Assembly (NCBI GenBank): GCA_949358305.1
Contig: OX442319.1
Location: forward strand, 13,578,001 to 13,642,000
Direction: 5' to 3'
Length of the DNA stretch: 64,000 nucleotides
Source of the DNA: Strigamia acuminata
Lineage: Eukaryota > Arthropoda > Chilopoda > Geophilomorpha > Linotaeniidae
Part shown: piece by piece, positions 1 to 64,000 of the stretch
Position numbering within the stretch: position 1 is the first letter of the stretch
Layout of the letters: each line of letters starts with the position of its first letter
Position numbers and translations under genes: made by a program
The notes under the pieces: generated by a model
What the model was told of the DNA's origin: nothing
Seen by the model: only the letters and a program-made list of their open reading frames with translations
Databases searched by the model: none

Positions 1-2395
1 GGAGCAGCTCCAGAGTGATGCGGGGTGGCGTGTCATCCCAAATTTGCGATCCTTGGGCCGGTGGAATGGATGGTGCTGTCATCGGGTAAAAACCTGAATC
101 CGTCATCAGATTGCGCAATTCTTGAAGGCGCAATTCATCCGACCGTCTCTTTTCTTCCTCTTTTTCTGCTTGTTCACGAGCTTCACGTTCGTCTGCTTGG
201 CGGTGGGCTTCTGCAACTCGGGTTTTTTTCAATTCGTATTCCGCATCTCGTTCTTGCCGTCTTTTTTCCTCCATCATGTTGTTATAGTCCCTGTTGTCCT
301 GGACTTTGTAGAGGTGGACGGAGATCTCACGATGAAGGGTCCAAATTAGGATCTCAACTGCTGTCTCGGAATCGTACGTGCTACACTCGGACATTCGCTT
401 TTCAACCTGTCGCGCAATGTGGGGCCGTCTGTCCATCATCTCCTTTTGGGTCGTACGGAAGTCTCCTTGGTAGACGCTGAAATCTTCTACCATCATGAAG
501 GTGATCAGCGTATTCCAGGCCTTCCATGGGATTTGGAAGCGGGTCTGGGAAACTCCGGGTCCCTTGATGGAAATCTGGACCTCGAATTTTTGCAAGAATT
601 CCTCTACGACTTCCAACGAGTTGACGGGCTTTTGGGTTACTCCATACTTATCATAGGCCAACTCACATCGCGAAGCGACTTTTTTGAATGAAAGTCCAGG
701 TCCGATATTTGGGATGGCGCAGTCGAGTCGGGATCGGTAAGGTGATGAGTCCGAAACAAGAGTCGACGTCACTGGAATTTTCGCGGTGGCAGCCGTTGTG
801 GTTGACATGTTAAAGTTGGCGCCAGATGACGTTGTGGAGGTTACATTGCGCCCAGGAAATTGCGCATAAGTAATCGGCGTCACCGGCAAAGTTGGAACTT
901 TTGAAAATTTTGCCTGCTGACACGATGAAACTTCGGTTGCTGGTGCAATTGGCGAGATCGTGTACGTTTGTGAAAATACATCGGCCGAAGCAGCAGAGAC
1001 GGTTGAAGCTGGAAAAAGATCGGCAGATAAATTAATATTTAAATTGTCAATATCAGGGTTAAATTGTAAACTCGGCGTTGACGCTGATGACGGCGCGTTT
1101 ACGGCTGGTGTCAGTCTAGCGCTCAATGGCGGTCCGCGTGGCCGAGAAAAGTCAGTTTTGGCAGACGGAATGTCGATGTCGCGAATATCAATCATCTTTC
1201 GTTCCAGTCTGCGCACATCACTTATTTTGGCGGTGGGAACACTATCGCGAATTTCATTTGTGATGTCCAGAATCGACGGGGTCACACTCATTGTGGATTG
1301 CACATCGAATTCCGGAAGTCTAGCGGCTGAGATAGATTGTTGAGAATCGTCCATGTTCTCTTTGCGCAATGTTTCTTGCGCAGAATCGTCCGCTAACACT
1401 GGTGATTCAGGGATGAATTGCAGTTGTGGCACTGGTCGTAGCGCCATTTTTTCGGTGTCCTCCTTGGTGGTAATGGTGAGCGTCGCCATCTTTTCGGCTG
1501 CTTTGGCAACCGTCTCGGCCGAAGGTCTAGGCACGAATTGTTCCGTCTCCGTGTCGCGAGTTGGATCGTGCGGGAGCGCCGACGACGAGGTTGCCAAAGT
1601 GTTGCGCACCTTGATGGCTAGTTGCTGCTCTCGATTTGGATTTCGATTCATTGAGCAGGGTGGTTTACGCTGGTAGAAATATGGCAGCGCGGTGTCGGTG
1701 TTGTCATCGATCGTGTGAAGGTCTCCTAGTGATTCCAACGCAATGCTGATCTGCTCTTGAAGGCTCGCATCGGTCCCAGGGAAACTGTGGAAGAATTGAG
1801 GCAACGTCGGTTGCGCTTCGTCAACTTCCCGCTGCTCCTGGTCCATTGGGTCCAAACCGGCGATTTCGTCGGCGAGCAAATTCGGCACTTGCGCAAATGT
1901 AACGCGCATTAACTCAGCTGTCGGGTAAATCCAGCTCCTAGGCACGATTCTCGCCTGCCTCGCCTCTCGCTGGAGTCGATGCCAATATTTAAAATGGCCG
2001 GCGCGGAATCTTTGCACCATGGCTGGCGTCCCGTTTGGTGGGCGGAATTGGGGAAACTCTACTCCGATCAAATACACCTTGTCCTGGACACGACGAAACA
2101 GGCACCAGCCATAAATCTGGCGCATCCACACACGATGAAATCCGCGTCGAAGATCACCCCGCCCGTCACACGCTCGGCAAGTCTTATCCACGCCTGTAAC
2201 AACCAATTCGTACCCGTATCCGGAACAAACCGGGCATATCTCAAAGTTTGGAAAGCTGTGTTCACGGGGGTCGTTCGGATGCCAGCATGGAAATTTAGGC
2301 GGCCCGACTGCGTGGAGTGGCGGTTCGGCAAAGTTCTTCGGATAAGGTTCGCCCGGGAAATCTTCCTTGCAACGACACACATGTTTGTCGGCCAT
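1..2395 (-). CDS. Third long ORF downstream of pol (at least 798 codons, incomplete at window edge)
   Basis: Reading the minus strand from the ATG at 2395 gives 798 codons with no stop down to base 2, so the frame is open to the window edge. The protein is not recognised. Its N-terminus has CxC at residues 7/9, C37, and two CxxCxGxG-like motifs at residues 54-61 and 73-80, resembling half of a DnaJ-type zinc-binding region. The middle (about 200-550) is Ser/Thr/Pro/Ala-rich and probably disordered. Residues about 700-770 are a highly charged Glu/Arg/Lys stretch likely to form a coiled coil. I see no signal peptide and no membrane segment, so it is not a typical envelope protein although it sits where errantiviral env would be. 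It shares with gag/pol the abundant TTGCGC/GCGCAA hexamers, which supports membership of the same element. A nested second element or a host gene remain possible. Confidence 0.8.
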   Translation of the reverse strand, partial: MADKHVCRCKEDFPGEPYPKNFAEPPLHAVGPPKFPCWHPNDPREHSFPNFEICPVCSGYGYELVVTGVDKTCRACDGRGDLRRGFHRVWMRQIYGWCLFRRVQDKVYLIGVEFPQFRPPNGTPAMVQRFRAGHFKYWHRLQREARQARIVPRSWIYPTAELMRVTFAQVPNLLADEIAGLDPMDQEQREVDEAQPTLPQFFHSFPGTDASLQEQISIALESLGDLHTIDDNTDTALPYFYQRKPPCSMNRNPNREQQLAIKVRNTLATSSSALPHDPTRDTETEQFVPRPSAETVAKAAEKMATLTITTKEDTEKMALRPVPQLQFIPESPVLADDSAQETLRKENMDDSQQSISAARLPEFDVQSTMSVTPSILDITNEIRDSVPTAKISDVRRLERKMIDIRDIDIPSAKTDFSRPRGPPLSARLTPAVNAPSSASTPSLQFNPDIDNLNINLSADLFPASTVSAASADVFSQTYTISPIAPATEVSSCQQAKFSKVPTLPVTPITYAQFPGRNVTSTTSSGANFNMSTTTAATAKIPVTSTLVSDSSPYRSRLDCAIPNIGPGLSFKKVASRCELAYDKYGVTQKPVNSLEVVEEFLQKFEVQISIKGPGVSQTRFQIPWKAWNTLITFMMVEDFSVYQGDFRTTQKEMMDRRPHIARQVEKRMSECSTYDSETAVEILIWTLHREISVHLYKVQDNRDYNNMMEEKRRQERDAEYELKKTRVAEAHRQADEREAREQAEKEEEKRRSDELRLQELRNLMTDSGFYPMTAPSIPPAQGSQIWDDTPPRITLELL

Positions 2396-3125
2396 GTTGT
2401 CTCAACTAGGTGTAATTGTGCCTAATTGATTTCAATCATTGGGATTATATACACAAATTGCAAAAATGAACATATCACAAACGTTACTTACAATTAGAAT
2501 TGCGCAAGTAATGAACGCGCACAAAACATAACACACAAGATTCAACACATGATGTTAATCCAAGGGAGAAAAAATGCACGAGTGTCAAACGCTTCGAGAA
2601 CTTTCTCTCACAGGTGTCATAAAAGCACATGGGTATGAAGTGTGGGTGTTCGAGATTACAGTCGTAACTGTTTCAATAGAACGACGAACTCTAGTGTGGG
2701 GAATTGGAAGTTAACGAAAGATTGTAAATGAATGTTCTAGAAGAAATAATCAAATTTAACATTGATCTTCAATGAGAAAATTTAGCATATACAAATCTAA
2801 ACACACATAGGTATATATAACTAGGTTGAAATAATAAATTGGGAAAATAAATAATCTAAACACGTGGTGTTTTGAAAATGCAATTAAAAGTGTCACACTC
2901 TAGTGGGCAATTTTGTCCTCACTGGAAATGGACTTAGTCAATTTTGAAATGAACACATATGAAACGTGAAACGAATAACATAAAACATAAAATATTTAAA
3001 AATAAAGAAACATAAAAACATAAATGAAATTTTTCTTTAAAGTAACGATGGGATTACACCGGATTACTTTGGTTTTTTTTTTTTTTGTTTTTCTTTTTTT
3101 TTTTTTTTGAAAATAAATAGAAAAA
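2396..3125. other. Non-coding spacer between pol and the third ORF
   Basis: AT-rich and without a credible reading frame. Near its pol-proximal side (about 3070-3109) the plus strand has long T runs, so the retroelement RNA strand would be A-rich there. I compared this spacer with the presumed 5' LTR (10777-11452) and they are not alike, so it is not the 3' LTR of the same element. Confidence 0.6.
2444..2451 (-). promoter_or_regulatory. TATA-like box upstream of the third ORF
   Basis: The minus strand reads TATATAAT about 49 nt before the ATG at 2395, which could place a start site in the short leader. A possible splice acceptor (CACCTAG) also lies about 12 nt before the ATG. The sequence therefore allows either a separate promoter or a spliced subgenomic RNA. 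Neither is proven. Confidence 0.35.
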
Positions 3126-6100
3126 TTATTTGAAAGAAAGAAAATAAGCAGTGAAAATATCCAGTGTGTTAGCAGTATAATTTTCGACATGCTTGTCGAT
3201 AATTTCGACATCTTTTAAAGTTAGGAAATTAATTTGCGCAAAATGCCAATGGCGAAGTTCAACAACGTTGTATGGTTGTGTTTTTCTGCCATTTTGGTCC
3301 ATTAAGATGACAGTGTTGGGGCCTACTAATTTGTGAATGATATAGACTCCTTCAGTTCGCTGGCGTAAGCCTGCTGCAAACTGTCTGTCGGCGGAAGAGG
3401 GTTGCCGATTGCGCAACGTTACCCAATCGCCAGGGCGAAAGTCATGAGCGCGACGTTTTAAATCGAACCACTTTTTGTGGCGGATCTGGGATTCGCGCAA
3501 ATTGTTCATCGCCCTTTCTCGCATGGTGCGCATTTGCTCATGAAGGTTTTCAGCCTCAGATGGTGGTAAAGGTTCTCCGTCATCTGTGTCACTATCAATA
3601 TCACCAGGGAATCTGGCTTCTTGGCCTGTAACTAACTTAAATGGAGAGTACTTTAACGAAATTTGGTACGCCGAATTGATTGCCAAAACAAAATAGCCGA
3701 TATTTACATCCCACCTGTCGTGGTCGTCTATGTAAGCTAAAATGCAGTTCTTTAAGGATTGGTTCAGGCGTTCGGCAATATTGCCTTGGGGATGGTACGC
3801 TGCAGTGTAGCGGTTTACTGCGCCTAATTGCTGGATTTGGCTGCGAAATTCAGGTGACCTGAACGCGGGGGCATTGTCGCTGATAATGATTTTGGGGAAA
3901 CCCCAGCGTTTCGTAAATTTCTGAATTTGCGCAACTGAAGTTGCGATAGTCGAATCTTCTGTTAGTCTTACGTCTAACCAACGACTCGCTGAGTCGACCA
4001 TTACAAAGGCATAGCAGTGGCCGCCCACTGAACGTGGTTTTTTGCCATAGTAATCAATGTATATTGCGGAGAACAAGTGGCGCGCTCTTGACATTATCAT
4101 TTTGCCATAAGGCAAGCGATTTAATGGTTTCGCGCGTTGACAAGCCTCGCAAACCTGGATCCAAGTTTGAACATCTTCTCTCATTTTGGGCCAATATACA
4201 CGCGTCTTTAAACGATGGAGGGTTTTTTCTCTGCCCATGTGTCCCACTACTGGAGGGTAATGCATTGCGCGGAAATATCGTTCGCGCAATTCCAAGGGGA
4301 GATAAATTTGACGCCTCTTGCGTATTTCATTAATGTGGACTGGTGGAAAACGACACAACATATCTTTATGCATACCAAAATTTTGCGCGCCTTTTTGAAT
4401 TTGCGCAGCTTCGACTGGATCGACCGGCAGCATTTGAGCAGTTAAGTAGTATATCAACTCACGCGACCACGGATCTTGTCTCTGTGCGGCTATTATTTCA
4501 GCGGCATCTGGTAACATTTCAAATGGTGGATGTTCAATAGGTGGATCGTGTTCCAATTCAGCCTGTTGCTCCGCTTCAGTGAGCCTTCTGTCTGATTCTG
4601 TAAATGTTCGTTCAGATCTCGGGCGCAGTCTTGTCGGAGTTCGCGGCATTCCACCTCTTGGTACTGGATACTCCACCGGCGAAGGAAAATCCCGAATCGG
4701 GCTAAAACTGTCTGTGTCGGATGACGACGTGTCGGAGTCCGGCTCAGAAGGGTATCCATCGGGGAGTTGGAGTCCAGAAGGCCCAGGTCCGGGGTCAAGC
4801 ACTGGTGGCACAGTTGGTGCTGTATCAGTTGTCGTTGACGGCGTAGACGCAGGAGAGGTTGGAGGAATAGGAGATTGCGATATTGGAATGGATTGTGTGG
4901 GAGAAGGTGTAGGAAAATTAGGAATTTGGATAGGAGTTGATTTTGGTGTAGGTTTTGGTTTTGGTGGCAAAATATGAGAAGGAATTCCAGCTGACTTTCG
5001 AGGTCGTCCTTTAGGTCTAGGAATTGGTGGAGTGGGTATTTTGGAAACAGGAGTTGGTGTAGAAATAAATTTTTTACGAGGAGGTAAAATATGGGAAGGA
5101 ATTCCAGACGACTTTTTAGGTATTCCTTTTGGTTTTAAAGTGAGGGGAGTTGGTGCTGAAGGAATGGAAACTTCTGATTTACTTAGAGAATTGGGTTGGT
5201 CAGGGAGCGTCGGAGGAGGAATGGGAACAGGAATAGGACTAGGAAAGGCTGTGGGAATAGGTGAAACCACTAAACGAGGTGCTTTCGGTGTCCTTTTGCC
5301 TTTTCCAACTCTCTGTGCCTTTAATAATTTTGGTTGTTTCCATTTCTTTACATTAGCGCCATATCTTGGTAATTTCGGAGATATTTTCGGAACTAAAGTG
5401 GGATCTCTTAATTTAGCTCGAGTTCTTGTCGCAATGGCCCGTTTGGCGCGAGGGGAGAGCACTGGGATTATCATAATCTTACGTGGTCGTCCTCTTTTCT
5501 TCGTTAATATTGGAATTAACGAATGTTGTCTGCGCGCACGAAGTGGCACTGAAACACGAACTGATGGAGAATTAGGTGAAATTACTGGTAATGTAACTGG
5601 AGTTGTTTGTTGAGTTGGTTGCGCAACTGGAGTTGACGCAGTTGTGGAGGTGGGTTGCGCAATTTGAGTTGGCGCATTTGATGGTGTTGTGGTCACTATA
5701 ATTCGGCGAGGAATGAGGGATTTCCTTTTTCCTTTCTTTGGTTTAGTTGGTGAAATGGCTGAAATTAAAGTTGATTTAATAAATTTATCTTTGAACATTT
5801 TCTTAAATTGTCTATTAATGTCTTTTGGCAACTCAGTAATTATGGATAATGCTGGCCACTGACTACAGTCATCAAAATATGCGGTGTAGCAGGCTTCGTC
5901 GACGAGTGGGCTGTCGTCTTCCTCGTCATCTTCGGGTGGATCGACTGGTGCTCTGCTTAACGCGTCCGCCACTCGATTCTTGCATCCTGAGCAGTGCAGG
6001 AAAGTGAATTTGTATTCGCTTAATGAGAGTACCCAACGAGCAAGTCGGCCAGTTGGTTCTCTTTGTTGAAACAACCACTTTAAAGAACGATGATCACTCT

Positions 6101-8876
6101 CCAAATAAAATGGCATCATTTCTAGATAAGCGCGGAAACGTTTCACTGCCCACACGGCTGCTAGGCATTCAATTTCAGTCACATTATAGTTTTTTTCAGC
6201 ACTGTTAAGCGCACGGGAAGCGAAAGCTATGGGAATTCTTTCTCCTGCGTCATTTAGTTGCATTAAAGCTGACCCCAAACCGGAGTAGCTTGCATCTGTT
6301 TGGAGGATGAATGGCTTCTTCCAGCTGGGAAAACGTCTCTTTAGCGTTGGAGTCGCTATTTGATCTTTGAGATAATCAAAAGCTTCTTGTTGCGCCTCAT
6401 TCCAATGCCAAACAGCATCTTTTTTGAGTAATGGTCGGAATACCTCACTTGTCTTGGAAAAGTTCGCAATAAAAGATTGATAATAACCCACCATACCTTT
6501 GAAACGTTGTAACTCGCGCAAATTTGTTGGCGCAGGATAATTTTGAATAGCTGACACTTTTTTCAGATTTGGAGAAATTTGACCGGATTCCACGATGTGG
6601 CCCAGAACTTCGAGGCGCTGTTTACAGAGCTCGGTTTTGTTGGCGTTCATGGTGAAACCAGCATCAAATAATTCTTCCAAGACGAGGCGCAAATGTTGAA
6701 CATGCTCCTCAAATGTTTTGCTAAAAATAATAACATCATCAATGTATACAAATACAAATTTATATAAATATTTGGCCAAGGTCTTATTCATCGCTCTTTG
6801 GAGTGTTGCCGGACCGTTGATGGGGCCGAAAGGCATACGAACGTATTCAAATAGTCCTCGGTGTGTTATGAAGGCCAAGAATCGCTCATCTCCCTTGCGC
6901 ACTCCAATTTGGTGAAAGGCCTCGCGCCCGTCGATTATCGAGAACCAATGTGCACCGCCTAAATACGCAAATATATTGTCTATGTCCGGAAGTGGATACA
7001 CATCCGGAATTGTTTGCGCATTAATGGGTCTGAAGTCCATTGCTGTCCTCCATTCCCCGGTCTTCTTGGGCACGACCACTGGGGCAACGGCACAATCACT
7101 TTGTGAACGGCGAATTATACCTTGTTGAAGTTTCTTGTCGATGTATTTGTCGATAATTGCCTTTTTCGCAGGGTTTACGGGTCGTACTGGAACATGGATC
7201 GGACGAAAATCCGGTTTCAGATTAACTTCGTATTCCGTATTATTACATAAACCGATTTCCTCGCGGAAAATCTGTGAAATTGGCTGTAAAGTTTCAATTA
7301 GTAGTTTGATTTGCGTAACGGTCAAATGGTTCCATAGTTGGTGGTAAATCCAATCGAGATCGGTCGGATCCTCACTGGGCCGGTACTGCAAAAAGTTGAT
7401 ATTGTAAACATTTGAATTTGAGTCGTTCTCACCATTAGTAGGTTGCGCAGTTGTTCTGGAGTAGTTAATTAACTTCTTTTGGTCGTTAATGCCCTTGGCT
7501 CGTTGCGCAATCAATTGTTTGGCGATGGGACGAATAACATTCAATTTATGACGAAGGCGGCGCAATCGACGAAATTGGCTTAAAGTTAACTTACGAGAGA
7601 TTGTCTTTTTCACTTTACTCGAAGTTCTCGAAGTTTTCTTTCGTTTTGGTGACCAGATGTTCGACCACGTTGTCCGACTGCGATGCCTAATTGTCTTTAC
7701 CTGTCTTTGTGAGTCGTCGTTTGGATACTCAAAAACCTCATTTCTCAATGGTTGGTGTAACAGCAGAACACAGTTAATGTCGCTGGATGGCGCAGGTTTT
7801 TTAAGTATTTTATTTGGAACAATCTCACTTATTTTAGCGAGTGGAGTTGTTGATTTATCCAATCCTTCTGGTGCCATTGGGAACACGAGAATGGACTCAG
7901 ATTTTTTGGCGTCTTCGTAGGTCACGAATTTACGAATTTCGTCTGAGCCAGCCAAGCTCCACTGGCTCCTTCCATGATCGATGGTTGCTCCGACTGCTTG
8001 GTTAAAGTCTCGTCCGAGGATCAAGTCATTTTTGGCATCAGGCAACACCAAACACACGAATTTCACCACTCCTAATGGCGCTCGCAACGCAAGCGTCACT
8101 GACTTTGAAGCAGTTACTACATGTCCGGAGGCGACCTGTACCTGTTCATGTAAATTAATAAATTCGAGTCCCATCTTTTCATGAAGTTGTTGAAATAATT
8201 CCTCGCTCATGATACAAGTTTGAGCACCTGAATCTAAAAGCGCGGTAAATGACACATTTGCCCAAGATATTTTTACGCATGGAGCTTCTCGGCGCAATCT
8301 ATCGGCGCGTGTTATCTCAATAATCGGTTCTTGAGATTCTTTAAGTTCTTCCGATGTCAACATAACAAAAGATACCTTCATTGGAGCGATCACTTCCTTG
8401 GGCGCTTCCGCTGAATTGACACTGGGAGTAGTCTTAATAATGGGAATTTTAAAGTTTTTACTCACATTCTTGGTGATTTGTTTCTGTGCAGTCGCAGCTT
8501 GCAAGGCTGTCGACTTTGAAACAGGTCCGGATGCTAGTTGGAAAGCTACAGGTTGCAAAACTGAAGTTTTCCTTTGATTCGTCACTATCGGTGATGAAGA
8601 TGGAGGTGTGGATGATACAACACTAATTCCTGGTTTAGACTCACTAGGAGTGATAGAAGGAGTCGTTGTTGTGGGAATAATCCTATCGGAAATGTTCTCG
8701 TCAAGGGTGATGTCGGGTGGAGCACGTCTTGTTGATTCCACACGTTTTACGCTTGTGGAGACCGGTTGATTTACTTGCGGCCTGGCTCCGCCGGTCGTGG
8801 GAACTTCAGGCCGTCGGAGTTTTCCTGCCTCTCGAAAACTTTGTAGCACACAGGACAAATAGGGCGCCAAGTAGTG
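3126..8876 (-). CDS. pol: Ty3/gypsy Pol polyprotein: protease, RT, RNase H, integrase
   Basis: Open from just after a TAA at 8879-8877 to the stop at 3126. The first codon shown by simple ORF calling is TTG (8870), so expression by -1 frameshift from gag is expected. Residues below count from that TTG. The aspartic protease DSGA motif is at 213-216. Reverse transcriptase carries the YIDD catalytic box at 709-712. RNase H has its first Asp at 859, followed by the expected Glu, Asp and ADALSR segments. A Pro/Ser/Thr/Lys-rich linker of about 400 residues follows. Integrase has a His-His-Cys-Cys zinc region (about 1536-1577) and a DDE triad at D1606, D1665 and E1700, the last two exactly 35 apart. 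A basic C-terminal domain follows. No stop or frameshift interrupts these domains. The RT motif GREAFHQI and a GPATLQR segment differ slightly from the commonest gypsy forms. Confidence 0.95.
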   Translation of the reverse strand, partial: HYLAPYLSCVLQSFREAGKLRRPEVPTTGGARPQVNQPVSTSVKRVESTRRAPPDITLDENISDRIIPTTTTPSITPSESKPGISVVSSTPPSSSPIVTNQRKTSVLQPVAFQLASGPVSKSTALQAATAQKQITKNVSKNFKIPIIKTTPSVNSAEAPKEVIAPMKVSFVMLTSEELKESQEPIIEITRADRLRREAPCVKISWANVSFTALLDSGAQTCIMSEELFQQLHEKMGLEFINLHEQVQVASGHVVTASKSVTLALRAPLGVVKFVCLVLPDAKNDLILGRDFNQAVGATIDHGRSQWSLAGSDEIRKFVTYEDAKKSESILVFPMAPEGLDKSTTPLAKISEIVPNKILKKPAPSSDINCVLLLHQPLRNEVFEYPNDDSQRQVKTIRHRSRTTWSNIWSPKRKKTSRTSSKVKKTISRKLTLSQFRRLRRLRHKLNVIRPIAKQLIAQRAKGINDQKKLINYSRTTAQPTNGENDSNSNVYNINFLQYRPSEDPTDLDWIYHQLWNHLTVTQIKLLIETLQPISQIFREEIGLCNNTEYEVNLKPDFRPIHVPVRPVNPAKKAIIDKYIDKKLQQGIIRRSQSDCAVAPVVVPKKTGEWRTAMDFRPINAQTIPDVYPLPDIDNIFAYLGGAHWFSIIDGREAFHQIGVRKGDERFLAFITHRGLFEYVRMPFGPINGPATLQRAMNKTLAKYLYKFVFVYIDDVIIFSKTFEEHVQHLRLVLEELFDAGFTMNANKTELCKQRLEVLGHIVESGQISPNLKKVSAIQNYPAPTNLRELQRFKGMVGYYQSFIANFSKTSEVFRPLLKKDAVWHWNEAQQEAFDYLKDQIATPTLKRRFPSWKKPFILQTDASYSGLGSALMQLNDAGERIPIAFASRALNSAEKNYNVTEIECLAAVWAVKRFRAYLEMMPFYLESDHRSLKWLFQQREPTGRLARWVLSLSEYKFTFLHCSGCKNRVADALSRAPVDPPEDDEEDDSPLVDEACYTAYFDDCSQWPALSIITELPKDINRQFKKMFKDKFIKSTLISAISPTKPKKGKRKSLIPRRIIVTTTPSNAPTQIAQPTSTTASTPVAQPTQQTTPVTLPVISPNSPSVRVSVPLRARRQHSLIPILTKKRGRPRKIMIIPVLSPRAKRAIATRTRAKLRDPTLVPKISPKLPRYGANVKKWKQPKLLKAQRVGKGKRTPKAPRLVVSPIPTAFPSPIPVPIPPPTLPDQPNSLSKSEVSIPSAPTPLTLKPKGIPKKSSGIPSHILPPRKKFISTPTPVSKIPTPPIPRPKGRPRKSAGIPSHILPPKPKPTPKSTPIQIPNFPTPSPTQSIPISQSPIPPTSPASTPSTTTDTAPTVPPVLDPGPGPSGLQLPDGYPSEPDSDTSSSDTDSFSPIRDFPSPVEYPVPRGGMPRTPTRLRPRSERTFTESDRRLTEAEQQAELEHDPPIEHPPFEMLPDAAEIIAAQRQDPWSRELIYYLTAQMLPVDPVEAAQIQKGAQNFGMHKDMLCRFPPVHINEIRKRRQIYLPLELRERYFRAMHYPPVVGHMGREKTLHRLKTRVYWPKMREDVQTWIQVCEACQRAKPLNRLPYGKMIMSRARHLFSAIYIDYYGKKPRSVGGHCYAFVMVDSASRWLDVRLTEDSTIATSVAQIQKFTKRWGFPKIIISDNAPAFRSPEFRSQIQQLGAVNRYTAAYHPQGNIAERLNQSLKNCILAYIDDHDRWDVNIGYFVLAINSAYQISLKYSPFKLVTGQEARFPGDIDSDTDDGEPLPPSEAENLHEQMRTMRERAMNNLRESQIRHKKWFDLKRRAHDFRPGDWVTLRNRQPSSADRQFAAGLRQRTEGVYIIHKLVGPNTVILMDQNGRKTQPYNVVELRHWHFAQINFLTLKDVEIIDKHVENYTANTLDIFTAYFLSFK
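8771..8876 (-). other. gag-pol overlap; -1 frameshift window
   Basis: Gag codons start at positions equal to 1 modulo 3 and pol codons at positions equal to 2 modulo 3 on the minus strand, so a backward slip of one base is needed within these 106 bases. Two runs could assist slippage in the gag frame: GTT TTC and GAA AAC. Neither is a perfect X XXY YYZ heptamer, so the exact site is uncertain. Confidence 0.7.
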
Positions 8877-10678
8877 TTATCAATCATGTACCACCAATCC
8901 TTTTTTGTTTTGCGCCAAGCTGCACCTTTTTCGGGAAACTTGACACTTGTTGGAGGTTTTGATGATGGCGCAAATGTAACCACGGAGGTAGAACAGACAT
9001 GGTCCTTGGGGAGATCTGCAGGGGGCGCAATTGTGGTTGAATTTACTGAAATGTTCACCTTTTGCGCGGCTCCGGCGACAGAACTCTTTTTGGTTTCCAC
9101 TTCCGATTCCGACTCGCTGCTGCTACTTGAATTTGGTTCCTGTGGCGGCGGAGGTTGCTCGGGTCGGGCTTCCAACGCAGCTAGTTCTAACATAAGTTGT
9201 TGTTTACGATAGCGCGTAAAACGTCTGGCGTCGCTGGACGTGGAGGTTTTAGTTTCAGCTTCACCTCTGGATCTATCCACGGATTTCAACACGGTGGGGG
9301 ATGAAGGGTTTGCTTCTGAAAAAGGTGCAAACTGATCAACGAGACCCAAGTTTCTATACTCAGTTTTGCGGTGAGAATCGAGTAGTAGTCGGTTGTCCAC
9401 GTCGTTTCCCAGTTGAATTGCTTCGTCAATTGTTTTGACATGCATTGTTCTTAAAAGTTGGACGACGTCAGACAGTAGCATGTTCTGGGCCTTCTCCCAT
9501 TGTAATCCAGGGTCTGTGTAGCCGGCAATTTCTAAATAATATATTATTTCGCTGAGAAAAGTCATAGTGGACTCTCCACTGCGTTGCTTTCGATTTGCAA
9601 TTTTCACATTGGCCGCCGCTGAATTCATGGAGAAGGCCTTACGAAACAATGCCTCGAACTCAATCCATGTTTTGGGTTTTGGTTTTAATGCGAGCCACCA
9701 ACGTTGCGCCTTGTTGCGGGTTGCTTGAATTATATTTACTTTTAAATACTCTTCCTCGGGCATGCGGGTGGAATACATATGCGCAAATAAATGCGCCAGA
9801 AACAAATTAACAGAGTCAAGTGTGGCCTTCTCAGGGTCGAAATGAGGGAGTTTTTCCTTATAATTGTTATATCCTCGGGAAGAGTCTTCTCGTCTTACTC
9901 GTATTGATGGTAGAGACAATTGGGCCCTTACTCCGGATGGGTGCCCTGTGTTGTTAATTTTGGCACATAATAAAGAATTCATCACCTGCTGATTGGCTTT
10001 TGTTGAATCCATAATTTGTGATGCCACGGACGGACATTGAGTGAAAGTAGTGGCATGCGTCATTACCGGTGGTGTCGTTGTTGTAACCGTCGGTTGCGCA
10101 TTTATGGTGGTGGGCGCAAATTGTTGTTGGTGGCTTGCTCCTCCACAATGAGGAATTTCCGTGGAAAGTTCATTTCCTGATGGTGCCGAATTGCCTTTTA
10201 CCCTTATGGATCCATGCGAGGATCCACCATCCTCCGACGGGGGTGCCGTTGGATGTGGAGGGCTGGTGCCTTGTTGGTAAATGCTTCGCATTTCTTTGAG
10301 TAATCCCTGTGCCTGAACGAAAAACTGATTACGAATATCACACATCAATAAAGCTTCGGAATGTAAAATCGTCGGATTCATTGATATTCCTGACGTGCCA
10401 GGAGTGAAGAAAGCTGGAGGCACGAGCTGATACGCTGGTGTTGACGTGGCAACTGTCGTTGGCGCAGAAATGTTTACGCCAGGTATCGGAGCCGACACGT
10501 TGTCTTGAAAAGTTTGCGGCATTGAATTCGCAATGGTTATCAATAACTCACTTTGTTCCGCTCGTGCTCGCCTTAAACGCTCATAACGCTGCCAGTCGAG
10601 AGCCGAAGCCAGCTCGTCCAAATCAAAGGGGTCTCGTACAGTGGGGTTTTCCTCACCGTTTCCCAACTCATTCGACAT
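8771..10678 (-). CDS. gag: Retrotransposon Gag (capsid) protein
   Basis: Starts at an ATG (10678) 79 nt inside the primer-binding site and encodes 635 residues. Residues about 280-430 look like the Ty3-type retrotransposon gag (capsid) domain: a helix-rich stretch with RWWLALKP and TWIEFEALFRKAF segments and a long helical tail. The first 280 residues are Pro/Thr/Ser-rich and low complexity. The C-terminus has a single CPVC pair but no CCHC knuckle, so RNA binding would have to use other residues. It overlaps pol by about 105 nt in a different frame. The product should assemble the virus-like particle. Confidence 0.9.
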   Translation of the reverse strand: MSNELGNGEENPTVRDPFDLDELASALDWQRYERLRRARAEQSELLITIANSMPQTFQDNVSAPIPGVNISAPTTVATSTPAYQLVPPAFFTPGTSGISMNPTILHSEALLMCDIRNQFFVQAQGLLKEMRSIYQQGTSPPHPTAPPSEDGGSSHGSIRVKGNSAPSGNELSTEIPHCGGASHQQQFAPTTINAQPTVTTTTPPVMTHATTFTQCPSVASQIMDSTKANQQVMNSLLCAKINNTGHPSGVRAQLSLPSIRVRREDSSRGYNNYKEKLPHFDPEKATLDSVNLFLAHLFAHMYSTRMPEEEYLKVNIIQATRNKAQRWWLALKPKPKTWIEFEALFRKAFSMNSAAANVKIANRKQRSGESTMTFLSEIIYYLEIAGYTDPGLQWEKAQNMLLSDVVQLLRTMHVKTIDEAIQLGNDVDNRLLLDSHRKTEYRNLGLVDQFAPFSEANPSSPTVLKSVDRSRGEAETKTSTSSDARRFTRYRKQQLMLELAALEARPEQPPPPQEPNSSSSSESESEVETKKSSVAGAAQKVNISVNSTTIAPPADLPKDHVCSTSVVTFAPSSKPPTSVKFPEKGAAWRKTKKDWWYMIDNTTWRPICPVCYKVFERQENSDGLKFPRPAEPGRK

Positions 10679-10756
10679 GATGAAAAAATAATGAAAATGA
10701 TTAATAATTTAAACGAAAACTTAACTTTCTTGCGCGTTTTCAGCCTAAATAAGCGA

Positions 10757-10776
10757 GGATCCTGTCAGGCTCGCCA
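10757..10776 (-). other. Primer-binding site for reverse transcription
   Basis: On the minus strand the 20 bases TGGCGAGCCTGACAGGATCC directly follow the CA that ends the presumed 5' LTR. They begin with TGG, the complement of a tRNA CCA end. The rest is close to the 3' end of arginine tRNAs as I recall them (primer type of the mdg1/412 group). Which tRNA is used should be checked against a tRNA set from the same genome. Confidence 0.7.
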
Positions 10777-11452
10777 TGTTGTCACGATTAATTCCGTTGG
10801 TGTAATTAATTCCTAACAATATCGCGCAAAAACTAATTCGCGCAATAGTAATGGGCAAAGTTCGTAGATTTCCCTAAACCTTGTTTCCTTCAAATGTGGA
10901 CATCCAGAAACTCAGGAAACCTAATACTCGCGTTTGACTAACATAATTTATATTGGACAGTTCCTTGCTTACGACGGGTGTTTGTAGGCGTAAAAGAATG
11001 AAAGCACGATGATATAAACCTAAAGTGGAAAGGGGATATCATCGGGCAGTGATAATATAAAAGATGGCGGCTTAGAAAATAGCGCAATAGGGTTAGATGT
11101 AGTGGCGCTTGTTGAAGGCGCAAATAATAGAGGACTAAATCTAAATGTTACTAAAGGAGAATGGTCTTATCCAGTAGAGAGCATAAGAAGAAGTGATTAA
11201 ACTTAGGATGATTGGAAAGAAGAAAACTCAGTCATGTGACTGGTCAGATCAATTAAAGAAGGGGGTGGAAAGGTGAAAATAGGAGTTCGATTGTTAAGAA
11301 TAATGATATGCGCATCATCCAGATTGCGCATTCATTAAATGAAGATGAGTAAGTGAGATGAATCATCACAAGTGAGAAAAACAAGAAAATATTATAAGAA
11401 ATAAGATCGGGTTATTCTAAATTAAAAATAGGCGGGTAGACGTGCCCGTGAC
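10777..11452 (-). repeat. Presumed 5' LTR
   Basis: The inner end is fixed by the primer-binding site: on the minus strand it ends CGTGACAACA. The outer end is inferred from a near-mirror TGTCACGGGC at about 11452, giving about 676 bp with TG...CA ends. The segment is AT-rich and lacks ORFs. The outer edge is uncertain because no partner LTR is inside the window. Confidence 0.5.
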
Positions 11453-11834
11453 ATCGTGTATCTATAAACTTTCATCCAATTGTCTGGAAAAAAAATCAAT
11501 CCACACTTTATTACATTTTCAATAACTACGTTTACATGGTAACAGTTTCCAAATAAGTGAAAATTAGGATTTTATTTATCCGGCTAACTGGGTGCATTTA
11601 TATGACGTCAAGTTTTCCGACGTATTACCCATAATGCATTTTGATTATTTGGAACAACAAAATGGCTGTCGATCTATCTCGGCCCCTAAAGAAATCAAAT
11701 TTAGCTCATGTAACTTCTCCCAAAACCAAGAAGCATTAAAATTGCTTATAAAACAAAGAAATATATCATTTTTGTTTATAATTGGTATATATGAAATATT
11801 ACGGTCAGTTCTGCACTTTTTTTTAACATAGAAA

Positions 11835-12236
11835 TTACAAAACGATTTTCAGTGGACACTTGAGACGACATTCTTGGTTGTCAGCACACAGCTTTTGGCA
11901 CTGACAAACCTTTAAGTCAGAATTACACATCTGGTCACATTGGTTGCTTGCAGTAGCATTGTTATCCAAACACAGCCCCTTGCAGATGTAAACACTGTTT
12001 TCACAGTGGTTTGAAAGAGCAAAAAAGCAATCAAATGCACATTTTTCAGTGGCTGGTGAACATTGTAGGGTGCAATTGCAAGCTGAATCTTCTTCCAAAC
12101 AAATGTCTTCACATTGTTTCACCTCTTGGCCACCTAGTGAACAATATCTAACACAAGAGCTCAGCATGTCATCACAGTGGTTGCCACTAGAAGTGAAGAT
12201 GTTTGACAATAAGAAGAAGATAATGATGAGTTTCAT
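11835..12236 (-). CDS. Secreted cysteine-rich protein with two ten-cysteine repeats
   Basis: I do not recognise this protein. An ATG at 12354 is in frame, but a TATA-like TATAAATA lies at 12366-12359, just before it. The ATG at 12236 starts a clean signal peptide (MKLIIIFFLLSN, then IFTSSG), so I use that start (133 aa). The mature part contains twenty cysteines in two matching modules. Spacing in module 1 is C6C3C9C3C6C1C3C6C3C and in module 2 is C6C3C10C3C6C1C3C5C3C. This indicates an internal duplication and up to ten disulphides. It appears to be a single coding exon. It is probably extracellular; the fold and function are unknown. Confidence 0.75.
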   Translation of the reverse strand: MKLIIIFFLLSNIFTSSGNHCDDMLSSCVRYCSLGGQEVKQCEDICLEEDSACNCTLQCSPATEKCAFDCFFALSNHCENSVYICKGLCLDNNATASNQCDQMCNSDLKVCQCQKLCADNQECRLKCPLKIVL

Positions 12237-12358
12237 GTTCCTGAAATGGAATTTAGTTGTTTTTAAACAGTTGGATTTCATGTTGCAAGTTTGAATAATA
12301 CCTTGTTTGGGTTTGTGTGAAGTCCAGGAGTTATGTATTAATGTTGTCTCCTGCATTG

Positions 12359-12366
12359 TATTTATA
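12359..12366 (-). promoter_or_regulatory. TATA-like box for the cysteine-rich gene
   Basis: Minus strand TATAAATA, about 123 nt upstream of the chosen ATG at 12236. The spacing fits a 5' leader of roughly 90-100 nt and argues against the nearer ATG at 12354. Confidence 0.45.
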
Positions 12367-12854
12367 TGTGGTGATTAAATAGGTATTACTGCAGCCTTGT
12401 GGAACTTGTTTGTGCTGTTATGTGGTTATAAATAGGTTTATAAGTGTTGGATGTGCAACTGTGTGTTGGGCAATGATGAGTCAAGTGGAGTTGAAATCAG
12501 GTTAGGTTATTGTTACAGTATATGAAAAGGGCATGGAACTTTGGTGGAAAAATTTTGAGTTTGTTAGTTTGATTTTTGGGTTTTTTGTTTTATGTGAGTG
12601 ATTGAAATTAAACTATTGGGTTGAGAGATAGGGTAGATGTTGGAGTTGTGATATTCAATTAAAATTTGAGGATTTTATTAAAAATTTATTGTAAATTGTT
12701 GAAAATAGTGGAAATTGTGAGTGTTCGGACAGACGCCATGTGGTCGGGGGAGGGCCACGAGGCGCTGGACGCAACACACACGATGAATTCAACCCACGAA
12801 ATACACAGAAACACAATATAGTTTTGGATATGGCTTTTAATATAGTTTAGGGGT

Positions 12855-13433
12855 ATGATGCAGTGTCCCATAGTGTATATCCCAAATGCGATGGCTACTC
12901 GAGCCATCCCTAATCAGACTGCGTGTCACGGCGACCGTTGGTCGCAAGACACGCGTGGTCGGTTAACGTTTGGGCTACACCGCCGTAAGTTACGAAGAAC
13001 ATACGCGGATGCGGCGCAACTGGACGCTCAGGTCCCGGTGGGCGACAGAGTCGCCAAGCCGATCGTTTGGGTCGCCTTTACCGTCAGTTTCGAGAGCGAT
13101 CACATGAGCGACCGTTCACCTAGCTGGTTGCTGAACAACTCGTGGGTCCCTACGGGGCCCACCCACTTCCGGAAGGGTCATTTCCAGGGCCCGATTCTGC
13201 TAATCAAGGGCCAGCAGCTCCACCTGGTTGCGGAGGACCGCAACAGGCTGCGCAAGAGACGAGAGGCGCTGGAGCTGCGCCAAGTGCATTGCTGTTGCAG
13301 TGCAGTGATCAGCGCGCAGGGGCAGTTGGTCACAAAGTTAATGGGAATTGTTATGTGTCATTTGAGGGGGCGAGGTCCTAATTTGGTGCGCTGTCGTGCA
13401 AGCCTTTTTCTTCGCCGGCCTTCCGTGGTTTAG
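12855..13433 (+). other. GC-rich island with an unrecognised 192-codon ORF
   Basis: A sharply GC-richer block (about 12720-13440) in AT-rich surroundings. It holds an ATG-initiated frame of 192 codons on the plus strand, with a Leu/Glu/Arg/Gln-rich stretch near residues 110-145 that could be helical. I recognise no domain, and short frames exist on the other strand. It could be an exon, a decayed gene or a promoter island. Confidence 0.25.
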
Positions 13434-13439
13434 CCTGTT

Positions 13440-15180
13440 TTTATTTAGCACTTTTAATTGTAGCCCTTTTTTATTTAGCCATTTTATATTGCAAACACTG
13501 GTTTTTTTTAGTCTTTTTTTTGCGATTCCTAATCTGCGATGACTGAATTAGCGATGACCGTAATTGCGATGTGACAAAATAATTTAATTTAAAATAAAAT
13601 AAAAAATTTAAGAATAAAATTTAATTTTTAAATTTAAAATAATTTAATTCACCAGTGTTGAGCAAGCTGCCAAGAATGCGACCATAGAAAATGTCTCAAG
13701 TTTAGCATGGAAATGCAACATGGAGATGGAAATGGATTAAATTTATTTAAAAAGGAATTTTATGGAATTTGTATAATATTCAAAAATTCGTATCAAGATT
13801 CAAGAATTTCTATCAATATCAAGAAATTCTATCAATATTGGAAATATATTAAAGTCTTATAAGAATCTCGCACATAAATCGCCATACTCATAAATCCCTC
13901 ACAAAATCTTTTAAAATCCATAAAATCTCTCACAAAACCTTTCAAAATTCGTAAAAATCTCTCCAAAACCTTTAAAATCCCAAAAATCCTTTAAAAATCT
14001 TTGAAAATCCTCAAAAAACCCTCAAAAATCCGTTTAAATCTTCGGAAAACGAAGCAAATATCTTTCTTAACCAATCCCAATTGGCCAATATCTAAAGAAT
14101 ATGTTTTCCCCATTGACCTCAAAGTAGGGATTTCCCCGCTTTTCTCCCTCTTACAAACTGATGCGAACTGGAACCATTTTGTCAACCAATTAATGAACTT
14201 CCATACACGGAAAACGATTGTGGTAAACCAAACAATGCTTATCACCACGTTTCTATCAAGGTAAAGTAAACAATACCTACTTTAGTGCCATTAATGCGCG
14301 ATGTTACAAATAAATATCTATTTACAAATTCGCGAAGGAAATTATGACAGGAAATTAATGAATGTAAACAAAATATAGTAAAATATCCAGAAATTTGTGG
14401 TGGGGTCACATGGAAGAGAATTTAATGGCGGGTAATTAGTGACAACAGATTAATGAAAAATAAAATGCATTTTTGTTGTTTGAAAAATGTGAAAATGCAT
14501 TTTTGTTGTCTGAAAAATGTGCAAATGTAATTTTTTCACATGAAAATGCATTTTTTCCAAAGGCCCAAACTGTTTTAAAAATATGTTTTGGGTTCCCAAA
14601 CTGTGTTTTTGGTCCCAAAACTGCTTTTAAAATCTGTATTTGGGCGCCCAAAGACCCAATAATATCTGTTTTTAGTTTCCATACTGTTTGTAAAATCTAT
14701 TTCTGTTCACCAAACTGTTTGAAAAATCTATTTCTGTTCACCAAACTGTTTGAAAAATCTATTTCTGGTCGCCAAACCGTTTTAAAAACAATTTGTGCAA
14801 TACCAAACAGCATAAATAAAGAGATGGCTCCAACTGCCTACCGTACAATCGTTCCACAAGTCACGTTATGATGCATCTCGAAATGACGTCATAACTAATC
14901 ATAAACGCCTTTATCACTCTCAATTTACAAAACCGCGCGTCGACACACTGAAGTTTCGGCCCGTAACAACCGAAAAACACATGGAATAAGACAAAGAAAG
15001 AAAGTTGAATGAAACGGTAAAAACGGTGACGACCAAAGCGAGGACTAAGGAAATGCTGACTACGACTAATACATGGATATCAACATATTTGGTAATTGAC
15101 CGATTGGTGACTAATTGGGCGATGTGCGCTTCCGCGTAATAAGATAGGGAAAGCACAACGATGACGAGATGAATTAAAAT
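13440..15180. other. AT-rich intergenic DNA, no supported gene
   Basis: Mostly T/A-rich with degenerate short repeats such as AAAATCYYTCA (about 13860-14030) and TGCATTTTTGTTGT (about 14466-14560). Frames here consist of such repeats and look random. The 3' end abuts the 5' leader of the optineurin-like gene. Confidence 0.6.
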
Positions 15181-15243
15181 TGATAAGTAGGCGGATTTGA
15201 TATGAGTTGGTTGTTTTTGTTTCAGGTGTAAGTTACTTTGAAA

Positions 15244-18200
15244 ATGGGTAAAACGTTCGGTACTTCGACTCCCAGTCCGTCGTCGACGTCATCCGAATTC
15301 GAAACCTTGTCACCGCCGCCCTCGGATACAGCCAACGATCCCGGGAATGAGGCCGGAGAGTTGGATTTGCACGATTTTCAAGATTTGCGCTTGAGCGTGA
15401 GTTCGGCGCATTTTGATTTGCTGCCGGATGAGATTCAGTCGCGGCTCAGGGATCTTTTGAGTGAAAATTTGGAATTAAAAGGTGGTTTGTTCGGTTTGCT
15501 TGGGTTTTTTTGGTGTTTTTTGGATTTTTCTGTTTTTTTTTGGATTATTTTTTGAATTTATTTGAATATTTTTGAATTTGAAATAATTCAAATGCACAGT
15601 CAGAATAATTCAAATAAAAGTCAAAAAACGTCAAAATAATTCAAATAAAAGTCAAAAAACGTCAAAATAATTCAAATACAAGTCAAAAAACGTCAAAATA
15701 ATTCAAATCAAAATCAAAATAACTTAAATTAATTCAAATTAAGTCGAAATGATTCGACAAAAATTCAAATTTTTATTTCTTTGGATTTATTTTGAATTTT
15801 AGTTTTTTTTTTTTATAATTTCTTTGATTCTCTGAAATTTATTTCTTTAATTTTTAAAATATTTTTTTTAATGTAGAAACTTTACATGAAAACAACACTG
15901 CGATGAGCGAGCAATTCGCTCGGTTGTCACTATGGCAGAAAGAGATTGAGTCCGCCCAAACCCAAAACAAATTAAAATTCGAGGAAAGTCGGCATCTAAT
16001 CAACAAATTACACGAAGAAAATCAACAAATGAAGAATCAATTGGAATCACACAAAGTAAAATAAACGACAGTAACGTAGCAAACCGTAAACTCAGCCGGC
16101 ACTGACTTAATGCCACTTCCGTTTCCAGCAACTTCGTGTGCATTTTAGCAAGAAAAATCATTTTTTCGCCTAAATAAAGACCAATACTTGTCCAAAAAGA
16201 CTTATTTGGGTACATAAATGTGCATTTGAGCATCTAAATGTGCATTTGAGCATCTAAATATGCATTTTCGTGCTAAAAATTGAAAAAAAATGCATTTTTA
16301 CATGTAAAACTGCATTTTTTGAACCGAATGTTAAAAATATTAATAAGAACCGCCATTTTTGTCTACAATTTTTGTTTTTCATTCTATAAAATGTGGTATT
16401 TTAGTCAATAAAGGTCAATTTTTGGATTAAAAGTGAATTTTTGCAACCAAAGTGTAGGTTTGTGCCTAAAAATGCATCGAAGTGTCGTATTTTGGTCCCG
16501 CGCCGGACCCTGAATTTACTTGTTTGTTTTAATTTGTTTTAATTTGTTTATTTTTTGTAGTTTAACGAAATAAAGGAAGAAAAAATAGAAATTTCCGAAA
16601 AGGAAAATGAGAAATTGACCGTGATCAACCTGCAGTTGCAGGAAGAACTGAAAAGAAACAAGGATTTATTGGAAAACGTGAAATCTAGTCGAAATCACTT
16701 GATAGCGGAGAAACAGGAACTGCTGGCGACGAATAGCGATCTGCAGATGCGCCTGGAAGCCGCGCAGTCTGCGCAGAACTTCGAAATGAATGCGAATTGC
16801 GCTAATGACGAGGAAAGTTTGATTATAATCGAGCGGAATAAAACGAGCGATGAAAATGTAAGGGTTTGTTGGAGGAATTTGGTGGTTTTGGATGTACGGA
16901 ATTTTTATTTTTATATTTGTGTTTGATCAGTCGGGAATTAGCGGACTTGTGATGCAACTTCACGCGGAACAGCAGAAAAAGTCGGATTTGATGGCGGAAC
17001 TAATGGAAGAGCGCAAACAAGTAATTTTAAACGAGAATTTAAAATTTGGATTTTTATTTAGGAAAATGATGTTTTTAACGGAAGAATAGGCCTAATATTG
17101 CTATGATGTTTTAACGGAAGAATAGGCCTAATATTGCTATGATGTTTTTAACGGAAGAATAGGCCTAATATTTCTATGATGTTTTAACGGAAGAATAGGC
17201 CTAATATTTCTATGATGTTTTAACGGAAGAATAGGCCTAATATTTCTGTGACGTTTTAAAGGAAGAATAGGCCTAATATTTTTAAGTGAAAAAATGCTGG
17301 TTTTAAGGGAAAAATGCTAATTTTAAATGAAGAAATGCTATTTTTATGCTAAGAAATACTAATTTAAATGAGAAAGGCTAATTTATGTGCAAAAAAATGC
17401 TAATTTAAATGGAAAAATTGCGAATTTTAGAGATAGAAGGCTATTTCTAAGTGATAAAATACTTTTATTCTAAAAAAAAAGAAATGAATTAATTTCTATC
17501 TTATTTATTTAGAAATCGCAGATCCAAGCAGAGCTGAACGAGCTGAGAGGGAAAAGTGTGCCCCGCTCGCCGAGCTTCGACCTGGTGTCGCCGCTCTCCC
17601 CGGTTTCGCTGAACGTGGCGTCCACGCTGGGACAAAAGGGCGAGCAGTTGATGAACACAATCAAAGAATCCGAACTGAAATTGGCGGAAAGCAACAGGGA
17701 GAACTCGGGGAAAACGTCCGCGCTCGAGGACCGCCTGACGGATTGTCAGCAACGGCTGCACAGTTTGAACGCGAAGGACGAAATGCTCATTCGCGACTTG
17801 AAGGCCGAAGTGGAGGATCTGCGACAGATTTTGGCGCACGAGCAGAACGTCAACAAGGAAGACAAGTATTTTGATTTATTTTGGTTTTGATTTTGATTTA
17901 GTTTGATTTAATAGTTTGATTTATGATTTTTTTTAGGTTGAGTTTGAATGCTGCACATCAACAGTTTGGGAATTTGTTGCAGGATTATCAGCAGCTTTTG
18001 CACTCTTGGGAAACTTATGAACACGAGCAAGCGAAAAAGGTAAATTTGTTTGAGTTTGATGAGAAATTTGAGTGGTTAGATTTTTATTTTATTTTTTGGT
18101 CAATTTGGAAGATTTGTTTTGAGTTTTGTGAAACTGCGGGGGAAATAAGTTAGTGAATTTACAGGAAAATTTGGAGATTTTTGATTGATTTTGACAAGCG

Positions 18201-20105
18201 GCGAGAAATATTTGATGAATTTACCACAAATTTGATGAATTTTGATGAATTTACCACAAATTTGATGAATTTTGATGAATTTTGATGAATTTATAACAAA
18301 TTTGATAAATTTTTGATGAATTTACAACAAATTTTGATGAATTTATAACAAATTTGATGAATTTTTGATGAATTTACAACAAATTTTGATGAATTTATAA
18401 CAAATTTGATGAATTTTTGATGAATTTACAACAAATTTTATCAATATTTAATGAATTTACCACAAATTTGATGAATTTTGATGAATTTATAACAAATTTG
18501 ATGAATTTTTGATGAATTTACAACAAATTTTATCAATATTTAACGAATTTACAACAAATTTGATGAATTAGAGAAACTTTTGATGAATTTGAGAAATTTT
18601 TTGATGAATTTTTGAGAAAGTTTTCGATGAATTTTTGAGAAATTTTTTGATGAAATTTTGAGAAACTTTTGATGAAATTTTGGGAAATTTTTGATGGATT
18701 TAATTTCTGACAAATTGTGATAAATATTTGATTTCCTTTTGATAAATGCTAACTAAATTATCTTTGATAAAATCCAACAAAAATATTTTTGTTATTGTTC
18801 GATAAAATTATCAAACGTTAACAAAAAACCAACAAGAAATCCAAATAATTTTTAAGTTTGTGTAAAATATAACACTTTTCTTCACCTTCCAGGGCGTGCA
18901 GTCAATAGTTTACTACGACATCCAAGTGAAAAGCCTCAAAGAAGAAATCGACCGTCTAACAGCGCAACTCCTTTCAAACGAAGAAACCGTCGCTGCCAAA
19001 ATCGAAGAAAACGACCAATTGCGGACGCAGAGCCGAATCCTTAGCCAGGAAATCGAAAAAATCCCAATCCTACAAGCACAGGTACGCTGTAAACGCTTTA
19101 TCCACCTCTCATTGACCCCTTTCTCTACACGTAGTTAGAGATTTACCAGACCGACTTCAGAATGGAGCGCGAAGCGAACGAGAAAGCGGGCGAAGACAAG
19201 GAAGCCGCCATGCGACAAGTGCATCAACTGGAGGCGCGCTGTCACGAACTGAGCGAGGAATTGGAGATTTATCGGCGCGCGAGGTACCGCCAAGCCTCGA
19301 ATCGGTGTGCCGAAGGTCCGGTCGAGTCTAACGGCCACCACAATGATCACACGACTCTAACGAGGCGGTTGTCGTCGGCCGGCGGTGCTGTTCAGAAAAC
19401 GAATCTACGCCATGTTCAATCTGCCTCAGCGATCCGGGTAAACGATATACTTTTTAGGGGTCCTCTTTTTTAAAATTTCCAGGTTTAGATGTCTTTTTTT
19501 CCTTCTAAAATGGTGCATTTTTAGGCCTAAAAGAAGCATTTTTAAGCCTAATGCTGGGCGCAAACATACCGCGATTTCGCGTCGCGATCGCGTTGCCATT
19601 GCGCATGCGCAGGTGACGTCATTTTCTTCGCGCTGGTTCGAAATCTACTTTTGGAAATAGTACTTGTCCCAAGTACTATTTCGCCCGCGATTCATGTCGC
19701 AGCCAATCCCGTGAGCTGTTTGAAATGACGTCATTTCATCAACATTTTCGGTTGCTGTGTGAATGCTGTGGAATAACGTCATAAGATTGAATTTGCAGAG
19801 CTCAAATAGCTACATGAGTGCACCCAGCATAAGTATGCATGGTTACAATTAGGCCTAGTTACAATGACATAAATGATAACGCGTGCAACCCTGATTTTTT
19901 TATTAATTAAAGTGCGATTTAATTTTTACCTGGTTATAGGTGTTCCTTAGTAGCGGTACTGCTCTGACAACAATTTGCATATTCTATTTTACAGCCTGAG
20001 AAGAGCTCTTATTTTTGTCCGAAATGCAACATGGGATTCACGAGTTTGCAACCACTGGAGAACCACGTGGATTATTGCCTGAAATTGAACGATGCGTTCA
20101 TCTAA
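15244..20105 (+). CDS. OPTN-like: Optineurin/NEMO-family ubiquitin-binding adaptor
   Basis: Nine exons join in phase: 15244-15481, 15877-16055, 16561-16857, 16931-17020, 17513-17865, 17937-18039, 18893-19081, 19135-19437, 19995-20105, giving 620 aa. Exons 1-2 encode the NEMO/optineurin N-terminal coiled coil (LRDLLSENLELK, ARLSLWQKEIE). Exons 3-7 are mainly coiled coil. Residues about 479-525 form the UBAN ubiquitin-binding motif with the DF...ER...EK signature. Residues 592-612 are a CCHC zinc finger (C592, C595, H608, C612) at the C-terminus. Human optineurin has 577 aa and NEMO 419, so the length favours optineurin, though an arthropod NEMO (kenny) role is possible. The family links linear or K63 ubiquitin to IKK/TBK1 signalling and to selective autophagy. 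A splice acceptor (TTTGTTTCAG) 20 nt before the ATG indicates an upstream non-coding exon. Confidence 0.9.
15565..15725. repeat. Intronic tandem repeat (about 35 bp)
   Basis: Intron 1 of the optineurin-like gene repeats AATAATTCAAATAAAAGTC and AAAAAACGTCAAA segments about four times. Confidence 0.6.
17066..17284. repeat. Intronic tandem repeat (about 36 bp)
   Basis: Intron 4 contains about six copies of a unit containing ACGGAAGAATAGGCCTAATA. It is followed by looser ATGCTAATTTTAA-like repeats to about 17460. Confidence 0.75.
18185..18680. repeat. Intronic AT-rich tandem repeat
   Basis: Intron 6 repeats TTGATGAATTT with ACAACAAATTT or ACCACAAATTT blocks of about 30-35 bp over roughly 400 bp, then decays. 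Confidence 0.75.
19552..19829. mobile_element. MITE with TAA target duplication (PIF/Harbinger-like)
   Basis: Terminal inverted repeats begin TGCTGGGCGCA on the left and mirror as TGCTGGGTGCA on the right, with TAA directly on both sides. The 278-bp body has no ORF. It contains an internal hairpin near 19655-19690 (AATAGTACTTG / CAAGTACTATT). A 3-bp TWA duplication is typical of PIF/Harbinger. It sits in intron 8 of the optineurin-like gene. Confidence 0.75.
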
Positions 20106-20407
20106 CGTAATCTGCGAGATATATCCCAATTGTTACGGTGCATCTGCAATGCAAGGATTGCAAAAGTTGCACAGGATTGCACGCAATTATTGAACATTAA
20201 TTTCGTTTGGTTTTTATCTTATCTTATCAACAGCCAATTATAGTGGTTTTATTGCTAATATTATTAAATAAATCAAAGCAGAATCAAGTGATTATTATGC
20301 GTATAAGCTTTTTAGTATTATTAATCCACTACTTGTTTTTGGGATTTTAGCCTAACACGAGCCCAATTACTGGGCTTAATTTGCCTGATATGATTGTTTC
20401 GAGTACG

Positions 20408-20535
20408 TATGTCTGTGGACAAAAAGCCATTGAGATTTAATGGCATTGACGTCATTGAATCTCAATGGATTTTGATGCCAACTGGTTGATAGTGTCAAAG
20501 CACTAATGGGTGGTTCATTTTTGTCCAAGGATATA
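20408..20535. mobile_element. Short Tc1-like MITE remnant
   Basis: Inverted ends contain TGTGGACAAAAA and TTTTTGTCCAAGG. Its middle (CAATGGATTTTGATGCCA) closely matches the MITE at 26613-26779 (CAATGGATTTTTATGCCA), so both belong to one family. It lies 300 bp after the optineurin-like stop codon. Confidence 0.55.
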
Positions 20536-20796
20536 CCAATTTCGTGAATAATAAGTTCAGAAATACGTGGGAATATGGTGAATAAAATGGCCAATTGAAA
20601 TTGTTGTGTTTTATTCATGAGTATATTCTTGGTTTTATTTCACTGTACTTTGCTTTTGTCAATAAAACATTCGTTTGAACATCTGACTGAATCTTTTCTT
20701 CTTTTGTGATCGGCTGGATTAACCGACTTTCGGAAACCCGGAATTCTGTTTCTCGGTGGTGAGTGTTAGCAGAGCACTCACTCTGAATAAAACATA

Positions 20797-21089
20797 CCGT
20801 ATTTTACCGAATAAGAGTCGCCCTCGAATTGTAGCCGCCTTCGAATTGTAGCCGCCATCGAATTGTAGCCGACATCGAATTGTGGCCGCCCTCGAATAGT
20901 AGTCGTGGCCGAGATAGGCGACTTGATATAAGAGCCGCCGTCGAATAGTAGCCGCGGCTATATACGTTCAATGAACGTAATAGTAAGATATTGGCCACTA
21001 TTTAAAATAAGAGCCGCCCCCGAATTAAAGCCGCAGCTCAAAGTGGCAGTTTTGAATAAGAGCCGCGGCTCTTATTTGGTAAAATACGG
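20797..21089. mobile_element. MITE with CCGTATTTTACC termini and TA duplication
   Basis: Starts CCGTATTTTACC after TA and ends GGTAAAATACGG before TA, a perfect 12-bp inverted terminus with a TA duplication. The inside carries 18-21-bp direct repeats of the form CGAATTGTAGCCGCC in several copies. No ORF. A Tc1/mariner-type transposase is the likely mobiliser. Confidence 0.75.
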
Positions 21090-21397
21090 TACGAAGAAAT
21101 GCTTAATCAAAGTAAAACAGGGAACACAGTAAACTAACCACAGTGTCATGTGACTGGCATCTTATACAAAGAACAAATATGCTATTATAATAATTATTCA
21201 CTGGACATTACTGTAAGAACAAATCCTTTATCAAGAAAACATAAGATAAGGAAAATGGCACTATTTTAGTGTTTATTCCTAACATTGAGGTCAGGTCATG
21301 TCAGGTTTGGTCAGGTCAGGTTAACGTCACTTCCGTTGGTAAAAAGGCATTGCTGAAATGAACCAACTTTTGGGTATGCATGCTCCTGACTGTTGTA

Positions 21398-24300
21398 TCA
21401 TGGTGTGTGTAAATTCATAATCATTTCGCATATTAGAGCGAAGAAAGACAGGAAAATTGCACTCATCAGGAGTGTGACCAGTCCAATTACTTTGCCAAAG
21501 GAAACTGGATTGAATGGATTGTCCCAGCATGTTTGCCATGCAGGAAAAAAACGTTTGTATTCAAGTGATAAAATTCCACATTGCTTCAGTAATAAAACTC
21601 TACATCGATAGAAAATCATGACTTAGGTGGGTATTATCATAACTGTATTACCCCACTTTGGAGGGTTTGCTTTAAAATCGGAAGTCTGTCTATACTCAAA
21701 ACCACTCCAACGTTGATCTATTTCAGCCGGTTTACGCCTACCTGTGTACTGTGTTCTACTACGCGGAAAAGTAGTTCTGTGTCAAAGCATCATCTTTGAC
21801 AATGTTGGTAATCGAGCACAATGTCTGGAGTTCGATTACAATTCTGGTGTTTTGGACTACACCAGTGAAATAGATCAACGTTGGGGTGGTTTTGAGTATA
21901 GTGTGCCGGATTATTTGAATCGGAATCTTTAAAGTACCATTAACGATCCCGTAATACCTAGCACAGGATTGACATTAGAGAGTTTGCGGGATGCATTTTT
22001 CCCTTACAGTTAAACACTATACGGTATAAAAATAGTGTAAGGGAAAAATGATAAATTAAGATTTTGCGGGCTGCACTTTTTCCTGATCACTACACTATTT
22101 CAGCCAACTTTTGACAGTTAGTAATTTTGGGCCAAAAAATTTAATTTGGGGACGTAAATGTGCTAATTTCCGCATAAAATTCCATTATTATGCCTATAAA
22201 GTATGGTTTTGGGCCTAAAATTCAATTTTGGGCCTCACTTATCATTCAATCTACATAATTGTGACTGTGATGTGTTTGATCGGGACAACAAAATAATCGC
22301 CATTTGCAATGGGCGGAGCTAACAATATAGTGTTCTCAATTCTGATTGGCTGCGCTATATTTTAATTTAGTGTTGAAAACGATACACTAAAGATTTTTCC
22401 CTTACGATATGGCACTAAAATAGTGTAACGTAGAGAAAAATAAGGGAAAAATGCATCCCGCAACCTCTCTAATAGCTGGTGCTGCCGTAGTTGTGCAAGA
22501 CCGGTATTTTCCAGCAGAAATTTGGCTTTTGTCGCATGCTGTAGAAAGGATTGGCCAATCAGATCCCCAGTTCTCGTCAGACTCGCATTCTAGGGCATGT
22601 CCTCCAAAGCCGGGTAGTGCGATACAGTTTTTGTACACAGTGGAAAAGGCATTTACTTGTAATCGAAATATTCCCCGTAAGCAAATTCCCTCGAATAACC
22701 TATTGACACAGTTTCTCTTCTCACATATTCAGGTGCCACAATGAAACTGCAATTCCTATTGATTAACTCTTGAATGTCCAGCAATGCAGATAGAAATCCA
22801 AACTTGCCGCCATAAACTGTGTCTAGCCCATGGATTGACGTATTGGCTCGCACCACGCTTTGAGCTACATATGGCGGGCTCTAGTAACATTAGATGTTCT
22901 GTAAACACAAAATAAGACATTGGGAAATTATCATATACCTTGAAAATCTCTAGTAAGTGAGAGCCTTTCAAAACGACAGGCAGGAAGCTTGTTTCTTCAA
23001 TCATATGTTTAAGTGAACGAAATGGAGCCGTTGTGTCTACTGTTGCAAGAAGAGAAGTCAAGATAGATGTGTAACTAACTATTAGCAATAATGAAAAAAA
23101 GATGTAGACTCCTAAAAAGATTCTCAAGGATTTGAATGGTAAGCGAACTAAATGTCCTAAATGGAATGAGAAACAAACAATTTCAGTTTGCTGCACTTAT
23201 TCTTTTTAATGCAGTGGTGGATTTGCCAATGGGCCCACTAGGCATGTGATGCAATTCTGTAGCCATAAGAAAAGTTGAAGGAGTACGGCTTAACAGGGCT
23301 GCACTGGGAACAAATTTATTGCCGGGAAATCTGGGTGTCATGAAGGTTGTTACAGGTCCACCATCACCATATTGCCACACTTTCTAGGACATGGTGTACA
23401 ATTTGCGTTCGACTAGATCTGGCGATCTGATTGGTTGGTTCTAGGTTATCAGCCAATTGGACCGTATTGTACGCTATGCCCTAGAAAGTGCAGCAATATG
23501 ATCCTCTACTGGGCATCACAGTGGTGAATAGGGAGAAAGCAAGACCCTTGCAAAGCAAGACTGGTTTCGTTGGTGTCCTCAAGTCGACTTACTGTATCTC
23601 TCTTCTTTTCCCTTACTGGATTAGTCTACCCCATGGTAGACTCATCTGGGGGCCATTGGTCGGTGAGTGTCAGTGACTCATAGTCAGCCTTGATAAGCTA
23701 AGATAGGTGGTCACAGAAAGTATACTACCTAAAGCCAAAGGAATAACAGCGTACACCCTCCAGTGCAGCACTGCGTAAAGCCGAAGGCATACTGCAATAA
23801 AACCTGCTTAAAGCTAAAGGTGTACTGCAAGAAAGTCTGCATAAAGCCGAACGTATACTGCAATAAGGCCTGCGTAAAGCCGAAGGTATACTGCAATAAG
23901 GCCTGCGTAAAGCCGAAGGTATACTGCAATAAGGCCTGCGTAAAGCCGATGGTATACTAATGTGTCCTGATAAGTATCACACACTTTTATGCAGTAGGAG
24001 TGAGAATGCCTGGGGCCTAAATACACCACTGCCTTAATGGTTTACTTAATTATGTATACCTTGTAAGAAGACAATTGGCCAGCAAAGGAAGAGTTCATTA
24101 ATGAAATTTAGGTGCCAATGAGTACACTGCTTAGTTGTTGATGCATGATTTGCAAATGTTTTAACTAGAATAACCATCAAGCTAATTGCAAATATGAAAA
24201 TCCAGATTTCAGTGCTGCACGGTTGGAAATAGAAACTGAAATTCCATTCATGCTGATCTTCTTTTCGTATTAGAATCTTAGTCGTCACGGGATACAATTG

Positions 24301-26834
24301 TGGTGAAAAGTTTACATCCTCACCTCTTTGACTGGTTATGGTAATTCCAGAAGAAATATCAGCTATCTAAACAAATTATGGATAAAGTCAAATGTCGTAG
24401 TGCAATTTTGAACTAAAATCTATTCATCGACTAATTCTCATTGGCTGACTGCTTTGCCCGTGTGTTGAACTGTTGATACAAATGGTACTATTGCAGCCAA
24501 TAAGAACAGAGGATTATGCAAAGGGTCGGTCTGTTGGTCAGACAGTCTTGAATGACCAGCAACACAATCGGTTACGCTATCACCGTAGGTGCTTGTGCGA
24601 AAGAAACGATAGCATTGTAATGGCAATGAGAGGCCAGGTCGCTCTCAAGTCTGATGGCTGTGCTGCAAGGCACTGCAGGGTGAAACTTATTCTGACCATG
24701 ATGCTCTTGTGGTCAACAATTGTCCTGGGTTGGCTTGCTGCAAGGCAACCCAACAACGAAGGCAATAACATGGTGAATCCTCAACCCCTAGACTACCCCG
24801 GCAATAAAGATTAGATTATCAATCCCAAACTGTGTGTTCTCTGTGTTGTTATTTCGTCCAAACACTTCGTGGCCCTCCAGAGATCAGCATCGGGTACCCG
24901 TACCCGTAACCGTAACCGTTCCAGATCTCCCAAGACTAACGGTTACGTGTCGGGTAGGTTTTTTCTACGCTCACAACGTGGTGCTAACATCGTACTTTGT
25001 ACTATAAAAATGTTAGCGCCATGTTGCGAATTATCACAACACCAAATCACAAATCGACTAGACCCGTCCAAGTCGGACGATTTAATGTTTTTGCGATCTA
25101 TGCTTCATTCGCAAAAGCAAAAACAGTTAAAACACTCGACGTGATTGCGATCGGGTATGGGTACGGGTAGGGTAGGGTATATACGGGTACGGGTAGGGTA
25201 GGGTATGGGTAAGAAATTTTAAGGGGGGACGGGTAACGGGCGGGTAACGGGTAGAACTTTTATGCCAATGCTGATCTCTGTGGCCCTCCCCCGATTACCG
25301 AGATGTCGGATCGCCGCTCACATTTTTTTTGATGCACGAGGAAGCCGGCAGTAAATTTGCCCGCTGACCAATGAGAATTAGTGAATTTTATGGGTGGATA
25401 GTTTTTTATTTTAAATTAATACCTCTTGTGTCAGATCACCCATCAGTCCTGTCCAGGATCCATTGACTAAGATTCCAAATTGAGGTTGTTGGCATGGAGT
25501 TATATTAAGGCTTATGTTGAATATTGATGTAAAGATGTTAAAAATGTTTCCAAAATAACCTCCAACTGCCAGTGATTTATTCACAGTTGATAATATAACA
25601 ACTGGTGGAAACTAAATAAAATAATGATTTAGAAATTAGTGTTGAATAAAGTTCACCGGAGTCTATACAAACATGAAAAACTGTAACTCTTATTGGTTTT
25701 TGTAAATATAGGCTTGTGTTGTTAGATTGAATGGTTCTAACCTTTCATTTCAATATATTAAATTAATAAAATATACAAAAAAATTAATACTTTCTACTCA
25801 ACTCACAGACTGATTCCCACAACTCAAATGCAACAAAAAAATTTTTCCTTGATTACTAGTTTTGTCAATTTTCCATTTGTACTCCAAATAATGAATTTCT
25901 CTCTGCAACGCACATAAAAACGCAGTTAAAATGTGTTTATAGTTTTATTAAATTAGAAACCACTTAGTTTTATTCGCTTTATGCATACTTTTTCAAATTC
26001 TAGGGTATCTATGAAGTTATCTACAAGTACTGCTTTAATAAGTTGATAGATTAAAAATTAAAATTCACACGCAACCTACTTTTATTGGCGATTAAACTAA
26101 CCATAGAGCAGCCACCAACATCCGACTCTAAACTTTGTACAATGTGACAAGTGCAGCATGCTATATCAATAATAATTATAATAAATATATTATAAAAATT
26201 TAATTATAATTGTAAATAAATAATTAATATAGTTTAATTCAATAAATAGGACAGGAAATTATGTCATTTTTGTTTTAAAATTGAAGTAAAAAAAGATTGA
26301 TTTTCTTGTAAAGGTCAGCTATTTTTACAAGAAAATCATCGCTTCATTGAACAATATCGGTGATTTTTTGAAAATCCGCCAGGATAAGCGCCGAGGTTCA
26401 AATAGGCACCTGGGGAAGTCCGGTCCAAAAAATAAAGAAGTGTCCGGGCCGCAATTTGAAGCTTTACGGTAACATATTTAAACGGCAGCCGATTTGTATA
26501 GTCCAATTTGTATTTAATATCATAATACCATTAATAATTAATTCTATTGATACAAATCTTTTTGAGAGATTACAAACTTAATCATTGAAAACTTAATTCA
26601 AAATTAGATTAACAGTCGTGGACAAAAAGAACTTCCCTGCAGTTTAGCTGACATCATTATTTGGCTGGCCTAATACTGGGTCACCATTGATGTCATTAAA
26701 TCTCAATGGATTTTTATGCCACCCGGTAGATAAACTTAAAACAGCTAAACCGCAGGAAAGTTTTTTTTGTTTACGACTGTACTAATGAACTCACGTATGA
26801 AAAGTGTAATGCTTAAAACCAAGAGAAAAAACAT
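21398..26834 (-). CDS. Ionotropic receptor (divergent iGluR-family channel)
   Basis: Eight exons join in phase on the minus strand: 26834-26795, 26160-26102, 25902-25807, 25611-25423, 24366-24060, 23156-22939, 22880-22657, 21599-21398 (444 aa). Exon 1 encodes a signal-like MFFLLVLSITLFI. The S1 ligand lobe spans about 80-170, with GDLTQEIADISSGITIT and R142 at the usual ligand-arginine position. M1 is at about 179-197 and the pore loop at about 216-230. M3 carries the channel signature SYTSILTSLLA (258-268). S2 follows, and M4 is at about 415-435. There is no large amino-terminal domain, as in divergent chemosensory IRs of protostomes. The 58-bp intron 22938-22881 resolves an apparent frameshift between S2 segments. 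The first two exons are short and least certain. All introns are GT-AG. Confidence 0.85.
21693..21898. mobile_element. Tc1/mariner-type MITE (TACTC termini)
   Basis: About 34-bp inverted ends with one mismatch: TACTCAAAACCACTCCAACG on the left mirrors the right end, with TA on both sides. It lies in the last intron of the ionotropic receptor gene. It shares its terminal TACTC with the MITE at 27110-27527. Confidence 0.75.
21974..22474. mobile_element. MITE, about 500 bp, GAGAGGTTGCGGGATGCA ends
   Basis: Left ATTAGAGAGTTTGCGGGATG mirrors right CATCCCGCAACCTCTCTAAT, and the match continues through GCATTTTTCCCTTA. Internal dyads such as CACTAT/ATAGTG repeat the terminal GGGAAAAAT motif. It is located in the last intron of the receptor gene. 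No ORF. Confidence 0.7.
23368..23500. mobile_element. Small MITE (133 bp)
   Basis: Left end CATATTGCCACACTTTCTAG mirrors right end CTAGAAAGTGCAGCAATATG. Inverted ends of about 35 bp with around five mismatches. It lies in the intron between pore and M3 exons of the receptor gene. Confidence 0.65.
23745..23955. repeat. 33-bp tandem repeat, open in frame on both strands
   Basis: About six to seven copies of a 33-bp unit containing GTATACTGCAATAAGGCCTG. The unit length is a multiple of three, so it reads as an 11-residue repeat (YCNKACVKPKV) without stops on the plus strand and is also open on the minus strand. It is intronic in the receptor gene, so coding use is doubtful. Confidence 0.8.
24460..24816 (+). 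repeat. Dispersed repeat with AATAAA end, partly shared with 57.8-57.9 kb
   Basis: The segment from about 24710 to 24815 (GCTGCAAGGCAACCCAAC, then CAATAAAGATTA) resembles the reverse complement of 57835-57930. Both end in a GCAATAAAGATTA block. The translated remnants also look alike (LAARQPN and a later QPL). Probably a repeat family with a transcribed origin; type unknown. Confidence 0.45.
24878..25280. mobile_element. hAT-type MITE with 8-bp target duplication
   Basis: Termini CAGAGATCAGCATCGG and the mirrored right end CAGAGATCAGCATTGG are flanked by the perfect 8-bp duplication TGGCCCTC (24870-24877 and 25281-25288). Eight-base duplication plus CAG termini is the hAT hallmark. Subterminal DNA carries telomere-like GGGTAC/GGGTAACG runs in inverted order. 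No transposase ORF. It lies in a receptor intron. Confidence 0.85.
26613..26779. mobile_element. Tc1-like MITE
   Basis: Left end CAGTCGTGGACAAAAAGAAC mirrors right GTTTTTTTTGTTTACGACTG. The body matches the element at 20408-20535. It lies 16 nt from the splice donor of the first receptor exon. Confidence 0.7.
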
Positions 26835-27109
26835 AGCTATCAAAGTGAAGAGGAAACACCAGCAGTTATGAGTGAAGTTGCTGCACACTTAAAAGTGACA
26901 TTTCTAATTGAAAGTTGATAAACAGTTTCCAATAGGCATACCTGCTCAAGCTGGCTTGTAATTATCCGCACGCAAGCAAATAAGTGCTCAATTTTGAGCA
27001 TGCACAAAAATAATCATTTGGTTTCCTAGCTACCACAAGTGTAAACAGTTATTAATAAGTGCTTAGAATTCACATGCTGGGAACCGTTACAAAGATTGAT
27101 GTTCGGTTA

Positions 27110-27527
27110 TACTCTTGTTCGACTCAAAAGGGTGCCCTTCTCCCATTGGCCGAGCCGCATTACTCCTACCTCAAGTTTGTATTACTACCACGAGGAGAAG
27201 TAGTTTTTATTTTTATTATGTTTTGTGATTGCTATTACCATTTACGTTGATATAATTTTGATTATTTTTATAAAGAAATGTTATTTCCTTTTCGGAAATA
27301 ACATTTCTGTGCACATATAACTGAAAAACTCATGTTTGTTCTGTTTATCGATTATTTTGTCTGGAAGAAAAAAAATTTGAATTTTTGGCCATTGCCTAGG
27401 CAATCGATTACAATATCTGTACATTGTAATGCATTTCTGGTGTTTGGGTCTACATTTTTGGATGACTACACCAGTGATACGGCTCGGCCAATGGGAGAAG
27501 GGCACCCTCTTGAGTCGAACAAGAGTA
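27110..27527. mobile_element. Tc1/mariner-type MITE with about 50-bp inverted ends
   Basis: TACTCTTGTTCGACTCAA... at the left is mirrored at the right, and the match extends through GGGTGCCCTTCTCCCATTGG, with TA on both sides. An internal perfect hairpin sits at about 27276-27308 (AAATGTTATTTCC / GGAAATAACATTT). The giant element begins 11 bp after its right end. Confidence 0.8.
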
Positions 27528-27538
27528 TAGTTTGTTAA

Positions 27539-28996
27539 CCTTTTCGCGGATTGGCTTCCGCGAAATCCGCATTTCGGGGGTGACTATTCTGGGAATTCCG
27601 GGTGGACCATACTCTTCCGAAAAATGTCCGGGGTGGTGTTGGGAGTGTCGATAGACTGTTTTGTGTCAAGGTTGCCAATTTTCATTTAAGTATTGGAAGG
27701 TTCATTTCTGTGCATTCTCATATATTTTTTTCACAGGAGCAACGAGGCGCGATGAAGGGGGATCAAGCGAGAGTGAATAAAATAAACTCGTTTTTGTCTC
27801 AAATGCGCGTTTGCGTTTGTAAATTTGGTTGTCTTGCAACGCGGTGGCGCGTTTGAGTTTCGTGTTGCGATACAAACACGCACGGGTGCGTATTGGAGTC
27901 GTAAACGACTTTCTGTCGCAATGCGATCGCGTATTTGACAAATTTCTGCAGATTTTTGCCAATATTTGACAATTTTCAGACAAATTTCAATTAATTTTAG
28001 AAATTTTTGAGAGATTTCAATAAAAGTTTGAGGAATTTCTTATGCTGACGCTAAAATGCCAAAAGGAGTCTTAACTCAGAAGAGCACTTTTCCGACCACT
28101 TAGGTGTCGGAAAAGCCCTTCCAAAGGTCGCAAAACGTGCTCTACGCGTTTTTTGACACTAGAACGGTCGAAAACGAGTCTAAAACTGCTAAGCTGGCGC
28201 CTGTAACTTGGCGCATTCGCTGGGTCGCTCGAAAATGAGATTCGAGCGAACCGAAACCTATGAGAGAAACGCGCCGGCGGAAATATTCGTTTTTACCAAT
28301 GAATACTTAATAAATCTTCATGGGAATTTAATCCCAATCTACTGTAGGCTTAGGAACCTTGAATACCAAATAAAAACAAAGGAGCAAAGACGGGAAACAA
28401 AGAACAAGGGCCCGACGCCCGTAAATCACCAAAATGGCTATCTGCCAGACACGCTAGTGGCCTTGAGCCACTTCTAACTTCGTTTTCGAGGTCGTGGGTC
28501 TCGAAAACGACTAAACCGAGTGGTGGGAACGATTCCCCGAGGTCTTTTTAGTCAATGTCGCCCAAAACCCGAATCAACAAGCTAACTTTCAACGAGAAAC
28601 GAAGACTGGAGCCGAATGCGGTGATAAGCGCTCATTCCAGACTCGTGTAAGCGATCTCCGCTTAAAGCCAGTTGCTCTGAGCAGACGACGCAATCGCTTA
28701 CCAAGGAAAAAGACGGGTTTATGGGCTCAAAACCCGACGAAACACTTAAACAGGATCCAGAAATTACCAAGCGAGTTGGTAAGCTAAACTAAAACTGTAA
28801 AATAAGTTGGGGACTTGGTAAAATGCGAGTCTCTCAAACTTTTGTTGCGTCCTGCTCGCAACACGCGCGATGTACGCGCGTGGCCGCGTGTTGAACGTGC
28901 GCACTACGCGCAAGAACCGTACAAACCGAGGTAAAACGAATTAAACACATATCTAATGCAAAAACAATTATTAAATACATCATTCTTGTTGCTGTT
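27539..28996. other. Left region of giant element
   Basis: Unique compared with the rest of the copy and repeated in copy 2 at 42615-44072. It has no convincing gene. It contains small hairpins, for example CTTTTCCGAC/GTCGGAAAAG (about 28085-28115) and TCGTTTTCGAG/CTCGAAAACGA (about 28487-28517). Confidence 0.6.
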
Positions 28997-29941
28997 TGCA
29001 AACTTGCAAAACTTGCACCGAATTTGGGCAATTTTTTACAAATTTCAGCAGATTTTTGTCTATATTTGACAAATTTCAGCAGATTTCCTCAATCCTCAAA
29101 CATTTGCTGATATTTCTCAAACATTTTCTAAAATTAATTGAAATCTGTCTGAAATTTGTCTTGAATGTGTCAAATATTGTCAAAAATCCGTGGAAATTTG
29201 TCAAATACTGGCAAAAATCCATGTAAATTTGTCAAAAATTGCCATAATTTGGTGCAAATTGTGTTAGATATTGGAAAAATTTATTTTAACGCTTCCAACG
29301 CGCCAGTAAATCGCGCGTGCACACGCGTGGATTTTTCGTCATAGTTGGATGCGCGCAAACCTCACGTAACTTGCGCCAAAATTTGGCAATTTTTGACAAA
29401 TTTCAGCAGATTTTTGCCAGTATTTGACAAATTTCCACTGATTTTTGACAATATTTGACCCAACAACTGCGCCACGTTCCAGGCGCCGGTTTAGGCATTT
29501 TAGACCCGTTTTAGACCGTTTTAGATGGCGAAAACGTTCTCTCCATCATTTTCTACCCCTGGGTGAGGTTTTCAGCGTTCATGATTGATGAAAAAGCTGT
29601 TTTCTAACTAGCTGTCCCATTGCTAGTTTTGGCGTCAGGTTTTAGCAACTTTCCAATCCGACTCTGTCGTCTGCACGACCTCCAAGACCGTTTTAGGGTT
29701 AATTTGAGTCAAATAATTCATTCTGGGGGTTGTTTTGGGTTTTTTACAAGTGTGTTTTTGTAGTTTTTATTGGTTTCAAACATTGTCAATTCTTTATACA
29801 AGTGTAACTTTCATTTCTCTGTATTTTGAGAACTTTGCATTGCAGCAAAGTTCATTTCTTGCCCCTTAATTATTGTGTAATTGTTGGTTTTCAAGCCCGT
29901 TTTTTAACAATAACTTTATTTGAAGTGCCTATTGTTTCAGT

Positions 29942-30166
29942 CACGTGCTTCCACGTGCCTTTTATTGTTGAGCAATTTCTTGGGCAGTTGCGCTCCTGTT
30001 GCTAGCATTGCCGCGCGTTCTCCGCGCGTGTACTCGCGCGTTTCGCATCACACACATTCGGGTTCAATGGCCTATCGCGGCGGCACATTGTGTGGCATAG
30101 CGCGGCACGTTGCAATTACGTGACGTGGCACGTTGCTGTTACGTGACGCGATAGCCAGTATTTAAG
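29942..30166 (+). promoter_or_regulatory. Promoter-like block pointing into the palindrome
   Basis: Two CACGTG E-boxes (29942-29947, 29952-29957), two TTACGTGACG CRE/E-box-like sites (30116-30125, 30139-30148) and a TATTTAAG TATA-like box (30159-30166) followed by GC-rich then AT-rich DNA. The mirrored block in the right arm (about 35425-35655, minus) would fire towards it. Function is inferred only. Confidence 0.4.
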
Positions 30167-30242
30167 CAGGGGATTCCATCATCGTTTACACAAATGCGCA
30201 TTGCAACGTGGAGGCGCATTCGAGTCCTTTTCCCAAGCGAAA

Positions 30243-30890
30243 TTTGTCCTTTTTCAACGCGAAATCGTATGCGATTCGCTTTCGAATCGAATACGAGTTT
30301 TGTCCTTTTTCAACGCGAAATCGTATGCGATTCGCTTTCGAATCGAATGCGAATTTTGCCCTTCTTCAACGCGAAATCGTATTCGACTCGCTTTCGAGTC
30401 GGATGCGAATTTTGCCCTTCTTCAACGCGAAATCGTATTCGACTCGCTTTCGAGTCGAATGCGAATTTTTCCCTTCTTCAACGCGAAATCGTATTCGACT
30501 CGCTTTCGAGTCGAATGCGAATTTTGCCCTTCTTCAACGCGAAATCGTATTCGACTCGTTTTCGAGTCGAGTACGAATTTTGCCCTTCTTCAAAGCGAAA
30601 TCGTATTCGACTCGTTTTCGAGTCGAATGCGAATTCGTATTCGACTCGTTTTCGAGTCGAGTACGAATTTTGCCCTTCTTCAACGCGAAATCGTATTCGA
30701 CTCGTTTTCGAGTCGAATGCGAATTTTGCCCTTCTTCAACGCGAAATCGTATTCGACTCGTTTTCGAGTCGAATGCGAATTTTGCCCTTCTTCAACGCGA
30801 AATCGTATTCGACTCGTTTTCGAGTCGAATGCGAATTTTGCCCTTCTTCAACGCGAAATCGTATTCGACTCGTTTTCGAGTCGAATACGA
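30243..30890 (+). repeat. 56-bp hairpin-forming tandem array (left)
   Basis: About eleven units of 56 bp. Each contains CCCTTCTTCAACGCGAAATC followed by the dyad ATTCGACTCG-TTTT-CGAGTCGAAT. The GC/CpG-rich composition lacks stop codons, so all three plus frames stay open for over 230 codons. These frames are a by-product of the repeat. Copy 2: 45319-45966. Confidence 0.85.
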
Positions 30891-33800
30891 GATAGTCGAT
30901 GACCCGTTCCCGGACTTTGACTCGTACGACTCGTATTCGAGATGTATTCGAGATGTATTCGAATCGTATTCGAGTCGCATTCGAGATGGTCGATGATTTC
31001 CACTCGCTCGTATACGCGTTGTATACGAGCTCGTATTTTGATCGTAATCGTAAACGAATCGTTTACAAGTCGTATACAAGTTGTATACGACGTGTATACA
31101 CCTCGTATACGAACGAAGTTTGGAAAATCCACCGGATACTTACTACGACATGAAAACACATAGTAGTCACATACGTCTTATTTGGAAATTGTGTTTTCAC
31201 AAACTTCGTTCGTATACGAGGTGTATACACGTCGTATACGACTTGTATACGACTTGTAAACGATTCGTTTACGATTACGATCAAAATACGAGCTCGTATA
31301 CAACGCGTATACGAGCGAGTGGAAATCATCGACCATCTCGAATACGACTCGAATTCGATTCGAATACGATTCGAATTCGATTCGAATACGAATACGATCA
31401 AAATACGAACTCGTAACAACTCGAATACGAGATAGTCGATGACCCGTTCCCGGACTTTGACTCGTACGACTCGTATTCGAGATGTATTCGAGATGTATTC
31501 GAATCGTATTCGAGTCGCATTCGAGATGGTCGATGATTTCCACTCGCTCGTATACGCGTTGTATACGAGCTCGTATTTTGATCGTAATCGTAAACGAATC
31601 GTTTACAAGTCGTATACAAGTCGTATACGACGTGTATACACCTCGTATACGAACGAAGTTTGGAAAATCCACCGGATACTTACTACGACATGAAAACACA
31701 TAGTAGTCACATACGTCTTATTTGGAAATTGTGTTTTCACAAACTTCGTTCGTATACGAGGTGTATACATGTCGTATACGACTTGTATACGACTTGTAAA
31801 CGATTCGTTTACGATTACGATCAAAATACGAGCTCGTATACAACGCGTATACGAGCGAGTGGAAATCATCGACCATCTCGAATACGACTCGAATTCGATT
31901 CGAATACGATTCGAATTCGATTCGAATACGAATACGATCAAAATACGAACTCGTAACAACTCGAATACGAGATAGTCGATGACCCGTTCCCGGACTTTGA
32001 CTCGTACGACTCGTATTCGAGATGTATTCGAGATGTATTCGAATCGTATTCGAGTCGCATTCGAGATGGTCGATGATTTCCACTCGCTCGTATACGCGTT
32101 GTATACGAGCTCGTATTTTGATCGTAATCGTAAACGAATCGTTTACAAGTCGTATACAAGTCGTATACGACGTGTATACACCTCGTATACGAACGAAGTT
32201 TGGAAAATCCACCGGATACTTACTACGACATGAAAACACATAGTAGTCACATACGTCTTATTTGGAAATTGTGTTTTCACAAACTTCGTTCGTATACGAG
32301 GTGTATACACGTCGTATACGACTTGTATACGACTTGTAAACGATTCGTTTACGATTACGATCAAAATACGAGCTCGTATACAACGCGTATACGAGCGAGT
32401 GGAAATCATCGACCATCTCGAATACGACTCGAATTCGATTCGAATACGATTCGAATTCGATTCGAATACGAATACGATCAAAATACGAACTCGTAACAAC
32501 TCGAATACGAGATAGTCGATGACCCGTTCCCGGACTTTGACTCGTACGACTCGTATTCGAGATGTATTCGAGATGTATTCGAATCGTATTCGAGTCGCAT
32601 TCGAGATGGTCGATGATTTCCACTCGCTCGTATACGCGTTGTATACGAGCTCGTATTTTGATCGTAATCGTAAACGAATCGTTTACAAGTCGTATACAAG
32701 TTGTATACGACGTGTATACACCTCGTATACGAACGAAGTTTGGAAAATCCACCGGATACTTACTACGACATGAAAACACATAGTAGTCACATACGTCTTA
32801 TTTGGAAATTGTGTTTTCACAAACTTCGTTCGTATACGAGGTGTATACACGTCGTATACGACTTGTATACGACTTGTAAACGATTCGTTTACGATTACGA
32901 TCAAAATACGAGCTCGTATACAACGCGTATACGAGCGAGTGGAAATCATCGACCATCTCGAATACGACTCGAATTCGATTCGAATACGATTCGAATTCGA
33001 TTCGAATACGAATACGATCAAAATACGAACTCGTAACAACTCGAATACGAGATAGTCGATGACCCGTTCCCGGACTTTGACTCGTACGACTCGTATTCGA
33101 GATGTATTCGAGATGTATTCGAATCGTATTCGAGTCGCATTCGAGATGGTCGATGATTTCCACTCGCTCGTATACGCGTTGTATACGAGCTCGTATTTTG
33201 ATCGTAATCGTAAACGAATCGTTTACAAGTCGTATACAAGTCGTATACGACGTGTATACACCTCGTATACGAACGAAGTTTGGAAAATCCACCGGATACT
33301 TACTACGACATGAAAACACATAGTAGTCACATACGTCTTATTTGGAAATTGTGTTTTCACAAACTTCGTTCGTATACGAGGTGTATACATGTCGTATACG
33401 ACTTGTATACGACTTGTAAACGATTCGTTTACGATTACGATCAAAATACGAGCTCGTATACAACGCGTATACGAGCGAGTGGAAATCATCGACCATCTCG
33501 AATACGACTCGAATTCGATTCGAATACGATTCGAATTCGATTCGAATACGAATACGATCAAAATACGAACTCGTAACAACTCGAATACGAGATAGTCGAT
33601 GACCCGTTCCCGGACTTTGACTCGTACGACTCGTATTCGAGATGTATTCGAGATGTATTCGAATCGTATTCGAGTCGCATTCGAGATGGTCGATGATTTC
33701 CACTCGCTCGTATACGCGTTGTATACGAGCTCGTATTTTGATCGTAATCGTAAACGAATCGTTTACAAGTCGTATACAAGTCGTATACGACGTGTATACA

Positions 33801-34670
33801 CCTCGTATACGAACGAAGTTTGGAAAATCCACCGGATACTTACTACGACATGAAAACACATAGTAGTCACATACGTCTTATTTGGAAATTGTGTTTTCAC
33901 AAACTTCGTTCGTATACGAGGTGTATACACGTCGTATACGACTTGTATACGACTTGTAAACGATTCGTTTACGATTACGATCAAAATACGAGCTCGTATA
34001 CAACGCGTATACGAGCGAGTGGAAATCATCGACCATCTCGAATACGACTCGAATTCGATTCGAATACGATTCGAATTCGATTCGAATACGAATACGATCA
34101 AAATACGAACTCGTAACAACTCGAATACGAGATAGTCGATGACCCGTTCCCGGACTTTGACTCGTACGACTCGTATTCGAGATGTATTCGAGATGTATTC
34201 GAATCGTATTCGAGTCGCATTCGAGATGGTCGATGATTTCCACTCGCTCGTATACGCGTTGTATACGAGCTCGTATTTTGATCGTAATCGTAAACGAATC
34301 GTTTACAAGTCGTATACAAGTCGTATACGACGTGTATACACCTCGTATACGAACGAAGTTTGGAAAATCCACCGGATACTTACTACGACATGAAAACACA
34401 TAGTAGTCACATACGTCTTATTTGGAAATTGTGTTTTCACAAACTTCGTTCGTATACGAGGTGTATACACGTCGTATACGACTTGTATACGACTTGTAAA
34501 CGATTCGTTTACGATTACGATCAAAATACGAGCTCGTATACAACGCGTATACGAGCGAGTGGAAATCATCGACCATCTCGAATGCGACTCGAATACGATT
34601 CGAATACATCTCGAATACATCTCGAATACGAGTCGTACGAGTCAAAGTCCGGGAACGGGTCATCGACTAT
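30891..34670. repeat. 540-bp satellite array, 7 units (copy 1)
   Basis: Seven head-to-tail units of exactly 540 bp (starts at 30891, 31431, 31971, 32511, 33051, 33591, 34131). Each unit is itself a foldback: about 170-bp arms rich in TCGTATACGA-type words around an AT-richer loop of about 100 bp. Very CpG-rich and low complexity (TCG, CGA, GTATAC). The last unit ends in the mirrored start of the right arm. Confidence 0.9.
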
Positions 34671-36620
34671 CTCGTACTCGACTCGAAAACGAGTCGAATA
34701 CGAATTCGCATTCGACTCGAAAACGAGGCGAATACGATTTTGCGTTGAAGAAGGGCAAAATTCGCATTCGACTCGAAAACGAGTCGAATACGATTTCGCG
34801 TTGAAGAAGGGCAAAATTCGTACTCGACTCGAAAACGAGTCGAATACGATTTCGCGTTGAAGAAGGGCAAAATTCGAACTCGACTCGAAAACGAGTCGAA
34901 TACGATTTCGCGTTGAAGAAGGGCAAAATTCGCATTCGACTCGAAAACGAGTCGAATACGATTTCGCGTTGAAGAAGGGCAAAATTCGTACTCGACTCGA
35001 AAACGAGTCGAATACGAATTCGCATTCGACTCGAAAACGAGTCGAATACGATTTCGCGTTGAAGAAGGGCAAAATTCGTACTCGACTCGAAAACGAGTCG
35101 AATACGATTTCGCGTTGAAGAAGGGCAAAATTCGCATTCGACTCGAAAGCGAGTCGAATACGATTTCGCGTTGAAGAAGGGAAAAATTCGCATTCGACTC
35201 GAAAGCGAGTCGAATACGATTTCGCGTTGAAGAAGGGCAAAACTCGTATTCGATTCGAAAGCGAATCGAATACAATTTTGCGTTGAAAAAGGACAAAAAT
35301 CGTATTCGATTCGCTTTCGAATCGAATACGAGTTTTGTCCTTTTTCAACGCTTGGGAAAAGGACTCGAATGCGCCTCCACGTTGCAATGCGCATTTGTGT
35401 AAACGATGATGGAATCCCCTGCTTAAATACTGGCTATCGCGTCACGTAACAGCAACGTGCCACGTCACGTAATTGCAACGTGCCGCGCTATGCCACACAA
35501 TGTGCCGCCGCGATAGGCCATTGAACCCGAATGTGTGTGATGCGAAACGCGCGAGTACGCGCGCGGAGAACGCGCGGCAATGCTAGCAACAGGAGCGCAA
35601 CTGCCCAAGAAATTGCTCAACAATAAAAGGCACGTGGAAGCACGTGCCTGAAACAATAGGCACTTCAAATAAAGTTATTGTTAAAAAACGGGCTTGAAAA
35701 CCAACAATTACACAATAATTAAGGGGCAAGAAATGAACTTTGCTGCAATGCAAAGTTCTCAAAATACAGAGAAATGAAAGTTACACTTGTATAAAGAATT
35801 GACAATGTTTGAAACCAATAAAAACTACAAAAACACACTTGTAAAAAACCCAAAACAACCCCCAGAATGAATTATTTGACTCAAATTAACCCTAAAACGG
35901 TCTTGGAGGTCGTGCAGACGACAGAGAACGGATCGGAAGGTTGCTAAAACCTGACACCAAAACTAGCTATGGGACAGCTAGTTAGAAAACAGCTTTTTCA
36001 TCAATCATGAACGCTGAAAACCTCACCCAGGGGTAGAAAATGATGGAGAGAACGTTTTCGCCATCTAAAACGGTCTAAAACGGGTCTAAAATGCCTAAAC
36101 CGGCGCCTGGAACGTGGCGCAGTTGTTGGGTCAAATATTGTCAAAAATCAGTGGAAATTTGTCAAATACTGGCAAAAATCTGCTGAAATTTGTCCAAAAT
36201 TGCCAAATTTTGGCGCAAGTTACGTGAGGTTTGCGCGCATCCAACTATGACGAAAAATCCATGCGTGTGCACGCGCGATTTACTGGCGCGTTGGAAGCGT
36301 TAAAATAAATTTTTCCAATATCTAACACAATTTGCACCGAATTATGGCAATTTTTGACAAATTTACATGGATTTTTGCCAGTATTTGACAAATTTCTACG
36401 GATTTTTGACAATATTTGACAAATTCCAGACAAATTTCAGACAAATTTCAATTAATTTTAGAAATTTTATGAGAAATTTCAGCAAATGTTTGAGGATTGA
36501 GGAAATCTTCTGAAATTTGTCAAATATAGGCAAAAATCTTCTGAAATTTGTCAAATACAGGCAAAAATCTGCTGAAATTTGTCAAAAATTGCCCAAATTC
36601 CGTGCAAGTTTTGCAAGTTT
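34671..36620 (-). repeat. Right inverted arm of the foldback
   Basis: Reverse-complement counterpart of the left arm, including its own 56-bp hairpin array (about 34680-35330) and the mirrored promoter-like block. Copy 2: 49747-51696. Confidence 0.85.
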
Positions 36621-39600
36621 TGCGCGCATCAAATCGTACGCGCGTCTATACTATTGCACGAGCGCATTGACGCGTGATGAACACCGACCACGTTTACGAA
36701 GTGAATTCGAGCTACAAAAGTATCGAGTCGCCATTCTATGATGGAAAAAAAAAATTAAGTGTAAACAAACAAAATAAAAACTTTAATATACAAGAAACGT
36801 ACAATTCCACTCAACTTTGTTTCAAATTTTATTTATTGGATCATTGAAAATAAACAGTAGTGTTGTGCACTGTACGCTTAAGTGTATACCGGCGATGCGT
36901 TGTTTTGTGGTGGGGATTTGCCTCGATAATTGATCTTTTCTCTTTGTTTGCAATATTTTTTTGGCCTTTTTTGTTGATTTTTCGGTTTGAAATTGTTTTT
37001 TTCCGGTGTAATTTAAGTGGTGGAAGGTTGTTGGCGTGTGTTGAGGGTAATTTTGGCGGTTTTTGGGTCGGGATTTGGGGTTTGATGCAGCGGATAGCGC
37101 ATGCGAATCGCCGTCGACCGTAGCATTAGCAATTGCAACGTGCCGCGCTATGCCACACAATGTGCCGCCGCGATAGGCCATCGAATCCGAATGTGTGTGA
37201 TGCGAAACGCGAGTACGCGCGCGGAGAACGCGCGGCAATGCTAGCAACAGGAGCGCAACTGCCCAAGAAATTGCTCAACAATAAAAGGCACGTGGAAGCA
37301 CGTGCCTGAAACAATAGGCACTTCAAATAAAGTTATTGTTAAAAAACGGGCTTGAAAACCAACAATTACACAATAATTAAGGGGCAAGAAATGAACTTTG
37401 CTGCAATGCAAAGTTCTCAAAATACAGAGAAATGAAAGTTACACTTGTATAAAGAATTGACAATGTTTGAAACCAATAAAAACTACAAAAACACACTTGT
37501 AAAAAACCCAAAACAACCCCCAGAATGAATTATTTGACTCAAATTAACCCTAAAACGGTCTTGGAGGTCGTGCAGACGACAGAGAACGGATCGGAAGGTT
37601 GCTAAAACCTGACGCCAAAACTAGCAATGGGACAGCTAGTTAGAAAACAGCTTTTTCATCAATCATGAACGCTGAAAACCTCACCCAGGGGTAGAAAATG
37701 ATGGAGAGAACGTTTTCGCCATCTAAAACGGTCTAAAACGGGTCTAAAATGCCTAAACCGGCGCCTGGAACGTGGCGCAGTTGTTGGGTCAAATATTGTC
37801 AAAAATCAGTGGAAATTTGTCAAATACTGGCAAAAATCTGCTGAAATTTGTCCAAAATTGCCAAATTTTGGCGCAAGTTACGTGAGGTTTGCGCGCATCC
37901 AACTATGACGAAAAATCCATGCGTGTGCACGCGCGATTTACTGGCGCGTTGGAAGCGTTAAAATAAATTTTTCCAATATCTAACACAATTTGCACCGAAT
38001 TATGGCAATTTTTGACAAATTTACATGGATTTTTGCCAGTATTTGACAAATTTCCACGGATTTTTGACAATATTTGACAAATTCCAGACAAATTTCAGAC
38101 AAATTTCAATTAATTTTAGAAATTTTATGAGAAATTTCAGCAAATGTTTGAGGATTGAGGAAATCTTCTGAAATTTGTCAAATATAGGCAAAAATCTTCT
38201 GAAATTTGTCAAATACAGGCAAAAATCTGCTGAAATTTGTCAAAAATTGCCCAAATTCCGTGCAAGTTTTGCAAGTTTTGCGCGCATCAAATCGTACGCG
38301 CGCCTATACTATTGCACGAGCGCATTGACGCGTGATGAACACCGACCACGTTTACGAAGTGAATTCGAGCTACAAAAGTATCGAGTCGCCATTCTATGAT
38401 GGAAAAAAAAAATTAAGTGTAAACAAACAAAATAAAAACTTTAATATACAAGAAACGTACAATTCCACTCAACTTTGTTTCAAATTTTATTTATTGGATC
38501 ATTGAAAATAAACAGTAGTGTTGTGCACTGTACGCTTAAGTGTATACCGGCGATGCGTTGTTTTGTGGTGGGGATTTGCCTCGATAATTGATCTTTTCTC
38601 TTTGTTTGCAATATTTTTTTGGCCTTTTTTGTTGATTTTTCGGTTTGAAATTGTTTTTTTCCGGTGTAATTTAAGTGGTGGAAGGTTGTTGGCGTGTGTT
38701 GAGGGTAATTTTGGCGGTTTTTGGGTCGGGATTTGGGGTTTGATGCAGCGGATAGCGCATGCGAATCGCCGTCGACCGTAGCATTAGCAATTGCAACGTG
38801 CCGCGCTATGCCACACAATGTGCCGCCGCGATAGGCCATCGAATCCGAATGTGTGTGATGCGAAACGCGAGTACGCGCGCGGAGAACGCGCGGCAATGCT
38901 AGCAACAGGAGCGCAACTGCCCAAGAAATTGCTCAACAATAAAAGGCACGTGGAAGCACGTGCCTGAAACAATAGGCACTTCAAATAAAGTTATTGTTAA
39001 AAAACGGGCTTGAAAACCAACAATTACACAATAATTAAGGGGCAAGAAATGAACTTTGCTGCAATGCAAAGTTCTCAAAATACAGAGAAATGAAAGTTAC
39101 ACTTGTATAAAGAATTGACAATGTTTGAAACCAATAAAAACTACAAAAACACACTTGTAAAAAACCCAAAACAACCCCCAGAATGAATTATTTGACTCAA
39201 ATTAACCCTAAAACGGTCTTGGAGGTCGTGCAGACGACAGAGAACGGATCGGAAGGTTGCTAAAACCTGACGCCAAAACTAGCAATGGGACAGCTAGTTA
39301 GAAAACAGCTTTTTCATCAATCATGAACGCTGAAAACCTCACCCAGGGGTAGAAAATGATGGAGAGAACGTTTTCGCCATCTAAAACGGTCTAAAACGGG
39401 TCTAAAATGCCTAAACCGGCGCCTGGAACGTGGCGCAGTTGTTGGGTCAAATATTGTCAAAAATCAGTGGAAATTTGTCAAATACTGGCAAAAATCTGCT
39501 GAAATTTGTCCAAAATTGCCAAATTTTGGCGCAAGTTACGTGAGGTTTGCGCGCATCCAACTATGACGAAAAATCCATGCGTGTGCACGCGCGATTTACT

Positions 39601-40476
39601 GGCGCGTTGGAAGCGTTAAAATAAATTTTTCCAATATCTAACACAATTTGCACCGAATTATGGCAATTTTTGACAAATTTACATGGATTTTTGCCAGTAT
39701 TTGACAAATTTCCACGGATTTTTGACAATATTTGACAAATTCCAGACAAATTTCAGACAAATTTCAATTAATTTTAGAAATTTTATGAGAAATTTCAGCA
39801 AATGTTTGAGGATTGAGGAAATCTTCTGAAATTTGTCAAATATAGGCAAAAATCTTCTGAAATTTGTCAAATACAGGCAAAAATCTGCTGAAATTTGTCA
39901 AAAATTGCCCAAATTCCGTGCAAGTTTTGCAAGTTTTGCGCGCATCAAATCGTATGCGCGCCTATACTATTGCACGAGCGCATTGACGCGTGATGAACAC
40001 CGACCACGTTTACGAAGTGAATTCGAGCTACAAAAGTATCGAGTCGCCATTCTATGATGGAAAAAAAAAATTAAGTGTAAACAAACAAAATAAAAACTTT
40101 AATATACAAGAAACGTACAATTCCACTCAACTTTGTTTCAAATTTTATTTATTGGATCATTGAAAATAAACAGTAGTGTTGTGCACTGTACGCTTAAGTG
40201 TATACCGGCGATGCGTTGTTTTGTGGTGGGGATTTGCCTCGATAATTGATCTTTTCTCTTTGTTTGCAATATTTTTTTGGCCTTTTTTGTTGATTTTTCG
40301 GTTTGAAATTGTTTTTTTCCGGTGTAATTTAAGTGGTGGAAGGTTGTTGGCGTGTGTTGAGGGTAATTTTGGCGGTTTTTGGGTCGGGATTAGTGTTTTC
40401 TGCGATTTTTTATCGGTATTTGGGGTTTGATGCAGCGGATAGCGCATGCGAATCGCCGTCGACCGTAGCATTAGCA
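35471..40476 (-). repeat. 1,658-bp tandem repeat, three units (copy 1)
   Basis: Unit starts marked by AATTGCAACGTGCCGCGC at 35471, 37131 and 38789. The first unit is the outer part of the right arm; the later ones repeat it plus a segment including GATCATTGAAAATAAACAG. Unit 3 has a 27-bp insertion near 40391. All frames inside recur identically and look non-coding. Confidence 0.85.
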
Positions 40477-40933
40477 AGTGCGCGCGCAAGTTAAATGTGT
40501 ACAGGACTGTGAGAAAATAAAACGTGTGTGGAAGAGTAAATGTTCTTTGGTGATCGCCATGAGTTCGTACTTTGTCGTGGGCGCGAAATGTGTGTGATAT
40601 ATATGCTACTATGCGTGATGTAGCGCCGTCAGCGCGTTTCAGCACGCGATGTAGCGCCCTGAGCGCGTCCAAATGCGTACAGGTGTTCGACAGATGTGCC
40701 AGGGCTTCACGTGCATACGCGAAACATAAACATGAAGAAAACAGAAAAAACCGTTGTGTGTGATGTTTATAAAGACACATTACACAAAGAATACTACTCT
40801 TCATACAAAAAGCAATAAACTTTATACATATTGCAATAAACTTACAAAATGGTAAAAATAAAATACTGGAAAACATGGCCTTGAATAATAGTGGAAAACA
40901 TGGCGTACTGCCTTGAATACCCCCTTGAATACG

Positions 40934-41962
40934 TCGCACCGCATCATCTCGCCTCACTTCTCGTCTTGGAAATAAATAAACGCCCCGGCGTTTATTCGAG
41001 GCAATGTCCAACTTGGGCTTTCATTCGCGCCTCACATCCCGCCTTGGTAATAAATAAACGCCCCGGCGTTTATTCGAGGCACATCACCCACACCTCCCCG
41101 GCGTTCAAACGAGTAGCTGCGCGTATTTGACCCCGGTTTTTATTCTTTCAAATTGTCGTGTGTTTTCAAAGTTCTTAATTTGTTCAAAAACAAACAAAAT
41201 GGCTATTTGTTGATTTTTAATTGATTTTATCGATTTCTGTTCGTTTTTTGCTGGTTTTTAATCGATTTTTCTGTATTTTTGATCAATTTTTGCCAATTGT
41301 AATCGTTATTTGTCATTCTGAATTGATTATTGTCAGGTTTCAGTCGATTTTTGTCGATTTCTGATCAATGTTTATACATTTCTTATCATTTTGTGTAGAT
41401 TTCTGTTGAATTTTAATCATATTTCTTCGTTTTTATTCAATTTTTGTCCCATGCTCCGCGATCAGTTCGAATAATTGACACCATACTGTGCTTTTACTCA
41501 TATTCAAGATGGCGTCGCAAACTCAAGGTCGAATTCCGCTGAATTCATTTATTGCGACTGTTTGCGCTCCATACATGCGAAAAGGATTATGGGAAAAATC
41601 CTCAATGCAGGTCATTTTGGTGTCAAATGAGCGAGGAAGGCTGGAGATAAGGAAAATTGGTGAAATTTCAAAAAAAAGCTAAACAATCAAAATTTACATG
41701 AAGCTCAATTTTTCTAACTGGAAATGCATGTATCGTCAATTTCGGGATATTTTAGGGGTGAAATTGACTGGGAAGGGACCCCCACATTCCCCATGCGTCA
41801 ACGCGCGCGTTGACGAAATTCAAATCCAGGTTTTCACACAGCCCCACGTTATTTTCGGGTTCCAATTGCCGTATTGCCGTATTGCCTCAAATAAACGCCG
41901 GGGCGTTTATTAATTTTCATTAATTTTCCAGACCGGAAATGAGGCGAGGTGATGCGGTACGA
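40934..41962. mobile_element. Nested inverted-repeat element inside copy 1
   Basis: Left TCGCACCGCATCATCTCGCC mirrors right TCGTACCGCATCACCTCGCC, and the match continues to a palindrome AATAAACGCC-CC-GGCGTTTATT near both ends. This gives inverted ends of about 70 bp and a body of about 1.03 kb. The palindrome occurs twice on the left (about 40976, 41053) and once on the right (about 41887). No transposase. Copy 2: 54352-55380. Confidence 0.7.
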
Positions 41963-42560
41963 TGCAAAATTGCGAGATGTAGTTTGCTTTATTTGTTAAA
42001 ACAAATTAGGCGTCACTAATTCACCTGTATTAGGGTTTCAATGTGTGAAATTTCAAAATTTATCGGTTCCGTCAAAACGCCATTGAAAAGTTACATTTTT
42101 ATAACGTTTCAATGATGAAAACGGCCATTTTTGATGAAAAACAGCCATTTTTTATAGAAAAAACGACGAAGAAAGCCATTTTCACTATGAAAAATGGCTG
42201 AAAATGACCATTTTGACGAAAAACGGCCATTTTTACTACGAAAAATGGCTAAAAATGCCACTTGAGTGAGTGCAAGTACATTTGGTGATGTACTATCGCG
42301 AGCGCGCGCGTTTTTGTGCAGTACAATGTGCTGATTAAACCAACAGCATTATAGAGTGATTACATTGTTCATTTGTGTTTTTAAGTTACAAAATGGTACA
42401 AAATCATAAAATAAACTTGTAAAGTGCAATTTCTGCGGATTGATCAAAATCCGCAAAATCCGCCGCAAAATTGCGAACAGGGGATCAGCATATAGGCAGC
42501 CGTAATGTTAAAAATGGGGTCCCTTTCGCACTCCGCAAAATCCGCATGCGCGCCATAAGG

Positions 42561-42614
42561 TTAAGCACTCCAGAAGCGTGTGTCGCACGCGTCGGCGCGC
42601 CGCTAAAAACATAT
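42561..42614. other. 54-bp spacer between giant element copies
   Basis: Begins with the TTAA duplication of copy 1 and ends ATAT directly before copy 2. It contains CGTCGGCGCGCCG-type GC-rich sequence and no feature beyond that. Confidence 0.8.
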
Positions 42615-45600
42615 CCTTTTCGCGGATTGGCTTCCGCGAAATCCGCATTTCGGGGGTGACTATTCTGGGAATTCCGGGTGGACCATACTCTTCCGAAAAA
42701 TGTCCGGGGTGGTGTTGGGAGTGTCGATAGACTGTTTTGTGTCAAGGTTGCCAATTTTCATTTAAGTATTGGAAGGTTCATTTCTGTGCATTCTCATATA
42801 TTTTTTTCACAGGAGCAACGAGGCGCGATGAAGGGGGATCAAGCGAGAGTGAATAAAATAAACTCGTTTTTGTCTCAAATGCGCGTTTGCGTTTGTAAAT
42901 TTGGTTGTCTTGCAACGCGGTGGCGCGTTTGAGTTTCGTGTTGCGATACAAACACGCACGGGTGCGTATTGGAGTCGTAAACGACTTTCTGTCGCAATGC
43001 GATCGCGTATTTGACAAATTTCTGCAGATTTTTGCCAATATTTGACAATTTTCAGACAAATTTCAATTAATTTTAGAAATTTTTGAGAGATTTCAATAAA
43101 AGTTTGAGGAATTTCTTATGCTGACGCTAAAATGCCAAAAGGAGTCTTAACTCAGAAGAGCACTTTTCCGACCACTTAGGTGTCGGAAAAGCCCTTCCAA
43201 AGGTCGCAAAACGTGCTCTACGCGTTTTTTGACACTAGAACGGTCGAAAACGAGTCTAAAACTGCTAAGCTGGCGCCTGTAACTTGGCGCATTCGCTGGG
43301 TCGCTCGAAAATGAGATTCGAGCGAACCGAAACCTATGAGAGAAACGCGCCGGCGGAAATATTCGTTTTTACCAATGAATACTTAATAAATCTTCATGGG
43401 AATTTAATCCCAATCTACTGTAGGCTTAGGAACCTTGAATACCAAATAAAAACAAAGGAGCAAAGACGGGAAACAAAGAACAAGGGCCCGACGCCCGTAA
43501 ATCACCAAAATGGCTATCTGCCAGACACGCTAGTGGCCTTGAGCCACTTCTAACTTCGTTTTCGAGGTCGTGGGTCTCGAAAACGACTAAACCGAGTGGT
43601 GGGAACGATTCCCCGAGGTCTTTTTAGTCAATGTCGCCCAAAACCCGAATCAACAAGCTAACTTTCAACGAGAAACGAAGACTGGAGCCGAATGCGGTGA
43701 TAAGCGCTCATTCCAGACTCGTGTAAGCGATCTCCGCTTAAAGCCAGTTGCTCTGAGCAGACGACGCAATCGCTTACCAAGGAAAAAGACGGGTTTATGG
43801 GCTCAAAACCCGACGAAACACTTAAACAGGATCCAGAAATTACCAAGCGAGTTGGTAAGCTAAACTAAAACTGTAAAATAAGTTGGGGACTTGGTAAAAT
43901 GCGAGTCTCTCAAACTTTTGTTGCGTCCTGCTCGCAACACGCGCGATGTACGCGCGTGGCCGCGTGTTGAACGTGCGCACTACGCGCAAGAACCGTACAA
44001 ACCGAGGTAAAACGAATTAAACACATATCTAATGCAAAAACAATTATTAAATACATCATTCTTGTTGCTGTTTGCAAACTTGCAAAACTTGCACCGAATT
44101 TGGGCAATTTTTTACAAATTTCAGCAGATTTTTGTCTATATTTGACAAATTTCAGCAGATTTCCTCAATCCTCAAACATTTGCTGATATTTCTCAAACAT
44201 TTTCTAAAATTAATTGAAATCTGTCTGAAATTTGTCTTGAATGTGTCAAATATTGTCAAAAATCCGTGGAAATTTGTCAAATACTGGCAAAAATCCATGT
44301 AAATTTGTCAAAAATTGCCATAATTTGGTGCAAATTGTGTTAGATATTGGAAAAATTTATTTTAACGCTTCCAACGCGCCAGTAAATCGCGCGTGCACAC
44401 GCGTGGATTTTTCGTCATAGTTGGATGCGCGCAAACCTCACGTAACTTGCGCCAAAATTTGGCAATTTTTGACAAATTTCAGCAGATTTTTGCCAGTATT
44501 TGACAAATTTCCACTGATTTTTGACAATATTTGACCCAACAACTGCGCCACGTTCCAGGCGCCGGTTTAGGCATTTTAGACCCGTTTTAGACCGTTTTAG
44601 ATGGCGAAAACGTTCTCTCCATCATTTTCTACCCCTGGGTGAGGTTTTCAGCGTTCATGATTGATGAAAAAGCTGTTTTCTAACTAGCTGTCCCATTGCT
44701 AGTTTTGGCGTCAGGTTTTAGCAACTTTCCAATCCGACTCTGTCGTCTGCACGACCTCCAAGACCGTTTTAGGGTTAATTTGAGTCAAATAATTCATTCT
44801 GGGGGTTGTTTTGGGTTTTTTACAAGTGTGTTTTTGTAGTTTTTATTGGTTTCAAACATTGTCAATTCTTTATACAAGTGTAACTTTCATTTCTCTGTAT
44901 TTTGAGAACTTTGCATTGCAGCAAAGTTCATTTCTTGCCCCTTAATTATTGTGTAATTGTTGGTTTTCAAGCCCGTTTTTTAACAATAACTTTATTTGAA
45001 GTGCCTATTGTTTCAGTCACGTGCTTCCACGTGCCTTTTATTGTTGAGCAATTTCTTGGGCAGTTGCGCTCCTGTTGCTAGCATTGCCGCGCGTTCTCCG
45101 CGCGTGTACTCGCGCGTTTCGCATCACACACATTCGGGTTCAATGGCCTATCGCGGCGGCACATTGTGTGGCATAGCGCGGCACGTTGCAATTACGTGAC
45201 GTGGCACGTTGCTGTTACGTGACGCGATAGCCAGTATTTAAGCAGGGGATTCCATCATCGTTTACACAAATGCGCATTGCAACGTGGAGGCGCATTCGAG
45301 TCCTTTTCCCAAGCGAAATTTGTCCTTTTTCAACGCGAAATCGTATGCGATTCGCTTTCGAATCGAATACGAGTTTTGTCCTTTTTCAACGCGAAATCGT
45401 ATGCGATTCGCTTTCGAATCGAATGCGAATTTTGCCCTTCTTCAACGCGAAATCGTATTCGACTCGCTTTCGAGTCGGATGCGAATTTTGCCCTTCTTCA
45501 ACGCGAAATCGTATTCGACTCGCTTTCGAGTCGAATGCGAATTTTTCCCTTCTTCAACGCGAAATCGTATTCGACTCGCTTTCGAGTCGAATGCGAATTT

Positions 45601-45966
45601 TGCCCTTCTTCAACGCGAAATCGTATTCGACTCGTTTTCGAGTCGAGTACGAATTTTGCCCTTCTTCAAAGCGAAATCGTATTCGACTCGTTTTCGAGTC
45701 GAATGCGAATTCGTATTCGACTCGTTTTCGAGTCGAGTACGAATTTTGCCCTTCTTCAACGCGAAATCGTATTCGACTCGTTTTCGAGTCGAATGCGAAT
45801 TTTGCCCTTCTTCAACGCGAAATCGTATTCGACTCGTTTTCGAGTCGAATGCGAATTTTGCCCTTCTTCAACGCGAAATCGTATTCGACTCGTTTTCGAG
45901 TCGAATGCGAATTTTGCCCTTCTTCAACGCGAAATCGTATTCGACTCGTTTTCGAGTCGAATACGA

Positions 45967-48900
45967 GATAGTCGATGACCCGTTCCCGGACTTTGACTCG
46001 TACGACTCGTATTCGAGATGTATTCGAGATGTATTCGAATCGTATTCGAGTCGCATTCGAGATGGTCGATGATTTCCACTCGCTCGTATACGCGTTGTAT
46101 ACGAGCTCGTATTTTGATCGTAATCGTAAACGAATCGTTTACAAGTCGTATACAAGTTGTATACGACGTGTATACACCTCGTATACGAACGAAGTTTGGA
46201 AAATCCACCGGATACTTACTACGACATGAAAACACATAGTAGTCACATACGTCTTATTTGGAAATTGTGTTTTCACAAACTTCGTTCGTATACGAGGTGT
46301 ATACACGTCGTATACGACTTGTATACGACTTGTAAACGATTCGTTTACGATTACGATCAAAATACGAGCTCGTATACAACGCGTATACGAGCGAGTGGAA
46401 ATCATCGACCATCTCGAATACGACTCGAATTCGATTCGAATACGATTCGAATTCGATTCGAATACGAATACGATCAAAATACGAACTCGTAACAACTCGA
46501 ATACGAGATAGTCGATGACCCGTTCCCGGACTTTGACTCGTACGACTCGTATTCGAGATGTATTCGAGATGTATTCGAATCGTATTCGAGTCGCATTCGA
46601 GATGGTCGATGATTTCCACTCGCTCGTATACGCGTTGTATACGAGCTCGTATTTTGATCGTAATCGTAAACGAATCGTTTACAAGTCGTATACAAGTTGT
46701 ATACGACGTGTATACACCTCGTATACGAACGAAGTTTGGAAAATCCACCGGATACTTACTACGACATGAAAACACATAGTAGTCACATACGTCTTATTTG
46801 GAAATTGTGTTTTCACAAACTTCGTTCGTATACGAGGTGTATACACGTCGTATACGACTTGTATACGACTTGTAAACGATTCGTTTACGATTACGATCAA
46901 AATACGAGCTCGTATACAACGCGTATACGAGCGAGTGGAAATCATCGACCATCTCGAATACGACTCGAATTCGATTCGAATACGATTCGAATTCGATTCG
47001 AATACGAATACGATCAAAATACGAACTCGTAACAACTCGAATACGAGATAGTCGATGACCCGTTCCCGGACTTTGACTCGTACGACTCGTATTCGAGATG
47101 TATTCGAGATGTATTCGAATCGTATTCGAGTCGCATTCGAGATGGTCGATGATTTCCACTCGCTCGTATACGCGTTGTATACGAGCTCGTATTTTGATCG
47201 TAATCGTAAACGAATCGTTTACAAGTCGTATACAAGTCGTATACGACGTGTATACACCTCGTATACGAACGAAGTTTGGAAAATCCACCGGATACTTACT
47301 ACGACATGAAAACACATAGTAGTCACATACGTCTTATTTGGAAATTGTGTTTTCACAAACTTCGTTCGTATACGAGGTGTATACATGTCGTATACGACTT
47401 GTATACGACTTGTAAACGATTCGTTTACGATTACGATCAAAATACGAGCTCGTATACAACGCGTATACGAGCGAGTGGAAATCATCGACCATCTCGAATA
47501 CGACTCGAATTCGATTCGAATACGATTCGAATTCGATTCGAATACGAATACGATCAAAATACGAACTCGTAACAACTCGAATACGAGATAGTCGATGACC
47601 CGTTCCCGGACTTTGACTCGTACGACTCGTATTCGAGATGTATTCGAGATGTATTCGAATCGTATTCGAGTCGCATTCGAGATGGTCGATGATTTCCACT
47701 CGCTCGTATACGCGTTGTATACGAGCTCGTATTTTGATCGTAATCGTAAACGAATCGTTTACAAGTCGTATACAAGTCGTATACGACGTGTATACACCTC
47801 GTATACGAACGAAGTTTGGAAAATCCACCGGATACTTACTACGACATGAAAACACATAGTAGTCACATACGTCTTATTTGGAAATTGTGTTTTCACAAAC
47901 TTCGTTCGTATACGAGGTGTATACACGTCGTATACGACTTGTATACGACTTGTAAACGATTCGTTTACGATTACGATCAAAATACGAGCTCGTATACAAC
48001 GCGTATACGAGCGAGTGGAAATCATCGACCATCTCGAATACGACTCGAATTCGATTCGAATACGATTCGAATTCGATTCGAATACGAATACGATCAAAAT
48101 ACGAACTCGTAACAACTCGAATACGAGATAGTCGATGACCCGTTCCCGGACTTTGACTCGTACGACTCGTATTCGAGATGTATTCGAGATGTATTCGAAT
48201 CGTATTCGAGTCGCATTCGAGATGGTCGATGATTTCCACTCGCTCGTATACGCGTTGTATACGAGCTCGTATTTTGATCGTAATCGTAAACGAATCGTTT
48301 ACAAGTCGTATACAAGTCGTATACGACGTGTATACACCTCGTATACGAACGAAGTTTGGAAAATCCACCGGATACTTACTACGACATGAAAACACATAGT
48401 AGTCACATACGTCTTATTTGGAAATTGTGTTTTCACAAACTTCGTTCGTATACGAGGTGTATACATGTCGTATACGACTTGTATACGACTTGTAAACGAT
48501 TCGTTTACGATTACGATCAAAATACGAGCTCGTATACAACGCGTATACGAGCGAGTGGAAATCATCGACCATCTCGAATACGACTCGAATTCGATTCGAA
48601 TACGATTCGAATTCGATTCGAATACGAATACGATCAAAATACGAACTCGTAACAACTCGAATACGAGATAGTCGATGACCCGTTCCCGGACTTTGACTCG
48701 TACGACTCGTATTCGAGATGTATTCGAGATGTATTCGAATCGTATTCGAGTCGCATTCGAGATGGTCGATGATTTCCACTCGCTCGTATACGCGTTGTAT
48801 ACGAGCTCGTATTTTGATCGTAATCGTAAACGAATCGTTTACAAGTCGTATACAAGTCGTATACGACGTGTATACACCTCGTATACGAACGAAGTTTGGA

Positions 48901-49746
48901 AAATCCACCGGATACTTACTACGACATGAAAACACATAGTAGTCACATACGTCTTATTTGGAAATTGTGTTTTCACAAACTTCGTTCGTATACGAGGTGT
49001 ATACACGTCGTATACGACTTGTATACGACTTGTAAACGATTCGTTTACGATTACGATCAAAATACGAGCTCGTATACAACGCGTATACGAGCGAGTGGAA
49101 ATCATCGACCATCTCGAATACGACTCGAATTCGATTCGAATACGATTCGAATTCGATTCGAATACGAATACGATCAAAATACGAACTCGTAACAACTCGA
49201 ATACGAGATAGTCGATGACCCGTTCCCGGACTTTGACTCGTACGACTCGTATTCGAGATGTATTCGAGATGTATTCGAATCGTATTCGAGTCGCATTCGA
49301 GATGGTCGATGATTTCCACTCGCTCGTATACGCGTTGTATACGAGCTCGTATTTTGATCGTAATCGTAAACGAATCGTTTACAAGTCGTATACAAGTCGT
49401 ATACGACGTGTATACACCTCGTATACGAACGAAGTTTGGAAAATCCACCGGATACTTACTACGACATGAAAACACATAGTAGTCACATACGTCTTATTTG
49501 GAAATTGTGTTTTCACAAACTTCGTTCGTATACGAGGTGTATACACGTCGTATACGACTTGTATACGACTTGTAAACGATTCGTTTACGATTACGATCAA
49601 AATACGAGCTCGTATACAACGCGTATACGAGCGAGTGGAAATCATCGACCATCTCGAATGCGACTCGAATACGATTCGAATACATCTCGAATACATCTCG
49701 AATACGAGTCGTACGAGTCAAAGTCCGGGAACGGGTCATCGACTAT
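45967..49746. repeat. 540-bp satellite array, 7 units (copy 2)
   Basis: Same unit as in copy 1. Two diagnostic sites per unit (TTGTATACG versus TCGTATACG; TATACATG versus TATACACG) give the order A A B C B C C here, against A B C A B C C in copy 1. Confidence 0.85.
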
Positions 49747-50546
49747 CTCGTACTCGACTCGAAAACGAGTCGAATACGAATTCGCATTCGACTCGAAAAC
49801 GAGGCGAATACGATTTTGCGTTGAAGAAGGGCAAAATTCGCATTCGACTCGAAAACGAGTCGAATACGATTTCGCGTTGAAGAAGGGCAAAATTCGTACT
49901 CGACTCGAAAACGAGTCGAATACGATTTCGCGTTGAAGAAGGGCAAAATTCGTACTCGACTCGAAAACGAGTCGAATACGATTTCGCGTTGAAGAAGGGC
50001 AAAATTCGCATTCGACTCGAAAACGAGTCGAATACGATTTCGCGTTGAAGAAGGGCAAAATTCGTACTCGACTCGAAAACGAGTCGAATACGAATTCGCA
50101 TTCGACTCGAAAACGAGTCGAATACGATTTCGCGTTGAAGAAGGGCAAAATTCGTACTCGACTCGAAAACGAGTCGAATACGATTTCGCGTTGAAGAAGG
50201 GCAAAATTCGCATTCGACTCGAAAGCGAGTCGAATACGATTTCGCGTTGAAGAAGGGAAAAATTCGCATTCGACTCGAAAGCGAGTCGAATACGATTTCG
50301 CGTTGAAGAAGGGCAAAACTCGTATTCGATTCGAAAGCGAATCGAATACAATTTTGCGTTGAAAAAGGACAAAAATCGTATTCGATTCGCTTTCGAATCG
50401 AATACGAGTTTTGTCCTTTTTCAACGCTTGGGAAAAGGACTCGAATGCGCCTCCACGTTGCAATGCGCATTTGTGTAAACGATGATGGAATCCCCTGCTT
50501 AAATACTGGCTATCGCGTCACGTAACAGCAACGTGCCACGTCACGT

Positions 50547-53500
50547 AATTGCAACGTGCCGCGCTATGCCACACAATGTGCCGCCGCGATAGGCCATTGA
50601 ACCCGAATGTGTGTGATGCGAAACGCGCGAGTACGCGCGCGGAGAACGCGCGGCAATGCTAGCAACAGGAGCGCAACTGCCCAAGAAATTGCTCAACAAT
50701 AAAAGGCACGTGGAAGCACGTGCCTGAAACAATAGGCACTTCAAATAAAGTTATTGTTAAAAAACGGGCTTGAAAACCAACAATTACACAATAATTAAGG
50801 GGCAAGAAATGAACTTTGCTGCAATGCAAAGTTCTCAAAATACAGAGAAATGAAAGTTACACTTGTATAAAGAATTGACAATGTTTGAAACCAATAAAAA
50901 CTACAAAAACACACTTGTAAAAAACCCAAAACAACCCCCAGAATGAATTATTTGACTCAAATTAACCCTAAAACGGTCTTGGAGGTCGTGCAGACGACAG
51001 AGAACGGATCGGAAGGTTGCTAAAACCTGACACCAAAACTAGCTATGGGACAGCTAGTTAGAAAACAGCTTTTTCATCAATCATGAACGCTGAAAACCTC
51101 ACCCAGGGGTAGAAAATGATGGAGAGAACGTTTTCGCCATCTAAAACGGTCTAAAACGGGTCTAAAATGCCTAAACCGGCGCCTGGAACGTGGCGCAGTT
51201 GTTGGGTCAAATATTGTCAAAAATCAGTGGAAATTTGTCAAATACTGGCAAAAATCTGCTGAAATTTGTCCAAAATTGCCAAATTTTGGCGCAAGTTACG
51301 TGAGGTTTGCGCGCATCCAACTATGACGAAAAATCCATGCGTGTGCACGCGCGATTTACTGGCGCGTTGGAAGCGTTAAAATAAATTTTTCCAATATCTA
51401 ACACAATTTGCACCGAATTATGGCAATTTTTGACAAATTTACATGGATTTTTGCCAGTATTTGACAAATTTCTACGGATTTTTGACAATATTTGACAAAT
51501 TCCAGACAAATTTCAGACAAATTTCAATTAATTTTAGAAATTTTATGAGAAATTTCAGCAAATGTTTGAGGATTGAGGAAATCTTCTGAAATTTGTCAAA
51601 TATAGGCAAAAATCTTCTGAAATTTGTCAAATACAGGCAAAAATCTGCTGAAATTTGTCAAAAATTGCCCAAATTCCGTGCAAGTTTTGCAAGTTTTGCG
51701 CGCATCAAATCGTACGCGCGTCTATACTATTGCACGAGCGCATTGACGCGTGATGAACACCGACCACGTTTACGAAGTGAATTCGAGCTACAAAAGTATC
51801 GAGTCGCCATTCTATGATGGAAAAAAAAAATTAAGTGTAAACAAACAAAATAAAAACTTTAATATACAAGAAACGTACAATTCCACTCAACTTTGTTTCA
51901 AATTTTATTTATTGGATCATTGAAAATAAACAGTAGTGTTGTGCACTGTACGCTTAAGTGTATACCGGCGATGCGTTGTTTTGTGGTGGGGATTTGCCTC
52001 GATAATTGATCTTTTCTCTTTGTTTGCAATATTTTTTTGGCCTTTTTTGTTGATTTTTCGGTTTGAAATTGTTTTTTTCCGGTGTAATTTAAGTGGTGGA
52101 AGGTTGTTGGCGTGTGTTGAGGGTAATTTTGGCGGTTTTTGGGTCGGGATTTGGGGTTTGATGCAGCGGATAGCGCATGCGAATCGCCGTCGACCGTAGC
52201 ATTAGCAATTGCAACGTGCCGCGCTATGCCACACAATGTGCCGCCGCGATAGGCCATCGAATCCGAATGTGTGTGATGCGAAACGCGAGTACGCGCGCGG
52301 AGAACGCGCGGCAATGCTAGCAACAGGAGCGCAACTGCCCAAGAAATTGCTCAACAATAAAAGGCACGTGGAAGCACGTGCCTGAAACAATAGGCACTTC
52401 AAATAAAGTTATTGTTAAAAAACGGGCTTGAAAACCAACAATTACACAATAATTAAGGGGCAAGAAATGAACTTTGCTGCAATGCAAAGTTCTCAAAATA
52501 CAGAGAAATGAAAGTTACACTTGTATAAAGAATTGACAATGTTTGAAACCAATAAAAACTACAAAAACACACTTGTAAAAAACCCAAAACAACCCCCAGA
52601 ATGAATTATTTGACTCAAATTAACCCTAAAACGGTCTTGGAGGTCGTGCAGACGACAGAGAACGGATCGGAAGGTTGCTAAAACCTGACGCCAAAACTAG
52701 CAATGGGACAGCTAGTTAGAAAACAGCTTTTTCATCAATCATGAACGCTGAAAACCTCACCCAGGGGTAGAAAATGATGGAGAGAACGTTTTCGCCATCT
52801 AAAACGGTCTAAAACGGGTCTAAAATGCCTAAACCGGCGCCTGGAACGTGGCGCAGTTGTTGGGTCAAATATTGTCAAAAATCAGTGGAAATTTGTCAAA
52901 TACTGGCAAAAATCTGCTGAAATTTGTCCAAAATTGCCAAATTTTGGCGCAAGTTACGTGAGGTTTGCGCGCATCCAACTATGACGAAAAATCCATGCGT
53001 GTGCACGCGCGATTTACTGGCGCGTTGGAAGCGTTAAAATAAATTTTTCCAATATCTAACACAATTTGCACCGAATTATGGCAATTTTTGACAAATTTAC
53101 ATGGATTTTTGCCAGTATTTGACAAATTTCCACGGATTTTTGACAATATTTGACAAATTCCAGACAAATTTCAGACAAATTTCAATTAATTTTAGAAATT
53201 TTATGAGAAATTTCAGCAAATGTTTGAGGATTGAGGAAATCTTCTGAAATTTGTCAAATATAGGCAAAAATCTTCTGAAATTTGTCAAATACAGGCAAAA
53301 ATCTGCTGAAATTTGTCAAAAATTGCCCAAATTCCGTGCAAGTTTTGCAAGTTTTGCGCGCATCAAATCGTATGCGCGCCTATACTATTGCACGAGCGCA
53401 TTGACGCGTGATGAACACCGACCACGTTTACGAAGTGAATTCGAGCTACAAAAGTATCGAGTCGCCATTCTATGATGGAAAAAAAAAATTAAGTGTAAAC

Positions 53501-53894
53501 AAACAAAATAAAAACTTTAATATACAAGAAACGTACAATTCCACTCAACTTTGTTTCAAATTTTATTTATTGGATCATTGAAAATAAACAGTAGTGTTGT
53601 GCACTGTACGCTTAAGTGTATACCGGCGATGCGTTGTTTTGTGGTGGGGATTTGCCTCGATAATTGATCTTTTCTCTTTGTTTGCAATATTTTTTTGGCC
53701 TTTTTTGTTGATTTTTCGGTTTGAAATTGTTTTTTTCCGGTGTAATTTAAGTGGTGGAAGGTTGTTGGCGTGTGTTGAGGGTAATTTTGGCGGTTTTTGG
53801 GTCGGGATTAGTGTTTTCTGCGATTTTTTATCGGTATTTGGGGTTTGATGCAGCGGATAGCGCATGCGAATCGCCGTCGACCGTAGCATTAGCA
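50547..53894 (-). repeat. 1,658-bp tandem repeat, two units (copy 2)
   Basis: Unit starts at about 50547 and 52207, joining the right region at about 53894. Unit 2 carries the same 27-bp insertion as unit 3 of copy 1, so the middle unit of copy 1 is the one missing or gained. Confidence 0.8.
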
Positions 53895-55978
53895 AGTGCG
53901 CGCGCAAGTTAAATGTGTACAGGACTGTGAGAAAATAAAACGTGTGTGGAAGAGTAAATGTTCTTTGGTGATCGCCATGAGTTCGTACTTTGTCGTGGGC
54001 GCGAAATGTGTGTGATATATATGCTACTATGCGTGATGTAGCGCCGTCAGCGCGTTTCAGCACGCGATGTAGCGCCCTGAGCGCGTCCAAATGCGTACAG
54101 GTGTTCGACAGATGTGCCAGGGCTTCACGTGCATACGCGAAACATAAACATGAAGAAAACAGAAAAAACCGTTGTGTGTGATGTTTATAAAGACACATTA
54201 CACAAAGAATACTACTCTTCATACAAAAAGCAATAAACTTTATACATATTGCAATAAACTTACAAAATGGTAAAAATAAAATACTGGAAAACATGGCCTT
54301 GAATAATAGTGGAAAACATGGCGTACTGCCTTGAATACCCCCTTGAATACGTCGCACCGCATCATCTCGCCTCACTTCTCGTCTTGGAAATAAATAAACG
54401 CCCCGGCGTTTATTCGAGGCAATGTCCAACTTGGGCTTTCATTCGCGCCTCACATCCCGCCTTGGTAATAAATAAACGCCCCGGCGTTTATTCGAGGCAC
54501 ATCACCCACACCTCCCCGGCGTTCAAACGAGTAGCTGCGCGTATTTGACCCCGGTTTTTATTCTTTCAAATTGTCGTGTGTTTTCAAAGTTCTTAATTTG
54601 TTCAAAAACAAACAAAATGGCTATTTGTTGATTTTTAATTGATTTTATCGATTTCTGTTCGTTTTTTGCTGGTTTTTAATCGATTTTTCTGTATTTTTGA
54701 TCAATTTTTGCCAATTGTAATCGTTATTTGTCATTCTGAATTGATTATTGTCAGGTTTCAGTCGATTTTTGTCGATTTCTGATCAATGTTTATACATTTC
54801 TTATCATTTTGTGTAGATTTCTGTTGAATTTTAATCATATTTCTTCGTTTTTATTCAATTTTTGTCCCATGCTCCGCGATCAGTTCGAATAATTGACACC
54901 ATACTGTGCTTTTACTCATATTCAAGATGGCGTCGCAAACTCAAGGTCGAATTCCGCTGAATTCATTTATTGCGACTGTTTGCGCTCCATACATGCGAAA
55001 AGGATTATGGGAAAAATCCTCAATGCAGGTCATTTTGGTGTCAAATGAGCGAGGAAGGCTGGAGATAAGGAAAATTGGTGAAATTTCAAAAAAAAGCTAA
55101 ACAATCAAAATTTACATGAAGCTCAATTTTTCTAACTGGAAATGCATGTATCGTCAATTTCGGGATATTTTAGGGGTGAAATTGACTGGGAAGGGACCCC
55201 CACATTCCCCATGCGTCAACGCGCGCGTTGACGAAATTCAAATCCAGGTTTTCACACAGCCCCACGTTATTTTCGGGTTCCAATTGCCGTATTGCCGTAT
55301 TGCCTCAAATAAACGCCGGGGCGTTTATTAATTTTCATTAATTTTCCAGACCGGAAATGAGGCGAGGTGATGCGGTACGATGCAAAATTGCGAGATGTAG
55401 TTTGCTTTATTTGTTAAAACAAATTAGGCGTCACTAATTCACCTGTATTAGGGTTTCAATGTGTGAAATTTCAAAATTTATCGGTTCCGTCAAAACGCCA
55501 TTGAAAAGTTACATTTTTATAACGTTTCAATGATGAAAACGGCCATTTTTGATGAAAAACAGCCATTTTTTATAGAAAAAACGACGAAGAAAGCCATTTT
55601 CACTATGAAAAATGGCTGAAAATGACCATTTTGACGAAAAACGGCCATTTTTACTACGAAAAATGGCTAAAAATGCCACTTGAGTGAGTGCAAGTACATT
55701 TGGTGATGTACTATCGCGAGCGCGCGCGTTTTTGTGCAGTACAATGTGCTGATTAAACCAACAGCATTATAGAGTGATTACATTGTTCATTTGTGTTTTT
55801 AAGTTACAAAATGGTACAAAATCATAAAATAAACTTGTAAAGTGCAATTTCTGCGGATTGATCAAAATCCGCAAAATCCGCCGCAAAATTGCGAACAGGG
55901 GATCAGCATATAGGCAGCCGTAATGTTAAAAATGGGGTCCCTTTCGCACTCCGCAAAATCCGCATGCGCGCCATAAGG

Positions 55979-56570
55979 TTATAGATGTTTTAAGACATCT
56001 ATAATTGGTGTGATACGTCAAATGGTTCTTCATACGAGAGTAAACTGTTGCAAGTTTACAATCATAACTTCTGGTTCCGTGCAATGGATGCATTTATTAG
56101 AGTATTACTTTTCAGTAAATACTCGTAATAATTCTGCTTACATAAAGTTGGCAATTTAGCTACACATTTACTGGCAAGTAAATGCTAATGTAGCTAGTCT
56201 TCAGTTTTGTACAGTTCTGGAAGAAGTATCCATGTTTATGCACAATGCTGAGTTGTGACATAAACTAGCTGGGGATTTAATCTAACTAAACTTTTCCGAG
56301 TTTAGTTATTTCAACCCTAATGTTACATTTTCGACACGCTGTTCGGCAGCCGTGGTTTACTGTAACTGGCAGGCCTTGTGGAACACATGTTGAATTATAT
56401 CCGGCCCGACGGGATTCTTACTACTCATCGCCGCGACCTGATCTCCTCACGGCCACACAGCCGTCATCGGGCACCCGGACATGGAGGCATCATATCACCC
56501 ATCTCCACGTCAAGTGTACGCCGTATGTAGGTTGTCATAGGCCCGCAGTATAAGGGGCATTGACTGCGCA
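55979..56570. other. Flank of copy 2 before the assembly gap
   Basis: Starts with a 24-bp palindrome (about 55980-56003, TATAGATGT/ACATCTATA). AT-rich to 56310, then GC-richer. I recognise no gene. Confidence 0.5.
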
Positions 56571-56770
56571 NNNNNNNNNNNNNNNNNNNNNNNNNNNNNN
56601 NNNNNNNNNNNNNNNNNNNNNNNNNNNNNNNNNNNNNNNNNNNNNNNNNNNNNNNNNNNNNNNNNNNNNNNNNNNNNNNNNNNNNNNNNNNNNNNNNNNN
56701 NNNNNNNNNNNNNNNNNNNNNNNNNNNNNNNNNNNNNNNNNNNNNNNNNNNNNNNNNNNNNNNNNNNNNN
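56571..56770. other. Assembly gap of 200 N
   Basis: Exactly 200 N, the size commonly used for gaps of unknown length. The sequence right after it is a giant-element terminus. Confidence 0.98.
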
Positions 56771-56785
56771 ATGCGCGCCATAAGG
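56771..56785. mobile_element. Right terminus of a third giant element copy
   Basis: ATGCGCGCCATAAGG, identical to the last 15 bases of copies 1 and 2, followed by TTAA at 56786-56789. The rest of this copy must be in the gap or unassembled. Confidence 0.75.
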
Positions 56786-56789
56786 TTAA

Positions 56790-57786
56790 TGAGTAAACCA
56801 ATAAGCGTGAGAAAATGAGTATTATCGAGTTTTGGACGAGGAAAACAAAGAAATTTTGAGAGCGGAGAAGAAAAATGGCATGCACACGGTGCGCGAAGAA
56901 TAAACAACATGTGAGCGGCAGTTGGTTGCTACTTGGCCAGGGGAGGACTATGGGGCGTTTGGACACCATTCAAGATAAGAAACAACGCAGAAAACACTAG
57001 CTGCATTCAAAAATTAAAATATTTGTGTTTTAACAATTTTAGTTTAAGTGTATTTTAAGTTTAAATTTTGAGTGTGAGAATTTTAACTCTATTTTATAAA
57101 ATTGACAACATGTGATAACTTTTACATGACATCATTGATCACCTGATGTGTAATCAATACCAAAATGTAACATATAATACTCTTCAAGTGATTAGAAAGA
57201 AGTATGAATTGTTGGAATGTTATTATTTTTAGTGGGATTTAAAATTTTTATGCCTTGTTGGTAGAAGGAAGGTAGAAATTTTAAAAGAGTATGACCAACT
57301 GGCACCAGAGGTCATTGATAGCATCAATTCAAAGATGAAGTCATTGTATATGACATGCAGAAAGAAAGAATAAATTAATTAATAAAGCATGTAAGTAATA
57401 TTTATTATCAATCTTAGTTAGAAAAATATTAAAGTTTATGGTTTGAATAAGAATGGTATAAAATTAAAGATACATGGTCACATGTGAGTTTCCTATTTTC
57501 ATGAAAATTCTTCAGAAATTAAAATTCAAAATTTTTGTATTTATGTTTTATGTGTGTGTTGCACAAAAATTTAAAAGAAAACAGGAAGTGATGTCTTAAG
57601 TGGTGAAGTGATGTCATGTAAATACAGATAACATTTTAATTTTTGAGTGCTTGGATTTTAACTTCATTTTGCTTCAATTTTAACAAAACTTTGTATACAA
57701 ATGTAATGCATAACTGCACTTAAAATTGAAGTAAAATAGAGTTTAGTAAAATTGTATTTTAGTTTGTATTTTTACCAATTTTAGTT
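56790..57786. other. AT-rich intergenic DNA, no gene seen
   Basis: Two loosely similar halves (AAAATTTTTGTATTT and GACATCATT/GATGTCAT blocks around 57000-57130 and 57520-57640, and the mirror near 57770-57830) suggest an old inverted repeat element, but I could not define its ends. Confidence 0.35.
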
Positions 57787-57824
57787 TTATAGACAGGAAA
57801 TGATGTCATTTTTGAATGCAGCTA

Positions 57825-58004
57825 GTGTTTTGGATTGGTTGTAATCTTTATTGCAGTTGCCTAGTGGTTGTGCGTTTACTGTGTTATCGCATACCGGTAG
57901 GTCGTTGGGTTGCCTTGCAGCAACCAGGCCCAGTCCAACTGCTGACCACTTGGTCGAAGACCATTTGGGCAGCATGGTCGGATCAACATTGCCTGGCGTG
58001 CATC
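57825..58004 (-). repeat. Dispersed repeat fragment related to 24.71-24.82 kb
   Basis: Reverse complement shares TGCTGCAAGGCAACCCAAC and GCAATAAAGATTA with the segment in the receptor intron. It directly borders the G-run satellite. Confidence 0.45.
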
Positions 58005-59215
58005 GGGGAAAAATATTTGGGGAAAAAAATCGGGGGAAAAAATCGGGGAAAAAAATCGGGGAAAAAAATCGGGGAAAAAAATCGGGGAAAAAAATCGGAA
58101 AAAAAATCGGGGAAAAAAATCGGGAAAAAAATCGGGAAAAAAATCGGGGAAAAAAATCGGGGAAAAAAATCAAAAAAAAAATTCGGGGGAAAAAATCGGA
58201 GGAAAAAATCGGGGGAAAAAATCGGGGGAAAAAATCGGAGGAAAAAATCGGGGACAAAAATCGGAAAAAAAATCGGGAAAAAAATCGGGGAAAAAATCGG
58301 GGAAAAAAATCGGGGAAAAAAATCGGGGAAAAAAATCGGGGAAAAATATCGGAAAAAAAATCGGGGAAAAAAATCGGGAAAAAAATCGGGAAAAAAATCG
58401 GGGAAAAAAATCGGGGAAAAAAATCGGGGAAAAAAATCGGGGAAAAATATCGAAAAAAAATCGGGGAAAAAAATCGGGGACAAAAATCGGGAAAAAAATC
58501 GGGAAAGAAATCGGGGAAAAAAATCGGGGGAAAAAATCGGAAAAAAAATTCGGGGGAAAAAATCGGGGGAAAAAATCGGGGGAAAAAATCGGGGGAAAAA
58601 ATCGGAGGAAAAAATCGGGGAAAAAAATCGGGGACAAAAATCGGGAAAAAAATTGGGAAAAAAATCGGGAAAGAAATCGGGGAAAAAAATCGGGGGATAA
58701 AATCGGAAAAAAAATTCGGGGGAAAAAATCGGGGGAAAAAATCGGGGGAAAAAATCGGGGAAAAAAATCGGGGAAAAAAATCGGGAAAAAAAATCGGGGA
58801 AAAATATCGGAAAAAAAATCGGGGAAAAAAATCGGGAAAAAAATCGGGAAAAAAATCGGGGAAAAAAATCGGGGAAAAAAATCGGAAAAAAAATCGGGGA
58901 AAAAAATCGGGAAAAAAATCGGGAAAAAAATCGGGGAAAAAAATCGGGGGAAAAAATCGGAAAAAAAATTCGGGGGAAAAAATCGGGGAAAAAAATCGGG
59001 GGAAAAAATCGGAGGAAAAAATCGGGGACAAAAATCGGGAAAAAAATCGGGAAAAAAATCGGGGAAAAAATCGGGGAAAAAAATCGGGGGAAAAAATCGG
59101 GGAAAAAAATCGGGAAAAAAAATCGGGGAAAAATATCGGAAAAAAAATCGGGGAAAAAAATCGGGAAAAAAATCGGGGGAAAAAATCGGGAAAAAAAATC
59201 AGAAAAAAAATCGAC
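58005..59215. repeat. G-run/A-run satellite (about 13 bp unit)
   Basis: About 90 copies of variants of CGGGGAAAAAAAT. Runs of 3-5 G recur every 12-14 bases on the plus strand. Stop codons are absent in several frames, giving long meaningless frames rich in Gly/Lys or Pro/Phe. Confidence 0.95.
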
Positions 59216-59221
59216 CTTTAA

Positions 59222-59405
59222 ACACCTCCAAACAAACTCCAAACGACCTCCAAACGATCTCCAAACGATCTCCAAACGATCCCCAAACGACCTTCAAAAG
59301 ACCCCTCAACGATAGAGATTTAATGTCTGATTTGGAGATTTAATGTTTGATTTGGAGATTTAATGTTTGATTTGGAGATTTAATGTTTGATTTCAAGATT
59401 TGATG
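59222..59405. repeat. Short tandem repeats after the satellite
   Basis: CTCCAAACGAT units of about 13 bp (59222-59300), then a 19-20-bp unit GATTTAATGTTTGATTTGGA in four copies (about 59325-59400). Confidence 0.75.
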
Positions 59406-59842
59406 ATTAATTTAAATAATAAATGTATCAAATACAACTGAGTAAATGTCTTAATACTAAACACTTAAATAATAACTCCAAACATAAATCAATGAGCGAA
59501 AAAATACCTTGTAAGGTTTAAGGTTTCAATAGAAGGAAGGTACATGGAGGTACTCTCTGACCGAGGTCTCTGCCAAGTCTAGCTCTAAGAGAGAACTGAC
59601 CTTTTTCAGTTTCTTAGCTCAGAAGTAACCTTCTGTCCCACCTGTTAAGTTAAAGTTGAACAGTCTGTGCATAATTATGGGCAATGCCATCTGTTGCCAT
59701 AATTCGTAAGCTTATTAATAAAATAGCGTAGCTATTGTAGGAATGCCCAATATTTTAAATGAAGGAAATTATATTATTGTGTTCTAGATTTTTATTATAT
59801 TCTTATCAACATATAAACAAGGAACTTTTTCATAAAATGTAG
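59406..59842. other. Downstream flank of USE1, no gene seen
   Basis: AT-rich, with no frame of note. On the minus strand it lies 3' of the USE1 stop codon and probably holds the 3' UTR. Confidence 0.5.
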
Positions 59843-61761
59843 TTAACTCTTCGGGAACAACTTCATGAAGATAATAGTGGAGACAAAAGTGAGGCAAACG
59901 ATGGACAGAGCGGTCCAAATCCACCAATGACAGGCCCTGCTGCTGTGCATTTCCAAGTTATCGCTTTCCACCTTGAGTCGACTGAAATTACGATCCGCCA
60001 ACTCCGAAGACTTATCCACTGTCTAACAAAACAAATTCAAATTCAAATTCAAATTCAAAGTTTTTACGAGCAATCTAAGACCTCAATGTCTTGCTTGACC
60101 ACTGCATTTGCCAACATGGAGTTGGCTTTCATGTTCCGAACCAGCGAAATCATCTCCCGAGCCACTTTCTCTTGCGTGTCCTGGTGGTGCGAAAGAATCG
60201 TGTCCAAATCTTCCGATGTCGGCGAAGTGGACGATATGTTTCTCCGCTTTAAATCCGTACCTAGACAATTTACAATTCAATCAATTCCATGCAACATTTC
60301 ATCATTTTGCTGAAGGGTCAAATTTTTAAATTCTTTTTACTTCTATTTGAAATGAAGTTATGGGGCCCCACGGACCATAAATCGGTCTGTGGGCCCCGTC
60401 GATTTATTTTCATCGTTATTTTCACTATTTTTTAGATTTTAATCGATTTTTTTCAAATTTTTAATCAATATTTTCACAATTTTCATGATTTTAATCGATT
60501 TTCTTCAAAAGTTATATGATTTTAATCGATTTTTTTCACAATTTTCATGATTTTAATCGATTTTTTTCACAATTTTCATGATTTTAATCGATTTTTTCAC
60601 AATTTTCATGATTTTAATCGATTTTTTTTCACAATTTTCATGATTTTAATCGATTTTTTTCAAATTTTTAATCAATATTTTCACAATTTTCATGATTTTA
60701 ATCGATTTTTTCACAATTTTCATGATTTTGATCGATTTTTTTCACAATTTTCATGATTTTAATCGACTTTTTTCAAATTTTTAATCAATATTTTCACAAT
60801 TTTCGTGATTTTAATCGATTTTCTTCAAAGTTATATGATTTTAATCAATTTTTTTCAAATTTTTCAGAATTTCAATGTACGGACATCGCAAATCGCGGTG
60901 TAAGTTTGAATGTCGTATTCGCGTAGGTATTCATACGAGAATGCGCCATTGAAAATTTTCCATAGTTGTAATAAATGAGTAAAAGACCTCCGTCTAGTAA
61001 TTCCTTGCGCATTTCGTCCGTGTATTTTGCCGATGTTTGTAAATGTATTTCTCGGCTCAGCTTTTCGTTCTTCGACGCACAACTGAAACCGGTTTTCTGA
61101 CTCGCCATTGATTTCTCAATAGCGGTTGGCTGAAAACACAAAAAAATTAAAAAAATAAAATATTTACAAATTTAAAATAATTTAAAATGCAGTTAAATTC
61201 TTAAATATATATTTTTTCAAACATTTTTACATTCAATTTGTAGCTTTTTTTCTCATTTTTTCTTACAAATTCCTTTTTTTAAATGATTAAAACTAGTCAA
61301 TATGTGTTTTTGTATGCACGTGTGCATTTTACTTATTAAAACTACTTTTTTTTAGAACCATAACCTGAATTTTATCGATGAAACTCACTAATTTTTCGGT
61401 TTGTAGAAATCCCTTGAGGAAATTAATTCTCCCAGCATATTCAGTCAATATTTCTTTATCAGGAGCGCTGTAAAAATATAAAATGTCGTCAAAACTGCAC
61501 CAAACCGCCAATTATTTACCTGGAGCTGCGTTTTATGTCATTCAATAAATCTTCCAATGCAAAAACATACTGAAAATAAAAATAAAAATATATAAAAATA
61601 TAAATGTATAAAAATATAAATATACAAAAAATATATATATATACCTTATTTAAACGCCAGTTATTACTGTCAGGCTTCCAATTTTGAATCATCAACTCAC
61701 ATTGCCTCAAAAGCCGCGACAAATTAATTTCCAGCTTAGACGACAGCTTGTTCGCCCCCAT
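59843..61761 (-). CDS. USE1: Vesicle transport protein USE1 (SNARE-like, ER/Golgi retrograde)
   Basis: Six exons join in phase on the minus strand: 61761-61645, 61569-61520, 61467-61389, 61129-60988, 60260-60082, 60022-59843, giving 248 aa (human about 259). The N-terminus (LEINLSRLLRQCE, NNWRLNKYVFALEDLL) and the following INFLKGFLQTEKL are characteristic of USE1. KYTDEMRKELL marks the conserved central motif. Exons 5-6 hold the SNARE motif helix. Residues about 225-243 are a C-terminal membrane anchor (IWTALSIVCLTFVSTIIF) with a short lysine-containing tail. In other animals USE1 is a Q-SNARE of the ER involved in Golgi-to-ER transport, with syntaxin 18. The structure appears intact. Confidence 0.93.
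60361..60398. repeat. GC-rich hairpin in a USE1 intron
   Basis: GGGGCCCCACGGACC is mirrored by GGTCTGTGGGCCCC around a short ATAAATC loop, an isolated strong stem in an AT-rich intron. Confidence 0.7.
60410..60870. repeat. Intronic 30-bp tandem repeat in USE1
   Basis: About twelve copies of a unit containing CACAATTTTCATGATTTTAA and ending TCGATTTTTT, with some longer variants carrying AAATTTTTAATCAATATTT. Confidence 0.85.
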
Positions 61762-62066
61762 CTTGCCAAAATGGCCGACCGAAACGTCACAACATCGAAA
61801 AACTCAATTCCACACATCACCAAACCATTCACCGACACATTTTTATTTCAACTAATTAATTAATTTCTTACAATTCCACTTCCAAAATTCCACACAATCA
61901 AATTAATAAAACAATTCCAAAAACCTCCACATTAAATTTCCCAGCATGCCCGGGATGAATGGGCTCCACTATCGCGCAACAACAACAGGGCAACGGCGGG
62001 CGTAGTTGGAACAATACGGGCGAAAACAGCATGATAACGGCGTAGTGTTTGGCCACGCTTTCTGCA
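61762..62066. promoter_or_regulatory. Bidirectional promoter region between USE1 and MAGI
   Basis: Only 305 bp separate the divergent start codons. A YY1-type CAAAATGGCCG lies at about 61767-61779, just upstream of the USE1 start. The MAGI-proximal side is GC-richer (about 61945-62066) with no TATA box. Confidence 0.5.
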
Positions 62067-63910
62067 ATGCCGTCCGGGAGTGATCAAGAGACGATCGTGA
62101 GCGAGAACGAGGCTCACTGGAGCGCCCGAATCGAGCAGGTCGTTTTGACCAACGAGGGCTCGGCGGGGCCCCTGAGTTTGAACATCGATGGCGGATCGGA
62201 TAACGGCGAGTTTGTTTGTGTTGGAGATCGGTCGCCGCCCGATTGCGCCTATTTGATCGGGAGGCTGAGCGGCGGCGACGTCATACTCGAGATTCAGGGG
62301 CAGAAGACGGCGGGGTATACGCAGCGCGACGTGGTGGCCTGGCTCAATCATTGTTGTCGTAACGGAAATCCTGTGACGATTAAAACCATTCCAGAAGGTG
62401 AATGAATTGTGACGCATTGTTTTGCTGGTTTTGTTTGTTTATTTGCAGGTTTGGGAGAGACGAGTGGAGGGAATTGCACGTTTTGGGTGTTTTGGACGGT
62501 TGGATGTCTAGATTTGTTCGTTGGAGGAGGAGTTTGTGTTCGAATCGGGTTTTTTTTGTTGGAAAAAGTGGAAAATTGGATTAGAAGTGAATAAAATTGG
62601 AGTTAAATGAACAAAATTGGAATAAAATGAACAAATTTGGATTAAAAATGAACAAATTTGGACTAAAAATGAACAAATTTGGACTAAAAATGAACAAATT
62701 TATTCAAAAGTGGATTGTTTAATCGTAAAAGTTGAGTTTTATGGAAGAAAAAATGCAAAATTGGAGTAAAAATGAACAAAAATGGAGTAAAAAGGAACAA
62801 AATTGAAGTAAAAATGAACAAAATTGGAGTAAATATCAACAAAATTGGAGTAAATGTGACAAAATTGGACCAAAATGAACAAAATTAGACGTAAAATGAA
62901 CAAAATTAGACCTAAAATGACCAAATTAGACCTAAAATGAACAAAATTAGACCTAAAATGAACAAAATTAGACCTAAAATGAACAAAATTAGACCTAAAA
63001 TGAACAAAATTAGACTTAAAATTAACAAAATTAGACCTAAAATGACCAAATTAGACCTAAAATGAACAAAATTAGACCTAAAATGAACAAAATTAGATCT
63101 AAAATGAACAAAACTAAACCTAAAATGAACAAAATTAGACCTAAAATGAACAAAATTAGACCTAAAATGAACAAAATTAGACTTAAAATTAACAAAATTA
63201 GACCTAAAATGAACAAATTAGACCTAAAATGAACAAAATTAGACTTAAATGAACAAAATTAGATCTAAAATGAACAAAACTAAACCTAAAATGAACAAAA
63301 TTAGACCTAAAATGAACAAAATTAAATCTAAAATGAACAAAATTAGACCTAAAATGAACAAAATTTGGACACAAATTAACCAAATATGAAAACTAAATCG
63401 GACTAAAAATGAACACAAATGGATTGTTTATGAATAAAAATTGGGTTTTTCAGATAAAATTGGGTTTTTCAGATAAAATTGGGTTTTTCAGATAAAATTG
63501 GGTTTTTCAGATAAAATTGGGTTTTTCAGATAAAATTGGGTTTTTCAGATAAAATTGGGTTTTTCAGATAAAATTGGGTTTTTCAGATAAAATTGGGTTT
63601 TTCAGATAAAATTAGGTTTTTCAGATAAAATTGGATTTTTTGGATAAACTTGTTTTTTTATATATATTTACCATATTTTGGATAAATTTGGGATGTTTTG
63701 GGGTTTTATGGATAAATTTTGGGATCTTTTTGGAGAAATTTAAGACATTTTTGACTCAAGAAACTGAATTAACTCATTATATTTTAATTTTTCCAGGTTT
63801 AATTGCCAAAGATCTGCGGCAGTACTTAACCAGTAGGTTCCCTAAAGGTTCGCCGGATCACGATTTACAAAATACCATCCGGGACAACCTCTACTTAAGA
63901 ACAGTTCCAT
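62067..63910 (+). CDS. MAGI: MAGI-family scaffold, N-terminal exons (partial)
   Basis: Exons 62067-62397 and 63797-63910 join in phase; the gene continues beyond the window. Exon 1 (from an ATG after a non-ATG in-frame extension) encodes an N-terminal PDZ-like domain: [36 protein letters not shown]. Exon 2 encodes [19 protein letters not shown] and [12 protein letters not shown], the start of the guanylate-kinase-like domain, with the spacing and wording seen in MAGI1-3. These membrane-associated guanylate kinase scaffolds gather adhesion and signalling proteins at cell junctions. The second donor is GTAAGC at 63911. Downstream WW and PDZ domains would be off the right edge. Confidence 0.9.
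62590..63385. repeat. 21-bp tandem repeat in MAGI intron 1
   Basis: About 35 copies of a unit like AAAATGAACAAAATTAGACCT, with earlier degenerate variants based on AACAAAATTGGA. A- and purine-rich on the coding strand. Confidence 0.9.
63448..63650. repeat. 19-bp tandem repeat in MAGI intron 1
   Basis: About ten nearly perfect copies of TTTTTCAGATAAAATTGGG. Each copy contains TTTTTCAG, which looks like a splice acceptor, ahead of the true acceptor at 63796. Confidence 0.9.
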
Positions 63911-64000
63911 GTAAGCCACCGCTCTCTAGACAGACCGAACACAGGCTTGGTCCTGCAGCATATTGCATCAATTTCCTGCAGAGCACATTGCATTTCTGCA

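Follow-up and report, generated by a model that had tools for sequence, protein, structure and literature searches.

Giant gene-less elements in Strigamia acuminata: a recently amplified, piggyBac-like family with a recurrent direct-dimer arrangement

The window analysed here, a stretch of 64,000 nucleotides from the Strigamia acuminata genome, carries two giant elements in direct order, joined by a 54-bp linker (Table 1). They belong to a family which has recently amplified in this genome, which ends at fixed bases and which duplicates 4 bp of its target. On balance, we lean towards describing it as a non-autonomous, piggyBac-like family whose ancestral mobile unit would have been the direct dimer, a 'macrotransposon'.

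Table 1. Parts of the window dimer, with positions counted from the first base of the window.
Feature	Position	Strand	Remarks
Outer left flank of dimer	27535..27538	.	TTAA; locus L025
Element copy 1, 15,022 bp, CCTT...AAGG	27539..42560	+	G000:C8:13605539-13620560
Left terminus, type L1	27539..27569	+	159 exact 24-mers genome-wide
L1 hairpin, 9-bp perfect stem, TTTCGCGGA-TTGGCT-TCCGCGAAA	27542-27550 with 27557-27565	+	From fold
1,085-bp arm	29034..30117	+	Inverted relatives within 1,658-bp units, 97.8% to two
56-bp satellite, left block	30237..30890	+	Right block in opposite orientation
540-bp satellite	30881..34631	+	About 7 units, mostly >99% alike
56-bp satellite, right block	34660..35335	-	Inverted relative to left block
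Tandem repeat, unit length ~1,658 bp	35471..40391	+	3 copies, last partial; one fewer in element copy 2
Right arm with R1-type right terminus (CCTTATGGCGCGCATGCGG, read inwards)	40392..42560	+	81 exact 28-mers
54-bp linker, TTAA-46 bp-ATAT, between copies	42561..42614	+	Homologous linker at 46/46 R-L junctions, C1-C11
Element copy 2, 13,364 bp	42615..55978	+	First and last bases identical to copy 1
Outer right flank of dimer	55979..55982	.	TTAT; locus L033

A sequence-only reading of the window had proposed a 15-kb segment running from CCTT to AAGG with TTAA on both sides, and its sequence and coordinates were right: copy 1 is bracketed by TTAA at 27535-27538 and 42561-42564. The right-hand TTAA is, however, part of the linker, which recurs genome-wide, and the second copy, which as noted then ends at identical bases, is flanked by ATAT on its left and TTAT on its right, so that the outer flanks of the dimer are unequal (TTAA/TTAT). 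The two copies show seven mismatches in their left part (11,198-bp alignment) and six mismatches with two gap positions in their right part (an overlapping 5,435-bp alignment), and one 1,658-bp unit is absent from copy 2 relative to copy 1. Their interior, as had been proposed, is made of satellites and inverted repeats, the foldback being internal. The 540-bp satellite is an imperfect palindrome composed of 11-bp motifs; it has 604 matches genome-wide, and among the matches listed on contigs C1-C11 all lie in or near elements. The description of the segment as gene-less also held, since a Pfam scan of six element open reading frames returned nothing above the cut-off (three had weak sub-threshold matches in repetitive stretches) and Rfam, at gathering thresholds, returned nothing across the whole window. 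Folding of 62 bases at the L1 terminus gave a z-score of -2.3, with 2/200 shuffles folding equally well, while the right end did not fold better than its shuffles (z 0.43).

Exact left ends number 218 genome-wide and fall into two types (159+59), as do the 218 exact right ends (81+137), in agreement with the fixed boundaries first proposed from the two window copies. Exact matches to the first 24 bases of L1 number 159 and those to the last 28 of R1 number 81, against none for reversed-pattern controls, which places these boundaries beyond chance. The terminal sequences, CCTTTTCGCGG on the left (L) and CCTTATGGCGC on the right (R), both carry CCTT. Across 100 units the median length is 15.5 kb; three fall short of 10 kb, the smallest measuring 4,842 bp, and the interior usually spans 11-20 kb. 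Nested, inverted and head-to-head arrangements are also present, for example at locus L128. The left end had no match in the viral_contigs set.

One trace of transposition is the target-site duplication. In 15 of 26 arrays the outer left and outer right tetramers are the same, where shuffling gives a mean of 4.8 (p ~5e-6), and nine of these 15 duplications are not TTAA (TTAT, TTAG, CTAA, TTAC, ATAT). With all four positions agreeing, the pattern departs from the 2-bp TA duplication of Tc1/mariner elements. Central TA occurs in all 74 outer flanks, TTAA in 27, and the flanks of other copies include TTAT, TTAG, CTAA, ATAT, TTAC and more; the target duplication is thus a 4-bp NTAN with TTAA preferred. 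A strict-TTAA piggyBac is ruled out by the remaining 47/74 outer flanks. The TTAA flanks of the sequence-only reading, which it proposed to test in other copies, therefore survive as a preference within a real 4-bp duplication and not as a rule. These counts have a defined scope: outer flanks are those of ends without an adjoining linker, and the 26 paired arrays are arrays without type 2 ends. They exclude C8:205277-103084 (TTAA/TTAA), whose ends are separated by 102 kb that contain further ends, and they score C12:9200739-9213600 as a mismatch, though its outermost ends agree (CTAA/CTAA).

Unequal outer flanks in the other 11/26 arrays, the window dimer included, require recombination between copies, carry-over of donor flanks or assembly joins. 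ATAT, the linker tetramer adjoining L, is found at 9/41 outer L flanks and 2/33 outer R flanks (Fisher p 0.10), which is suggestive only of carry-over from linker to outer L flanks. An empty site was recovered for C9:716463: with a single TTAA between them, its flanks align across the junction to intact satellite units nearby (99.3% over 296 bp). Of 12 flank pairs joined in this way, the other 11, among them that of the window, had no empty counterpart among the sequences compared. Recent amplification, the matched duplications and this site bear out the earlier suggestion that the element is mobile or amplifying.

Contigs C1-C11, to which the counts of dimers, singles and junctions refer (further contigs enter the genome-wide counts and some flanks only), hold 68 arrays of adjacent L..R pairs no more than 70 kb apart: 30 direct dimers, one trimer and 37 singles. 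In 11 of the singles an outer end adjoins a linker. A homologous linker lies at every one of the 46 R-L junctions and is exactly 54 bp in 44. Its 33-mer is exact at 30 junctions, has one mismatch at five and exceeds the mismatch limit at 11; when read, these 11 divergent linkers all prove to have the same second allele, which differs at 6 of the 54 positions. The same linker is carried by subfamilies L1R1, L1R2 and L2R2. Judged from these sequences, the junction appears to have a single origin. The linker as an independent genomic repeat was rejected for the loci read, 10/10 of which, chosen for missing exact L1/R1 neighbours or for a variant linker, have R on one side and L on the other; nor is it a notable hairpin (z -0.24 against shuffles). 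One junction (L127) contains a tandem triple linker.

Identical outer flanks occur in nine of the 13 dimers whose flanks were read, so far as flanks alone can tell the signature of a macrotransposon, in which two neighbours move together by their outer ends and leave a single target duplication. The copies of a dimer are equal in length within 1 bp in 6/30 cases, against 0.26 expected by re-pairing (p ~1e-5). Among the 25 dimers with copies of unequal length, copy 1 is the longer in 18 (p 0.04), and the dimer at C9:4333139 has the same asymmetry as the window dimer, its copy 1 exceeding copy 2 by 1,658 bp. Comparison of right arms within dimers was mixed, with no differences in 4/8 and with 1, 2 and 3 differences or one rearrangement in the others. 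A dimer with a linker of near-constant length, as a frequent mobile unit, was absent from the sequence-only reading.

MITEs are short gene-less elements with inverted ends, under about 1 kb, and even the shortest of the 100 units here is far longer. The CCTT at both ends follows the CCYT rule given for piggyBac in the portions cited (PMC10175614, PMC2872659), and the 4-bp duplication centred on TA is likewise piggyBac-like. The L and R ends agree at 8 of their first 10 and 9 of their first 16 bases, where piggyBac elements have terminal inverted repeats of 12-19 bp. The genome contains at least 131 PF13843 matches and several piggyBac lineages; none of the 71 listed on C1-C11 lies inside any of the 68 arrays. 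The piggyBac transposase with matching ends for which the sequence-only reading had called was not found in a comparison covering type A and the lineage of L065, nor, among the listed matches, was a DDE_Tnp_1_7 transposase found inside the element. The type A piggyBac (2,978 bp, TTAA|CACTAGAACGG) has different ends and was rejected as a partner, as was that of L065/L067 (TTAA|CCTTCCCATAGCC), which has CCTT alone in common. Formal piggyBac membership is thus unproven, given the failure of strict TTAA and the lack of a transposase with matching ends.

A mechanism which could produce these features may be proposed. A piggyBac-type transposase would act in trans, cutting 4 bp centred on TA (NTAN, with TTAA preferred). 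In a founding event, two copies would have ended up in the same orientation with 46 bp between them. By pairing copy 1's outer L with copy 2's outer R, the transposase would then have moved them as one macrotransposon. The dimer may in this way have become the ancestral heritable mobile unit, its linker being retained in the later subfamilies L1R1, L1R2 and L2R2. The two copies might be kept alike by recombining with each other or by being copied from an intermediate of tandem or circular form, either route also yielding monomers and occasional trimers. Some observations sit uneasily with the dimer model: inner ends are the same as outer ends, the high frequency of dimers is left unexplained, and the excess of longer first copies is not predicted. 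Against the piggyBac reading stands the relaxed target, in contrast to two piggyBac lineages of the same genome, type A and L065, which have TTAA on every readable flank (9 flanks, 5 copies).

Several other origins deserve weighing. An extrachromosomal circle of one element plus the linker might amplify by rolling circle and form multimers by replication or recombination, a transposase cutting one L and one R and inserting monomers, dimers or trimers. Equal lengths within dimers, homologous linkers at all C1-C11 junctions, exact outer L and R ends on monomers, dimers and trimers and the triple linker at L127 would all be explained, and the tendency of ATAT towards outer L flanks fits. That excess is not significant, however, dimers far exceed trimers (30 vs 1), circles are invisible in an assembly, and the asymmetry common to the window dimer and C9:4333139 suggests that dimers were inherited as dimers; we regard this origin as unlikely. 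LTR retrotransposons combine direct repeats, a fixed middle and solo LTRs, and the copies could formally pass for giant LTRs around a minimal 54-bp internal region, with dimers as full elements and monomers as solo LTRs left by recombination; the short target duplication, many solos and rare trimers add to the resemblance. Yet the ends are CC...GG and not TG...CA. The usual tRNA primer site of LTR elements needs TGG, which the window linker lacks, so that no usual site is available. Central TA occurs in every target read, the linker starts with TTAA and ends with ATAT, resembling target DNA between two insertions, and satellite-filled 'LTRs' would need transcribing through, all of which makes an LTR-like element highly improbable.

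Kolobok and Sola3 are superfamilies which also prefer TTAA targets, and the family could belong to one of these, or to an unknown NTAN superfamily, in place of piggyBac. The relaxed NTAN target departs from that of textbook piggyBac, and a transposase search which covered piggyBac only turned up none that matches. The CCTT ends nevertheless fit the piggyBac motif (PMC2872659, PMC10175614), and PiggyMac, in the portion of the Paramecium report cited, exemplifies piggyBac-type 4-bp TA-centred cutting without TTAA (PMC3408717); we consider another superfamily rather unlikely. Spread by segmental amplification or in the manner of a satellite, with no transposition involved and the boundaries as a by-product, would suit the satellite interior and the nested, inverted and head-to-head arrangements. 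It is barely tenable given identical ends at hundreds of places, and for the copies read the matched duplications and empty site weigh strongly against it.

The dimeric, piggyBac-like reading may be carried further, though here only tentatively: the dimer, with its two gene-less copies of 12-20 kb, might be the heritable unit and the 54-bp linker a working part of it (in end pairing, replication or copy number), served by a relaxed, NTAN-cutting piggyBac-type enzyme, with the satellite and foldback interior kept by selection and not shrinking to a MITE. If so, cut-and-paste elements can take a stable composite, dimeric form which spreads on its own, complex satellites can travel within transposons, and a non-autonomous element is not bound to become small. 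How such an enzyme handles the flanks of target and donor would be naturally recorded in the NTAN duplications, both matched and unmatched. A system with so relaxed a target may find laboratory use. Since the efficiency of DNA transposition falls above ~6 kb of cargo, according to the part of a review cited (PMC6431247), the recent spread of 15-kb gene-less units and 30-kb dimers is unexpected.

Ac/Ds elements belong to the hAT family and duplicate 8 bp, against 4 bp here. In the cited portions on maize, Ac/Ds macrotransposons and composite insertions (10-28 kb) move by the termini of neighbouring elements together with the intervening DNA, their alleles having differing endpoints, in contrast to the one junction at 46/46 places on C1-C11 (PMC9910405, PMC4270019). 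The CMITEs of Acropora corals, as far as the cited account goes, are likewise non-autonomous and piggyBac-type, with CC[C/T]T ends, TTAA flanks and tandem arrays with alike spacers; they are ~100 bp and not 15 kb long, their target is TTAA and not NTAN, and no single genome-wide dimer linker is described there (PMC2872659). Teratorn is giant and piggyBac-type, with CCYT ends and a TTAA preference, but in the cited portions has a transposase and herpesvirus-derived genes, where the present element is without a recognisable gene (PMC10175614, PMC6431247). Tetris and other foldback elements, in the part cited, are apparently non-autonomous with internal tandem repeats expandable to satellite arrays; those of Tetris lie within terminal inverted repeats, in contrast to the short terminal match and internal foldback of the present element (PMC4079207). 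PiggyMac excision of IESs, with its 4-bp staggered cut, is developmental and relies on a domesticated enzyme, as described in the cited part, whereas the spread here is germline (PMC3408717). Searches of open-licence PMC papers listed no giant gene-less piggyBac-like dimer family.

Among the remaining piggyBac transposases of this genome, the type B/C family has introns and many recent copies; an apparent 1,931-aa frame in the copy examined is artefactual, caused by a run of N. For type A alone, searching with its transposase returned 388 homologues, the best 120 of 388 coming from animals and environmental sequence sets. By eye, four type C copies were seen to follow an L end on its downstream side, at a distance of 15-28 kb and with the same orientation.

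The giant repeat present twice in the window moves by transposition, with a 4-bp NTAN target-site duplication in which TTAA is preferred, as follows from TA-centred flanks, matching flank pairs and an empty site in a host satellite. Outer flanks, the 4 bp beyond the outermost ends of an array (single, dimer or trimer), were read on 41 left and 33 right sides. All 74 had TA at the centre; 27 were TTAA, and the others ATAT, TTAT, TTAG, CTAA, CTAT, GTAA, ATAA, TTAC and GTAT. Among 26 arrays with both outer flanks known, left and right were identical in 15, against a mean of 4.8 when right flanks were shuffled (p about 5e-6). These comprised 9/13 dimers, 6/12 single copies and 0/1 trimer; six of the matching pairs were TTAA and nine were not. 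Two insertions occupy copies of the same host satellite (140 bp). At C9:716463, the flanks plus a single TTAA match intact neighbouring satellite units across the junction (99.3% over 296 bp), and the site at C11:657547 (TTAG) aligns gap-free at the site to a satellite unit bearing TCAG. For 11 of 12 joined flank pairs, no empty counterpart like that of C9:716463 occurred among the sequences compared. The sequence-only reading had looked to other copies for TTAA duplication; the 4-bp duplication and the TTAA preference stand, but not its strictness. Other piggyBacs in this genome were seen at TTAA on both sides (L061, L062, L064, L065) or on the one readable side (L063). The 11 unequal flank pairs could reflect recombination of near-identical copies, assembly joins or retention of a donor tetramer at one end. 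ATAT at outer left flanks (9/41, against 2/33 on the right) would fit carry-over from the linker between copies, although the excess is not significant (p 0.10).

The window corresponds to G000:C8:13578001-13642000; in it, the element earlier placed at 27535-42564 is copy 1 with TTAA on either side. Aligned over 11,198 bp of the left part, the two copies show 7 mismatches; an overlapping alignment of the right part (5,435 bp) shows 6 mismatches plus 2 gap positions, and copy 2 has one 1,658-bp unit fewer. Their 54-bp linker reads TTAA, 46 bp, ATAT, and TTAT adjoins the right side of copy 2. A left arm of about 1.5 kb and an arm of 1,085 bp lead into a 56-bp satellite. Behind it come about seven imperfectly palindromic units of 540 bp, assembled from 11-bp motifs and for the most part >99% alike, and then the 56-bp satellite in inverted orientation, about three 1,658-bp units and the right arm. 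Since the satellite returns inverted, as does the 1,085-bp arm within the 1,658-bp units, the centre forms a foldback several kb long. The termini are short, agreeing in 8 of their first 10 bases, and the left end contains a 9-bp perfect stem. The element had been called gene-less, and none of the six of its ORFs scanned reached the Pfam cut-off, the weak matches of three of them staying under it; the longest stop-to-stop frame in copy 1, of 291 codons, lies in the 56-bp satellite. Rfam gave no match in the whole window at gathering thresholds. Elsewhere in the window, the long open frame of a Ty3-type retroelement encodes protease, reverse transcriptase, RNase H and integrase domains; next to it, a frame of 645 codons had no Pfam match.

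Features of the window (plain positions) and of selected genomic loci (G000 and C, assembly contigs; L, loci read)
Feature	Position	Strand	Length	Remarks
Ty3-type retroelement	3126-10708	-		1,916-codon open frame
Copy 1	27539-42560		15,022 bp	starts CCTTTTCG, ends CCATAAGG
Copy 2	42615-55978		13,364 bp	direct orientation to copy 1; starts CCTTTTCG, ends CCATAAGG
Assembly gap	56571-56770		200 N	about 590 bp past copy 2
Minisatellite-like region	57946-59343			strong skew; open in several frames, encodes GKKSG-type repeats
Facing left ends	G000:C1:26354085-26365626			linker at both; large palindromic two-copy fusion
Facing left ends	C12:9546912-9568344			linker at both; large palindromic two-copy fusion
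Facing left ends	C78:91999-101403			linker at one of two; large palindromic two-copy fusion
L128	G000:C3:6607230-6607285			linker between two head-to-head left ends, at TTAA and at ATAT
L060	G000:C1:51858614-51859076		462 bp	right-end fragment between opposite copy's left end and more element sequence
Left-end tandem trio	G000:C1:66500848-66501612			spacing 382 bp; small tandem array of terminus

Arrays were counted on contigs C1-C11, for which all four end lists were complete, from adjacent left-to-right units under 70 kb. The 100 units combine two left-end (L1, L2) and two right-end (R1, R2) types as L1R1 (39), L1R2 (35), L2R2 (26) and L2R1 (0), and form 30 dimers, 1 trimer and 37 singles (68 arrays); 11 singles carry the linker at an outer end and are thus parts of damaged or longer arrays. 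A homologous linker occupies all 46 R-to-L junctions, at exactly 54 bp in 44, at 60 bp in one and with a 50-bp unit three times in another. Its 33-base core is exact in 30 junctions and has one mismatch in five, while the other 11 linkers are a single identical second allele (6/54 changes). For one R2 arm (212 bp), clear likeness to R1 is limited to about the last 95 bp, and a second R2 locus shares an 88-bp block (87.5%) deeper in the arm; one L2 arm matches L1 at 89% over 174 bp, then enters the 56-bp satellite. The dimer junction therefore predates the L1R1, L1R2 and L2R2 subfamilies.

In 6 of 30 dimers the two copies are no more than 1 bp apart in length, against 0.26 on re-pairing (p about 1e-5). 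Left arms show no differences in 6/7 dimers (the seventh, on C11, is rearranged) and right arms none in 4/8 (the rest 1, 2, 3 and one rearranged), although most of these zeros carry little weight, since many loci have the commonest haplotype; the C81 trimer has one left-arm difference. Informative identities, with a rarer haplotype in both copies, are those of left arms at C6, C9:2427987 and C12 and of right arms at C4. The 1,658-bp asymmetry common to the window's dimer and that at C9:4333139 favours the view that a dimer moves in one piece. Facing left-end pairs also occur (C1, C12, C78), spaced 9-21 kb. L060, both joints of which are TTAT/ATAA, is a nested self-insertion.

In piggyBac chemistry the hairpin spans four flanking bases, excision requires no specific flank and joining uses a 4-bp stagger (PMC7351741), while PiggyMac, of piggyBac type, can cut 4 bp with a central TA without TTAA (PMC3408717). 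We infer that a piggyBac-type enzyme of relaxed target choice acts in trans. Because the linker starts with TTAA and ends with ATAT, like two target sites, the founder event may have been two direct-order insertions 46 bp apart; pairing of the outer ends would then mobilise both copies together, much as in Ac/Ds macrotransposons (PMC9910405, PMC4270019). This model does not explain why copy 1 exceeds copy 2 in length in 18 of 25 unequal dimers (p 0.04).

Matches to PF13843, the piggyBac-type transposase domain, number at least 131 genome-wide (116 of 346 candidates scored), and none of the 71 listed on C1-C11 lies inside any element array. The element's ends are not common to either of the two piggyBac lineages with readable ends, so that a transposase with matching ends, which the sequence-only reading had hoped for, was found in neither. 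A piggyBac assignment of the element is backed by CCTT ends and the 4-bp TA-centred duplication, but not by strict TTAA or a matching transposase, and for that reason we name the family piggyBac-like only and do not file it as piggyBac. An intron-bearing piggyBac-type transposase gene is present in dozens of copies (L074-L090, L131 and other PF13843 matches); at 17 loci, identity is mostly 93-100% across as much as 3.4 kb, and the gene lies within larger repeats that extend past the stretches read. L065 is a distinct piggyBac, about 2.95 kb long, with ends reading TTAA|CCTTCCCATAGCC; the same end is present in L067.

Tandem arrays with alike spacers are already known from CMITEs, which are piggyBac-type MITEs (PMC2872659). 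What is new is the large size without genes, a dimer that is inherited whole with a single linker, and a target of NTAN type; searches of open-licence papers turned up no giant gene-less piggyBac-like dimer family.

Across the genome searched (237.5 Mb, 157 contigs), there are 159 exact copies of the left 24-mer and 59 of the second left type; on the right, the 28-mer has 81 exact copies and the second type 137, a recurrence which upholds the proposed fixed boundaries. Over 1.4 kb, pairwise divergence has a median of 0.36% and a mean of 4.2% for left arms (40 rows), and 0.14% and 8.5% for right arms (42 rows), the means being far higher because a few rows are rearranged; some loci are present as two overlapping rows. 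Amplification was recent. The family's genome share would be roughly 1.4% (218 ends x median unit). With 82 of 100 units at 11-20.1 kb and just three below 10 kb, the family has kept its size despite being non-autonomous, a hint that the large interior may matter. The left terminus is also repeated in tandem, as the trio on C1.
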